A stretch of DNA of 64,000 nt. Source: Ilex aquifolium. Taxonomy: Eukaryota; Streptophyta; Magnoliopsida; Aquifoliales; Aquifoliaceae. The position numbers were made by a program, and so were the translations under genes. Positions 1-64,000 of the stretch are shown here, in pieces. The DNA is taken from NCBI GenBank assembly GCA_951799425.1, contig OX637394.1:27626001-27690000 (forward strand). Direction: 5' to 3'. The notes under the pieces were generated by a model. That model worked only from the letters and a program-made list of their open reading frames with translations, was not told the origin of the DNA and searched no databases. Positions within the stretch are counted from its first letter, which is position 1, and each line of letters starts with the position of its first letter.

Positions 1-1317
1 ATGTGTATATGTGAGATATAATCTTGTGCACAAAACGAATTATGCTCACATATAATCCAAAAATGAAGTTCATGCATGAAAAATGAAACAACCTTGGCAT
101 AATCTCATGAAAGGAATGCTAGGGCACTATATAGCAAATCAACTACTCTTTTTCTTCAAAAGTATGCATCTCCCATACTTCTCTAGATCATTTAGGGCTT
201 CAAGGGTTATAATGGGGTCTTCGGGTGATATTGAGGTAAAAGAAACGAAGGATATATGATAACAAAGAGGGTTGTTCCGAGTGACTGACTTTTATTTCAA
301 AAACACCTCCATTTTAATGGGATTTTCAGTATAACACCATCACAAAACTCTTTGTTTTTTTTTTTCTTAACATTTTCCTTTTCTTTTGTCATTCTTTTCT
401 TCTTCTCACCCCTTTTTCTCATTTTCTTGGATTTATCATTCTTTTCCGTTCAACTCTTTGAGTTTCAACTTTCATTCGTCCCTTTTGTTGAAATTTCCAC
501 ACCATACTTCCTTTTCTTTCATGATCACTCATATTCAGCTCTAGGAACAACCAAGGTAAGGTAGATTCATTTTACATTGGCTTGGTCAATTGTGTGGCAT
601 AGAAACGAATTTCACTTAAGGCTCAATCACGACACTTGGGATAACATTTTCACAAGAAAAAGGGTAAAGGCTCAAAATATTCAAAAATGGCCTAAGATCA
701 CCTCTAGATAAGCATGGGGGAGTATTATGCATTTCAAGACAATTCAATCAACTACACAATTGCACCTAACCGAAACAAGCATAATAAGATTACTGAACAA
801 ATTTGAAATTTGAAGAATTGTTCCTTGAGTAAATGTAAGTCCCCTCCAAAAAGGATTGACACTAAGATCAACATGTGAACAACCCATAACACTCTTAATA
901 AGAGAATACAGATCAACATTCAGATATTTTCTAAAAAAAATTTAAATTTTTCACATAATTTGTAACTATTATGAACAAAAATCTGTGTGATATATGAAAG
1001 GTGAATTTTCACCACAAAAATTTGTATTATCAACAAAAATTTTCACAAACATTGGTGTATCATACAAATCGTGCACCTCACCCCCCCAACTTGATTCATG
1101 CATTTTCCTCAATGCAACAAAAAAGATATGATATGCAATAAGGACTGTAAAAAGATGAGTAGGGTTAGAGAACACCTCGCAATTGAGCTTTTGACAAAAA
1201 ACACGAATATTTGCAACTCAGAAACAACACTATACACGAATTTAAAGTAAGTAAACATAAACAACTAAAATAAGTAAAAACAACTGTACACTAAAAATCA
1301 TACGAAAAGTCAATCCT
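1..1317 (-). other. Post-pol non-coding tail of A1
   Basis: No protein family is recognisable on either strand. The sequence is AT-rich with pyrimidine runs around 350-470 on the plus strand. Athila elements usually have a long spacer, sometimes with an env-like gene, between pol and the 3' LTR; no env-like frame is visible here. I found no match to the LTR at 7082-8788 in this stretch, so the 3' LTR should lie left of position 1. Confidence 0.5.
1076..1091 (-). promoter_or_regulatory. G-rich polypurine-like tract after pol of A1
   Basis: On the minus strand a run of seven G follows AAGTT, about 230 bp after the end of pol and just after a TTGAGGAAAATG stretch. The same TTGAGGA...ATG plus G-run arrangement occurs after the plus-strand integrase at 10236-10270. 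It resembles the purine tract found after pol in Athila elements and may be an internal or main polypurine tract. Confidence 0.45.
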
Positions 1318-2590
1318 CCAACAAGTCCGGGTAAACCGGATCCATCAAATCCTCCTCTACTCCTTGTCTTTCAAAACTCTCGAAAAATGGCTTAAGTCTT
1401 TGGCCATTGACCTTGAATGTCTTGCCAACCTCTGGGTTTGTGACTTCCACGGCTCCATTGGGGTAGGCCACCTTGACAAGATAGGGGCCATCCCAACGAG
1501 ATCGGGTTTTCCTGGAAAGATTGAGAGACGAGAGTTGTATAACAACACTTTTTGCCTGGGTTCAAATGACTTCCTCACAATGGATTTGTTATGAAAGATC
1601 TTAGCCCGCTCTTTTGAAATTTTAGAGCTCTCATGGCATCTCTTCGGATCTCTTCCAACTCATTCATTTCTAGCTTCCTATGCTCACCGGCCATTCTCAA
1701 ATTGAAGTTTAGAGTCTTTATGGCCCAATAGGCCTTGTGTTCCATTTCAATTGGCAAATGGCAAGCCTTTCCTTAGACAAGCCGGTAGGGGAGACATGCC
1801 TAAGACAGTCTTGTAGGCAGTGCGGTAGGCCCATAGGGCATCAATTAATCTCAATGAACAATCTTTCCTATTTAGCTTCACCGTTTTCTCTAAGATATTT
1901 TTGATCTCCCTATTGGCTAGCTCAGCTTGGCCATTTGTCTATGGGTGATATGCGGTGGATACCTTATGTGTGACACCATATTTATACATCAAAGACGCAA
2001 ATGGCCTATTGCAGAAATGCGATCCACCGTCGCTTATCATAGCACGAGGCATTCCGAACCTTGAAATGTTCTCTTTCAAGAATTTGACCACAACCCGGTG
2101 GTCATTGGTCTTGGTTGGGATTGCCTCCACCCATTTGGACACGTAGTCCACTGCCAGTATAATGTATAGGAAACCAAATGACACGGGGAATGGACCCATA
2201 AAGTCAATGCCCCAACAATCAAATATTTCAATGACAAGTACAGGGGAGAGGGGCATCATATTCCTTCGGGTCACACTACCCAGTATTTGGCATCTATCGC
2301 ATTCTTTAAAAAATGAAACACAGTTTTTGTTAAGTGAGGGCCAGTAAAAACCTGATTGTAGAATTTTCGCCGAAGTCTTCTTGGAAGAGAAATGACCACC
2401 GCATGCTTCCGAGTGGCAAAATACAAGGACATCCCGCTGCTCATTCTCCAGGTACGCGTCTCCGCATGACTTGGTCAGGGCAGTACTTGAACAGATACGA
2501 GTTGTCGAAGTAGAAGTACTTCACATCCGCCATAAATTTTCTTTGATCCTTCGGGTTCCAGTGCGGTGGTATTTGTCCTGTTGCAAGATA
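1318..2590 (-). pseudogene. Integrase region of A1 pol, decayed
   Basis: The minus strand encodes an Athila integrase. The catalytic core is clearest at 1939-2274, with WGIDFMGPFP, DYVSKWVEAI and an ISDGGSHFCN segment, the usual surroundings of the first two catalytic aspartates. A C-terminal part at about 1330-1580 has GQKVLL-like and KPFFE-like segments typical of the domain after the core. In a working element integrase inserts the cDNA into the host chromosome. The frame is broken, so this is a fossil. It follows RNase H directly, as expected for Ty3/gypsy order. Confidence 0.8.
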
Positions 2591-2608
2591 ATTACATATG
2601 TCAGCATA

Positions 2609-5011
2609 CTAGGGACAAACAGAATGAATCGAAAGTAATTGCTCATCAGGGAAAAAATCAGGGATAGGAATGTGCTCATCGGCCTCTTGCACCACCAGTC
2701 GGGATAAATGATCCGCCACCACGTTCTCCACTCCCTTCTTATCTTTGATTGTCAAATTGAACTCTTGGAGTAAGAGGATCCACTTGATGAGTCTCGGTTT
2801 AACATCCTGCTTAGACAACAAATACTTCAAAGCAGAGTGATCAGTATGGACTACTATCGGTGAACCAATGATGTAGGACCGAAATTTATCCAATGCAAAT
2901 ACTACCACTAGCAATTCATTTTCGGTGGTGGTATAATTCATTTGTGCCTTGTTAAGGGTTTTGCTAGCATAGTATATTACATAGGGTCTCTTATCCTCCC
3001 TTTGACCGAGCACAGCGCAGACCTCATAATCACTTGCATCGCACATAAACTCAAAAGGTAAATCCCACTTAGGTAGTCGTATAATTGGAGGTGTAGTAAG
3101 CATGATTTTGAGTTTTGTAAAAGATGCCTCACAATTATCCGACCATTCAAATGGGACATCCTTAGACAGTAAATTGGTCAAAGGTCGGGCCAATGCACTA
3201 AAGTCTTTAATAAAACGACGATAAAAGCCGGCATGGCCTAGAAACGACCTGATATCCTTTATGACCTTCGGTGTAGGGAGGTTGGAAATGGCCTCAACCT
3301 TTGATTTTTCCACTTCTATTCCCTTCGCCGAGACGATATGACCAAGAACAATTCCTTGTGTCCCCATGAAGTGACACTTCTCCCAATTCAAGACTAAGTT
3401 CTTCTCCTCGCATCTCTCGTGAACTCTCTCCAAATTCTCCAAACATCCACTAAAGGAATTCCCAACCACCGAGAAGTCATCCATAAACACCTCTACAATC
3501 TTCTCCACCATATCACTGAAAATCTCCATCATGCAATGTTGAAAAGTTCCAGGGGCATTGCACAACCCGAAAGGCATGAGACGGTAGGCAAAAGTACCGT
3601 AGGGACAAGTGAATGTGGTCTTCTCTTGATCTTCCAATGCAATCTCGATTTGATTGTAGCCAGAATATCCATCTAAGAAGTAATAGAATAGATGCCCAGC
3701 TACTCTCTCCAACACTTGGTCGAGGAAAGGCAAAGGGAAGTGATCCTTTCTTGTGCACAGGTTGAGCTTTCGGTATTTAATGCTCCATCCGGTGATCACC
3801 CTTGTTGGAATAAACTCATTCTCCTCATTCGCAACAACCGTGACTCCTGACTTCTTGGGTACTACTTGCGTGGGGTTAACCCACTTACTATCGACAATCG
3901 AAAAAATGATGCCCACGTCAAGTAGCTTTAGTACCTCATCTCTCACCTCATCCATCATGATTGGATTTAACGTTCTTTGTGGTTTTCGAAACGGCTTGGA
4001 GTCCTCCTTAAGATATATGCAGTGTGTGCAAATGAGGGGGTTTATTCCCTTGATGTCGGCAATTGTCCAACCGATTGCTCCCTTATGCCTCCTCAACACT
4101 TCCAAGAGATCCTCTTCTTGTTTCTCCTCCAAAGTTGAGCTAATCACCACCGAAAAGGTTTTGTCATCCCCAAGATATGCATACTTAAGATGGGATGGTA
4201 ATGGCTTCAATTCCAATATGATTTTTTGCTCATTTGATGGAAAAATTTTCTTGTCTTGGTGCGGAAGCTTCTCAAATGTAGGGGTCCACTTTTCTACCCC
4301 TCTCAAGCTCTCCGGTTCCTCTTGCTCATCAACCTCTTCCTCCCCCAACTTTAACATGTTCAGCAACTCCAAATGCTCCTCTACCAATTTGTCAATCCTA
4401 TTGACCTCTTGCACTTCCTCATCATCCCCCGGTTGTTTGTTCAAATTGAACACATTAAAGTCCATAGTCATGCTTCCGAAAGTAAGCTTCATGAGACCAT
4501 TCCTGCAATTAATAACAGCATTAGAGGTCGCAAGGAATGGTCTACCTAATATAACAGGGATTTGGGAACAAGGGTTAGCAACAGGGTGAGTCTCAAGCAC
4601 AATAAAATTGACAAGAAAATAAAAGTTATCCACTTGAACCAAAACGTCCTCAACCACTCCCTTCGGTGTTCGAATGCTCCGGTCCTCCAATTGAAGAGTG
4701 ATTGAAGTAGGCTTCAACTCTTCAAGTTAGAGTAGCTTGTACATCGAGTAAGGTAAGAGGTTGACATTAGCCCCCAAATCAAGTAATGTTTGCTCCACCC
4801 AGTAATTCCCTATTGTGATGGCAATGGTAGGGCAGGCGAGGTCTTTAAACTTTGGTGGGGTGTTCGTCCTCAAGATTGAGCTCACTTGCTCGGTGAGGAA
4901 TGCCTTCTTGTGGACATTGAGTTTCCTCTTCAATGTGCACAAGTCCTTTAAGATCTTTGCACAAGATGGGATTTGCTTTATCGCATCGAGGAGTGGAATG
5001 TTGATTTTCAT
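2609..5011 (-). pseudogene. Protease, reverse transcriptase and RNase H region of A1 pol
   Basis: A long minus-strand frame of 702 codons (4717 to 2609) plus the segment at 4727-5011 covers this region. The protease part shows a LLDLGANVNLLPYSMY active-site region and VILGRPFLAT. Reverse transcriptase shows GYSGYNQIEIA, MPFGLCNAPGTFQ and FMDDFSVVG (about residue 411 of the long frame), all of Athila type. RNase H shows FMCDASDYEVCAVLG and VHTDHSALKYL. A linker with ADHLSRL follows and leads into integrase. Together these would process the polyprotein and copy the RNA into cDNA in virus-like particles. Part of a broken element; the long surviving frame is the best-preserved stretch of A1. Confidence 0.9.
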
Positions 5012-5191
5012 CTACTTGAACATCTCAATTATGTCAGAATGATTAGCCACCTTAGTGGGTGGCTTCAAACGATTAGAAAAAGGGGTAGGAATGGGAGAAA
5101 CATGCACATTTTCATCAACCAAGTTTTCTTTCTCACCCACCTCATCACTCACCTCACCACTCACCTCACCCCCCTCGGTGTTACCTTTGAA

Positions 5192-6974
5192 CTATTTTTC
5201 TATTGGCAATGTGGCCTTAGGTGAGACCTTTGGCACAATGGTCTTATCAAATTGTTTGCCACTTCGAAGGGTGGTGACCACCTTGAGTTGCTCACAACTC
5301 TCACTAGTGGGTTCGGACGACTCAATAACATGTTGGCCTTTAGGGTTTTCTTGAGGTTGAGCGGGGAATTTCCCTTTCTCTTGTTGTGATGTCCCTATGG
5401 AATTGGTAATCTTTGTGAGTTGAGCCGAAATGTTGTTGTTAAAGGTAGTTTGGCTTTGGATGAAATTGTAAACCACATCCTCCAAATTCCTCTTATGGGG
5501 AGGTTGTTAAGTGGGAGGATTGGGTGGTCCTTGTTGGAAAAAACTTTGTGGAGGTGGACTTGGTGAGAAATTCTATGGTGGTGGGTTTGGTGAATACCCT
5601 TGCAGATTAGACTGAGGGTATTGGAAGCTAGACGCTTGCCCTTGACCTTGGTAATGACCTTGCCTAGGAGGCACGGGAGGTGAATATGCATTAGAACCAT
5701 GAGGAGTGGGGTTCTTATTTCTCCTACTGAAGTTCGGGTGATTACTCCAACTCGAATTGTAGGTGTTAGAATTTGGAGAGAATGATTGCCTCGTTTGGTT
5801 AAAGGCATTGACTTGCTCGTGATACACTTCCTTAAGTGCCGGAATGTTAGGGCATTCCGATATGGAATGCTCCACACTCTCACAAATTGAGCAGCCCTCC
5901 TCAGTCTTTGAAATATTAGACACCTCGTGTCTCCAATTGACCTCAAGACTCTCAACTTTCCTAGAAAACTTGGCAATTTTGGAAAGCAAGTCTTCCCGGT
6001 CTCTCAAATCATAAATCCTTCCCCCTTGTGGTTGACTATTACCCAGAGACGACCTACGTACATCGGTGAGATTCGGGATATCCCAAGACTGGGCATTTTG
6101 CGCCAATGTACTAAAGTAGTCTAGGGCCTCGTCAGGGTGCTTGTTCAAAAACTCGCCATTACACATCATGTCAATGAATTGTCTATGGCCTGGTGTGATT
6201 CCTTCATAGAATAAATTTACCAGTTGCCATGATTCAAAACCATGATGTGGAATGGAGTGTAGTAATTCCTTGTAGCGATCCCAACAGTTGTAAAATTGTT
6301 CATTCGTCTTTTCAGAAAAGTTTTGAATTTGCTTTTTTAAAGTGGTGGTTCTTGGCACCAGGAAAAATTTGTTCAAAAACTCATAAAGTATTTAAGCCCA
6401 AGAGGTTATGGATCGAGGCTGCAAGGAATTTAACCACGTTTTCGCTTTGTCCTTGGGGGAAAAGGGGAACAATTTCAAACGAGCTATGTCTTCCATAGCA
6501 TAGTTAGTGAGGAAGGTTGCAAATATATCCTCGAACTCCTTAATATGTAAATAAGGATTTTCCTTTTCGATTCCGTGGAATGTAGGAAGTAGTTGCAACA
6601 TTCCTAGCTTAACTGGGAAGAGTTGAGCTTGGACCGGTAAGAGAATGCATGAGGGAGTGGTGCTACGTGTGGGTTGGAGAAAATCCCGCATTGACCTCGC
6701 CGGAGGATCAATTAGGATATTGTTCCCTTCATTCCTAGGAGGGAGGAATTGCACTCGTGGATTAGGCATTCTCGGTTCTTGCACTCCCCCCCAACCTTTG
6801 AATGTTCGGATTGGCACCTACATTCTCAAAATTATCAATCGCATCCTCGGGTGGGTCTTGGTCAATGTTCATGTTGGGGCCTAAGGGTTGTCTAACCAAT
6901 TGGTTTTGCTCAGCTCGTCCCCACATACAACAACTATCTACAAATGAAAATATAACAAATAAAAGTATATGCAA
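5192..6974 (-). pseudogene. Gag of A1, decayed
   Basis: Minus-strand frames at 6392-6817, 5573-6376 and 5192-5485 give an Athila gag. The N-terminal side has LPTFHGIEKENPYLHIKEFE. The capsid side has KDKAKTWLNSL, FYNCWDRYKELL and FIDMMCNGEFLNKHPDEALD. A cysteine-rich segment, CSICESVEHSISECP, resembles a zinc-knuckle region. A Pro/Gln/Asn-rich tail leads to protease. Gag forms the particle shell. Nearly the same protein is encoded on the plus strand from 62714 on, so A1 and A5 are the same subfamily. Confidence 0.85.
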
Positions 6975-7059
6975 GGAGCAACGTACCTCAAACCATGATG
7001 AACATCACGGAACTTACCTCCGTTGTCCGAAAATCACTTTCTCAATTCAACGCTTGCCT

Positions 7060-7077
7060 TCCCCGGCAACGGCGCCA
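7060..7077 (-). promoter_or_regulatory. Primer-binding site of A1, tRNA-Asp type
   Basis: The plus strand reads TCCCCGGCAACGGCGCCA, identical over 18 bases to the 3' end of plant tRNA-Asp(GTC), so the minus strand is its complement. It lies four bases inside the LTR edge at 7082, the expected position for priming minus-strand cDNA. Athila elements are known to use tRNA-Asp. The perfect match contrasts with the decayed site of A2 at 24386-24403. Confidence 0.9.
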
Positions 7078-7081
7078 AAAA

Positions 7082-8788
7082 TGCTTGATGGTTTCTATTG
7101 TATTCCCTAATCTCCGGACATCATCCCTAAATATGTGTATGGCTTACCGGGATAGGGAGTCTCACTCTCCCTCGGAATGATGCAAGAAATGGGGAAACGG
7201 AATAATAGTGGGTGAATGGAAATGAAATGTGTGTGTGTGTGTGTGAAAAAAAGTGCTCCCCAAGCGCAGAGAGAATTTCGAGTGTCGTGTTTTACTTAGA
7301 AAAGTATTCCAAGGTCGTCTCCTCAGGGAAGGAGGTGAATCGTGTTGAAGGTGATTTTGGTAAAAAAGGGGAAAGTGTAAAAATCGTTTGATGTTTGAAG
7401 TTGGTTTGTGATTGTGTTCTTGGTGAAAATGAAATGGAACAAGTGTTGGCTAATCTGAAGGGGTCATTCCAATGGGAATGCCAAATCAACTCAAGGCTTT
7501 TCTCCAATGGTGCTTAAATGTTCGATTGATTCGTAGGAAGCGCGGGACCAAAATGGAGGTGAGGATTCAAGCATACCCCGTGACAATGCCTACGGTGTAT
7601 CAAGAACTCACAACCATGTCCACACTCAACTTAGTCAAACCGAGTCATCGTACACTATGAGGAGGAAAGAAGATGATTTGAAGTAGCATACCCAAAAGAA
7701 ATTTTCCCTTGGATTAGCCAACTATGAGCTTAGTTACTCATGTTTAAAGAAAGAACATAAATGACATGAAGAGACATTGTAAAGAAATAAATATTGAACT
7801 TGAAATTAATGCAAGGAAACATAAACTACAAGAAAGTGCATTTAATACCCATTTGAAGAGCTTTGAGATGAAAACTTGAATACATTAATGGTAAAAGCTA
7901 AGATACTCAACTAAACTTGAAATGCACTGGAAATAATTAATTTTAAAGACAATAAGGAAGCTTAAAAACATCTTACACGAGATTACAAGTGAAAAGGGAA
8001 GAAGAATGCAAGAAATCCAAGCTTTCTTTCTCTAACTATGTCTTTTACCTAGAACTCCTCTCTACAATGTAATACAAACTGAATAATACATAATGAATCC
8101 TGATTTTCATCCATTAAGAGCTCTCATAGGTGTGTGGCAGGCCTTACACCAAAAGGGGTCTGATTGGATGCATTGTTGCAGGCTATGACAAGTATAGCCT
8201 TCCTCTCTCTTGCCTTGCTTTTCTCTTTCCTCCTCATTAATGCTCAAGCCTTCAAAGTCCAAGTTAAGGTGAGGGGAGGCCTGTAGATGTGTAAGGGATG
8301 TCAGGGGACTTGTTGGAGAAGTGTAGGTGGGACCCCCAAATGGCAGAGCTTTTTTTGCAGGTTGTTTGGGCAATCTGGACAAAACCTTCTGGAAGGTCGA
8401 CACAAAAATTCCAAAAAGTTTGTGCAAGAATAGTTAAATTAGAAATCTAGTAGGCAAAACCTTCCAAAAGGTTCATTCCAGTAGACAAAACCTTCCGAAA
8501 GGTTTTGGCAGTGAACAAACAGACCAAGGCAAAACCTTCCGGAAGGTTTTTAGCCAAACCTTCCGGAAGGTTTTCATCCAAATTATTTTTTTCTTGGTTT
8601 CATCACCCTCCAAACCTTCCTTTAAGCTACCCCCTCATCTTCATTGACTTCAAACACTTCAATGGGGGCTTAACTCACACCATTTACATCATTTTACCTG
8701 CATTTACACAAAACTCTAACAAATAGAGGACTAAAAGCATTTCTCCCCAATTTCACAACAAAAGCAAGTATAAAAGGGCATATTAGCA
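7082..8788 (-). repeat. 5' LTR of A1
   Basis: The LTR begins TGCTTGATGG on the plus strand next to the primer-binding site and appears to end CATATTAGCA at 8788, giving TGCT/AGCA ends. Length is 1707 bp. No protein-coding frame is supported. A GT microsatellite lies near 7227-7244. A cluster of CCTTCCGGAAGG-type palindromes lies at 8384-8572, about 215-405 bp from the transcription-side end. I see no clear TATA box downstream of that cluster. The outer boundary is inferred from terminal symmetry and from the start of A3 Athila sequence just after it; no duplicate LTR is in view to confirm it. Confidence 0.65.
8384..8572. repeat. CCTTCCGGAAGG palindrome cluster in A1 LTR
   Basis: Five copies of an AAAACCTTCCGGAAGGTT-like word begin near 8384, 8460, 8491, 8535 and 8559. 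Two are perfect self-complementary 12-mers and the others differ by one or two bases. Spacing is irregular and spacer sequences differ, so this is not a simple tandem repeat. The core TTCnnGAA has the form of a heat-shock element pair. Confidence 0.8.
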
Positions 8789-8845
8789 TAAAAAATATGC
8801 AATGTTTTGTGGTAATCAATAGCTGTTCACGGCCTCAGAGTTACC

Positions 8846-10071
8846 ATGGTATGCTGATGTTGCTAATTCCTTTAACCCTTTGGACATGAGATTTTTTTTG
8901 AGAGACGTATGCAATTTCTATTGGGATGATCCCTATTTTTTTTAAGCACTATAAGGATCAGATCATTAGGAGGTGTGTACCAAACCATGAAATGCAAAGT
9001 GTAATCAATTTTTGTCATACTGAAGCGTGTGGATGTCACTTTTCTTCTAATAAAACCATTGCAAAAATTCTGTAGTGCGAATTTTATTGGCAAACATTGT
9101 TCCAAGACACCCATGCTTTATGTTTATAATGTGATAGATGCCAACAAGTATTTCTAAAAGAAACATGATGCCCCTAAACCCCATTATAGTTATTGAAATT
9201 TTTTATTATTGGGATATTGATTTTATGGGCCCTTTTTCCCCCATTGTTTGGCTATCTTTATATATTGGTTGTTGTAGACTATGTCTCTAAATGGGGTGAG
9301 GTCATTTCATGCCATAATAATGATCATCATATTGTGGTAAAATTTTTGAAAGAAAATATCTTGTCACAGTTTAGAATACCTTGAGCCATTATTAGTGACA
9401 GTGGAGCTCAATTTTACAACTGATATTTTGAGAACTTAATAAGAAAGTATTCTATAAACCATAAGGTTGCAACTCCTTACCATCCACAAACAAGTGGTCA
9501 AGCCAAATTAGTAAATAGGGAGATTAAACAGATTTTGAAAAAAATGGTGAATCTCGATCGCAAAGATTGGTCTTTACGACTAACCGATGTGTTATGGGCT
9601 TATCAGACATTTTTTAAAATCATTTTGGGTATGTCTCCCTATAGGCTTGTTTATGAAAAGCCATGCCACTTACTCGTTGAGCTTGAAAGGAGAGCATACT
9701 TGGTAATCACAACAATGAACTTTGATTTGAAAAAAATAGGGACATCTAGGAAGCTTTAGATCAGTGAATTCGAGGAATTAAGGAATGAGGAGTATGATAA
9801 CACTAAAGTTGCAAAATCAAGAATGAAAATCTTCCATGACAAGAACATTGTGTGGAAGACACTTGAACCCTCACAAAAAGTCCTGGTAAGTTGAGGTCAA
9901 ATTGGTCTGGTCCTTATATTGTTAAACAAGTCTTTTCGCATGGAGCTAGAGATAGAATACCCAGCGAATGACAATGTTTTTAAGGTTAACGGACATAGAT
10001 TAAAGCCATTCTTGGAGGGTTTTGTGGTAGAAGTAGAATCCATTGAGTTAATGGATCCCCAATATGAGTAA
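8846..10071 (+). pseudogene. Athila integrase remnant
   Basis: Plus-strand translation starts with WYADVANSF, the linker before integrase, then a zinc-binding-type segment (RRCVPNHEM, CHTEACGCHFS). The core follows with DYVSKWGEVISCHN, ISDSGAQFYN and [22 protein letters not shown]-terminal part has WSGPYIV and VFKVNGHRLKPFLEG. These are the standard parts of an Athila integrase, in order. The gene is a fossil with multiple breaks and its N-terminal neighbours are absent. Confidence 0.8.
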
Positions 10072-10253
10072 ATCCATAGTATCGTTTACAAAATTGTCAA
10101 TTTGTAAATATTGTATATAATTTTTACTAACAACTAATTGTTTACTTTGTTTGTAGGTTTTCGGCTGATGTGCAGGAGTTCCTTGATCCTTCAAACCTTA
10201 AACACATCTTGAGCTTACTATTAACATCGAAATATTGAGGACAATGTTAAGTT

Positions 10254-10270
10254 TAGGTTGGGGGTGAGAG
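10254..10270 (+). promoter_or_regulatory. G-rich tract after pol of A3
   Basis: The plus strand reads AGGTTGGGGGTGAGAG, preceded by TATTGAGGACAATGTTAAG. This matches the arrangement after pol in A1 on the other strand and the typical Athila purine tract. No LTR follows in the expected orientation, because A2 sequence begins within about 90 bp. Confidence 0.5.
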
Positions 10271-10361
10271 ATATCTTGTATGTCATGTGTGTTAAATTTT
10301 TGTGAATTATATATAAATATATATTAAGCAAATTCGTTTAGACCTTCGGGTCTAGTCGAGA

Positions 10362-11191
10362 TGGTTAAATCAAATAAGAACGAAATTTATCTAAAGCAAA
10401 AACAACAGAAAACAACTCCTTCTCAATGGTGGAATAGTTCATTTGGGCATCATTAAGAGTCTTGTTGGCATAGTAAATCACATAATGTTTTTTGTTTTTT
10501 CTTTGTCTCAACACTGCTCCTACAACGTAATCACTTGCATCAAACATCAATTCAAAGGGTAAAGACTAGTCAGGGGGTTGCATTATTGGAGCAAAGATTA
10601 GCATTTCTTTAAGCATATCAAAAGCTTTTTGGCATGCATTATCCCACACGAAAGATACATTTGACTAAGAAGATGACACATGGGTTTAGATATGACACTA
10701 AAATCCTTAATGAGTCTTCTATAAAATTCCGCATGCCCTAAGAATGATCGGACATCCTTAACAGTTTTAGGAGCAGGTAAATTGCCTATGAGATCTATCT
10801 TTTCTTTGTCAACTTTTATTCCCTCAGCTAAAACAATGTGACCTAACACTATGCCTTGTGTCACCATAAAATGACACTTCTCCCAATTAATCGCAAGATT
10901 TGTCTCCTCACATCTTATTAACACTTTCTCAAGATTATTCAAGTAAAAAGCAAAAGAATCCCCATAAACAAAAAAAATCATCCATGAACACTTCTAAAAA
11001 TCTCCCAACCATGTCATTAAACAAAATCAATATGCATCTCTGAAATGTTTCAGTAGCCTTACACAAACCAAATGACATTCTCCTATGTGCAAATGCACCA
11101 AGTGGGCATGTGAATGTCGTTTTCTCCTGGTCATCAAGTGCTATCTCTATTTGATTGTACCCTAAATATCCATATAGGAAACAATAAAATA
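10362..11191 (-). pseudogene. A2 reverse transcriptase and RNase H remnant
   Basis: Minus-strand frames carry GYLGYNQIEIALDDQEKTTF, FGLCKATETFQRC and FMDDF (reverse transcriptase palm motifs), EKCHFMVTQGIVLGHIV, then RNase H with MMFDASDYVVGAVLRQR and VVFALDKFRSYLI. It is close to A1 but clearly a different copy. The right edge is the insertion point of the solo LTR; the left edge meets fragment A3. Confidence 0.8.
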
Positions 11192-11578
11192 TGATTCGCA
11201 CTTTTTAGTGTGTCTGAATTATATTATTATTTTACACCCAAGTATAAGTGGTCAAATTGTAGTTTTCTCGGTTTTAAGTCCAAGTATCGATCCCACAAAG
11301 AGTTGTTTAGTAATTTAAAACTTAAAATAAAATAAAAATATTAAAGGTGTTGTTTGAAGCAGAATATCGTTTGATAGCTTGTGATGTGAGCTTAGCTTGA
11401 TAAGGATGAATTAAATAAAGTACGTAAATAAAGTAGAGTGATGACAGGAATATAAAATATACCCTTCAGTTTAGGGATCCATATGCTTTGTATTGTTTAA
11501 GTCACTGGAAATGCTACCTCACCACAATTAACTCCCATGTTACTGGTAAGTCAATCGGCAGGTCTGATGTATATAAAT

Positions 11579-12090
11579 CATAACACAGCAGCTTCTTAGG
11601 CTAGCTGGTGGTATAAATAATAACTCAGCAACTTCTTAGGAAAGCTGGTTATATCCCCTTCAATTGATTAACTCAAGCAAACCATAAGGACAAGCCATTC
11701 ATGAGGAATACTTGAGTTATTCCCTTGATGTTATGATTGTTACTTGTTTATATAATAAACCATAACACAGCCGCGTCTTAAGCGAACTGGTGGTAGTATA
11801 GCATAACCCAGCAACTTCTTAGGAAAGCTGGTTACATAACCGCCAGTTAAACATCCTCAGTATTCCAGTGGAAGCAGAGTCATACCAATAGGAACACCGT
11901 GGCTGTTAGACTGTCAGTCTTATTATATAATTTAGATATATATATAAACATATAGCATAACCCAGCAACTTCTTAGGAAAGCTGGTTATATAACCGCCAG
12001 TTAAACATCCTCAATATTCCAGTGGAAGCAGAGCCATACCAATAGGAACACCGTGGCTGTTAGACTGTCAGTCTTATTATATAATTTATA
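11579..12090. repeat. Internal repeats of the solo LTR
   Basis: A unit of about 154 bp containing AACCCAGCAACTTCTTAGG, an ACCGCCAGTTAAACATCC segment and CACCGTGGCTGTTAGAC occurs twice in tandem (from about 11799 and 11954). Shorter, more divergent versions of its first 60-80 bp lie at about 11579-11660 and 11755-11835. The two long copies are nearly identical, so the last duplication is recent relative to the LTR. Confidence 0.8.
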
Positions 12091-12630
12091 TATATATCTA
12101 TATAAACATATAAATAAAACATCAGCATTTCCAGAACTTAAGCAATATTATACATATGTTTACCCTAGTTTGAAGGGTATAAATGACTACTCACACTCCA
12201 TTACTATAGAAAAGCAAGAAGTGCGGGTAGTATTCATTACAACAGAAATTAAAATATAACTTCTTTCACAAAGAACACTTGAAACACAACCACCTTTATT
12301 ATCATTCAAGACATAAAAGTGGCGGTAGTTCAACTGTCCGAATAGAAAGATTACAACAGAAATGTAGAAATACAGAAAGGGTGTCACACACCGGTTATTC
12401 CTTTCTCTTTTCTCTCTATCTTTCTCTAAGGTGTTCTTCCTTTGGAGCTTGGAGGCCGGCTGGTTTTGTATGAATAAGGGGCTGATTTTGTATGTTGGAG
12501 GTAAATGTATGTAGAAAAAAAGAACAAAGGAAGACTTGGTGTGGAAAGGCTAGAGAATGGAGGCAGGGTGTGAAGGCTTTTGTTTTTTGGTGTTTGTCTC
12601 TGTGTGTAGGGAATGTAAGAATTCAACCCC

Positions 12631-12765
12631 TATTTATAGAGGGGGAGGTGCATGGCAAGGGGGGAGGGTTTAGGAAGGTCATCACACCCTTTAGGAAGGT
12701 TATGACTTGCAGTAGGGCGAGGTGTCGTCGTCCGGAGCTTCCCCCTCGCAACCTTCCAGAAGGTT
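12631..12765 (-). promoter_or_regulatory. Promoter of the solo LTR: TATA box with upstream palindromes
   Basis: On the minus strand CTATAAATAGGG at about 12629-12640 is a canonical plant TATA box. Upstream of it, at higher coordinates, are GGAAGGT-type half sites near 12670-12705 and a self-complementary AACCTTCCAGAAGGTT at 12750-12765, plus GTCCGGA near 12729. The layout (palindromes within 150 bp upstream of TATA) recurs in other LTRs in this window. Confidence 0.6.
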
Positions 12766-13090
12766 GTGCCTTGCAGTGATGCTAGGTGTCGCCGTCTTGG
12801 GCTGCCACTTGTCTTGCTTCCATTGGTACACATGTCTTTTCCTTATTGGTCCAAGTGTCATGCTCCCATTGGTCCAAGTTTCTTTATTGCACTTTAGTCC
12901 TTCGTTATTTCCAGCTTTGCAAAATTGTCTTGTACTTTCCAGTATTTCTGCATTTGACCCTGCAATCTTTAACATAATTTATTAAAAACTTTAATTCACA
13001 CCCAAAACATAATTCATAATATTTAGTTGTTTCATTTTTACAAAAGTGAGTACTTATCATTTTAATTTACACACAATTTAGGGTTAATCA

Positions 13091-13472
13091 AAATACATGA
13101 CCCACATTCTTCTCTAAGACTTCATCAAGAAATGGAAGAGGGAAGTGGTCTTTCTTAGTTACAAAATTGAGTTTTCGCTAGTCTATGCATAGGTGCCATT
13201 CCGTGACAATTGGGTCGGCACCAACTCATTAGCATCATTTTTAGGTTCAAACTTTGCTACATTTGACGAGAAGATTTTGCATCATCCTCAAGGTATATGA
13301 CATGATTATAGATTAATGGACTGATACCTTTCAAATTAGCAAAATGGTCCACCTAATAGCACTCATATGATGTCCAAGGACTTTCTAATAGCTTGAACTC
13401 TTGTGAACTTGCAAGCTTAGATGAAATGACCCACTGGATAAGACTCATTCTCCCCCAAAAATGCACACTTTA
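13091..13472 (-). pseudogene. A2 reverse transcriptase remnant between two insertions
   Basis: The minus strand encodes HFPLPFLDEVLEKNVGHVF next to the solo LTR, which is the start of the palm region in Athila reverse transcriptase. Degenerate sequence continues upstream toward protease. It is bounded by the target-site duplications of the solo LTR (13091-13095) and of the non-autonomous element (13468-13472). Confidence 0.7.
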
Positions 13473-14054
13473 TGTAACGCCCCAAAACCCACCCTGGACG
13501 GCATTACTATCCAAGACCATTCACAACATGAGAGTGACTAAATAAATTCCATAAATAAAGAAATTTCATTCATCATATATCATGTCCATAGCATTATCCC
13601 AAAAGAATAAGCCAAATCATGGCAATTACATCCCAAAAGAATTAAACGTAACTTAGCAGCGGAATAACAAAAGATTATATTTTACATGATCCCAAAATAA
13701 CCCTTCAATCTAATACAACGAAGGACCGTCGAGATATCCCCCTCCGGATCCCCCTACTCGTCTTCTAACTGATCCCTTTTTACAGCATCACCTGAAAAAT
13801 GTGTTGGTTTGTAGGGGGGGTGAGCACTAAGCTCTGTAGGAAAATCCTCCCAAACTCAAACAAGGTTTAGAAAACATGTAAAACAAGTCGGTCTCATTTC
13901 ACAAATATCATATATAACTTTTGAAGTAAAACTAGGACATTTAATAGATCTCAAGTTTAAGGAACAACAGTAATTAAATGAGTAAGTGAAACCACTATAC
14001 AGTTAGCAAACCATTTCCAAATATAATCCAGTCCACCATACACTGTTTCCAACA

Positions 14055-14640
14055 ATTCTTTCGGTAGGTGGCATACTTTATGGTAACCTCCACCCCCTTT
14101 TGGTCATCTTTGATTCTTTCGGTAGGTGGCATACTTTATGGTAACCTCCACCCCCCTTTAGGTCATCTCTGATTCTTTCGGTAGGTGGCATACTTTATGG
14201 TAACCTCCACCCCCCTTTTAGGTCATCTCTGATTCTTTCGATAGGTGGCATACTTTATGGTAACCTCCACCCCCCTTTAAATCATCTTTGTTTCTTTCGG
14301 TAGGTGACATACTTTATGGTAACCTCCACCCCCTTTTAGAACATATTTGTTTCTTTCGGTAGGTGGCATACTTTATGGTAACCTCCACCCCCTTTTGGTA
14401 ATCTTTGTTTCCCAAGCATCCTTACGAGGAACCTCTTGGGAAGGGGTGAGCATTCTTACAAGGAACCTCCCACCAATCTCTACATTGTTTCCCAATCATC
14501 CTTACAAGGAACCTCTTGGGAAGGGGTGAGCATCCTTACAAGGAACCTCCCACCAATCACTACATTGTTTCCCAAGCATCCTTACAAGGAACCTCTTGGG
14601 AAGGGGTGAGCATCCTTACAAGGAACCTCTTACTCATGTG
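14055..14640. repeat. Tandem repeats in the left LTR
   Basis: Six head-to-tail copies of a unit of 58-60 bp beginning TTCTTTCGGTAGGTGGCATA and containing AACCTCCACCCCC occupy about 14055-14404. They are followed by about three copies of an 80-bp unit containing CAAGGAACCTC and TTGGGAAGGGGTGAGCATCC. The right LTR has the same arrays at about 19632-20158 but only five copies of the first unit. Confidence 0.9.
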
Positions 14641-15506
14641 CATCACAAACAACCCAACCAAGCATACAATTCCAACATTTATCTCAATTTACAATCATCT
14701 ATCCAAAATCCCCCAAAATATAACCTGTAACAATTCCACAACCAACTAAGAAAAATACAAGAGATCACCATAAGTACCATTTTGTTGTTCAATATGAAAC
14801 ACTAAAGTTTTGAAATCAAGAACACATGAGTAATCAAACTTTGGAATCATTACAAATGAATATTAAGTTTGGAGTATAAGGAATAAAGGCGCACCAAGCT
14901 TGAAAATCATGGACAAAGGAGAAATTAAGATTTAACGGAACAATCATGTATGTAAATAAATAACAAACAACTATCAAGGTGTGAAATCAAGAACAAATGA
15001 TTATGAAGCTTAGAAATCAAGACCAAAAGAATATTCAAGTCTTGGAACCAAGAATAAAGAATATCAAGTATTGAATATCAAGCTAAGAATTCAAAACAAA
15101 GGGACAATCATGTATTGAAATCAATAACAAAGGAGAAGTCAAGAGAAAAAACACATTTCCCTTGAAGACTAGGGTTTCGTAGCAAGTAAGGAGATTTAAG
15201 GGTTACCCAACAATCACAATATTTTCCACATGGCATTAATTGCAAGAATAGCGAGAATTAAGGATTTGATAGCATACATGTAACATTTAGAGTGAAGAGA
15301 TACATATAAATAAACCTAGCCTCAATGTAAAAGAATGGAAGAAAACCCCTACCTTCTTCTTCCTTAGTGTTCTTGAAAAACTTGAAGTTTTGATCCTTTT
15401 CAATGTGTAAATCCTCCCTTGATCTTGTGTTTTCCCCTTCTTTCCTCCTCTCTAAGTCTTCTAGGGTTAGAAATGTTGAAATGATGCAAAGAGAGGAGTC
15501 CTTATG

Positions 15507-15698
15507 TATTTATAGGGTGAGAAATAGTCTTTTGTGCGCGATTTCTGAAACCCAGATTCGTCATTGGCGTTCGAACGGTTGTTGCTCCCAGTACTTCTGT
15601 TTTTCCATCAGACAAGAGTACTGGAACGCACTTTCGTTCGAACGTTTATTCACATTCGAACGTCGATTCACGTTCGAACGTCATTTCACGTTCGAACG
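15507..15698 (-). promoter_or_regulatory. Promoter with CGTTCGAACG cluster, left LTR
   Basis: The minus-strand TATA box is CCTATAAATACA (core 15507-15514). Upstream of it are five CGTTCGAACG-type palindromes between 15568 and 15698, four perfect and one with a single difference. Between the first and second palindromes lies CTCCCAGTACTT...AAGAGTACTGG, an inverted repeat. Homologous modules occur at 21087-21217 and, in a different element, at 61617-61915. Confidence 0.7.
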
Positions 15699-16201
15699 GA
15701 ATTCCTGTTTTTTTTGCTGAAACTTCCAGTGAAGTTTTGGCCTATTTAGAGATTGATTTGGAAATTTTTCGTGAAATACACTTTTGTAGCCCTAGATGTC
15801 TACTATCTACTGTCACAATTTCGGATCAATTGGACATCAGTATAAAAAGTTATGACTTAAATTCTAGAAGGTGTCCCAACTCTTTTTTACCCAAATTCTC
15901 TCTAAGTGTGTTTTTACTTCGGAATACTTTCTAGCTTCCAATACACTCTACATTACCTCTCCCAATATTTTTTGACCTTCCGGATTCAATGGAGAACTTA
16001 TTTTGACCTAAAAATATTTAGAAACTTCCATAATCCCTCTTCTCAAGTTTACACATTCGAAACTTAACTTCCCAATCAATTTGTATCTCTAGTTTTTGTT
16101 TTTGTTTTTATTCCTACCGTCACTCCACATATCCACATTTTTACAACAATTATTTACTATATATCTATATACATATATAAAAGAACATGCGGGGTGTTAC
16201 A

Positions 16202-19052
16202 ATCCACCCCCCTTAAAGAAAGTTTCGTCCTTGAAACTTAATCGTCGAGTTAGTCTCTCAAATTCTCAATCATTTGAGAGACTAGAATCAAAATACATTC
16301 CTTCACTAGAATTCATTTATCACCTCTATTCTTAATAATTGTATACGATTGTTCCAACTAATTTATTTTCATGCCTAACTACTAGATCATAATACTTAAT
16401 TGTGTATTCATCAAATATCACTTCTCTTTTGAATTTCACCAATCATTTCAATCAACCTCATATTTGCTTCTTACATGTAGCTTCTTCATAAGCATATCAA
16501 AATAACTCAAATGCAATTCCACCATTAGGATTACTCATCTTTCCTATACTAACATCATGGTGTAACACAAAATTTATTAATGGCATCACGGTAAGATTTA
16601 TCTCAATTCCTGAAAATAGATACAACGTTCTTCAGGATTTCGTCTCTCACAACCCAAGAGGGATTCACAATCTTTGAAATCTACCATAATTACAATTCAT
16701 AACTACACACTCCACACAAGTCAATGTTCTAAGATCAACTCTTAGATTTCACATCAATTTGTACTTTCTCATAATACTCCTTACTGTCACCATTATCGTC
16801 ATTAATCCAAGAGCTCGCTGCGCACTCTGATATAAATTATAATCCACCGATTCACAAGTGAAAATATGCTACAAGATAAGAATTTCGCATAGATTTGAAA
16901 GTTCTGAGAGAGTATCTTAGATTCCACCAAAGTATACAAGTGAAACCTAACCGCACTTGTTTTCCAATTATAGCTTCCAAAATGTGTACACTAACGATCC
17001 ATCAAATCCGTTCAAAAGGGAATTTTTGGTAATTAACCAGCTATAATACTTAAGCTAAGGATCAAGTTATATCTCCAAGATATTTGCTCTCGATCTACAA
17101 TCTTGAGCTAGAAATAATAACCATTTAATCAATTCTTAGTGGTTTTCATTCACATCACAACTCTTTTCATGATACCTATACTTTCGAATTCTTCTGATAC
17201 CATTCATTACCATATACCTCTTGTAACATATCAAAATGTGATGATAGACTGTCAAGGATCCCAAAACTAAAATAATCTAAACTAAAATAAGACTCTCGAT
17301 GATTCATCCCATGTCAAAGCAAATCTTCATAGGTATCATCCTTGATTCTTCAATTTGCTTCTTTACCATTATCACCATCAACCATAAGTTCGAATCTTCT
17401 ATACTCATACTAACATTCCTCAAGTATAACTAATCATTCCGATCTTAACAAGGTACTAAAAGAGACAAGAAGAAGAACGTCCTATTCACCCAACACAAAT
17501 CCAATAACATTAAAAGGTTTCCTAGAAATAGAAGTTCACCTCAAATTTGGGATATCATCTTCTTTTCAACAATTATTTTCTATTTTTGACCTCGAACTTT
17601 TAAGCCTCTATTATCTTTAATCCTAAGATATCTAGGGTCAAAGGTAACTACTGCAAGTTTGTCAAGCTTAATAGATTTCCAATCAAGTTTGTGAATACAA
17701 GTCAACTATTGATTCCACACTTAACTGAGAGGTTCTTGATGGTTAATGCCTTAGATACTCTAAATGTAGTCAACTAAGCCCACAACGAATTAAGATTACC
17801 TAAGTATAACATCCTCCATAAGCATCTTAGGTATGACTCTTCTAAATCATTTATACTTCCAAGTAAATTTAATCAACTCTCTATAATATTTTCAAAACAA
17901 TATGGGTAACCTCAAGTTTGTGGTTATGAAAACAAACTCCGATCCATTTAAGAACCATCATCACAATTTCTATCGTTAATCCAAAATAGGCTCTCTTTCG
18001 AGGTAACTTTTCCCTATTCCATCAATTGGTCATCTTTAAGAATTATTCAATCTCACCATTACCCTCTCAGGGTTTCTATTATAGAACCAAAACTACATTC
18101 ATTCCTTAATTTCTATGCCTTTTAAGTGACACACATAACCTTCCATACCCTTATCATTAGGAACTTAATTCATCTTAGAGAACCTCTAAGTTAACCTTAT
18201 CTCCACACATCCCAATTGGGTTATCATATCCTTTGACTTCTAAAATATGAGCAATACTATTAGTGGAAGAGAATACTTAAAGTTGACAAGCACCAAATCA
18301 TAATCACCTTTTATATTGTTATCCATCAAAAGCACTTCAATCAATATAGGGGTGTCTCTCAATCAAAGCCTAAATAATGTGAAAGTTCACCTAAGGATAG
18401 GTCCTTCAGAATCTAAGAAGAAGGTACAACACTTTACTGTCCAAAGAACACCACAGTGCAGATTTTTGACCAACTTCGAAGAATAAACTGATTTGACTCG
18501 AGTATTTTGAGCATGCGTGACCTATATGGTTGGAAATATATACGAGTTAGGGTTCTAACAAAAATAACGGTGCACAATTTGGACTTTCCAATGAAGAGTT
18601 GTGAACAAATTGGTGCGAGGTAGTCTGCCGGACTGTTTGGTTCCTTTATACTTGTCTAACTCAAGTTTGGGTGTCTTTGTCACACATCCTATCTCATACC
18701 TATCTCCAATATAAATAATATGACCCGAAATCAAGATCCATGCCTAATCTCATTTACAAACCAAAAGCCAAATTATCATCCGTTTCCAAGACTAGACCCA
18801 AAACGACATGATATAAAACTATGATATCCATCAAAAAAATTTCGTCAACTCCTCAACGCTAGATAATCCATGAATTCGAACAAATAATTAATCCCTAACC
18901 TAACTAAACAACAAATCACACTTATCTTCTAAACATATAACTTCAAACAAATCAAAACTTAAAGTTTCTTCATCCTAAACTAATACTCCAGTGATAGTCC
19001 ACAACCTACAGCTCCCATGTAAGACCTAAAGTCTAAGCTCTGATACCAACTT
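16202..19052 (-). other. Internal region of the non-autonomous element, non-coding
   Basis: I find no gag or pol motif on either strand in these 2.85 kb. Only the edges are conserved. Near 16204-16240, minus strand, are a polypurine tract (AAGGGGGGTGGAT) and a near-perfect hairpin (AAGTTTCA/CGAAACTT). Near 18990-19052 a leader resembles that of TK2 (AACCTACAGCTCCCATGTAA in both). The middle is AT-rich, apparently unique sequence. This matches the LARD class, in which the coding part is replaced by long non-coding DNA. Confidence 0.75.
19037..19048 (-). promoter_or_regulatory. Primer-binding site, initiator tRNA-Met type
   Basis: The minus strand reads TGGTATCAGAGC, complementary to the 3' end of initiator tRNA-Met, four bases from the right LTR at 19053. 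Tekay and many other plant LTR elements use this primer. Confidence 0.9.
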
Positions 19053-21720
19053 TGTAACGCCCCAAAACCCATCCTGGACGGCATTACTATCCAAGACCAT
19101 TCACAACATGAGAGCGACTAAATAAATTCCATAAATAAAGAAATTTCATTCATCATATATCATGTCCATAGCATTATCCCAAAAGAATAAGCCAAATCAT
19201 GGCAATTACATCCCAAAAGAATTAAACGTAACTTAGCAGCGGAATAACAAAAGATTATATTTTACATGATCCCAAAATAACCCTTCAATCTAATACAACG
19301 AAGGACCGTCGAGATATCCCCCTCCGGATCCCCCTACTCGTCTTCTAACTGATCCCTTTTTACAGCATCACCTGAAAAATGTGTTGGTTTGTAGGGGGTG
19401 AGCACTAAACTCTGTAGGAAAATCCTCCCAAACTCAAACAAGGTTTAGAAAACATGTAAAACAAGTCGGTCTCATTTCACAAATATCATATATAACTTTT
19501 GAAGTAAAACCAGGATATTTAATAGATCTCAAGTTTAAGGAACAACAGTAATTGAATGAGTAAGTGAAACCACTATACAGTTAGCAAACCATTTCCAAAT
19601 ATAATCCAGTCCACCATACACTGTTTCCAACAATTCTTTCGGTAGGTGGCATACTTTATGGTAACCTCCACCCCCTTTAGGTCATCTCTGATTCTTTCGG
19701 TAGGTGGCATACTTTATGGTAACCTCCACCCCCCTTTAGGTCATCTCTGATTCTTTCGGTAGGTGGCATACTTTATGGTAACCTCCACCCCCCTTTAAAT
19801 CATCTTTGTTTCTTTCGGTAGGTGGCATACTTTATGGTAACCTCCACCCCCTTTTAGAACATCTTTGTTTCTTTCGGTAGGTGGCATACTTTATGGTAAC
19901 CTCCACCCCCTTTTGGTCATCTTTGTTTCCCAAGCATCCGTACGAGGAACCTCTTGGGAAGGGGTGAGCATCCTTACAAGGAACCTCCCACCAATCTCTA
20001 CATTGTTTCCCAATCATCCTTACAAGGAACCTTTTGGGAAGGGGTGAGCATCCTTACAAGGAACCTCCCACCAATCACTACATTGTTTCCCAAGCATCCT
20101 TACAAGGAACCTCTTGGGAAGGGGTGAGCATCCTTACAAGGAACCTCTCACTCATGTGCATCACAAACAACCCAACCAAGCATACAATTCCAACATTTAT
20201 CTCAATTTACAATCATCTATCCAAAATCCCCCAAAATATAACCTGTAACAATTCCACAACCAACTAAGAAAAATACAAGAGATCACCATAAGTACCATTT
20301 TGTTGTTCAATATGAAACACTAAAGTTTTGAAATCAAGAACACATGAGTAATCAAACTTTGGAATCATTACAAATGAATATTAAGTTTGGAGTATAAGGA
20401 ATAAATGCGCACCAAGCTTGAAAATCATGGACAAAGGAGAAATTAAGATTTAACGGAACAATCATGTATGAAAATAAATAACAAACGACTATCAAGGTGT
20501 GAAATCAAGAACAAATGATTATGAAGCTTAGAAATCAAGACCAAAAGAATATTCAAGTCTTGGAACCAAGAATAAAGAATATCAAGTATTGAATATCAAG
20601 CTTAGAATTCAAAACAAAGGGACAATCATGTATTGAAATCAATAACAAAGGAGAAGTCAAGAGAAAAAACACATTTCCCTTGAAGACTAGGGTTTGGTAG
20701 CAAGTAAGGAGATTTAAGGGTTACCCAACAATCACAATATTTTTCACATGGCATTAATTGCAAGAATAGCGAGAATTAAGGATTTGATAGCATACATGTA
20801 ACATTTAGAGTGAAGAGATACATATAAATAAACCTAGCCTCAATGTAAAAGAATGGAAGAAAACCCCTACCTTCTTCTTCCTTAGTGTTCTTGAAAAACT
20901 TGAAGTTTTGATCCTCTTCAATGTGTAAATCCTCCCTTGATCTTGTGTTTTCCCCTTCTTTCCTCCTCTCTAAGTCTTCCTAGGGTTAGAAATGTTGAAA
21001 TGTTGCAAAGAGAGGAGTCCTTATGTATTTATAGGGTGAGAAATAGTCTCTTGTGCGCGATTTCTGAAACCCAGATTCGTCATTGGCGTTCGAACGGTTG
21101 TTGCTCCCAGTACTTCTATTTTTCCATCAGACAAGAGTACTGGAACACACTTTCGTTCGAACGTTTATTCACGTTCGAACGTCGATTCACGTTCGAACGT
21201 CATTTCACGTTCGAACGGAATTCCTATTTTTTTTGCTGAAACTTCTTGTGATGTTTTGGCCTATTTAGAGATTGATTTGGAAATTGTTCGTGAAATACAC
21301 TTTTGTAGCCCTAGATGTCTACTATCTACTGTCAAAATTTTGGATCAATTGGAAATCAGTATAAAAAGTGATGACTTAAATTCTAGAAGGTGTCCCAACT
21401 CCTTTTTACCCAAATTCTCTCTAAGTGTGTTTTTACTCCGGAATACTTCCTAGCTTCCAATACACTCCACATTACCTCTCCCAATGTTTTTCGACCTTCC
21501 GGATTCAATGGAGAACTTATTTTTACCTAACAATATTTAGAAACTTCCATAATCCCTTTTCTCAAGTTTACACATTCGAAACTTAACTTCCCAATCAATT
21601 TGTATCTCTAGTTTTTGTTTTTGTTTTTATTCCTACCGTCACTCCACATATCCACATTTTTACAAAAATTATTTACTATATATTTATATACATATATAAA
21701 AGAAAATGCGGGGTGTTACA
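19053..21720 (-). repeat. Right (5') LTR of the non-autonomous element
   Basis: Length 2668 bp, about one tandem unit shorter than the left LTR. TATA box at 21026-21033 (minus strand) and five CGTTCGAACG copies at 21087-21217, all perfect here. It ends at the CTTTA target-site duplication. Confidence 0.9.
21087..21217. repeat. CGTTCGAACG cluster, right LTR
   Basis: Five perfect CGTTCGAACG decamers with spacers of differing length, about 55-190 bp upstream of the minus-strand TATA box. The last three are about 20 bp apart, the others more widely spaced. Confidence 0.85.
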
Positions 21721-24294
21721 CTTTAAATCAGATGGGAGGGGTTTCAACTCAAGCTTTGGTGGTTTGACATTGGATGATAGTGGCTTATTACCACTCGGGG
21801 TTAACTCCTCAAATTTGGGCACCCATAACCCGACAACATGAACTAGGTAGACTTGTAGCTCCATAGCTAGACTCAAACAATCACCCTCAAACTCAGAGTC
21901 TAACTCATATGTGATGGATTCCACCAAACAAGACTCCAGCGAATCCTTAAGAAATGTCTTATTCAAATTCTTATTTTCTAAAGACTCAATGAAATTCACT
22001 CCTCTCATTTCCTCCTCTTCACCCAATTGCTTAGCAATGTTGAAAATGTTAAGTTGAAGAGTCACATTCCCGAAGGAAAATTTAATGGCCCCATTCCTAT
22101 AATTTATTAAAGCATTTCAAGTTGCAAGGAAAGGTTAACCAAGGATGACGAGAATTTGACTCCCTGAGTGTGCAACCAGTTAGGTATCCAATACAATGAC
22201 GTCGACCAGGAAAAATAATTTATTAAATTGGACAAAGACATCTTCAACAATACCCCTTGGAACTTTAATAGACATGTATGCCAACTAAAGTGTGATCTGT
22301 GTAGGCTTAAGCTCACCTAAACCTAGTTGTTCGTAGATCGAAAAGGGGAGTAGGTTGAAACTGGCTCCAAGATCAAGCAATGATTGCTCAATCCTGAAGT
22401 TCCCGATGACACATGAAATTGTGGGAGACCCCGGGTCCTTGTACTTTGGAGGGGTTTTGTGTTGAATTATGGCATTGGCTTGTTCAGCCAAGAGGGCCCT
22501 TTTTTGAGCATTTTGGCTTCTTTTGACTGTGCATAAATCCTTTAGAAACATGGCATAAGAAAGAACCTACTTAATGGCATCAAGAAGTGGGATATTGATT
22601 TTTACTTGATTAAAAAGCTCATAAATATCAACATGGTTGTTCAACTTCTATAGTTTCTTGAGTCTTTGGGGAAAGGGAGTAGGAATAGAATAAGGTGGGT
22701 GTGGCTCCTCAAATTCTCTAGACTCAGTCTCATCTAGGGAGACTTGTGTAGGCTGCGCCATTTGTTGTGGACTCGGTGTGTGTTGGTGGTGGAACGGACT
22801 TTTCAATGACTCTACCACTTATAAGAGTAGTGATGGCTTAGACATGCTCTTGTGGAGGCTCCATGGCAAAAAGATTACCCACCTAATATTGACCCTGTGG
22901 CTATTCAGGTTGGGCAAGAAACTTTCCCTTTTCTTGTGTGGACATTAACTGTGTTAACTTTTGGATATGAGTTTTAAGACCCTCGAAAGATTGGATATTT
23001 TGGGCTTTGAATTCATTGAAGGCCTGAGTGGATTGATTGTTATAGTTCATTTGGCCTTCCATGAATTGGTCCAGTGTCCTCAAGGCTCCTTTTGTGTGGT
23101 GGTTGATATGGTTGATAAGTAGGAGGGCCTTGAGGTGGTGTCTGGTGAGTCATTGGTTGTGGATTCAAGAGAAATTGATGTGTGTTCCTCCAACTTAAAT
23201 TTGGGTGGTTACACTACCCTAGATTGTAGGTCTCAGAATAAAGGTTGGAATAAGGCCTGTTAAAATTGGAGATTGCATTGGATTTCTCTAACAAAACCTC
23301 CTTGAATGCAGGTATGGTGGGACACTCTCCAGTAGGGTGTCCTAACAAAGCACAAATCCCACACACTTTATGTGGGAGGTCCAACAGCAACTTGATTTAC
23401 CTTTCTCATCTCTAGAGCTTCGAGCTTTCAAGATAAGGTGTCCATCTTGGTCCAAAGGTCGTCATCCTCTTTCAAAGAGTACTTCCCCTTGGAAAATAAA
23501 AGGTCAAACTTCTATAGTGGTAGGGGAGGCCGGGTCCCACATTTGGGAATTCTCTAATATGGCATCAAAAAATCAAAAGCCTCCTCTATAATTTTTCCCA
23601 TGAATTTTCCTTGAGCCATTATCTCAATAAATTGACGTAATCGATAGGGAAGAGAATCGTAGAAAAAACCTACTAGAGTTCAACTCTCAAATGAATAGTG
23701 TGGGCAAGCTTGGAGAAGATCCTTAAATCTCTCCCAAAATTGGTAGAATGTTTCTCCTTCTTTATCAAAAAAGTTCATGATTTGCCTTTTGAGTGCATTC
23801 GTGCGGTGCAAAGGGAAAAAATTCTTGAAAAAATCAGTTTGTAAAGCTTGCCAATTTGGTATAGAGTGGGATTTTAAGGAATTTAGCCATTGTTTAGCTC
23901 TATCCTTTAAAGAGAAAAGAAAAAGTTTCCACTTGGCTAGTTCAGAATTATCATGGAACGTTCCACATACCTCATCGAATTCTTTCACATGTAAGTATGG
24001 ATTTTCAGATTTGAGGTCATGAAATTGAGGTAGTAACTGCACTGTACCAGGCTTCACATTAAAGTTAGGTGCATTTATAAGAAACAAAAAACAAGAGGGG
24101 ACACTATTCCATGTAGGATGTAAATACTCCCTTAGAGTTTGCACATTAAGAATTACCTCCTCATCTCCTTGATTATTAGTCATACTATTATCAAAAGAGT
24201 CTACGACTGATTGAGGTGTAGAAGGTTCAGATTGATTTACAGACCCAACCGATTCTTCTGGAAAATCTTGTAAGGGAGGGGTTTCCTCAGACAT
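21721..24294 (-). pseudogene. A2 gag and protease remnant
   Basis: The gag N-terminal part at 23680-24294 (204-codon frame starting at 24294) has LLPQFHDLKSENPYLHVKEF, KDRAKQWLNSL and FYQFWERFKDLLQACPHYSF. A middle and C-terminal part near 22901-23300 is Gln/Asn-rich. The protease side at 22285-22551 has ALLAEQANAI and IEQSLLDLGASFNLLPFSIY, then more pol N-terminal sequence to 21721. It is Athila-type but a subfamily distinct from A1. The region carries several breaks. Confidence 0.8.
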
Positions 24295-24385
24295 AAAAAT
24301 AATTAAAATCAGAAAAATGTATAAAACAACAATATATACAAAAGAGTAAAAGTCTCTTCACTTTTTACTTCAAAACGCCATAGGT

Positions 24386-24403
24386 TCCCCGACAACGGCA
24401 CTA
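24386..24403 (-). promoter_or_regulatory. Decayed tRNA-Asp primer-binding site of A2
   Basis: An 18-base segment matches the 3' end of plant tRNA-Asp at 15 of 18 positions; the differences are all transitions. It sits seven bases from the LTR edge at 24410, supporting both the Athila assignment and greater age than A1. Confidence 0.75.
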
Positions 24404-24409
24404 AAAACT

Positions 24410-25920
24410 TGACTTGATCCGAATGTGTATACCCAAATGTAGGCGGTCAAGTTGTAGTAATAATTCAGTTAAGTTCGGAGTCGAATCCACAGAGAACTAA
24501 TGTTGGTGTTTGAAGTTAAGATCAATAGAGGTAAAGGTTTTTGAAAGTCTTGAATTTGGGAGTTGTGATGGTGACGATATTTTCTAAACAAAATATAAAC
24601 TCTTTAAATGGAAATAAAAGCCACTCTTTAGTTCGAGGACCTAGAAATGTGTAGATGGGTTTGGATGCGATGTTTGTGCAATATTGATTACTCGATTAAC
24701 CCCTAGATCAGTAGCAAGTTACTCGGAAGATAATGATTGAATGCGTGAATTAAGATTATAGCTCTGACATTTTTGTAGAAAAGCATAAGAACTGCTTATG
24801 CTGAGAATTAACCCATCCGTAAACAATAAAATAACCTTACAAAGCATCTAACAATAGTTAAGCTATTTAACCATAAATTAAAACACAATGTAAGTGAAGA
24901 ATGAAAGATTGTCATGAAGACCTAACTTGGGTACGTGCAAGAAATCATTAAAATCACCTATACCAAGACTTAACTTATGTATAGGTGGTCAAGCAATTGT
25001 AGAAAGTACTTTAGCTTTGCTAGATACATTCAATCATTTAACATATAAAGGAAAGTATAATACAATAAACATAAATGAAATTGCACAAATATAACTTTTG
25101 AACAATACTTTACATGTCCATCACCTCTTACTAAAGAGTTAGTGAGACACTACTCACTCTTCATTGCTAGAAGAAAGCTAGAAAAGTGAGTGAATCTCAT
25201 CCCTCTAAGTAGAGAAACTTAGAATTACAAAGGTAGAACTATAAAGAAAGTACAAGAATTCTCTCCAACAAAGAATAAATGAAATACTATCTGCCCTTCG
25301 TGGTAGCATGAGAGCTAGAAAGGTGGAAGAAATTCACTTTTCTAGATGAAGGAGAAAGCCATACAAAATGAAAGAAATACTAAGAAAATAGAAGAAAACT
25401 AACTAATTTATAGGGGAAATTCCTCTTCCAAAGATTGTGTCCCTTACTTTACGAGGATGGGGGTATTTATAGAAAAGGAGAGCACGAAATCCGGATTGAA
25501 GAGTCAAGTTTGAAATTTGTCTATTTGGCAAAGGAATCCAGACGGTAGGTGGCGTTTAGACGATGGCTAAAAATGAAAAATTATGCAAAACTGTTTTGGC
25601 AACTCACTGTCTAATCCTTGTCTAATTTCCTTTGACTTGGGAGGGGCGTTCAGATAGTGAAGTGGTGTCCAGATGGTGAAGTGGCGTCTGGACGGTGGCT
25701 ATCTTCTAGAAGGTCTTCAATTTTGAATTCTTTGGTTGTTCCCTCCATATTCTTTTGTCTTCAAACCTTAGGAAATCAAATTTTAACCCCTGCAATTGAT
25801 GTTAATCTCTTAATCCACCCTCTACTATTAAAATCATCTAATTTATATCTTAATAAACATGAATTGGAAGTAATTAACTCATACAATGCATTGAAAAGTT
25901 ACACTTTTGAGAGTTAATCA
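24410..25920 (-). repeat. 5' LTR of A2
   Basis: It begins TGACTTGATCC beside the primer site and ends GAGTTAATCA at 25920 (1511 bp). A minus-strand TATA box lies at 25464-25471 (CTATAAATACC). Upstream of it, at 25538-25715, are decayed palindromic words such as GCGTCTGGACGG, GTGTCCAGATGG and GCGTTTAGACG. No coding frame is supported. Its right edge enters the extra-ORF region of Tat element T1, so A2 seems to have inserted there. Confidence 0.7.
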
Positions 25921-26142
25921 GTGTTGCCTAGGTTGAGGAGCACGACTTGAGGTCGTTCAGGTAGCTCTTGACACCTGAAAAATTGAAGAAGTACGAACTT
26001 TTTCCTTTCGTCAAAGAGACTCCAACTGGTAAGTGGATCCCTCTTTGAACAACATCCTTGCAATTGTTGTTGTTTTTTTGGGGTACTAATCTTTTCTTTT
26101 ATGCTTACAAATCTTGTAATAATATCTTCCAATAAGTAGCTA

Positions 26143-27300
26143 TTGATGAAAGCTATGGAAGATAGGAAGCGGTTGATGAAAACGGCCAACCTTCCCGCTT
26201 CTAAGCAAGTAATGGTGACCGATCCTCCTCCTCTTGAGAAGACCTCGATCCCCACTTTGACAGAGATACCGCAGTCGACATTGAGCAGGATCTTCTTGGG
26301 GAGATGCCATCTGAGGGGACCTTGGAACTTTTATAAAATTACTCGGCTAGCCCTGGCAATGCTTTGGCACAACCCGAGAAGGCCTATGTGCCTTTCGAAA
26401 AGACCTCGAATTCCCCAGCTCTTCTTACTCTTGTGACTAGGGGGGACTAGAGAGCAATTGGCATTAGCTCTGACCAACTAGTCCAGGTCAGGGGAGGTCC
26501 CAATTTTCTATGTTATCCTGCCATGGTCATTCAAGCATTCTCAGCCATTGTTCCTGACGAAGACCTCTGTGAGGCCGGGGAGCTCAAATTTAGTGATAAG
26601 GCTACCAATGCTCTCCATGGTTTGGCTGCAGTAAGGTTCTTCTCGTATTCAATTTTCTTGTGCATGGGTTATTCTTCTAAATGCTCTACCTTCATTTGTA
26701 GTCCATCGCCTACATCAAGTCCATGACCCCCTAGGCTCAAGGGTTAATTAGGTTGTACAATAAGAAGAATCTTGAGCTCACTAATTGCAAGGACAAGTTT
26801 GGGGCCCCCAAGCATGAAGTAAAAGGTCTTAAGTCTTTGGAGTGCTCTTTGAAGAAAGATCTAGCCTCTAGAGAGTTGGAGGTCTCCAGGCTAGTCGAAG
26901 TGGTGGATGTGGCCAAGTCTGACAAGGCTAAGGCTAAGCAAGAAGCAATGCAACTGAAGGCTGACGTAGATGACACCTCCAAAGCACTCCAAGATGGGAG
27001 TGGCTTCGAAGAAGCTGGAAGTGACTTTGAAGGCGAAGGAATCGAGAAGCTTAAATAAGAGTTTGCCAATATCGAAGGATTCAACAATTTCATAGAGTTA
27101 GCCCAGGACAAATTTACTGAGCTTGACTTTGGTTCCATCAAGTTGGTCTTTCTTGAAGAATGAGCTCAGGAGAAGGCGGTTAAGGCCTCGACTGAGGGAG
27201 CTGCTTGGGATGGTCATCTAGAAGAATGAGCTGAGGACACTATTGAGTAGTAGGAGACTGAGTAGGAGGCAAACCAAAGAGTGGCCTTTCTCTTTTTGTC
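26143..27300 (+). pseudogene. Extra ORF region of T1, coiled-coil protein remnant
   Basis: Plus-strand frames at 26143-26436, 26523-26726 and 26753-27058 seem to be parts of one eroded gene. The last is rich in Lys, Glu, Leu and Ala (LKKDLASRELEVSRLVEVVD, AKAKQEAMQLKADVDD), a predicted coiled coil. Further acidic sequence follows. It resembles the plant 'putative gypsy type transposon' proteins with long C-terminal coils, but I cannot confirm the family from sequence alone. Its position, after pol and opposite in strand, fits the antisense ORF of Tat elements. It has several breaks. Confidence 0.45.
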
Positions 27301-27309
27301 AAACACTTG

Positions 27310-28545
27310 TAAAAGTTTGTGTTTGTAAAAATTGCTAAGTGTTTGAAAGTTTTCTTCTTTGCAACTATCATCCTTATGAATGAAGAACTTTCTTTATTTT
27401 TACCTTCAAATTGCATGCTTCTTTTTACCTCTTGAGAAACACTCGTTAGTGCTTAAGAGGACAAGTTTCTTACTTAGTTTTATGCTTTAAAAATCAGTAG
27501 GAACTGATCTATGCTTGCCAGCCTTCACTAGAGTGGCCTCTTTATGACTTAGGGAATAAGATGGTAAAAGGCCACAGAGGAGTACATAGAGCTCGTTCGA
27601 GTGGTCCTTCATGGTCACTCGAGAAGTGTATGCTCCTAGGTAGGTTTGAGAAGTGATTTTTATTCTAGTGCCAACTGCCCTATAACCTCCCTCCCACCAA
27701 TCAAGCGGTCGTTTATGAATCTAAGTTTTCTTATTTACTAAGACTACCCTTATTTCAGGCCTATAAATAGCGAGAGCCTTTCTCATAGCTCAGTTAAGCC
27801 TCTTGTGAGATTTCTAAGAGAGAAAACATATCATCTACCTTAAGAGCTTCCACCACTAACTTATATCCCTAAACCTAAAGGCTATCTCTAGAGATTCTAC
27901 CTAACCTCAACACTTGGTGTTGAAGATCTTGATTGTTTAGAACCAAACTCACTGGTGTGTGCATACCGAGAATTGTTGACGTGCCCATGATTGCTCAAGG
28001 TCTACACAAATTATGGGTAGGGAGGTCCAAGTGAAGCTTTGCCAAACATCGAAGGAGGGCCTTTAATGGAGAGATAACAAGGAACAAAGCATCTAGCCAT
28101 GATATTGGTTTAGGTATAAGACTCAAGTACTTGTATGTTGCCTTAGTGAGTAGTAGATTAGGTATTGGTGAACCCCAAGTGGTTCCCCATGGTTTTTCCC
28201 GAGGAGGGTTTTTTGCATCAACAAATCACTTGTATTATTTATTGTTTATCATATACAATTATGATTGTTAGCACAAATGTGCACTATGTGTTTGTGGGAA
28301 TGATTGTTTGACTATCTATCTATACATAGTTGTGTAATTTGAGTTTGGGATTTGGTACCGACGTGAGATTGATTTTGAGCGAATTAGTTGAAGATGAATT
28401 AAAATAAATCGTCACGTGTGAAATGGGTAAGGCTGACTAAAGGGGTTCTCACATTAATTGTTATATCTTTATGGGAAGAAGTAATTTTGGTAATTGGTAA
28501 TCAATTGGGATAAAAATGAAAACCCTATTCACCCCCTCTAGGTAA
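27310..28545 (+). repeat. Copia-like LTR (solo or partial)
   Basis: The sequence has a plus-strand TATA box at 27762-27769 (CCTATAAATAGCG). About 430 bp later comes TTTTTCCCGAGGAGGG followed by GCATCAACAAATCACTTG, and it closes with CCCTATTCACCCCCTCTAGG. This succession is typical of plant Ty1/copia LTRs. I could not fix either boundary or a target-site duplication, so the limits are approximate; the first part may belong to T1. No protein-coding frame is present. Confidence 0.5.
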
Positions 28546-31500
28546 AGTATTTATAGCTCCACGTTTATAATCGTGAGGGAAGATCCACATTGGGTTCCTC
28601 CTCCCAGAACAATAGGGGCGTGCTTCTTCATTCTGTAGCTCATAATTACTGGGTTTGACCACCTTTTTCACCACGCAAGGACCTTCCCAATTTAGGCCGA
28701 GCTTGCTATGTTTGGGGTCCTTCCTTGGTAACAATAGTTCCTTTAGAACTAAGTCTCCTACCTCGAATCTTCATTTATGAACTCTTCGATTGTAATAATG
28801 AGTTTTCCATTGCTGATAGTTGAGATCTTTTGTAGGGCCTCACTCCTCTTTTCATCCAAGAAGTCCAAGTTGAGGAGTAGAGATCGATCGTTTTACTCAA
28901 GGTTGGACAACTCCCTCCTTGGTGAAGGAAGGTAGACCTTTACTGGTATGGCTACTTCATTTCCAAAGGCTAGACTAAAAGGTGACTCATTAGTAGATGT
29001 TCGAGTTTTTGTCTTGTACACCCATAACACACTTGGGAGATAGTCCCCCAATTGATTCTTTAACGCCTCTAACCTAGTCTTTAGAGCCTTTACTATGGTC
29101 TTTATTGTGAAGTCTATATGCCCGTTTGCTTGTGGATAAGCTAGGGAATAATATTAGTTCCTGATTCCTAATTCAGCACAGAAATTTCAGAACCCATCAC
29201 AATCGAATTACTTTCCATTGTCTGACACTATTTCCCTCCGAATTTTGAAATGAGAAACAATCGACCTCCTGATGAAGTTTTCATTTTATGCTCTGTAACC
29301 GTTGCGAGGGGCTTGACCTCAGCCCACTTGGTGAAATAGTCAATAGCCACTACTACAAACTTGTACTGCCCCACACCGATTGGGAGAAGCCCAAATGATG
29401 TCAATCCCCCAGTGCTTAAACGGCCATAGGATTAGAACTGGGTTGAGCTACTCAAGCGGGCACCTCGGGATATTTTAATAAATCTTGCACAACTTACATT
29501 TCTTGACCTGGTCAGCAATGTCCTTCATTATCATGGGCCAATAGTACCCTCGTCTTATGGCCTTATATGCAAGCGTTCGAGCTCTTATGTGATTTTCACA
29601 TATTCCTTCGTGGATTTCCCTAAGTATTTAGTCAGCCTCTGCCAAGATGACACACCTGAAGAGTGACCATGAAAATCCTCTCTTATAGAGTTTTCCCTAA
29701 AAGATAAGGAAACTAGATGCCTTACTCCTGAGTTTTATTGCTTCCTTTGGGTCTTGTGGCAAGTTCCCTTCTTGCAAGTACTTATATATCGGGTCCATTA
29801 AACTCGGACCCTCCTCCACAGACATGGTATTCTCATTCTCTTTGAGTGAAATGCTCGGTTTTGTTAGGTGTTCTAATGGGACCTTGTTATCTAGGCCCCC
29901 TTGAGGAGTTATGGCCAGCTTGGCTAGCAAATCTGGTCAAACAATTTCAGCTCTAGGAACATTTCAGATCTCAGTGTGGAGAAATTTGGCTAACAACTCA
30001 TTTACTACTCCGAGATATGCTGTCAGACTATTCTTCTTAGCTTTGTACTCGGAGTTGACATGCTAGACCACCAATTGGGAATCACTGTAGATGAGAATTT
30101 GCTGAGCTTTCGTGGATTGAGCCAATCTAAGCCCTTTTGGGGAGCTCGTGGGTAGGAGTGAACTCTTATAGGATTTCAGCCACAACCTAACCTTTGATCG
30201 ACATCCTAGACTTGAATTTGATGTTAAACTCTCCTAGCTCTATATCCCATTTAGCCAACTGACTTGAAGACTCTGGTTTATGTATGACCTACTTCATTGG
30301 CTAGTTGGTTGGTATCTTTCCTCTGCTCCTCTTAGAGCCTTGCTACAAAAATACACTGGCCTCTGCACTTTCTTCTTTTCTCTGACTAAGGCAGTGATGA
30401 CTCAGAAGTTAGAAACTGCTAGATACAAGGTCAGGACCTCTCATGGTTTAGGACTAACCAAGACAGGCGGAGTGCTTAAGTAGGCCTTCAACAACTAAAA
30501 GGCTTCCTCGCATTTCTTGTCCCACTTGAAAGCTGCTTTTAACAACTTGAAGAAAGGCTATCACTTGTTACTTGCTGGAGAAACGAACCTGTTCAAGGTA
30601 GCAATTGTTCTTATGAGGCGATGGACCTTTTTCGTGCATGTTGGGGACTTTATCCCCAGAAATGCCTTCACTTTCTCTAGATTAGTTTCTATCGTCCTGT
30701 AGTTCACTATGAAACTGAGAAAATTTCTTACAGTCACCTCAAATGAACACTTAGCAAGGTTCAATTTCATGCCATACATTTGAAGGATCTGAAAAAACTT
30801 CTCTAGATGGCTAATATGCTGGTCGAATTTAAGTGACTTGACCAACATGTTGTCAATGAAAACCTCCAGGGTTGTTCTGATCTTATCAGTAAACATCTTG
30901 TTGACTAATAGTTGATATGTGGCCCCTGCATTCTTTAACCCAAAGGGAATCACCTAATAGCAATAGGTCCCCTATTTGGTTATGAAGGAGGTTTTCTCCT
31001 AATATTCTGGGTCCATCATGATATTGTTATAACCTAAAAAGACATCCATGAAATTGAGCAGCTCATGGCCTAAGGTGGCATCTATAATCAAATCAATTCA
31101 AGATAGGGGAAATAATCCTTTGAACATGCTTTATTTAGGTCGGTAAAGTCGATGCAGAGACTCCATTGCCTTTTGATTTTTTTTACCAAAATCACATTGG
31201 CAAACCAGCTTGGGTAGTCGACCTCTTGAACTGATTTGGCTTTGAATAGCTTGGACACTTATTCATTGATTTCTTTTTGCCTTTTTGGCGCAAAATTCCT
31301 CCTTTTTTGTTTTACGGGCTTATAGCTCGGGTACACACTTAGCTATTATGGACGATCACCCAGGATCTATACCCTTCATGTGTTCCTGTTTCCAGGTGAA
31401 GATGTTTGAGTTACCTTTGAGGAATGTAATGACCTTGACCTTGATCTCACTCAACAGTTTGGATTTGACGAAGACAACATGGCTTTGGATCCTCTCCTAA

Positions 31501-31700
31501 CTGAACTATCTCGAGCTCTTCAGAGGGCATTGTTCTTGAATCCACCTTGTCTCTCATGTCCAGGTCATCCATCTAGACTGCGCCTACCTCCTTTTTCTTT
31601 GTTGAAGTCAGATAGCATTCCCTTCAACTCTTTGGTCTGCCCTGACTGCACCTACCCTATTTTTGGAGGGGAACTTCATCACCAAATAGTAGGCCGAGGG
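28546..31700 (-). pseudogene. T1 pol: reverse transcriptase, RNase H, integrase remnant
   Basis: Minus-strand pieces in order: reverse transcriptase at 30561-30953 with MIPFGLKNAGATYQLLVNKM, VFIDNMLVKSL and MKLNLAKCSFEV; an RNase H to integrase linker at 29697-29930 (PIYKYLQEGNLPQDPKEAIK); and the integrase C-terminal part at 28525-28734 (KLGLNWEGPCVVKKVV). All are characteristic of the Tat lineage. The gene is a fossil with many breaks. Confidence 0.75.
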
Positions 31701-31826
31701 GACAACCTTAAGGGCATTTAAGGAAGGTCATTTGAGGATTATGTTGTAGGCAAATGGGAATTCAACTAACATAAACTTAACGAAGGTGGTGCCTTGGCAA
31801 TGAGGGTCTCTAATGGTTAAAATTAA

Positions 31827-34801
31827 CTAGATTGAGCCAAGAGGATATACCTTCTCTGCAGAGAAGCCTACTAGGGGAGACCTGATGGGTAGGAGTCGTT
31901 CCCTGTCGATCCCGAGGTGGCCAAATGCTCTAGTAAAAATGATGTTAGCATACCTCCCATTATCCACCAGCACACATTGGATGTTCTTGTTCATGGTGAT
32001 CGCTCCTACAACTAACGTGTGGAGCAAACTTTGAAAAGGTCTTTTGAACGGGCTTTGTGTATGTGTTTTTGCGTGCTGAGTTGGTCTCCCCTCCTCCAAG
32101 GAACCTTCCAAAAATAACATGAATCTCCCCAATAAGATGTGGATGGTGTTGTTGTTGTTGTCCAACCCGAGGTGGCTCTTGTGGCTTTACAACTCAGTTT
32201 CCGCCTTATCGAGCCACAAACCTCCCTAGGTAACCTTTTTGGATGAGGTATTCATTCTCCTTTTTCAATTAGATGAATGTTTCTGTTTCATTCTTGTGAT
32301 CTTTATGAAAATGGAAGAAATGGTTCATGTAACTCTTTCGAGGGTCTGACCTCATCTTTGGAGGCCACTTCACGTACTTCTTGTTTTGAACTTAGTGCAA
32401 TATCTATGTTACTGGGGCGTTCAAGGGGGTGTACTGTTCTGGGGGCAAACTGCATTTGGAAGCCTGGATTTGGGGGTCCCAACCAGTCTTTCACATCTCC
32501 CTTTCTTTTGGGAGATCGAACTCGGCTCTTCTTGGGACTAGAATTTTTCTTTCATTTGTCCCCATGCTGGCCTGGCACAGCTGAAGAGCTGCACCTGGCA
32601 TGGAGAACCTCTTCCACATTGATGTATTTTTTTGTTTTAGCCAACACCTTGCCTATGCTGGCATGAGGGTTCTTAGAGACTGAGAAAAGGCAATCAGATG
32701 ACTAGAGCCCAACTATGAACATAGTTAAGGCTAACTTATCGTTCAGGCCATTGACTTGGAGGGATTCTTGGTTGAATCGTTGTACGTACTAATTAACCAT
32801 CAAAAGTGATATTTTATTATATTTAATGATTAGTTAATTAAATATTATTTGAGATAAAAAGTTTAGATTCCTTTATTATCTAGCTTGATACTTGTTCCAG
32901 TTGTTTGATTTATTTCGTTGGTAATTTGATTGATTTAAAGTAATAATGGATAAGGCAAGTGAAGTAAATACTATAGGAAGAGTCGCAGTAGAGAAGGAGA
33001 TATTTGATAAGGATTAAATGGTCAAGATTAAAATATGAAGATTTGAAGATAAGACAACAAATTACTCCTTGTGGGAGTCCAAATTAGTAGAAAACTCATT
33101 TAGAGTTAGATTAGGAAAGAATTCTAGAAGATAAGGTTTTGACACGTCTTTAGTATTTTAGTCATATCTTTTGATTTCGATGTCCGATTGACCTGATTGT
33201 TGTGGAATTGAAAAAAAGATGTCAATTGCTACAAAAATGTATTTCATGAAAATTTTGAGAATCGGCCTTTAACTATGCAAAAATCGAGCTCAAAAGACTT
33301 CAATATGGTACCCGCGCCCCCAAGATTTGATGCACGGAATTTGACCTAAAAAGACTTATTTTTGGAAAGGGATTGTTCCCAAACCAACCCTAGACCTACT
33401 ACTTATACCTAGACTTTACTATAAATAAAGGCTCTCATCTGTTGAGAGAGCATCCTATATCACTACCTTTTTCATTATTTATGCTTTGGAGATTTGTGAG
33501 AAATTTTCTTTCGTACTTTTTAATGATGGTATGAATCTAAGATTGTGAGTCAATTATTTATGTTTTATGCAATTATTTTTCAAATGCTTTAAAGTTATAT
33601 TTTCTTGTAATATAGATTGATTGAATGATTGTTAGTAAAGTTTTATACTATGTATAATTATTTGATTATTCATTAAATTGATTGAATTCTTGGTATGAAT
33701 AATGCTTATGAACTAGTTATTCAATTCCTATTTTTAAATTATTCGAATTTTGTGTTTTCAAAGCACTAACGTTGGAAATCAATTGAGATAATAGTAATTA
33801 CATAAACATATTTATTTGATGAACATGAATAGATGCAAATCCCAATGCTAAAGTCATTTTTCTAATTAATAAATTCCTTATAAAAATTTTCTACTTTTAT
33901 ATTTTCTTTGATCTTTGTGGTTCGAACTCAGACTTCCGAGAATTATTACTTCTTGACCACTTGCACCTGTGTGTCCCTATTTGGGATCAAGCACGTACTT
34001 TCTAAGTGCCTCGTTTGGTTTCTGTTTGATGCTAAGAAGTTAAGTGGTCGACTTGAGGTGGGTCCTCGCACCGATAACATGGGAAACAAACTGCATAGAC
34101 AAATCCTTAAAATAGGAGATCGAAAATGGGGGTAGCCTATTGTACCATGCTAGTGCAGAGCCTTTGAGAGTGATGGTGAAAGCCTTACATTGAACTGGAT
34201 CTTAGTACATATGAAGCTCCATCTAATTTTTAGAAGTGTTGAGATGGTCAAATGGGTCTCTGGTCCTGTCGAAGGGTTCAACCTGGGCATCTTGAACTTT
34301 GCAAGAAGAGGGAAATGTTGGATTTCAGGCGTGAAGGGAGATTCTGTCTGCTGGACCAGAGCCTCCATTGATACTAGAGCTCGGTTCTTAACTATATTCT
34401 TAACATTTCCATTTAAGTTTTGGACTTCCCTGATTTTTTCTTCCCGATACTGGTTTAACGGATTCTGTTGGAGTGGAGGTTAAGGGTTATGCCTCATTTC
34501 CTCCCCAATTATACTATGAGCCTTGTCCTCATGGTCTTACTAAGCTTGACGATGGTGAACATTCTCATCAGAATGGCTCCAATTGTCTTCCTTCGTCACT
34601 CCATTAAGAGGCATCTAAGCGGGTGGATTTCGAGGAGACTGGGGTTGTTGGCAGTGAGGAAAGCAATGATCTATTGATTTTGCCTAAGGAGGCACACCAT
34701 AGTTTCTTCGTAGGTCTCTGGTTCGTCCACCAAAGGTAGATTTGGAGGAGGAGCTGGTGAAGGAGGAGCACTCTGTTGATTTTCAGGGTTTTGACTCATG
34801 C
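31827..34801 (-). pseudogene. T1 gag and protease remnant, holding a solo LTR
   Basis: Gag starts at about 34801 on the minus strand with MSQNPENQQSAPPSP. Capsid-type segments follow (ITLKGSALAWYNRLPP and PNEALRKYV on one side of the solo LTR; QRFNQESLQV on the other). Protease-side sequence at 31827-32165 has IQCVLVDNGRYANIIFTRAF. These match Tat gag-protease proteins. The solo LTR at 32790-33993 separates the two gag halves exactly within the capsid motif. Confidence 0.7.
32790..33993 (+). repeat. Solo LTR inserted in T1 gag
   Basis: A block of 1204 bp is flanked by CGTAC at 32785-32789 and 33994-33998, with gag coding resuming on both sides. It ends ATCAAGCA and begins TAATTAACC, so the first dinucleotide differs from the usual TG, possibly by a later transition. 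A TATA box at 33420-33427 (ACTATAAATAAAGG) gives plus orientation. The last 100 bp (TTCGAACTCAGACTTCCGAG then ACCACTTGCAC) look like the end of a plant LTR. Family not assigned. Confidence 0.7.
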
Positions 34802-34857
34802 TTTTTGTCATGACCATCAATCAAACAAAAGAGGATTTTATGAAAAACTACGAATGC

Positions 34858-34877
34858 CATCACTACAAACGGTGCCA
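34858..34877 (-). promoter_or_regulatory. Primer-binding site relic of T1
   Basis: The minus strand reads TTTGGCACCGTTTGTAG next to the LTR edge. It resembles the TTTGGCGCCGTCTGTGG sequence common beside Tat-lineage LTRs, with a few differences. Confidence 0.6.
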
Positions 34878-34880
34878 AAC

Positions 34881-35514
34881 TGATGGTGCAACAAATAGAA
34901 GAATAGAGATTTACAAAATGCATATGGGTTGAATGTGGAGGAAGTCTGTGTTTGTGAGGGGTGCGTTGTGTCGTGAACATTAAATGGAAAGAGAAATCAA
35001 GAATTTAAGTGGTTCACCCAACTGAATAGCTCGGCTAGTCCACTGTCAATGGAGTCTCTTCCTCATATGCCACTTGTATTACTTGAAGAATAAGAGGGTG
35101 ATTATAGAGGGATAGATTCCCTTTTCTAAGAGGTATGTACCCTATTTATACATGAATGGGGGTTGCGGGCCTCACTCATCATTACATGGTCCCCCAAATC
35201 TCCTAGAATCCTTGGGGAATATTTGGTTATTAGAGATAATATTGCCCGAGGGCCACATGATCTTCTAAAAGTGGTGAGGCGGCATTCTTGAAACGGTGAC
35301 TTACTACCCAAGGTATAATTGACTTGTTGAGCTCTCCTTTTCCCCGCAGCATGTCATGAGCTATTTCAATGATGGCCGAGCTGCTTAGCTTTTCCCAGGT
35401 GATCTTAGGATTTATATTTTCGTGTTGGATGCCACTGGTCAGGTCAGCTGAGTAGAGGTCAACTATATCAAGCTGCTGTGTATTTAATCTGAATGGTAGT
35501 TTTTGGTATCATCA
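34881..35514 (-). repeat. 5' LTR of T1
   Basis: It starts TGATGGTGCA and ends GTATCATCA (TGATG/CATCA ends, 634 bp). A minus-strand TATA box, GTATAAATAGGG, lies at about 35143-35150. No partner LTR is found, so age cannot be estimated from divergence. Host-like DNA begins at 35515. Confidence 0.65.
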
Positions 35515-36674
35515 TGGATAAAATACTGGGAATGAGTTTTAAATATTGAATATATTTTTATTGCATTTTAGGAAGATGACCAACAATTCTTGCAGGCTAA
35601 CACTCCATATTTTGTCATATTACAAAAATCTGTCCAACATATATTTTAGCAACTTGCCTAGTGGCCAATACCATACTATTGTGGTGGGGGGAATCTGTTA
35701 TAATATCTCACATCTCAATGGATGTTAGAGTAATTTCACAAACAACAGGGGTGCATTGAAAATATCATAAATAATAAGGGGTATCATTGTAATTTATCCT
35801 TTTATTTTTGTAAAAAGTTACGATTTTTGTAATGTTGTAGACGGTTAGACTCGATCGGCTCAATTTTTTTTAATTCTATTAACAAGGTTTTTAAGATTAT
35901 ACTATGCAGATAATTCTATTTTAGCATAGTGGATTGGGTGTAAAGGAATACAATGGCGGTGAAATGCGCGTGGGCATAAAAGAAGGGGGACCAGAAATGT
36001 GGAACTCGGCAATTCAACTTAATTAATTCTTGCGGAAGGATATGGTCCAGCCAGCCTCATTCCATCAATTTGGATTAAATATTGTACTTTACGCTCACAC
36101 TGTACTATCGTCATGCCATGTTAATTAGGGTTCTCAATTCCAATTTGTCCTCTCATCTTTCATGCTATTATTTTCGAATTATATCATTTTAATTCGTACG
36201 GTGTCAATAATCACACACAAAAAATTATTTAATTTTTGGGTTTATTAACCAATCAATTAAATTGACACTCCTAAATATTATTATTTAGTTAAAAATAATT
36301 TAAAAAATAAATTAAATTTCAATGCATTTCCTAAATAATTATTATATTATATACAAGAGTAGTTGAATTATATAAAATTTTTCGTGCTCACTTTTTATAT
36401 TTTTTTTTAAATGATAACACCAACTGACAGTAATGACATGGTGTTATCATTATGTTGAATATTGTTACATCTATTTTTTTATCAAAAATATTAATCAATG
36501 ATTCCAAGTAATGAATATAGATCAATTTTGATACAGTAACATATCGTGGTCTTATCCATTAAATTATGCATTCCCCCTCGCCATCTCCCCCACCCCACCC
36601 CACCCCACCCCACAACATCTAGTTTTACTTTGACCCCGGCAAACCTCACGAGCTGAGCTTATTTATAACATAAT
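35515..36674. other. AT-rich non-coding DNA, probably host intergenic
   Basis: No gene or known element is recognised. A short plus-strand frame at 35546-35728 has no family resemblance. A segment near 35745-35810 resembles sequence often seen at edges of plant MITEs, but I found no paired end. A low-complexity CCCCA repeat lies at about 36583-36612. Confidence 0.5.
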
Positions 36675-37080
36675 CGAGTAAATTATATATATATATCACT
36701 CTTAAATTATGATTTTTGTGTTAGTTAAGTTCTTAAATATTTGTTTGTGTCAATTAACCCACTGAAATCTATAATTGTAGCAATTAAACTCTTCTTTTGT
36801 ATTAGGTTTTTTGACGGAAAGGGACAAAGTTTGTCATTCACGTGAAAAAAAAGTGTGCCCTTCACTGTCACATGAGTGGCAAACTTCGTCTATTTCCGTT
36901 AGAAAACTTAATTAATGTACGCAAAATGACTCAATTACTTCAGTTAGAGAGTTTATGATTTCAAAAAAAAAAACAAAAAAAAAGTTCAGGGGCTTAATTA
37001 ACACAAAAAAAAATTAAAAATTCATGGACTTAATTGACATAAAAATCATAATTTGAGAGTGATATGTATAATTTAATCTA
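36675..37080. mobile_element. Foldback MITE-like element
   Basis: About 80 bp at the left (from AGTAAATTATATATATATAT, then ATCACTCT and AAATTATGATTTTTGTGTTA) recur as an imperfect reverse complement at the right (to ATAATTTAATCTA at 37080). The middle holds unrelated sequence and A-runs. Total length is about 406 bp with no coding capacity. Long terminal inverted repeats and small size fit a MITE or foldback element. No clear target-site duplication was found, so the superfamily is open. Confidence 0.65.
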
Positions 37081-37167
37081 AGTCTTAAACTTTAGAAGAG
37101 ATATTAAAGCTTGGATGGTTCATTTTAGGAGTCAATCTCGAGTGAAATTCAAATAAGTTGGAGTAAT

Positions 37168-37291
37168 TCAAAAGAAATAACCAGGAAGTTGGTCAATGAT
37201 GTCAATTAATGTTATCTGATAAAACTGCTCCACAATGGTATCTTTAGTCAGTAAACGACCACTCCGCATTTCCTTAAGAAACAAGCAGCAC
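37168..37291 (-). CDS. Possible terminal exon of an unidentified host gene
   Basis: On the minus strand TCTCTTGCCTTTCAG, a good 3' splice site with its pyrimidine tract, is followed by about 41 codons ending in TGA at 37168-37170. The peptide includes FLKEMRSGRLLTKDTIVEQF and IIDQLPGYFF, with a soluble-protein composition unlike the retroelements around it. I do not recognise the family. No upstream exon could be identified in the 540 bp before the T2 LTR, so the rest of the gene may be displaced or lost. It could also be a chance frame or a captured gene fragment. Frame phase at the junction is inferred. Confidence 0.35.
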
Positions 37292-37835
37292 CTGAAAGGC
37301 AAGAGAAAAGGCCAATTTTTCATTCAGTGCAACACGTCACACGGTTGAAAAACAAATCAAAACAGTAATAAAATACTCGTATCAAAGGTTCCAAGTGGCA
37401 CAACCGACGAAGTTGATAGCTGTGGCAAAAAAACTTGAGATCGAATTTCCACCTTCATGCATATTTTAAAGTTTTACTACTAAACACGGATAAGAATTGC
37501 ATTTTATTTTATTATTTCAGTTTAAAAATATTTTGAAAACACTTCAAAAATAAAATAGAAGCTAAAAACAACTTAAAGTTTTTTATTCCGAAATATTGGT
37601 TAAAATATATCAAAATATCTTAAAATATCTCAAAAAATTCAAAAATACCCTGGAACATACTAATTTTTATATTAAGTCACTAATTTATTTCAATTCCCAT
37701 GAAAACAAAAAAAAATTGGGCATTTCAATTGTTTCCAAACAAAATTAGACCCTTGCTATTGATGGGAGAGACACCTCCAATTTTAAATTTGGGATCCAAT
37801 TTTCACCTTCATGCATAAATAACAGAAATAAAATC
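37292..37835. other. Non-coding DNA with a 32-bp direct repeat
   Basis: AT-rich, with no coding signal. A direct repeat of about 32 bp, ending CACCTTCATGCATA in both copies, lies at 37432-37463 and 37786-37817. The DNA between the copies has no recognised element. Confidence 0.5.
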
Positions 37836-38624
37836 TGACGGGACACGAAGCGACACTGTATCAGAGCTCGACAAGTGGACATAAACAGTAAAGCACTGAG
37901 ACACTAAATTGACTCCGAGGTCATGATCTGAGGAGATTCCCCATGCAGATTAAAAGAGATCCACGGGACCAAGCATTTAACATTGAACAGTGATATGGGT
38001 CCACCATGATGTGATGTATCAGAGAAATGATAACACCCGCTGGTCAGTCATATCAGACTACACCACAATCCCAAGAGATTTGGATAAAAGGCATGACTCT
38101 GACTGACGTCGATCTCTTAGGGGATAGTGTATTTAATAAATAGGAGTAGAGTAATGAATACTCGGCATAGCTCAATAAATGACTTGCAGAGATCATTAAA
38201 TTCTGAGGGGGCGTGCAGTAGGTGCTCGGCACCCCGAGATAGCTAATCATTACAATATCAGACCCCTAGTTGACACTAACCTCCCATAGGCCTAGTTGCA
38301 TGGCTTGAGGAGAGTATAGCTCATTGATGAGTACACCTGTGAAGCATCCCTCAGCCGGCTTGATGGGACGTCTATGCCATTACATCACCCATTAGAAGGT
38401 ACCAATACCCCAGTAAATGGGGTCTCAGGTATGCATTCGCGAGCAATCCAACATAGTAAAAGTCCTATTCTCCCTTTAAACTCCTACTAACTTAGGCATC
38501 GGAAGGGATAAGATGGACATGTCTCCAGTCCCTTTTTTGACCATGTTCTCTGTTGCAAGAACAAGTCACTCAATACTCACCATGGACCATTTATCTCAAT
38601 CCATTGTAGAAATTCTCCCGTGCA
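37836..38624 (+). repeat. 5' LTR of T2
   Basis: The right edge is well placed: CCCGTGCA at 38624 is followed by the primer site. The U5-like part has CTAACTTAGGCATCGGAAGG (38488-38507), a hallmark of Tat LTRs. The left edge, TGACGGGACACG at 37836, is chosen because it partly mirrors the right end. No second copy is available to check it. A TATA-like TTTAATAAATAGG lies near 38131. Confidence 0.55.
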
Positions 38625-38625
38625 A

Positions 38626-38644
38626 TTTGACATTGTCTATGGGA
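38626..38644 (+). promoter_or_regulatory. Primer-binding site of T2
   Basis: TTTGACATTGTCTATGGGA starts one base after the LTR and resembles the TTTGGCGCCGTCTGTGGGA site typical of Tat elements, with several transitions. Confidence 0.65.
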
Positions 38645-38680
38645 AAAGCTCTTGAGTTGTTTTTCTTTGTAGCTTTCACC

Positions 38681-40430
38681 ATGGTTAACACTTGTTCTCA
38701 AGCTAATCTGGAGGATAACTTACTCGTTAGAGAAGCCAGGGGCCAACATGTAACCCCTCATACTACTCCACCCGCATCTAAATCCTTGGACCAATAAGAT
38801 GTGATCCACCAAGCTATCCAGCCTCTTCCCCAAGCACAAAATCTCACACCCGGTGGGCAAGGAGGAGGATTCCTTGTTCGCGAACTGGTGGACCTTATAG
38901 AAGAGAGGCTAGGTGACCGACTTAAGGAAATTAAGATAATGTTAACGTTATTAATTTGCTCAAGGACCATGAGCTATCAGTCGGGACCTCGAGGGGAGGT
39001 AGTCAAGGGGGATGCTAGCAAGAGCACCCATAGGATACATTCTTAGGATCTCTCGGGATGTATTTTGCCACCGACTCAATCAAAAGGCCTCAAGGTCAAA
39101 CGCCTCTAAGCGGGACGACCCTGGGGGTTAACCTTGCTGAAAAGGCAAAAATGGTGAAACCCTTGCCTGGTTAGGATCTTAGTCATCAACTCTTACGAAG
39201 AGACAAAGCAGGGGACTCTAATAGGGTATCCACCCTCTCTATCAAGGACCTGAGGGTTTGAAAAGCCCCAAAACCAAAAGATGACACCAAACACGAAGAC
39301 GACCTTAGGTCACACCTCAACCATCAACGACAGGGGAAAACTAAGGCTGATGAAAACATTGAAGACGACCTTGGAATTTCTCCCTTCATCTAGAGCATCC
39401 GAGAGGTAGATATACTAAGGAATTTCACCATTCCCCGATTCAAAATCTATCATGGAAGGTCCGATCTTGAGGGACACATCCAATATAAGCAACTTATGTC
39501 CCTCTATGACACGAGCCACAGACTGTTGTGCCAAGTCTTTCCAATGAGCCTTGGAGACACCACCATGAAGTGGTATGAGGAACTTACGCCCGAGAGCATA
39601 AGCTCTTGGAAGTAGATGACCGACTTGTTCTCAGCTAGGTACATCACTAGTAGCAAAAGGCTGAAAGACGTTAACGTACTTCTCATGATGCAGCAAAAAG
39701 ATGAGGAAACCCTCCATCAGTATGCTACTCGGTATTGGAAGGTAGTCAATGAATTGAAAGGCTGCATGGAGACAATGGTCGCCGCCATTTTCAAACTGGG
39801 GCTCTCCCGAGAGATGGATCTATACCAATCGTTGACCAAGAGGACCCTAGTTGACATGGGGGATCTGATGGAATGTATTGACAAATACTCCAAAGTCGAA
39901 GACGAGGCAGTCGCTTGTCGGGGAAAGAAATGTGACTTATCCATAAGGAGAAGAATCCGCCGACCAAAAGGGCGGCCCTTCATAAACCCCCACTCAGATT
40001 TCCTTCAAAGGGGTCCACACGGTCTTCAAGCTCCTCCACAATATAACAAAGGAAACCTTCTTCAAGTGGCCTTCGAAGATGCAGGGTGATCCATCTACCC
40101 ACAACTGTACTACTCGGTGCTCCTATCATCGAGACATTGGTCGCCTCACTAAGGATTGCCAAGTGTACAAGTCATTCCTAAAAAATCTAGTTCAAGAAGG
40201 GCATCTCCAGGAATACATTAGTAGTGACGAGAATCAGAAGATGAAACAACATCCTGATACCATGATGGGGGAAACCATCGCAATCATCAAAGTAATACAT
40301 GCATGCCCACACGAATGGCCGACTAGCAACTCATTGAGATTTGACCTCCAGAGGGTCGCACAAGGTATGAGGGTGGAAGAAGGCAGGTCCATCCCCCTAC
40401 TAAAAAATTACAAGTCAGCATAGATCTAAT
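38681..40430 (+). pseudogene. T2 gag, decayed
   Basis: An ATG in good context (CACCATGG, 38681) opens gag, 36 bp after the primer site. The capsid part near 39420-39910 has FTIPRFKIYHGRSDLEGHIQ, VFPMSLGDTTMKWYEEL and LHQYATRYWKVVNELKGCME. A zinc-knuckle-type segment follows near 40105-40155 (CSYHRDIGRLTKDC) and then the Tat-typical FLKNLVQEGHLQEYI. Tat gag proteins have exactly this order. The gene is broken in a few places. Confidence 0.8.
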
Positions 40431-40544
40431 CTTGTTTACTGAATCAAACTTAGCTGGCATCGTTCTGCCGCACGATGATGCTCTCATTATCACCATTTGA
40501 GTTGAGAAGTTTGATCTAATGCATATCTTTTTTTACTTGGGATA

Positions 40545-40745
40545 CTAATATGAAGTTATGTATCAAAACCTTTTTTCAAAAGATTGGGTATACGTTAAAG
40601 GACCTAAAACCTGTCAAGACCCCTCTAGTTGGGTTCAATGAATCATACTCCTTGCCACTCAAGAGAATATTCTTCTTGGTCACAGCAGGGGTTGTCACTT
40701 TCCTAGTGGACTTTGTTGTGATAGACTTTGAGTCTCCCTACAATG
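40545..40745 (+). pseudogene. T2 protease start
   Basis: The segment encodes LKPVKTPLVGFNESY and FVVIDFESPYN, which correspond to the middle of the Tat protease domain. The similarity stops at the junction with the Tekay tail at about 40746. Confidence 0.65.
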
Positions 40746-40991
40746 TAGCCGGGATCAGGTTTTGCGAGGCAAGACTGTGAGGCTAGTGAAGGTGCTGTGG
40801 CAGCACCGGGGAGTGGAAGAGGCAACATGGGAGCGCGAGGACACCGTACGTGCCAATTATCCTTTCTTGTTTGAGGATAGATGTACGTTTTTATAGTCAT
40901 TTACCATTACATGACTGTAGCATGTGCATGAGACTGCATGTATGTGTGTGTGTGAATTTCGGGGACGAAATTCTTTTTAAGGGGGGAAGAA
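40746..40991 (+). mobile_element. Spare Tekay tail left of the TK1 5' LTR
   Basis: From about 40746 to 40991 the sequence is essentially identical to 57834-58079, the end of TK1 gag-pol plus its 3' non-coding segment, hairpin (40954-40973) and polypurine tract. It runs directly into the TK1 left LTR at 40992. So this LTR has an internal-region tail on its left as well as a primer site on its right, as in a tandem arrangement LTR-internal-LTR-internal-LTR whose left part has been lost. Confidence 0.85.
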
Positions 40992-43242
40992 TGTAAAACC
41001 CGGGAAATTTGGACTTTTTCCTAAAAGGGCAAAATAGTATTTTGCCACTATAATGCGTATTTAAAATACTCATATTTTAGACCTCGGATGAGGAAACGGA
41101 GTTCGCTGTTGAATTCGTATCGCGAAAACGAGTCACCTTGTCAAATTTCGTCGAATTCCGAGATAGTCAGATTTTTGCACGTAGATCGAGACGACTGCGT
41201 GGCGATTGACCTTTTAAAGGTCCCCAAAAACGAGAAATATTAAAATTCCTTATAATTGAATTAATGTGCCAATAAAATTTATTTGGACTTAATCCGGCAC
41301 TTAATGAGTCGTTTCGGGACGAAAAACGGACCCGAAAGTAATAAACGAGCGGTGCGATGTAGACCACACATTTAAAACTATAAATAGGGCTAAAATATCT
41401 GAAAACTCAGATTTTCTAAGCCACTTGAGTCTTGTTTGGCTGGCCAAGAGAAAGAGAAGAGAGAAAACCTTGATCTTCAAGCTTTCTCCGTCGATTCCCG
41501 GAGTTCCGTCGCTCGGATTCCGTCGAACCAAGAGCTAAAGTCGATCACATCGACGAGGGCTACGCAACCACACCAAGAGCACGAGATTTCACCGAAGATC
41601 CAAGAGAGGAGATTTGGGGGAAATCTAGACTTGGGCTTGGAAAGTGTTCTTGAAGCTTCCTTCGGGTGAATTACGCTTCAAGAGGTAGGGTTTCTCCTAC
41701 TTGGGACTATTTTTCACCTATGGTGTCATGTGGGCGGGTAGGTGTGTATAGAACTATAGGGTTTACTTACCTATGGTTATGGAAAGGGAGGTAAAAATGG
41801 TTGAATTCAAGTTCTAGTTTGAACTCGATATATAGAGGTTCCTTGTGTCATTCTTGGAAGTTTGGCATATAGTGATATGCTATGTATTTATATGATGGTC
41901 ATTCTTGGAAGTTTGGCATATAGTAATATGCTATGTGTTTATATGATGAGGTGCTAGTTGTGTACATTGAGCCTTGTCATAGGAATGAAATGATTATGTA
42001 ATAACATGATGGTTGCCTTGAAGGTGTTGTTAAATACCTTTTGTATGTTAAAGTGTGTGACACATGACTATGTATAGCATGCTTAAGTCTTGTGTTGATT
42101 GGATATGTTGCTAATGTGTTAGCTTCATGGGAATATGGTATTTATATGCTTTGATATGATTTGCCATGGATATATATATTGAGCATTATGTTGTATGCAA
42201 TGGAACATGACATTGCATATGCATCTCATTACATGGGTGTGTGTGCATGGTTGATGTCAATACCACACTTGGGGATTGACAGTATGGCTTGGGAAAAGTT
42301 GGGTCGAAGACCTAGCTAAGCCGCTTGATTGCATGATAAATTGGGTCGGGATGAGCAAGAAGAGGCATGACGACCTCTCGGGTGAAAGACCCGGTGTTTG
42401 GGGGGTGCACTCCGTTGGTATAAGAGCCCATAAAGTGTACGGGTGTGGAAGACCATTGGTTAAGTCCATAAAGAAGTCCGATCCCAAGAAAGACCCTAGT
42501 TTTCAAAATATCATTTGATGTAAACATAAATGATGAAATGAAACGCTTTGGCATTGCATCGTGTTGAATGAGTCGGTGAGAACTCGGGTTAAAATGCATG
42601 AGTGAGTGACATCTCATTTCATGGCATGGTATGTTGCATTCCAACTTAGAATGCATGTCCTTTTGATAAATGAATGTTGCATGAGCATGAGCATCTAGGG
42701 GGAGAGTAGCCCTGGTAGGGTTTACTTTATTGGGCGTTGGCTCACCCTATACGGGAAACATTTCAGGTATGGGGTTTACACCGGCGGATGGCTCACTTGG
42801 AGAGCATCAAGAATGAAGGGGGCCGGCATGTGGCCTTAGTGCGAGTTTTTGTAAAACTTTTGTATAAATTCCATTTTTATGTGTAAATTATGGAATTAAA
42901 TGTAATGGAACTTGTATAAGTTGTGTATTATATGAAAAATCGTATTATACATGTGTTGGATGAGTTAGGAATGTATTAGAATGGATTGGAAGTGAAAAAC
43001 AAAGGAAAAAGGCAAAACTGGCAAAATCGTACCGGTACGCGTACCGGTACGTAGACAGACAGAAGACAGAGCGTACCGGTACGCCGATGTCCAGTGGGTT
43101 CAGCGTACCGGTACGCGTACCGGTACGCCCTCCAAAACTCAGAATTTTTTTTTATTTTTTATTTTTGTTTTCTTTGCCAAGCCTTTGGGCTATGTTTTTC
43201 CTTCCCTCCAATGATCAAATTGGACCCTAATGGGGTATGAAT
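40992..43242 (+). repeat. TK1 5' LTR, part before TK2
   Basis: Starts TGTAAAACCCGGGAAATTTG. TATA box at 41379-41386 (ACTATAAATAGGG). A direct duplication of about 60 bp (TCATTCTTGGAAGTTTGGCA) lies at about 41855-41950. A CGTACCGGTACG cluster lies at 43028-43127. The part ends with TGAAT (43238-43242), one copy of the TK2 target-site duplication. No coding frame is supported. Confidence 0.9.
43028..43127. repeat. CGTACCGGTACG cluster in the TK1 LTR
   Basis: Five perfect self-complementary 12-mers at 43028, 43040, 43072, 43104 and 43116, arranged as two adjacent pairs around a single central copy. The 3' LTR has the same five at 60116-60215. The cluster lies about 1.65 kb downstream of the TATA box, unlike the clusters in the other LTRs. 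Confidence 0.9.
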
Positions 43243-45617
43243 TGTAACACCCCAAAATACACCTTGGAAGCATTACTAGCTAATCACCATTCACATCATG
43301 AGAGCACTAAATAAATCCATAAACAATAAAGTTCCCTCCATCAATCATTGATATTTAACAAAATTCGGGCAAAGTCTCCTTTGTACGGGGAGCTCTACCC
43401 AAAACTCAACCTGTGCAATTATACTATAATTGACCACACCGAGTCCCCAGATGCATCATAACATAAACTTTCATTCAACATATATTGCATCCACACTATC
43501 ATCCCAAAAGAAAAGGCCAAACAATGGCATTTACATTCCCAAAAGTATTTAAACCATAATACGCAGCGGAATTTACAAAAGATAACTAGACTACACACAG
43601 TTTCAAAAGAATAGTCTAGTCTAGACAAAAGTAGGCATCAGCTCTAAATATCCCACGCGGGATCCAAGTATCCCTCTAGGGAAACCTCTCCATGGCCTGG
43701 CTCACTAGCACCGAGCTCATCCTCAGGCAAAAGATCTGAAAAAGTTTAGCAGTAGGGGGTGAGCACGAAGCTCTGTAGGAAAAATCCTTCCAAACCCAAA
43801 CAAGGTTTAGAAAAGTGTATAAAACGGCCGGTCTTGTTTCGCAATTAACATATATAACATTTGAAGTAAAACAGTGACATTTAACCATGATCTCAAGTTT
43901 AAATAGCAAGAATAAATTGAAGGGATGAATAACCACAATACACCATTTCAAATCCATTCTACCATTAATCATTTCAACAAGTTCTCCAAGGAATCCCATA
44001 CTTCCCGAGAATCTTATCGAAATCATTTCTGGTACAATACAAGATGATCCACACGATATGTCCGTCACAACACACGTTACTAATCCGTTACCATTAGTGA
44101 TAGGAAAAGTTCGTATCCACACGGCGAACAAAGGCGTCTACCCACTCTAAGTGGTAGGAAAAGTTCATACCCGTGTGGCATCCGAAGACGTCCACCAGCT
44201 ACATGATACCCGGCCAATAGTAAACCATGTTTGTATCGTACAATCACACAAGAGATAAAATATCAACCAATAGTCCCCATAATCAAAAATAACATAAAAC
44301 CCCCAATTTCCTTTCAAGCAATTTCCATAAAATCCACAACTTTCGCAAGTGATATTTCCCATAAAACATATTTAAGAAAAAGTACATGAGATCATCACAA
44401 GTATCATTTTATTGTTCATTACAAATCGCTAGAGTTTTGAAGTCAAGAACAAATGAATAATCAAGCTTTGGAACTCAAGAACAAAGGACAAATCAAGTCT
44501 TGAATCCCTAACAACAAATATCAAGCTTGAAATCAAGAATAAAGGGTAAATCAAGTCTTGAATCCATAACAATAAATATCAAGCTTGGAATCAAGAATAT
44601 AGGAACAATTAAGTATTGAAATCGACAACAAATGAATATCAAGATTGAAATCAATAACCAAGGATAAATCAAGAGAAAACCAACTTCCCTTGAAGAACTA
44701 GGGCATACAAGAGTTTTAGTGATTACCCAACCATCACATAGTTTAATACAAGGTAATAATTGCAAGAATAACAAGAAATGATGAATTCATAGCAAGTATA
44801 TATGATTGAGAGTCAAGAGAATGCATATATATAGTAGCCCTAATCTCAATGTAAGAGAATGGAAGAAATCCCCTACCTCTTCCTTAGTTTGGTGTGAAGA
44901 CTTGATGATTTGATTTACTTTGAGGTGAGAATCCCCTTCCTTCTTCCTCCCCCAAAGCTCTCTAGGGTTAGAAATGGGGAAAATGGGTGAAGGAGGCGGG
45001 TTTGGTGTATTTAGAAGGCCAGAATTGGGGAAAATCGCGAACTGATCTGGGTATATATAACTGGTACCGTCCGGACTGTGCCTTGGGCGTCCGGACGCTG
45101 GCAACTCTCTGTCCCAGTTTTCTGTCCCAACTTCCAGAGCAGTTTTCACCTATTTAGAGGTCGAATTGGAGAATTTTCATGAGATACAATTTTGTAGCCC
45201 TAGATGTCTACTATCTACTGTAAAAATTTCAGATCAATTGGACTTAATAATAAAAAGTTATAGCCAAAATAATAAGAAGTGTCCAAAATTCTAAATTCCT
45301 AAATTTTCTCTAAAATGTGTTTTAACTCCAAAATACTTTCTAACTTCTAATACACCTCATATTACCTCTCCCAAGGTTTTTCGACCTTCCGGACTCAATG
45401 GAAACCTTATTTTGACCTAAAAATATTTAGAGGCTTATCTAACAACCCTTCTCCAAGTTTAAACATCTTCGACACGTAACTTCCCAATCAAATTGTCTCC
45501 ATAGTATTTATTCCTACGGTTTATTCTTATGTCACTACATATATCTACATCTTTACAAATATTATTTACTATATATATATCTCTATAAATATATAAAAGA
45601 AAATTCGGGGTGTTACA
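43243..45617 (-). repeat. TK2 left (3') LTR
   Basis: TGTAACACCCC...GGGTGTTACA, 2375 bp. The promoter side (high-coordinate end) has a TATA-like TCTAAATACA near 45007-45014, aligned with the TATA box of the non-autonomous LTR, and a TTATATATAC at about 45052-45060. GTCCGGAC palindromes lie at 45069-45076 and 45087-45098. Short frames here, such as the 151-codon one at 43676-44131, have no family resemblance and are repeated only because the LTR is duplicated. Confidence 0.95.
45069..45098. repeat. CGTCCGGAC palindromes in the TK2 LTR
   Basis: CCGTCCGGACTG and GCGTCCGGACGC lie 10 bp apart, upstream of the TATA region on the minus strand. The right LTR has the same pair at 52194-52223. They occupy the place filled by CGTTCGAACG in the related non-autonomous LTR. 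Confidence 0.8.
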
Positions 45618-45620
45618 ATC

Positions 45621-45655
45621 CACCCCCCTTAAAGAAAGTTTCGTCCTCGAAACTT
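45621..45655 (-). promoter_or_regulatory. Polypurine tract and hairpin of TK2
   Basis: On the minus strand, just after the gag-pol stop, an 8-bp perfect stem (AAGTTTCG, loop AGGA, CGAAACTT; 45636-45655) is followed by CTTTAAGGGGGGTGGA and then the LTR at 45617. The tract would prime plus-strand cDNA. The hairpin recurs in TK1 with compensating base changes. Confidence 0.8.
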
Positions 45656-45658
45656 ACC

Positions 45659-48600
45659 TCAAGTAGCGAACAAATATGGATACTTCTCCCGCATTTCTTG
45701 CTCCAGTTCCCATGTAGCTTCTTCCACCCCATGATGTTGCCACAAAACCTTCACGAGTCGGATGACTTTGTTGCGGAGCACCTTTTCCTTGGCATCAAGA
45801 ATCTTCAACGGTTGTTCTTCATAGGTTGCTCCCTCCTGAATTTCAATATCTTCCAAGTTTACGACCGGCGTTGCATCCGATTGACACTTTCTCAACATCG
45901 ACACGTGGAACACGTCATGTACCCCAGACAACTGAGCTGGTAATCGCAACTGATACGCCGCTTTGCCCACCACTTTGATCACTTCAAATGGCCCGGTATA
46001 TCTTGGCGCTAACTTTCCCTTCTTGCCGAATCTAAATACTCCTTTCTTGGGCGACACTTTGAGAAATACGTAGTCTCCCACCTTGAATTCTAAGGGTCTT
46101 CGTCTGTGGTCCGCATAGCTCTTCTGTCTACTTTGCGCCGTCCGTAGCCTCTCTCGGATGAGTTGAATCTTCTCCGTAGTTTCTCGAACAATGTCCGGTC
46201 CCAACAAACTACTCTCGCCAGCTTCTAACCAACACGTCGGTGATCGACATGGTCTTCCATACAATGCTTCATACGGTGCCATCCCAATACTTTCCTGATA
46301 GCTGTTGTTGTAAGCAAACTCCACCAACGGTAAGTGGTCGCTCCAACTCCCCTTGAAGTCCAACGTGCAAGCGCGTAACATATCCTCCACAATCTGTATC
46401 ACCCTCTCGGATTGGCCATCCGTTTGGGGATGAAAAGCGGTGCTGAAGTGTAACTCTGTCCCCATGGCTTGTTGTAGACTTTGCCAAAATCGCGCCACAA
46501 ACCGAGAATCACGATCCGACACAATAGAAAGCGGAACTCCATGTAACCTCACTATCTCACGGATATATAACTGGCTCAGGGTCTCCAACGTGTCGGTGGT
46601 CTTCATACTCAAGAAGTGAGCGGACTTGGTGAGTCTATCAACAATTACCCATACGACATTATGCCCTCGTAAAGTCCGTGGAAAGCCAGACACGAAGTCC
46701 ATGGTGATGTGATCCCACTTCCACTCTGGGATAGGCAAAGACTGTAGTAATCCTCCTGGCTTTTGATGTTCAATCTTCACCTGCTGGCACACCGCACATC
46801 GTGCTATGAACCCTGCCACATCCTTCTTCATTCCCTTCCACCAATATTGGCGCTTCATGTCCCTATACATTTTTGTGCTACCGGGGTGGATAGCAAACTT
46901 AGAGCGATGACACTCTCCAAGTATCTCCTCCTTTAGGGACGAATCGTCGGGAACGCATAGCTTCTCCCTGTATCTCAATTCTCCGTTTCTCAAAGACCAA
47001 CCCTCCATAGTTTCTCCATTCTCCAATTTAGCTCGCATCGACGCTAATTCAGGATCCAAGCCTTGCAATTCCACAACTCTACGTTGGAGAGTAGGTTGAG
47101 CCACAAGGTTGAACAAACATGGTCGGGATCCATCTTCTCCAACCCATAGATCAAAATCTCCAAGGGCATCTTTCAACTTCCATTCACCTATGGAAACGTT
47201 GAGTTCACCCCAAGACTTCCTGCTAAGTGCGTCGGCAACTACATTCGCCTTCCCCGGATGGTAGTTGAGTGTGAAATCGTAGTCTTCTAGGTACTCAATC
47301 CACCTTCTTTGCCGGAGATTCAAGTCTTTCTGTGTGAAGATATATTTGAGGCTCTTATGATCAGAGAACACTTGAAATTTCTCTCCATATAAATAACATC
47401 TCCATAACTTAAGAGCAAACACCACCGCAGCTAGCTCCAAGTCGTGTGTGGGATAATTCTGCTCATGCACCTTGAGTTGCCTCGAGCCATAAGCCACTAC
47501 CTTCCCTCCTTGCATTAGAACGCATCCCAAGCCTCGTAGTGAAGCATCGGTGTAGACATCGTAGCCTTCCCCACTACTCGGAATAATGAGGACAGAAGCC
47601 GTCGTCAACTTCTCCTTCAAGGTGCGAAAGGCTAGCTCACACGCTTGAGTCCACACGAATTTTTCTCCCTTCTTTGTAAGCCGAGTCATCGGCATCGCAA
47701 GCTTTGAGAACCCTTCTACGAACCTCCGGTAGTATCCTGCTAAACCCAAGAAGCTACGTATCTCGGTCACATTCTTCGGTGGTTCCCATTTCATCACGGC
47801 CTCAATCTTTGCGGGATCCACAGCTACTCCTTGCTCGGACACAACATGGCCAAGGAACTTCACTTCCTTCATCCAAAACTCACACTTGCTCATCTTCGCA
47901 TATAACTTATGTTCTCTCAATGTTTGTAGCACAATAGAGAGATGACGAGCATGTTCCTCCTGAGTCTGTGAGTAAATCAATATGTCATCAATAAACACAA
48001 TGACAAATTGATCGAGGTAAGGCCGGAAGACTCTGTGCATCAAATCCATGAAGGCTGCGGGGGCATTAGTCAATCCGAACGGCATCACCGTATACTCGAA
48101 ATGACCATACCTGGTACGGAAAGCAGTCTTGGAGATATCCTCCTCCTTAATCCGCAGCTGATGATACCCCGTGCGAAGATCAATCTTGGAGTAGTACCTC
48201 GAACCCCTCAACTGATCAAATAAATCGTCAATTCGGGGCAAAGGGTATTTATTCTTCACGGTAACCCGATTCAACCTTCGGTAATCCGTGCACAACCGTA
48301 GCGTATCATCTGTCTTCTTCACAAAGAGGACCGGGGCTCCCCAAGGTGAGGTGCTCAAACGTATAAACCCTATGACCAACAAATGATCCAATTGCTTCCT
48401 TAGCTCCTTCAACTCCAAAGGTGCCATTCGATAGGGAGCAATGGATATGGGTTCGGTTCCCGGATAGAGATCAATCTTGAACTCAATCTCCCTGTGTGGA
48501 GGTAACCCGGGTAGTTCGTCTGGGAAGACATCCAGAAAATCCGATACTATCAACACCCTGTCCCCATGGGATTTATCCCGATCATCTCCCATTAAGCTGG

Positions 48601-50224
48601 CTAAGAAACTCAACTGGCTCCCCGCCTTCGATTTCAAGAATTTCCTACCCGTAGTAGGAAATGGATGGAAGGAATTACGATCATTCATGAAAGTAAAGAC
48701 TATCCCTCCCGGTAATTGGAATGAGATCCGCTTACGAAAACAATCCATCACCGCACGGAAAGCGGACAACAAATTCATCCCAAATATAACGTCATACCCC
48801 TTCATGTCTAACACCACCAAATCTACAATCAACTCTTGCTCCCCAATGCGAAGCACACATTCTCTACACACCCTAGTTGTATCCAACCGTTCTCCCGTAG
48901 GTAAGTCAACATTCAAAGCATGTTCTAGCTTCTCGAAACCCAATCCCAAATTGGTAGCATACACAGTACGTATAAAAGAATGAGTCGCACCGGGATCAAA
49001 TAAAATTCGGGCCCAAGAATTGTAGAGAAGAACGATACCTTCCACAACGGCATTGGAGGCATCTTCCTCTGGTTGGGTCAAAGCAAATACCCTTCCCTGA
49101 TTTGCCCCGCCGGGGGCTTGAGCTTGTAACGGTCTCTGCTGTGTTGCCCTTTGTAGAGGTGGCTTGTTTGTTGGTAATTGTCCGGTTGCTTGGTTGGTCC
49201 TTGGTGGAAATGATGGGCATTGACTTTTGTAGTGCCCAAACTCTCCACATGCAAAGCAGTGACGGGGGTCTGTGGCTGTCCTCCCCGGTACACCTCCTGC
49301 TCCTCGAGCTATCTGGGGTCTCTGTCCCCCAGCCTGATCTGGGCGCCGGTAAGGTGCCACCCGCTGTACTGCACTGCCGCTAGCACCCGTCCTGATCGGA
49401 CCTCCCCTCATAAGGCTCTGTCGCCGCTGAGTATCCTCCATGTCTCTCTCCACAAGTGCGGCTCTGTCCACCAAATCCCCATACTCTCGGATCTTGTGTG
49501 CCACAAGCTTCTCCCGGATGGGAGGCCTCAATCCTTGCTCAAAGCGCTTGGCCCTCATGGCCTCAGTGGATATGAACTCGGTGGCATAGCGGGATAGCTC
49601 GTCAAACCTCCTCTCGTATTCAGCCACCGTCATGCTACCCTGCCGTAAAGCTAGAAAGTCTGTCTTCATCCGGTCTCTAACTGACTCCGGAAAATACTTG
49701 TCTTGGAAGATTTGGTTGAACTCCTCCCAACTGAGTGAATCGGTGTTCCTCCTTCTCTTTACGGAATCCCACCAATAGTCGGCCTCTCCCTCCAATAGAT
49801 AGGTCGCCAAACCGACCCTAAACTCATCAGCCACACCCATACCGTCACAGATTTTCTTCACTCGGCGGATCCATCTATCCGCATCCACAGGATTTGAGCT
49901 CCCTTGGAACGTGGGTGGGCGTTGTCTTTGGAACTCTCGAAGAACCACCATTCTCCGATTCTCATCTCCGTTGCCCGGTACTTGGTCTAGTGGGTGAGCT
50001 CCCCCATTATGGTTGTTGTGGTTGTTGTTGTTTCCATTCTGATTTTGTACCAGAGTGGTGAGTTCCCGTAAGCATTGGTAGATGCCGTTCATGGCATCGG
50101 GAGGTGGTGGTGGTGGTGGATTTGCTTGACCTCCACGACCACGCCCACGTCCCCGTCCTCGTCCTCGTATCCCGTTCATCCTGCACATCACTTCACAATT
50201 CAGTTTCATTGATGTACAAGGCAT
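45659..50224 (-). CDS. TK2 gag-pol polyprotein, 1521 aa
   Basis: One uninterrupted frame. In order: a Gly/Arg-rich N-terminus ([12 protein letters not shown]); a retrotransposon gag domain at about residues 90-240 ([20 protein letters not shown]); a zinc knuckle near 320 ([14 protein letters not shown]); protease near 410 ([12 protein letters not shown]); reverse transcriptase with [10 protein letters not shown] near 745; RNase H ([24 protein letters not shown]); integrase with a zinc-binding part ([19 protein letters not shown]) and core ([26 protein letters not shown]); and a C-terminal chromodomain-like segment ([16 protein letters not shown]). This is the normal Tekay order and length. 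The start is the first in-frame Met, 144 bp after the primer site; a second Met ([11 protein letters not shown]) follows closely. Confidence 0.95.
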
Positions 50225-50351
50225 CCTAAGTATAGATTTAATCTATAGCATAAAGTTTGTATCAAACTAGACCACAATTTCCTTCACCCTAATCCTATAT
50301 CTTTAATGGTGATCCATAACCTACAGCTCCCATGTAAGACCTAAAGCCTAG

Positions 50352-50363
50352 GCTCTGATACCA
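50352..50363 (-). promoter_or_regulatory. Primer-binding site of TK2
   Basis: The minus strand reads TGGTATCAGAGC, the complement of the initiator tRNA-Met 3' end, four bases from the LTR at 50368. Confidence 0.95.
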
Positions 50364-50367
50364 ACTT

Positions 50368-52742
50368 TGTAACACCCCAAAATACACCTTGGAAGCATTA
50401 CTAGCTAATCACCATTCACATCATGAGAGCACTAAATAAATCCATAAACAATAAAGTTCCCTCCATCAATCATTGATATTTAACAAAATTCGGGCAAAGT
50501 CTCCTTTGTACGGGGAGCTCTACCCAAAACTCAACCTGTGCAATTATACTATAATTGACCACACCGAGTCCCCAGATGCATCATAACATAAACTTTCATT
50601 CAACATATATTGCATCCACACTATCATCCCAAAAGAAAAGGCCAAACAATGGCATTTACATTCCCAAAAGTATTTAAACCATAATACGCAGCGGAATTTA
50701 CAAAAGATAACTAGACTACACACAGTTTCAAAAGAATAGTCTAGTCTAGACAAAAGTAGGCATCAGCTCTAAATATCCCACGCGGGATCCAAGTATCCCT
50801 CTAGGGAAACCTCTCCATGGCCTGGCTCACTAGCACCGAGCTCATCCTCAGGCAAAAGATCTGAAAAAGTTTAGCAGTAGGGGGTGAGCACGAAGCTCTG
50901 TAGGAAAAATCCTTCCAAACCCAAACAAGGTTTAGAAAAGTGTATAAAACGGCCGGTCTTGTTTCGCAATTAACATATATAACATTTGAAGTAAAACAGT
51001 GACATTTAACCATGATCTCAAGTTTAAATAGCAAGAATAAATTGAAGGGATGAATAACCACAATACACCATTTCAAATCCATTCTACCATTAATCATTTC
51101 AACAAGTTCTCCAAGGAATCCCATACTTCCCGAGAATCTTATCGAAATCATTTCTGGTACAATACAAGATGATCCACACGATATGTCCGTCACAACACAC
51201 GTTACTAATCCGTTACCATTAGTGATAGGAAAAGTTCGTATCCACACGGCGAACAAAGGCGTCTACCCACTCTAAGTGGTAGGAAAAGTTCATACCCGTG
51301 TGGCATCCGAAGACGTCCACCAGCTACATGATACCCGGCCAATAGTAAACCATGTTTGTATCGTACAATCACACAAGAGATAAAATATCAACCAATAGTC
51401 CCCATAATCAAAAATAACATAAAACCCCCAATTTCCTTTCAAGCAATTTCCATAAAATCCACAACTTTCGCAAGTGATATTTTCCATAAAACATATTTAA
51501 GAAAAAGTACATGAGATCATCACAAGTATCATTTTATTGTTCATTACAAATCGCTAGAGTTTTGAAGTCAAGAACAAATGAATAATCAAGCTTTGGAACT
51601 CAAGAACAAAGGACAAATCAAGTCTTGAATCCCTAACAACAAATATCAAGCTTGAAATCAAGAATAAAGGGTAAATCAAGTCTTGAATCCATAACAATAA
51701 ATATCAAGCTTGGAATCAAGAATATAGGAACAATTAAGTATTGAAATCGACAACAAATGAATATCAAGATTGAAATCAATAACCAAGGATAAATCAAGAG
51801 AAAACCAACTTCCCTTGAAGAACTAGGGCATACAAGAGTTTTAGTGATTACCCAACCATCACATAGTTTAATACAAGGTAATAATTGCAAGAATAACAAG
51901 AAATGATGAATTCATAGCAAGTATATATGATTGAGAGTCAAGAGAATGCATATATATAGTAGCCCTAATCTCAATGTAAGAGAATGGAAGAAATCCCCTA
52001 CCTCTTCCTTAGTTTGGTGTGAAGACTTGATGATTTGATTTACTTTGAGGTGAGAATCCCCTTCCTTCTTCCTCCCCCAAAGCTCTCTAGGGTTAGAAAT
52101 GGGGAAAATGGGTGAAGGAGGCGGGTTTGGTGTATTTAGAAGGCCAGAATTGGGGAAAATCGCGAACTGATCTGGGTATATATAACTGGTACCGTCCGGA
52201 CTGTGCCTTGGGCGTCCGGACGCTGGCAACTCTCTGTCCCAGTTTTCTGTCCCAACTTCCAGAGCAGTTTTCACCTATTTAGAGGTCGAATTGGAGAATT
52301 TTCATGAGATACAATTTTGTAGCCCTAGATGTCTACTATCTACTGTAAAAATTTCAGATCAATTGGACTTAATAATAAAAAGTTATAGCCAAAATACTAA
52401 GAAGTGTCCAAAATTCTAAATTCCTAAATTTTCTCTAAAATGTGTTTTAACTCCAAAATACTTTCTAACTTCTAATACACCTCATATTACCTCTCCCAAG
52501 GTTTTTCGACCTTCCGGACTCAATGGAAACCTTATTTTGACCTAAAAATATTTAGAGGCTTATCTAACAACCCTTCTCCAAGTTTAAACATCTTCGACAC
52601 GTAACTTCCCAATCAAATTGTCTCCATAGTATTTATTCCTACGGTTTATTCTTATGTCACTACATATATCTACATCTTTACAAATATTATTTACTATATA
52701 TATATCTCTATAAATATATAAAAGAAAATTCGGGGTGTTACA
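50368..52742 (-). repeat. TK2 right (5') LTR
   Basis: 2375 bp, the same length as the left copy and almost identical to it. It is bounded by the primer site on the left and the TGAAT target-site duplication on the right. Palindromes at 52194-52223. Confidence 0.95.
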
Positions 52743-52929
52743 TGAATCATGGGGAGTTGGACTGGGGTTGGATCGAATGAATGTTGAACCGAATTTTCAT
52801 TGTGGATTATAACATCGGTGTAAGGATGTTATTGATGTGGTGTCAGGTTAAGCGACATCCACGGGTATTTCCGCGGGTTGATGGGTTGTCAACGGTTAAT
52901 ACAAGACCCCCGGAAAATGGGGTGTCACA
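52743..52929 (+). repeat. TK1 5' LTR, part after TK2
   Basis: Begins with the second TGAAT copy and continues ATGGGGAGTTGG, as in the TK1 3' LTR near 60325, then ends GGGGTGTCACA at 52929 beside the primer site. Confidence 0.9.
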
Positions 52930-53361
52930 GCTTGGTATCAGAGCATAGGCCATAGATCATATGTGGTCTTGTGGGAAATGAGTCTATCATCTTCCATTGC
53001 AAGGGAGAACGAGGTTTAGAACCCTAGCTAATTCGAAAACCTAAGCTTGATGGACATTGGGTCTAGACCATTGCATGCATTGTGCATTTCATCTTATGTG
53101 TTTAAATGCTACATGTTATGTGCTATGTGCTATGTGGATAATATACATCGTAGAATGTATATGGAAATGAACACACTAGTGTTAGGAAACATAACATTGG
53201 GAGTGGGAAAACAAATGAACGGGAGGGTTCATGGTATAAATGTCTACTAAGGAGAGGAATATGTTTCCCTAGTGAGACGATTCGGAAACTCTTTATGTAT
53301 GAGTATTGATTCCTATTTTTGGGATGCCTTGTAAAACTATATTGCTATTTGACTTATGTAG
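52930..53361 (+). promoter_or_regulatory. TK1 primer-binding site and leader
   Basis: TGGTATCAGAGC (52933-52944) matches initiator tRNA-Met and lies three bases after the LTR. The 417-bp leader to the gag-pol ATG is non-coding. It would contain the packaging signal, though no specific structure is evident. Confidence 0.85.
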
Positions 53362-56300
53362 ATGGCATATAGAGGGCGTGGACGCCGAGGCGGTAGGTGG
53401 AATAACCAACCACCTCCGGCCTTTGATCACCAAGCCTTTGCAGAGGCTATTGGTGAGGCGGCGGCGACTATTGCACAGGCTAGTGCTACAGCCGCTACCA
53501 TTGCACAGACGGGTGCAAACATGGGACAAGGAGGCTCGAGTAACCTCCAGAAGTTCAAAGCCCATCATCCTCCAATTTTTCTGGGAGGTGCGGATCCAAT
53601 GGTAGCCGATCGTTGGATTCGGCAAGTGGAGAAGATCTTGAGGGCTATGGAGATCACTTCCGATGCCACCAAGATAACTCTGGCAACTTTTCAGCTGGAG
53701 GGAGAGTCCCAGCTATGGTGGGATTGGGTGAAGGACTCCAGAAATTTGGAGGCCATGACTTGGGCAGAGTTCCGAGAGCTCTATATGGGAAAGTATTTCC
53801 CAGCAACTGCTCGACATGCTAAGGCCAAGGAGTTCCTAGAATTGAAGCAGGGAAATATGAATGTGCTAGAATACGTGGCCAAATTCACGGAGTTGGCCCG
53901 TTTTGCTGATGACTATGTGGCCTCAAACGTGGCCAAGGTTCGTAAGTTCGAAGATGGACTGAAGTTGTCCATTCGAGGCAAGATTGTGGGACTTCTCCTG
54001 CAAGACCTCGATTCGATGGTCAAGACTGTAATGGCTATCGAGAGAGAGGTGGAGGATGCGCGCAACATCCGAGAAGCGGGTGTTAAGGACAAAAAGAAGG
54101 AGGGTCAATCCTCTTCTTCTAGTGTGGGAAAGAAACAAAGGACTTATGTTCCGCAGGGAGTTCAAGGGCAGAGCCGCGGCTATCAAGGCCAAGGCCGGGG
54201 TCGATTCTTCCACGACGGGGGAAACTTCAGGACCGCCTTCCAGACGGGTCAGAAGACTTGTTATTTTTGTCACCAGCCGGGTCACATAAAGAAGGAGTGT
54301 CCTCGACTGCAGGGATCCCAGAGCTATGGGACATCCCAATCCCAGTCTTCTGTGGGACAGCCGCAGACACAGTTTGTTCCTCCTTACCCCTCCATGGGTC
54401 AAAGGAGCCAGTACCAATCACAGGGTGCTGCACAAGGCCCTACCACTTCACGTGCGGGAACACCGCAAGCTGGCCAGATGGGCCAAGGCATGGGTAGAGG
54501 GCGAGGCCAGGGTTCACAGGCCGGGACTTCAGGGACCCAGGGGCGTGTCTACGCCATTATGCCACAGACTGAGCCGGCAGATCAGTCGGTGATACAGGGT
54601 ACATTTCTACTCTCTCGTTTATGGGCAAGAGTATTATTTGACTCTGGTGCATCGCATTCATTCATTTCTGCATCTTGTGTGAAAGACTTGGGTTTAGAGG
54701 TTGAGACTTTAGAAGAACCATTACATGTGAGTTCTCCCCTAGGTGCTAGGGTGAGAATTGATCAGATATGTCGGGGTTGTGAGCTAGAGATCTCAGGGAT
54801 TCTACTCACTGTGGACCTTCGGGTCATGGACATGTCGGAGTTCGATGTAATCCTGGGAATGGATTGGTTGGCGGCACACCGAGTCGTCATTGATTGTGAC
54901 CGGAAGCGGGTTACTGCTTACACATCGGATGGGGTTTGTTTCAGGTTTCAGGGGGATAAGCACGATGTTTTACCTCAAGCCGTGTACGACTCTAGATGGC
55001 ACAGACAGTTGATGGGTTGGCTAGCAAGCCTTACCCTGGAGGACGAGGCGAGACAGGAGTTTGGTCTACCTCGGGTTGTGTGTGATTATGAGGATGTTTT
55101 TCCGGGTGAACTTCCGGGATTACCTCCACATAGGGATGTAGATTTTAATATAGAGTTGCATCCTGGTACATCGCCCATTTCTATGACTCCACATAGGATG
55201 GCGTCTGCTGAGTTGCAAGAACTCAAGGTCCAATTGCAGAAATTGTTGGACCGGGGTTTCATTAGACCGAGTACCTCACCTTGGGGCGCTCCGGTGTTAT
55301 TTTCAAAGAAGAAGGACAAAACCCTTCGACTATGTATAGACTACCGGCAGTTGAATAGGGTTACTATCAAGAATAGGTACCCTTTGCCGAGGATTGATGA
55401 CTTGTTTGATCAGTTGAGAGGGGCGCGGGTCTACTCCAAGATAGATCTCCGCACCGGTTACCATCAGTTGAGAGTTAGGGAGACAGATATCCCTAAGACG
55501 GCGTTTCGGACGCGTTATGGGCATTTCGAGTTCACAGTGATGCCATTCGGATTGACGAACGCCCCAGCGGCATTCATGGATCTCATGCATAGGGTGTTCC
55601 AACCCTACCTTGATCAGTTCGTCGTGGTTTTTGTTGACGACATCTTGATTTACTCCAAGTCTGAGGAGGAGCATGAGGGTCACTTGAGGATCGTTCTTCA
55701 GATCTTGAGAGACCACCAGTTATATGCCAAGTTCAGTAAGTGTGAATTTTGGTTGACTGAGGTAAATTTTTTGGGACATGTGGTATCGGCTTCGGGTGTA
55801 TCCGTAGACCCGGAGAAGGTGGAGGCAGTCATGAATTGGGAGAGGCCGAAGTCAGTCTTCGAGATACGTAGTTTCTTAGGATTGGCAGGGTATTACAGGA
55901 GGTTCATTGAGGATTTCTCCCGACTAGCTTCCCCTATGACTAGGTTGACCCGGAAAGAGGTTAAGTTTGAGTGGAATGATTCTTGCGAGAAGGCATTCCA
56001 GGAGTTGAAGAGGAGGCTTACTTCCGCTCCTATACTGATAGTTCCAGAAAGGGGACAGAGGTACACAGTGTATTGTGATGCCTCTAAGGACGGACTTGGA
56101 TGCGTCTTGATGCAGTCCGGGAGAGTGGTAGCTTATGGTTCTCGGCAGTTAAAGAACCACGAGCAGAGTTACCCTACACATGACATGGAGTTGGCAGCCA
56201 TTGTTTTTGCTTTGAAGGCTTGGCGCCACTATTTATACGGTGAGCAGTTTGAGGTGTTTTCAGACCATAAAAGTCTGAAGTACATTTTTACACAGCGGGA

Positions 56301-57984
56301 CCTCAATATGAGGCAACGCAGGTGGATGGAGTTCCTGGAGGACTATGACTTCACTTTGCATTACCATCCCGGTAAGGCAAATGTGGTAGCTGACGCACTC
56401 AGCCGGAAGTCACGGGGAGTCTTGGCTAGTATGGTTTCCCGAGAGTGGCAGATGCTCGAGACTGTGGGACAGTTCGGGCTATGTTATATGGGACAGACTC
56501 AGGGTACTTTGGGAAGTTTGGTGGCTACACCTTCCCTACTGAGCAAGGTTGTTGAGTCCCAGAGTCAGGACACGGAACTATTGTCCATCCGGGACCGTGT
56601 ACAGGCTGGTACAGGTGACGAGGGCTGGACCATTCACACGGATGGTAGTCTTCGGTATCGAGGAAGGGTTGTGGTTCCTCAGTTGGCAGATCTGAGAGAG
56701 GAGATCCTTAGGGAGTTTCATTGCTCTCGTTTCGCGGTTCATCCAGGGGGCACGAAGATGTATCATGATCTCCGTCGCCAGTATTATTGGAATGGGATGA
56801 AGCGACAGGTTGGAGAATTTGTTAGTAGATGTCTCACGTGTCAGCAAGTAAAGGCTGAACACCAGAGACCAGCAGGGTTACTCCAGCCATTGGAGGTAGC
56901 TGAGTGGAAGTGGGAACATATCACGATGGATTTTGTGACTCACTTGCCACGGACATCGCGGGGACATGACGCGATATGGGTGGTAGTGGACCGGCTTACG
57001 AAGTCGGCACACTTTTTGGCTGTGCGGATGACCTTCACACTGGAGGAATTCTGCAGGTTATATATACGGGAGATTGTCCGGTTACATGGGGTACCCGTGT
57101 CTATAGTATCGGATCGGGATCCCAGATTTACGGCTCATTTTTGGGAGAGTTTCCAACGAGCCATGGGGACACAGCTGATGATGAGCACTGCTTTTCATCC
57201 CCAGACGGATGGTCAGTCTGAGAGGACCATCCAGACCTTAGAGGATATGCTGCGGGCATGTGTCCTAGATCTCAAGGGTAGCTGGGAAGATCACTTACCC
57301 TTGGTGGAGTTCGCCTATAATAATAGTTATCAGGCGAGCATACAGATGGCACCCTACGAGGCACTATATGGGAGGCCATGTCGATCTCCAGTTTGTTGGA
57401 CAGAGGTTGGGGAGAGACCTGCTACGGGTCCGGATTTGGTTAGAGACACCTCAGAGAAGGTGGACTTGATACGGAAGCGTCTTCTCACGGCTCAGAGCCG
57501 GCAGAAGAGCTACGCCGATAGACGACGGCGACCTCTAGAGTTTGAGGTGGGAGATCATGTCTTCTTGAAGGTTATGCCTAAAAGAGGAGTGGTCCGGTTT
57601 GATAAGCGAGGAAAACTGTCGCCGAGATACATCGAGCCCTTCGAGGTACTCGAGAGGGTGGGTACAGTTGCTTACCGGTTGGCATTACCACCAGATTTAT
57701 CGAGCGTTCACGCGGTGTTCCATGTCTCTATGCTCCGAAAATACACCCCAGATCCGACTCATGTGGTGGATTGGGGCGAGCTTGTTGTTGATGCAGATGG
57801 GACCTTCGAGGAGGGACCGGTGCGTATCATGGATAGCCGGGATCAGGTTTTGCGAGGCAAGACTGTGAGGCTAGTGAAGGTGCTGTGGCAGCACCGGGGA
57901 GTGGAAGAGGCAACATGGGAGCGCGAGGACACCGTACGTGCCAATTATCCTTTCTTGTTTGAGGATAGATGTACGTTTTTATAG
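53362..57984 (+). CDS. TK1 gag-pol polyprotein, 1540 aa
   Basis: One uninterrupted frame opening [13 protein letters not shown]. In order: gag domain at about residues 70-220 ([19 protein letters not shown]); zinc knuckle near 300 ([14 protein letters not shown]); protease near 425 ([12 protein letters not shown]); reverse transcriptase with [10 protein letters not shown] near 757; RNase H near 905 ([14 protein letters not shown]) and [10 protein letters not shown]; integrase zinc-binding part from about 1118 ([19 protein letters not shown]) and core from about 1188 ([24 protein letters not shown]); and a chromodomain-like C-terminus near 1500-1535 ([16 protein letters not shown]). Chromodomains of this clade are thought to guide integration to heterochromatin, which fits this nested landscape. 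The length is normal for Tekay. Confidence 0.95.
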
Positions 57985-58041
57985 TCATTTACCATTACAT
58001 GACTGTAGCATGTGCATGAGACTGCATGTATGTGTGTGTGT

Positions 58042-58079
58042 GAATTTCGGGGACGAAATTCTTTTTAAGGGGGGAAGAA
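58042..58079 (+). promoter_or_regulatory. TK1 hairpin and polypurine tract
   Basis: A perfect 8-bp stem (GAATTTCG, loop GGGA, CGAAATTC; 58042-58061) is followed by TTTTTAAGGGGGGAAGAA and the 3' LTR at 58080. The same arrangement occurs in the spare tail at 40954-40991. Confidence 0.8.
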
Positions 58080-60472
58080 TGTAAAACCCGGGAAATTTGG
58101 ACTTTTTCCTAAAAGGGCAAAATAGTAATTTGCCACTATAATGCGTATTTAAAATACTCATGTTTTAGACCTCGGATGAGGAAACAAAGTTCGCTGTTGA
58201 ATTCGTATCGCGAAAACGAGTCACCTTGTCAAATTTCGTCGAATTCCGAGATAATCGAATTTTTGCACGTAGATCGAGACGACTGCGTGGCGATTGACCT
58301 TTTAAAGGTCCCCAAAAACGAGAAATATTAAAATTCCTTATAATTGGATTAATGTGCCAATAAAATTTATTTGGACTTAATCCGACACTTAATGAGTCGT
58401 TTCGGGACGAAAAACGGACCCAAAAGTAATAAACGAGCGGTGCGATGTAGACCACACATTTAAAACTATAAATAGGGCTAAAATATCTGAAAAATCAGAT
58501 TTTCTAAGCCACTTGAGTCTTGTTTGGCCGGCCAAGAGAGAGAGAAGAGAGAAAACCTTGATCTTCAAGCTTTCTCCGTCGATTCCCGGAGTTCCGTCGC
58601 TCGGATTCCGTCGAACCAAGAGCTAAAGTCGATCACATCGACGAGGGCTACGCAACCACACCAAGAGCACGGGATTTCACCGAAGATCCAAGAGAGGAGA
58701 TTTGGGGGAAATCTAGACTTGGGCTTGGAAAGTGTTCTTGAAGCTTCCTTCGAGTGAATTACGCTTCAAGAGGTAGGGTTTCTCCTACTTGGGACTATTT
58801 TTCACCTATGGTGTCATGTGGGCGGGTAGGTGTGTATAGAACTATAGGGTTTACTTACCTATGGTTATGGAAATGGAGGTAAAAATGGTTGAATTCAAGT
58901 TCTAGTTTGAACTCGATATATAGAGGTTCCTTGTGTCATTCTTGGAAGTTTGGCATATAGTGATATGCTATGTATTTATATGATGGTCATTCTTGGAAGT
59001 TTGGCATATAGTAATATGCTATGTGTTTATATGATGAGGTGCTAGTTGTGTACATTGAGTCTTGTCATAGGAATGAAATGATTATGTGATAACATGATGG
59101 TTGCCTTGAAGGTGTTGTTAAATACCTTTTGTATGTTAAAGTGTGTGACACATGACTATGTATAGCATGCTTAAGTCTTGTGTTGATTGGATATGTTGCT
59201 AATGTGTTAGCTTCATGGGAATATGGTATTTATATGCTTTGATATGATTTGCCATGGATATATATATTGAGCATTATGTTGTATGCAATGGAACATGGCA
59301 TTGCATATGCATCTCATTACATGGGTGTGTGTGCATGGTTGATGTCAATACCACACTTGGGGATTGACAGTATGGCTTGGGAAAAGTTGGGTCGAAGACC
59401 TAGCTAAGCCGCTTGATTGCATGATAAATTGGGTCGGGATGAGCAAGAAGAGGCATGACGACCTCTCGGGTGAAAGACCCGGTGTTTGGGGGGTGCACTC
59501 CGTTGGTATAAGAGCCCATAAAGTGTACGGGTGTGGAAGACCATTGGTTAAGTCCATAAAGAAGTCCGATCCCAAGAAAGACCCTAGTTTTCAAAATATC
59601 ATTTGATGTAAACATAAATGATGAAATGAAACGCTTTGGCATTGCATCGTGTTGAATGAGTCGGTGAGAACTCGGGTTAAAATGCATGAGTGAGTGACAT
59701 CTCATTTCATGGCATGGTATGTTGCATTCCAACTTAGAATGCATGTCCTTTTGATAAATGAATGTTGCATGAGCATGAGCATCTAGGGGGAGAGTAGCCC
59801 TGGTAGGGTTTACTTTACTGGGCGTTGGCTCACCCTATACGGGAAACATTTCAGGTATGGGGTTTACACCGGCGGATGGCTCACTTGGAGAGCATCAAGA
59901 ATGAAGGGGGCCGGCATGTGGCCTTAGTGCGAGTTTTTGTAAAACTTTTGTATAAATTCCATTTTTATGTGTAAATTATGGAATTAAATGTAATGGAACT
60001 TGTATAAGTTGTGTATTATATGAAAAATCGTATTATACATGTGTTGGATGAGTTAGGAATGTATTAGAATGGATTGGAAGTGAAAAACAAAGGAAAAAGG
60101 CAAAACTGGCAAAATCGTACCGGTACGCGTACCGGTACGTAGACAGACAGAAGACAGAGCGTACCGGTACGCCGATGTCCAGTGGGTTCAGCGTACCGGT
60201 ACGCGTACCGGTACGCCCTCCAAAACTCAGAATTTTTTTTTTATTTTTGTTTTCTTTGCCAAGCCTTTGGGCTATGTTTTTCCTTCCCTCCAATGATCAA
60301 ATTGGACCCTAATGGGGTATGAATCATGGGGAGTTGGACTGGGGTTGGATCGAATGAATGTTGAACCGAATTTTCATTGTGGATTATAACATCGGTTTAA
60401 GGATGTTATTGATGTGGTGTCGGGTTAAGCGACATCCACGGGTATTTCCGCGGGTTGATGGGTTGTCAACGG
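58080..60472 (+). repeat. TK1 3' LTR
   Basis: Starts TGTAAAACCCGGG, with a TATA box at 58467-58474 and the CGTACCGGTACG cluster at 60116-60215. It matches 40992-43242 plus 52748-52929 up to GGGTTGTCAACGGT, where the next element begins. The uninterrupted sequence near 60317-60325 shows the empty site of TK2. Confidence 0.9.
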
Positions 60473-61377
60473 TCAAGCTCCTCTTGTACCTCATCCACTC
60501 CGTGGGCCGGGGGCTCTTCTTGCCTTGCCGCTGGGCCGCCACTATGACTTTGGCTTCTCCGGAAGGAAGCCTTGTTCAGTGGCCCCATTGGCTTTTGGAT
60601 TTCCATCTCGGGCTTCACCCTTACCCCATGTTCCGTGCACATTTCAGTCACCAAAGTAGCAAAAGGGAGTGCACTCCTCTTTACATCACACCCTTTCTTC
60701 ATTTCATTCAGGATGAGAGAGGGGAGGTCGATGCTATGTACTTTTCCAATGGCATACAAAAGTCGGGCCATGTCAGGTAAAATCTCATTCTTTCTTCCTA
60801 CGGGAGCGAAGTTGGACACCGCAATCAAATTCATCATTTTATATTTGTCGGTGAGCTCCCCTTGCCTAAAAAATCTCCTCCCTGCCCATGAAAAGTCAGC
60901 TACCCCCGTCAATTCCTTTCCCACCACATTCATTGCTATGTCCTTCTTTGGGGGGTAGGTAGGGTTTTGCACTCGAGGTATTTCAATGATGTATGCTTCA
61001 TCCACGTCAATGTGGGTACCCCTAACATATGTACGGATTGCGCCGTTGATGATCTCAATGTTGGAGTAAAACTCCCGCACCAAGTCAACAACGGCGTCTC
61101 CACCATTCCTCAAATACCAGACCCACTCCCTCCTCTCCATTTCTTGCCTTATTCCAATCCCAGCAAAGTCATCAATTACAACATCTCTCTCACAAACAAT
61201 TGCATGCTTATGGTAAAAATTTTCATACCTTTCAGCCTTTAAGGCATTGGGAAACCTGGTCCTGTCATATCTCTTTGTCCTTTGCCTTCCTTCCCTTTCT
61301 TCTATCACCTCTTCTACAATGTTTGGATCTTGGTTCATTGGTGGAGCACGCCTGGCAGGGAGTTTCATCCTTGGCAT
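60473..61377 (-). pseudogene. Putative plant transposon protein ORF, partial
   Basis: A minus-strand frame starts at ATG 61375-61377 and runs about 300 codons to the TK1 junction; the last few codons before the stop lie in TK1 LTR sequence, so the natural C-terminus is not seen. Segments such as FPNALKAERYENFYHKHAIV, VVDLVREFYSNIE and YVRGTHIDVDEAYI resemble the domain annotated in plants as 'putative plant transposon protein', found in extra ORFs of LTR elements. Its molecular role is unknown. The N-terminus is basic and Pro-rich (MPRMKLPARRAPP). The frame is otherwise open, so it is not very old. Confidence 0.6.
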
Positions 61378-61595
61378 GGCGTTCGAACGTGGGTTTTGGT
61401 TTGAGAGGGTGCTGAAAAGTGCTGGAAACTTAGGGTTCTTGGTCTGGGATTGATGATTTTGATGTGGAGAGGAGTTAGGGAGGGTCGAATTTGGGTATTC
61501 TTGGGGAATGAGGGCGAGTTGAGGTCTGTGGAGTGAAAATGAGTTCTAGGGTTTTGAAAGAATTTGGGGATTTTGGCTGAAAACAACGAACCAGG

Positions 61596-61604
61596 CTTTT
61601 ATAG
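61596..61604 (-). promoter_or_regulatory. TATA box of the antisense ORF
   Basis: The minus strand reads GGCTATAAAAGCC, about 220 bp upstream of the ORF start codon, with the CGTTCGAACG cluster immediately upstream. It suggests that the ORF has its own promoter rather than depending on the LTR. Confidence 0.6.
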
Positions 61605-61616
61605 CCTGAGTTGTAT

Positions 61617-61915
61617 CGTTCGAACGTTGGTGACGTTCGAACGTTGGTAGAAGAATTTTAAACAGACCGTTCGAACGTGGTATGGTGTTCGAACGTGGTG
61701 AGCTCCCAGTACTTTTGTGTTCTGTCAGAGGCCAAAGTACTGTAAGTTCTCTTCGTTCGAACGTTCTATTGGCGTTCGAACGTTAATCTAGTTCGAACGG
61801 TCTATTGGCGTTCGAACGGACTGAGCTCCCAGTACTTTTAAGTTCCAGCAGAAGCTTCATCAGAGGCTGAGTACTGTAAGCAATCAACGTTCGAACGTTA
61901 CCTGGCGTTCGAACG
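61617..61915. repeat. CGTTCGAACG cluster upstream of the antisense ORF
   Basis: Ten copies, eight perfect CGTTCGAACG and two with one changed outer base, lie in about 300 bp. An eleventh lies at 61380-61389, two bases before the start codon. Two CTCCCAGTACTT...AGTACTG inverted repeats (61702-61745 and 61824-61880) are interspersed. The arrangement matches the non-autonomous Tekay LTR promoter at 15568-15698. Confidence 0.9.
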
Positions 61916-61940
61916 TTGAACCAAAATTAAAGTTTTAAAA

Positions 61941-62709
61941 TGTCATAATAACATGTCAATTTTAAGTACTAATCAGTTTTTCAATTACATTATGAACTAA
62001 ATCTTTATTAAGATTGCAACGGAACCTAATGTCTAGTTAAATTGATCTACTCTCGTTTCTAGTTTTTGTTGATCTTATATGATTTGTTTGTCATATTTTG
62101 TGTTTAATATATGATTGTTTGGCCAACAATTAATTTGATAACTTAGATGAAATTGAGAGATGAATTCTAGGTTTAGATCTGAATATGATGACATGCGTCT
62201 GGTTAATTCTTCTTAGGATTGAATTGGTGGGTTTTTGTATAGGATAGGAATATACCTATATGCCGTGTGTAACTTTTATGAGAGTTTGAACTTAATGAAT
62301 CTATTCCAACTTATTTTGCATAGGAATATAGCAATTTAATTGGGAGAGATATGCTTATCTAACTATCGGAAGAGGTTTGATAAATAATTTTGAAGTCTCA
62401 GTTAACAACTTATTTTGATCAATTAAATGGAAAGAGAGTGGAGAGATTTATACGAAACATTAGGGGAAGTTGTAATCTTAACTTCTTCTATCCATTAAAT
62501 TCAATCTTTGATTATTAAATTTAGGTTTAGTTTTAAATTAGTAAATTCATAGTTTAATTCTTATTGTTTAAATAAAATCGAATTGATATAAAGTTAGTAC
62601 TTGAAAATTATTAGCAATAATTCTCCGTGGGAACGATACTCTACTTATCACTTTATTACTTGTTGATCGTGTATACTTGCACGTAAATTTTCATTACTAA
62701 ATTCGGACA
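61941..62709 (+). repeat. Probable LTR, plus orientation
   Basis: Candidate limits TGTCATAATAAC...TTCGGACA (TGTC/GACA ends, 769 bp). The right end is supported by Athila gag resuming within five bases. The left end is chosen by terminal symmetry only, and no G-rich polypurine tract precedes it. AT-rich, no coding frame. Confidence 0.4.
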
Positions 62710-62713
62710 ACAA

Positions 62714-64000
62714 CAATTCATTGACATGATGTGTAATGGCAAGTTTTTGAACAAGGACCCTGATGAGACCCTAGACTATTTTAGTACATTGGCGCAAAAT
62801 GCCCAATCTTGGGATATCATGGATCCCACCGATGTACCTAGGTCATCTCTGGATAGTAGTTAACCACAAGGGGGAGGGATGTATGATTTGAGAGACCGGG
62901 AAGACTTGCTTTCCAAAATTGCCAAGTTGTCTAGGAAAGTGGAGAATCTTGAGGTCAATAGGAGACACGAGGAGTCCTAATGTTTCAAAGGCCGAGGAGT
63001 TTTGCTCAATTTGTGAGAGTGTGGAGCATTCCATATCGGATTGCCCTAACATTCCGGCACTTAAGGAAGTGTACCACGAGCAAGTGCATGCCTTTAACCA
63101 AACGAGGCAATCATTCTTTCCGCACTCAAACACTTACAATTCGGGTTAGAGTAATCACCCAAACTTTAGTTGGAGAAATGAGAATCCCACTCCTCATGGT
63201 TCTAATGCATTTTCACCTCCTGTGCCTCCTAATCAAAGTCAATACCAAGGCCAAGGTCAAGCGTCTAACTCACAATACCCCCGGTCCAATCTGCAAGGGT
63301 ATTCACCAAATCCACCCCCACATAATTTTTCCCAAAATTCACCTCCACAAAGTTTTTCTCAACAAACACCATCCAATCCTCCCACATACCAACCTTCCCA
63401 TAAGAGGAACTTGGAGGATGTACTCTACAATTTCATCCAAAGTCAAACCACCTTTAACAACAACATTTTGGCTCAACTCACAAAAATTACCAATGCCATA
63501 CGAATATCACAACAAGAGAAGGGAAAATTCCCTGCTCAACCCCAAGAGAACCCTAAGGGCCAACATATGATTGAGTCGTCCGAACCCACAAAGGAGAGTT
63601 GTGAGCAACTCAAGGTGGTCACCACCCTTCGAAGTGGTAAATAATTTGATAAGACCATTGTGCCAAAGGTCTCACCTAAGGCCACATTGCCAATAGCAAA
63701 ACAGGTCAAAGGTGAGTGATGAGGTGGGTGAGGTGAGTGATGAGGTGGGTGAGAAATAAAAATTGGTTGGTGAAAGTGTGCATGTTTCCCGCATTCCTTC
63801 CCATTTTCCTAATCGTTTGAAGTCACCTATCAAGGTGGCTAATTATTCTGACATAATTGAGATGTTCAAGCAAGTGAAAATCAACATTCCACTCCTCAAC
63901 ACGATAAAGAAAATTCCATCTTGTGCAAAGATCTTGAAGGACTTGTGCACAGTGAAGAGGAAACTCAATGTCCACAAGAAGACATTCCTCACTGAGCAAG
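62714..64000 (+). pseudogene. Athila gag A5, plus strand, runs off the window
   Basis: Starts within gag at FIDMMCNGKFLNKDPDETLD and continues through YDLREREDLLSKI-like sequence, a cysteine-rich segment (CSICESVEHSISDCP) and a Gln/Pro-rich tail. It then enters the pol N-terminal side (SHFPNRLKSP-like, FKQVKINIPLLNTI). It is collinear with A1 gag (6180 down to about 4900) and close in sequence. The gag part upstream of the insertion is not in the window, so the left boundary is set by the inserted element. A few breaks are present. Confidence 0.8.

What the first reader, a model, noticed from the sequence alone, without database searches (positions are those of the whole stretch)
61617..61915. 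A promoter module of about 70 bp shared by two different elements
In the non-autonomous Tekay LTRs (15568-15652 and 21087-21171) and in the promoter of the antisense ORF at 61702-61770, the same composite appears in the same order: CGTTCGAACG-type palindrome, GCTCCCAGTACTT, a short T-rich spacer with TCAGA, AGTACTG, then TTCGTTCGAACGTT. The flanking DNA is unrelated, and one copy drives an LTR, the other a separate ORF. Both lie upstream of a TATA box on the minus strand. A second, looser copy is at 61824-61890. Seen directly; horizontal sharing of a regulatory module between families is inference.
Basis: partly seen in the sequence, partly recalled or inferred. Interest (0 to 1): 0.78.

Follow-up and report, generated by a model that had tools for sequence, protein, structure and literature searches.

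The report
Promoter cassette shared by two retroelements
In a stretch of plant DNA packed with jumping genes, two different mobile elements carry the same control segment of repeated mirror-image sites just upstream of their start signals, which suggests that such segments can pass between elements as one piece.

Summary
A composite of CGTTCGAACG palindromes around an inverted AGTACT pair occurs four times in the window: once in each LTR of a non-autonomous element (15565-15700, 21084-21219) and twice, as a tandem duplication, before a minus-strand ORF (61664-61925). Order, orientation and position upstream of a TATA box agree. The likeness exceeds chance even with palindromes and AGTACT held fixed (0 of 2000 shuffles). 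Near flanks do not match, so simple descent from one LTR is not supported; one whole-flank comparison was marginal (35 of 1000). The ORF (60466-61377) is a Transposase_32 (PF20167) accessory gene, cut at its C-end, beside what looks like a + strand LTR tail. New here: two other LTRs in the window carry their own palindrome arrays (one a presumed LTR), and the autonomous relative of the first element has a different palindrome pair (CGTCCGGACG) in the same slot. The closest published kind is the Sirevirus repeated motif, which lies upstream of both the LTR TATA box and the ENV gene. This looks like a Ty3/gypsy counterpart, shared across families. Promoter activity, bound factor, host and transfer route could not be tested.

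The parts
13473..21720 (-). non-autonomous LTR element (LTRs 13473-16201 and 19053-21720), carrier of modules 1 and 2
   Evidence: LTR pair 97.9% over 14113-16201 v 19633-21720 and 93% over 13473-14553 v 19053-20151; target duplication CTTTA; internal 16202-19052 shows no tblastn match to the two intact polyproteins of the window better than E 0.78
15565..15700 (-). module 1 in LTR 13473-16201: 5 palindromes (4 perfect) around the AGTACT pair 15588-15624
21084..21219 (-). module 2 in LTR 19053-21720: 5 perfect palindromes around the AGTACT pair 21107-21143
15508..15514 (-). TATA box (TATAAAT) downstream of module 1
21027..21033 (-). TATA box (TATAAAT) downstream of module 2
61786..61925 (-). 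unit A of the ORF promoter (the finding's looser copy)
   Evidence: alignment to LTR2 score 93, 0 of 2000 shuffles
61664..61788 (-). unit B of the ORF promoter (the finding's main copy), tandem duplicate of unit A
   Evidence: alignment to LTR2 score 100, 0 of 2000 shuffles; 72% to unit A
61617..61643 (-). two palindromes, 17 bp apart, next to the TATA box
61597..61603 (-). TATA box (TATAAAA) of the ORF promoter
61380..61389 (.). single CGTTCGAACG beside the ATG of the ORF
60466..61377 (-). 303-aa ORF, Transposase_32 (PF20167); C-end cut by the junction with the neighbouring LTR
   Evidence: Pfam E 1.3e-21; relatives P0004 and P0005 run on past this point
61926..62712 (+). AT-rich tract ending in a presumed LTR tail (62627-62712), + orientation
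   Evidence: same layout as the stretch before a PBS at 24387-24480(-) (by eye); weak match to 11316-11211, 65%, E 0.001
45068..45097 (.). palindrome pair CGTCCGGACt...CGTCCGGACG in the equivalent slot of the autonomous relative, first LTR
   Evidence: slot alignment
52193..52222 (.). the same pair in its second LTR
43028..43127 (.). array of 5 GTACCGGTAC and 2 GTACGCGTAC in an LTR of the outer element
60116..60215 (.). the same array in the other LTR of the outer element
8385..8570 (.). array of 5 CCTTCCGGAAGG-like palindromes (0-2 mismatches) in the presumed LTR of the left, Athila-like element

Best explanation
The module is an upstream promoter cassette of LTR retrotransposons. It consists of 10-bp CpG-bearing palindromes, commonly 17-19 bp apart, which look like sites for a dimeric DNA-binding protein, placed on either side of an inverted AGTACT pair and upstream of a TATA box. 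One ancestral cassette, not a whole LTR, is present in two contexts: the U3 region of a non-autonomous Ty3/gypsy element and the promoter of a PF20167 accessory gene, where it later duplicated in tandem. Shown here: the composite, its common order and orientation, likeness beyond the palindromes, unlike near flanks, TATA boxes, and a different palindrome pair in the same slot of the autonomous relative. Inferred: that the sites bind a factor and drive transcription, and that the cassette moved by template switching in reverse transcription or by recombination between nested copies.
For: Common order and orientation relative to TATA. Score beyond 0 of 2000 shuffles with the motifs fixed. The spans across the AGTACT pair are alike: 67 bp in both LTRs, 68 and 79 bp in the promoter. 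Near flanks at chance level. Homology between autonomous and non-autonomous LTRs stops on either side of the slot: 14961-15394 v 44509-44914, 72%, and 15721-16240 v 45129-45656, 81%. CpG observed/expected is 2.10 and 2.25 in the LTR modules and 1.71 in the promoter, against 0.57 in the window. Precedents: Sirevirus motifs upstream of TATA and upstream of ENV (PMC2829016, passages and section 9); Grande gene23 transcribed from its own upstream promoter (PMC7264820, parts 1-2 of 3); template switching between plant LTR elements (PMC1950507, abstract).
Against: Only two independent contexts, since the two LTR copies are one insertion event. No expression, TSS, methylation or binding data. Nearest palindrome to TATA distance differs: 58.5 bp in the LTRs, 18.5 bp in the promoter. 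The downstream whole-flank comparison was marginal, 35 of 1000, so a short, decayed further homology is not fully excluded. No TATA of the patterns tried was found downstream of the array in the outer LTR, and only TATACT in the presumed left LTR.
Confidence: 0.6

Rival explanations
1. Convergence: each promoter gathered sites for the same host factor on its own, and the likeness is that of similar site arrays.
For: Palindromes are orientation-neutral and arrays grow by slippage; other LTRs in the window have their own arrays.
Against: With palindromes and AGTACT fixed, the other bases still align beyond 0 of 2000 shuffles. Long shared words such as AGTACTGGGAGC and CCGTTCGAACGCCAAT lie at matching places in LTR2 and unit A.
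Confidence: 0.12
2. Simple descent: the ORF promoter is a decayed piece of the same LTR family as the non-autonomous element.
For: One of four flank comparisons was marginal (35 of 1000); 77% identity over the module shows that it is old enough for flanks to decay.
Against: BLASTN at E 1e-5 stops at the module; the other three flank comparisons are at chance level, whereas the two LTR families keep 72-81% on both sides of the slot.
Confidence: 0.12
3. The arrays matter as RNA or as targets of silencing: palindromes in U3 fold and feed small RNAs, as said of maize Sireviruses, and are kept by repeat dynamics, not promoter function.
For: All six strands folded are more stable than shuffles (z -4.0 to -8.2); palindrome-rich LTR regions as small-RNA hotspots are stated in PMC5311732 (passages), citing Bousios 2016, which was not held.
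Against: Any dense array of perfect palindromes folds like this; the constant place upstream of TATA and the CpG excess suit DNA-level use. No small-RNA data here.
Confidence: 0.12

Closest known systems
Palindromic repeated motifs (RMs) of Sirevirus (Ty1/copia) LTRs, PMC2829016 (passages and section 9 seen)
   Same: Many copies of an element-specific palindrome upstream of the LTR TATA box, CpG-rich, with further copies upstream of an accessory gene (ENV).
   Different: Here in Ty3/gypsy-type elements; no CGG-CCG core; fewer copies per LTR; a composite with an AGTACT pair; the LTR and the accessory gene that share it belong to different elements.
Antisense accessory genes of plant LTR elements with their own promoter (Grande gene23, Retand TRP28 ORFs), PMC7264820 (parts 1-2 of 3) and PMC11963269 (abstract, section 11 part 1, discussion)
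   Same: An extra ORF next to an LTR, opposite to the presumed LTR orientation, with its own promoter-like region.
   Different: Domain is PF20167, not TRP28 (PF04195); place in a complete element cannot be seen here.
Athila 14 3' accessory ORF of sunflower with Transposase_32 (PMC11728184, passages)
   Same: Same Pfam domain, PF20167, in an LTR-element accessory ORF.
   Different: Given as ORF(+) there; here the ORF runs against the presumed LTR tail. No promoter module was seen in the passages shown.
VANC target motifs of VANDAL DNA transposons (PMC5735166, PMC10398659, passages)
   Same: Short family-specific motifs in repeats in non-coding parts of an element; one unrelated element, AT9TSD1, is reported to respond to VANC6.
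   Different: DNA transposons; no DUF1985 match in the ORF here at E up to 10; no binding data.
LTR swapping between autonomous and non-autonomous soybean elements (recalled; only a listing of papers using the term was seen)
   Same: Exchange of promoter-bearing parts between elements.
   Different: There whole LTRs are exchanged, as I recall it; here only a cassette of about 140 bp.

Membership tests
Sirevirus repeated motif | perfect or near-perfect dyad symmetry | tested here: met
   18 perfect CGTTCGAACG
Sirevirus repeated motif | lies upstream of a TATA box in the LTR | tested here: met
   TATA at 15508-15514 and 21027-21033, 58.5 bp from the nearest palindrome centre
Sirevirus repeated motif | CpG-rich cluster | tested here: met
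   CpG observed/expected 2.10 and 2.25 v 0.57 for the window; no CpG-island program was run
Sirevirus repeated motif | CGG-CCG core (12 of 13 motifs in print) | tested here: not met
   CGTTCGAACG lacks it; motif table in section 9
Sirevirus repeated motif | at least 8 copies per element, counted in linker and 3' LTR | tested here: not met
   5 per LTR in the non-autonomous element; the ORF element is incomplete
Sirevirus repeated motif | carrier is a Ty1/copia Sirevirus | tested here: not met
   LTRs are homologous to those of an element with Ty3/gypsy-type polyprotein domains
Tekay (chromovirus) | LTR homology to an intact element of the clade | tested here: inconclusive
   72-81% to LTRs of the intact element 43243-52742, whose clade was not tested by a tree; no chromodomain among its Pfam matches at E 0.001
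Antisense accessory ORF between pol and 3' LTR | ORF opposite to gag-pol, between pol and the 3' LTR | tested here: inconclusive
   ORF on minus, presumed LTR tail on plus; no pol of the same element in view
PF20167 Transposase_32 | score above Pfam's curated cut-off | tested here: met
   77.7 bits v cut-off 45
VANC anti-silencing system | VANC-type protein (DUF1985) | tested here: not met
   only PF20167 found at E up to 10
VANC anti-silencing system | loss of methylation on motif-bearing copies | not testable with these tools
   no methylation data

The most novel reading that the evidence does not exclude
Each LTR family in this genome carries its own palindrome 'address', read by its own trans-acting factor. 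The PF20167 protein, or a partner encoded by its element, reads CGTTCGAACG arrays, drives its own gene through them and shields it from silencing. The non-autonomous element gained the cassette and so answers to a foreign element's regulator, as AT9TSD1 is reported to answer to VANC6.
Probability: 0.1. Interest if true: 0.85.

Novelty: new variant of a known kind. Interest (0 to 1): 0.5.

Why it matters
If the cassette moves as a unit, LTR promoters are modular: an element can change its regulation without changing its identity, and a non-autonomous element can put itself under the control of another family. It also extends palindromic promoter arrays, described in print for Sireviruses, to Ty3/gypsy-type elements and to the promoter of a PF20167 gene, which makes the question of what binds them directly testable. 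My one search for gypsy LTR palindrome arrays returned only the Sirevirus paper, and the letters CGTTCGAACG gave 62 papers of which I saw 20 titles, none on LTRs; that is thin ground for a claim of first report.

Tried and rejected
DNA relatives elsewhere: three scans of viral contigs and one of genome contigs found nothing; neither collection is expected to hold plant DNA. The window's own genome could not be searched (see below).

Protein relatives: 4 at E 0.001 among 1038 candidates and 14 among 7995 scored candidates (capped) with the alignment, 12 of these bearing PF20167; the contigs that hold them could not be read, so their promoters remain unseen. Two structure predictions of the ORF product were too poor to use (mean pLDDT 36.4 and 40.2); no fold search was made.

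A clean insertion of the outer element at 40746/60476 was considered and dropped: the 'LTR' match at 40746 starts inside the end of pol, no target duplication of 5 bases or more was found near these ends, and the right LTR stops about 31 bases short of the end seen in the other copy. I therefore read the ORF's cut C-end as a rearrangement junction.

Known plant sites (heat shock, MSA, CCAAT) were weighed from memory only; no one of them explains all copies. The palindrome scan lists 14 motif classes with two or more copies within 300 bp. By their coordinates, those at 11830-12063, 14499-14613 with 19971-20131, and 44493-44551 with 51618-51676 lie in or near ordinary tandem repeats seen, and I do not count them as promoter arrays. 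The scan did not list CGTCCGGACG, which has one perfect and one near-perfect copy per LTR and was found by eye and by count.

Full report
What was claimed.

Is it there? Yes. CGTTCGAACG occurs 18 times in 64 kb against 0.007 expected under a first-order Markov model, all in three places: 15568-15698 (4), 21087-21217 (5) and 61380-61915 (9). CTCCCAGTACT occurs at 15585, 21104, 61703 and 61826, and the inverted AGTACT pair is found only at these four places (none in 100 shuffles). Counting single-mismatch forms there are 5, 5 and 11 palindromes. Neighbouring centres are 17-19 bp apart in 3 of 4, 3 of 4 and 6 of 9 intervals (the last leaving out the 237-bp step to the one beside the ATG), and the span over the AGTACT pair is 67, 67, 68 and 79 bp.

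Is it one thing or similar site arrays? On the minus strand, which is the direction of the TATA boxes, LTR2 aligns with unit A (61786-61925) and unit B (61664-61788) in the same order: palindromes, CAGTACT, a spacer, AGTACTGGGAGC, palindrome. I held palindromes and AGTACT in place and shuffled the rest of each unit. None of 2000 shuffles reached the observed score for LTR2 v A (93, best 88), LTR2 v B (100, best 89) or A v B (119, best 99). The shuffles keep base content only, and I set the unit borders after seeing the repeats. A and B are more like each other than either is to the LTR, so the promoter pair is best read as a tandem duplication.

Does the homology run on? BLASTN at E 1e-5 stops at the module. 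Flank scores were reached by 422 of 1000 shuffles (downstream near), 599 of 1000 (upstream near), 410 of 1000 (whole upstream flank) and 35 of 1000 (whole downstream flank). The last is marginal and counts somewhat against me. Still, the non-autonomous LTRs keep 72% and 81% identity to the autonomous element's LTRs on the two sides of the slot, so LTR descent as such is easy to see in this window, and the ORF promoter does not show it.

What are the two carriers? The first is an 8.2-kb element, 13473-21720, with two LTRs, a CTTTA target duplication and no detectable gag-pol (tblastn best E 0.78). Its relative at 43243-52742 is intact, with LTRs 99.9% identical, a 1521-aa polyprotein with gag, protease, RT, RNase H and integrase domains and a TGAAT duplication. 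The second carrier is the ORF at 60466-61377, Transposase_32 (PF20167, E 1.3e-21). Its C-end is cut where it meets the neighbouring LTR, since relatives P0004 and P0005 run on. To its right, past the array, an AT-rich tract ends at 62712 in what looks like a + strand LTR tail. Its layout resembles the stretch just before a primer-binding site at 24387-24480 on the minus strand (by eye), and it weakly matches 11316-11211 (65%, E 0.001). From 62713 on lies a gag-region fragment 91% identical at its start to the left element's (89% over the whole match). If this reading is right, the ORF runs against its element, like the antisense accessory ORFs of Grande and Retand. The one paper found naming PF20167 gives it for a 3' accessory ORF, ORF(+), of a sunflower Athila element. 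The array may then lie between two divergent units; the only TATAAA or TATATA on the plus strand between 61915 and 62712 is at 62587, so a rightward promoter is not shown.

The wider pattern. A scan for short palindromes repeated within 300 bp also found GTACCGGTAC, 5 copies (plus 2 GTACGCGTAC) in each LTR of the outer element, and CCTTCCGGAAGG in the presumed LTR of the left, Athila-like element, 5 copies with 0-2 mismatches. Of 20 Markov controls, 17 had no such cluster and 3 had one of two copies. The autonomous relative has a pair, CGTCCGGACt and CGTCCGGACG, in the slot where the non-autonomous LTR has its module. So the slot is evidently prone to replacement, and different families carry different palindromes with a CG centre. 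A TATA of the patterns tried lies downstream of the autonomous pair (TATATA at 45059, TCTAAATA at 45015); for the left element only TATACT at 8196 was found, and for the outer element none. The position 'upstream of TATA' is therefore shown for the CGTTCGAACG carriers, fits the autonomous relative, and is open for the other two.

How it probably works. Dense palindromes at near-constant spacing, CpG excess (2.10, 2.25 and 1.71 against 0.57) and position upstream of TATA suit sites for a dimeric factor in a pol II promoter. That is inference. Strong RNA folding (z -4.0 to -8.2) follows from palindromes as such, and leaves room for a small-RNA role as stated for maize Sireviruses. Movement by template switching (PMC1950507, abstract) or by recombination during bursts (PMC5668417, abstract; shown there within one family only) is possible and untested.

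What is known. Sirevirus LTRs carry element-specific palindromes upstream of TATA and again upstream of the ENV gene (PMC2829016, passages and section 9), which is the same anatomy. The authors call the motif Sirevirus-specific against other Ty1/copia elements. Here the carriers are Ty3/gypsy-type, the CGG-CCG core is absent, copies are fewer, and the LTR and the accessory gene that share the cassette belong to different elements. I call this a new variant of a known kind.

Limits. The sharing rests on two independent contexts. Function is not shown.

Noticed in passing
8385-8570: Five CCTTCCGGAAGG-like palindromes (0-2 mismatches) in the presumed LTR of the left, Athila-like element, another palindrome array of its own kind.
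   Followed up: partly
43028-43127 and 60116-60215: Each LTR of the outer element bears 5 GTACCGGTAC and 2 GTACGCGTAC within 100 bp.
   Followed up: partly
40746-60476: The outer element is not a clean insertion: its left copy begins inside the end of pol, its right LTR lacks about 31 terminal bases, and it is fused to the 3' end of the PF20167 ORF.
   Followed up: partly
43243-52742: Nested intact LTR element with LTRs 99.9% identical, an intact 1521-aa polyprotein and TGAAT target duplication: a very young insertion.
   Followed up: no
14034-14633 and 19612-20151: Tandem repeats of 59-60 and 80 bp inside the LTRs of the non-autonomous element, differing in copy arrangement between its two LTRs.
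   Followed up: no
62008-62088 and 62404-62481: Inverted repeat (72%) within the AT-rich tract beside the presumed LTR tail.
   Followed up: no
39394-40089: A gag-like reading frame on the plus strand just left of the outer element, in pieces; from another LTR element by its look, no Pfam match for 39616-40089.
   Followed up: no
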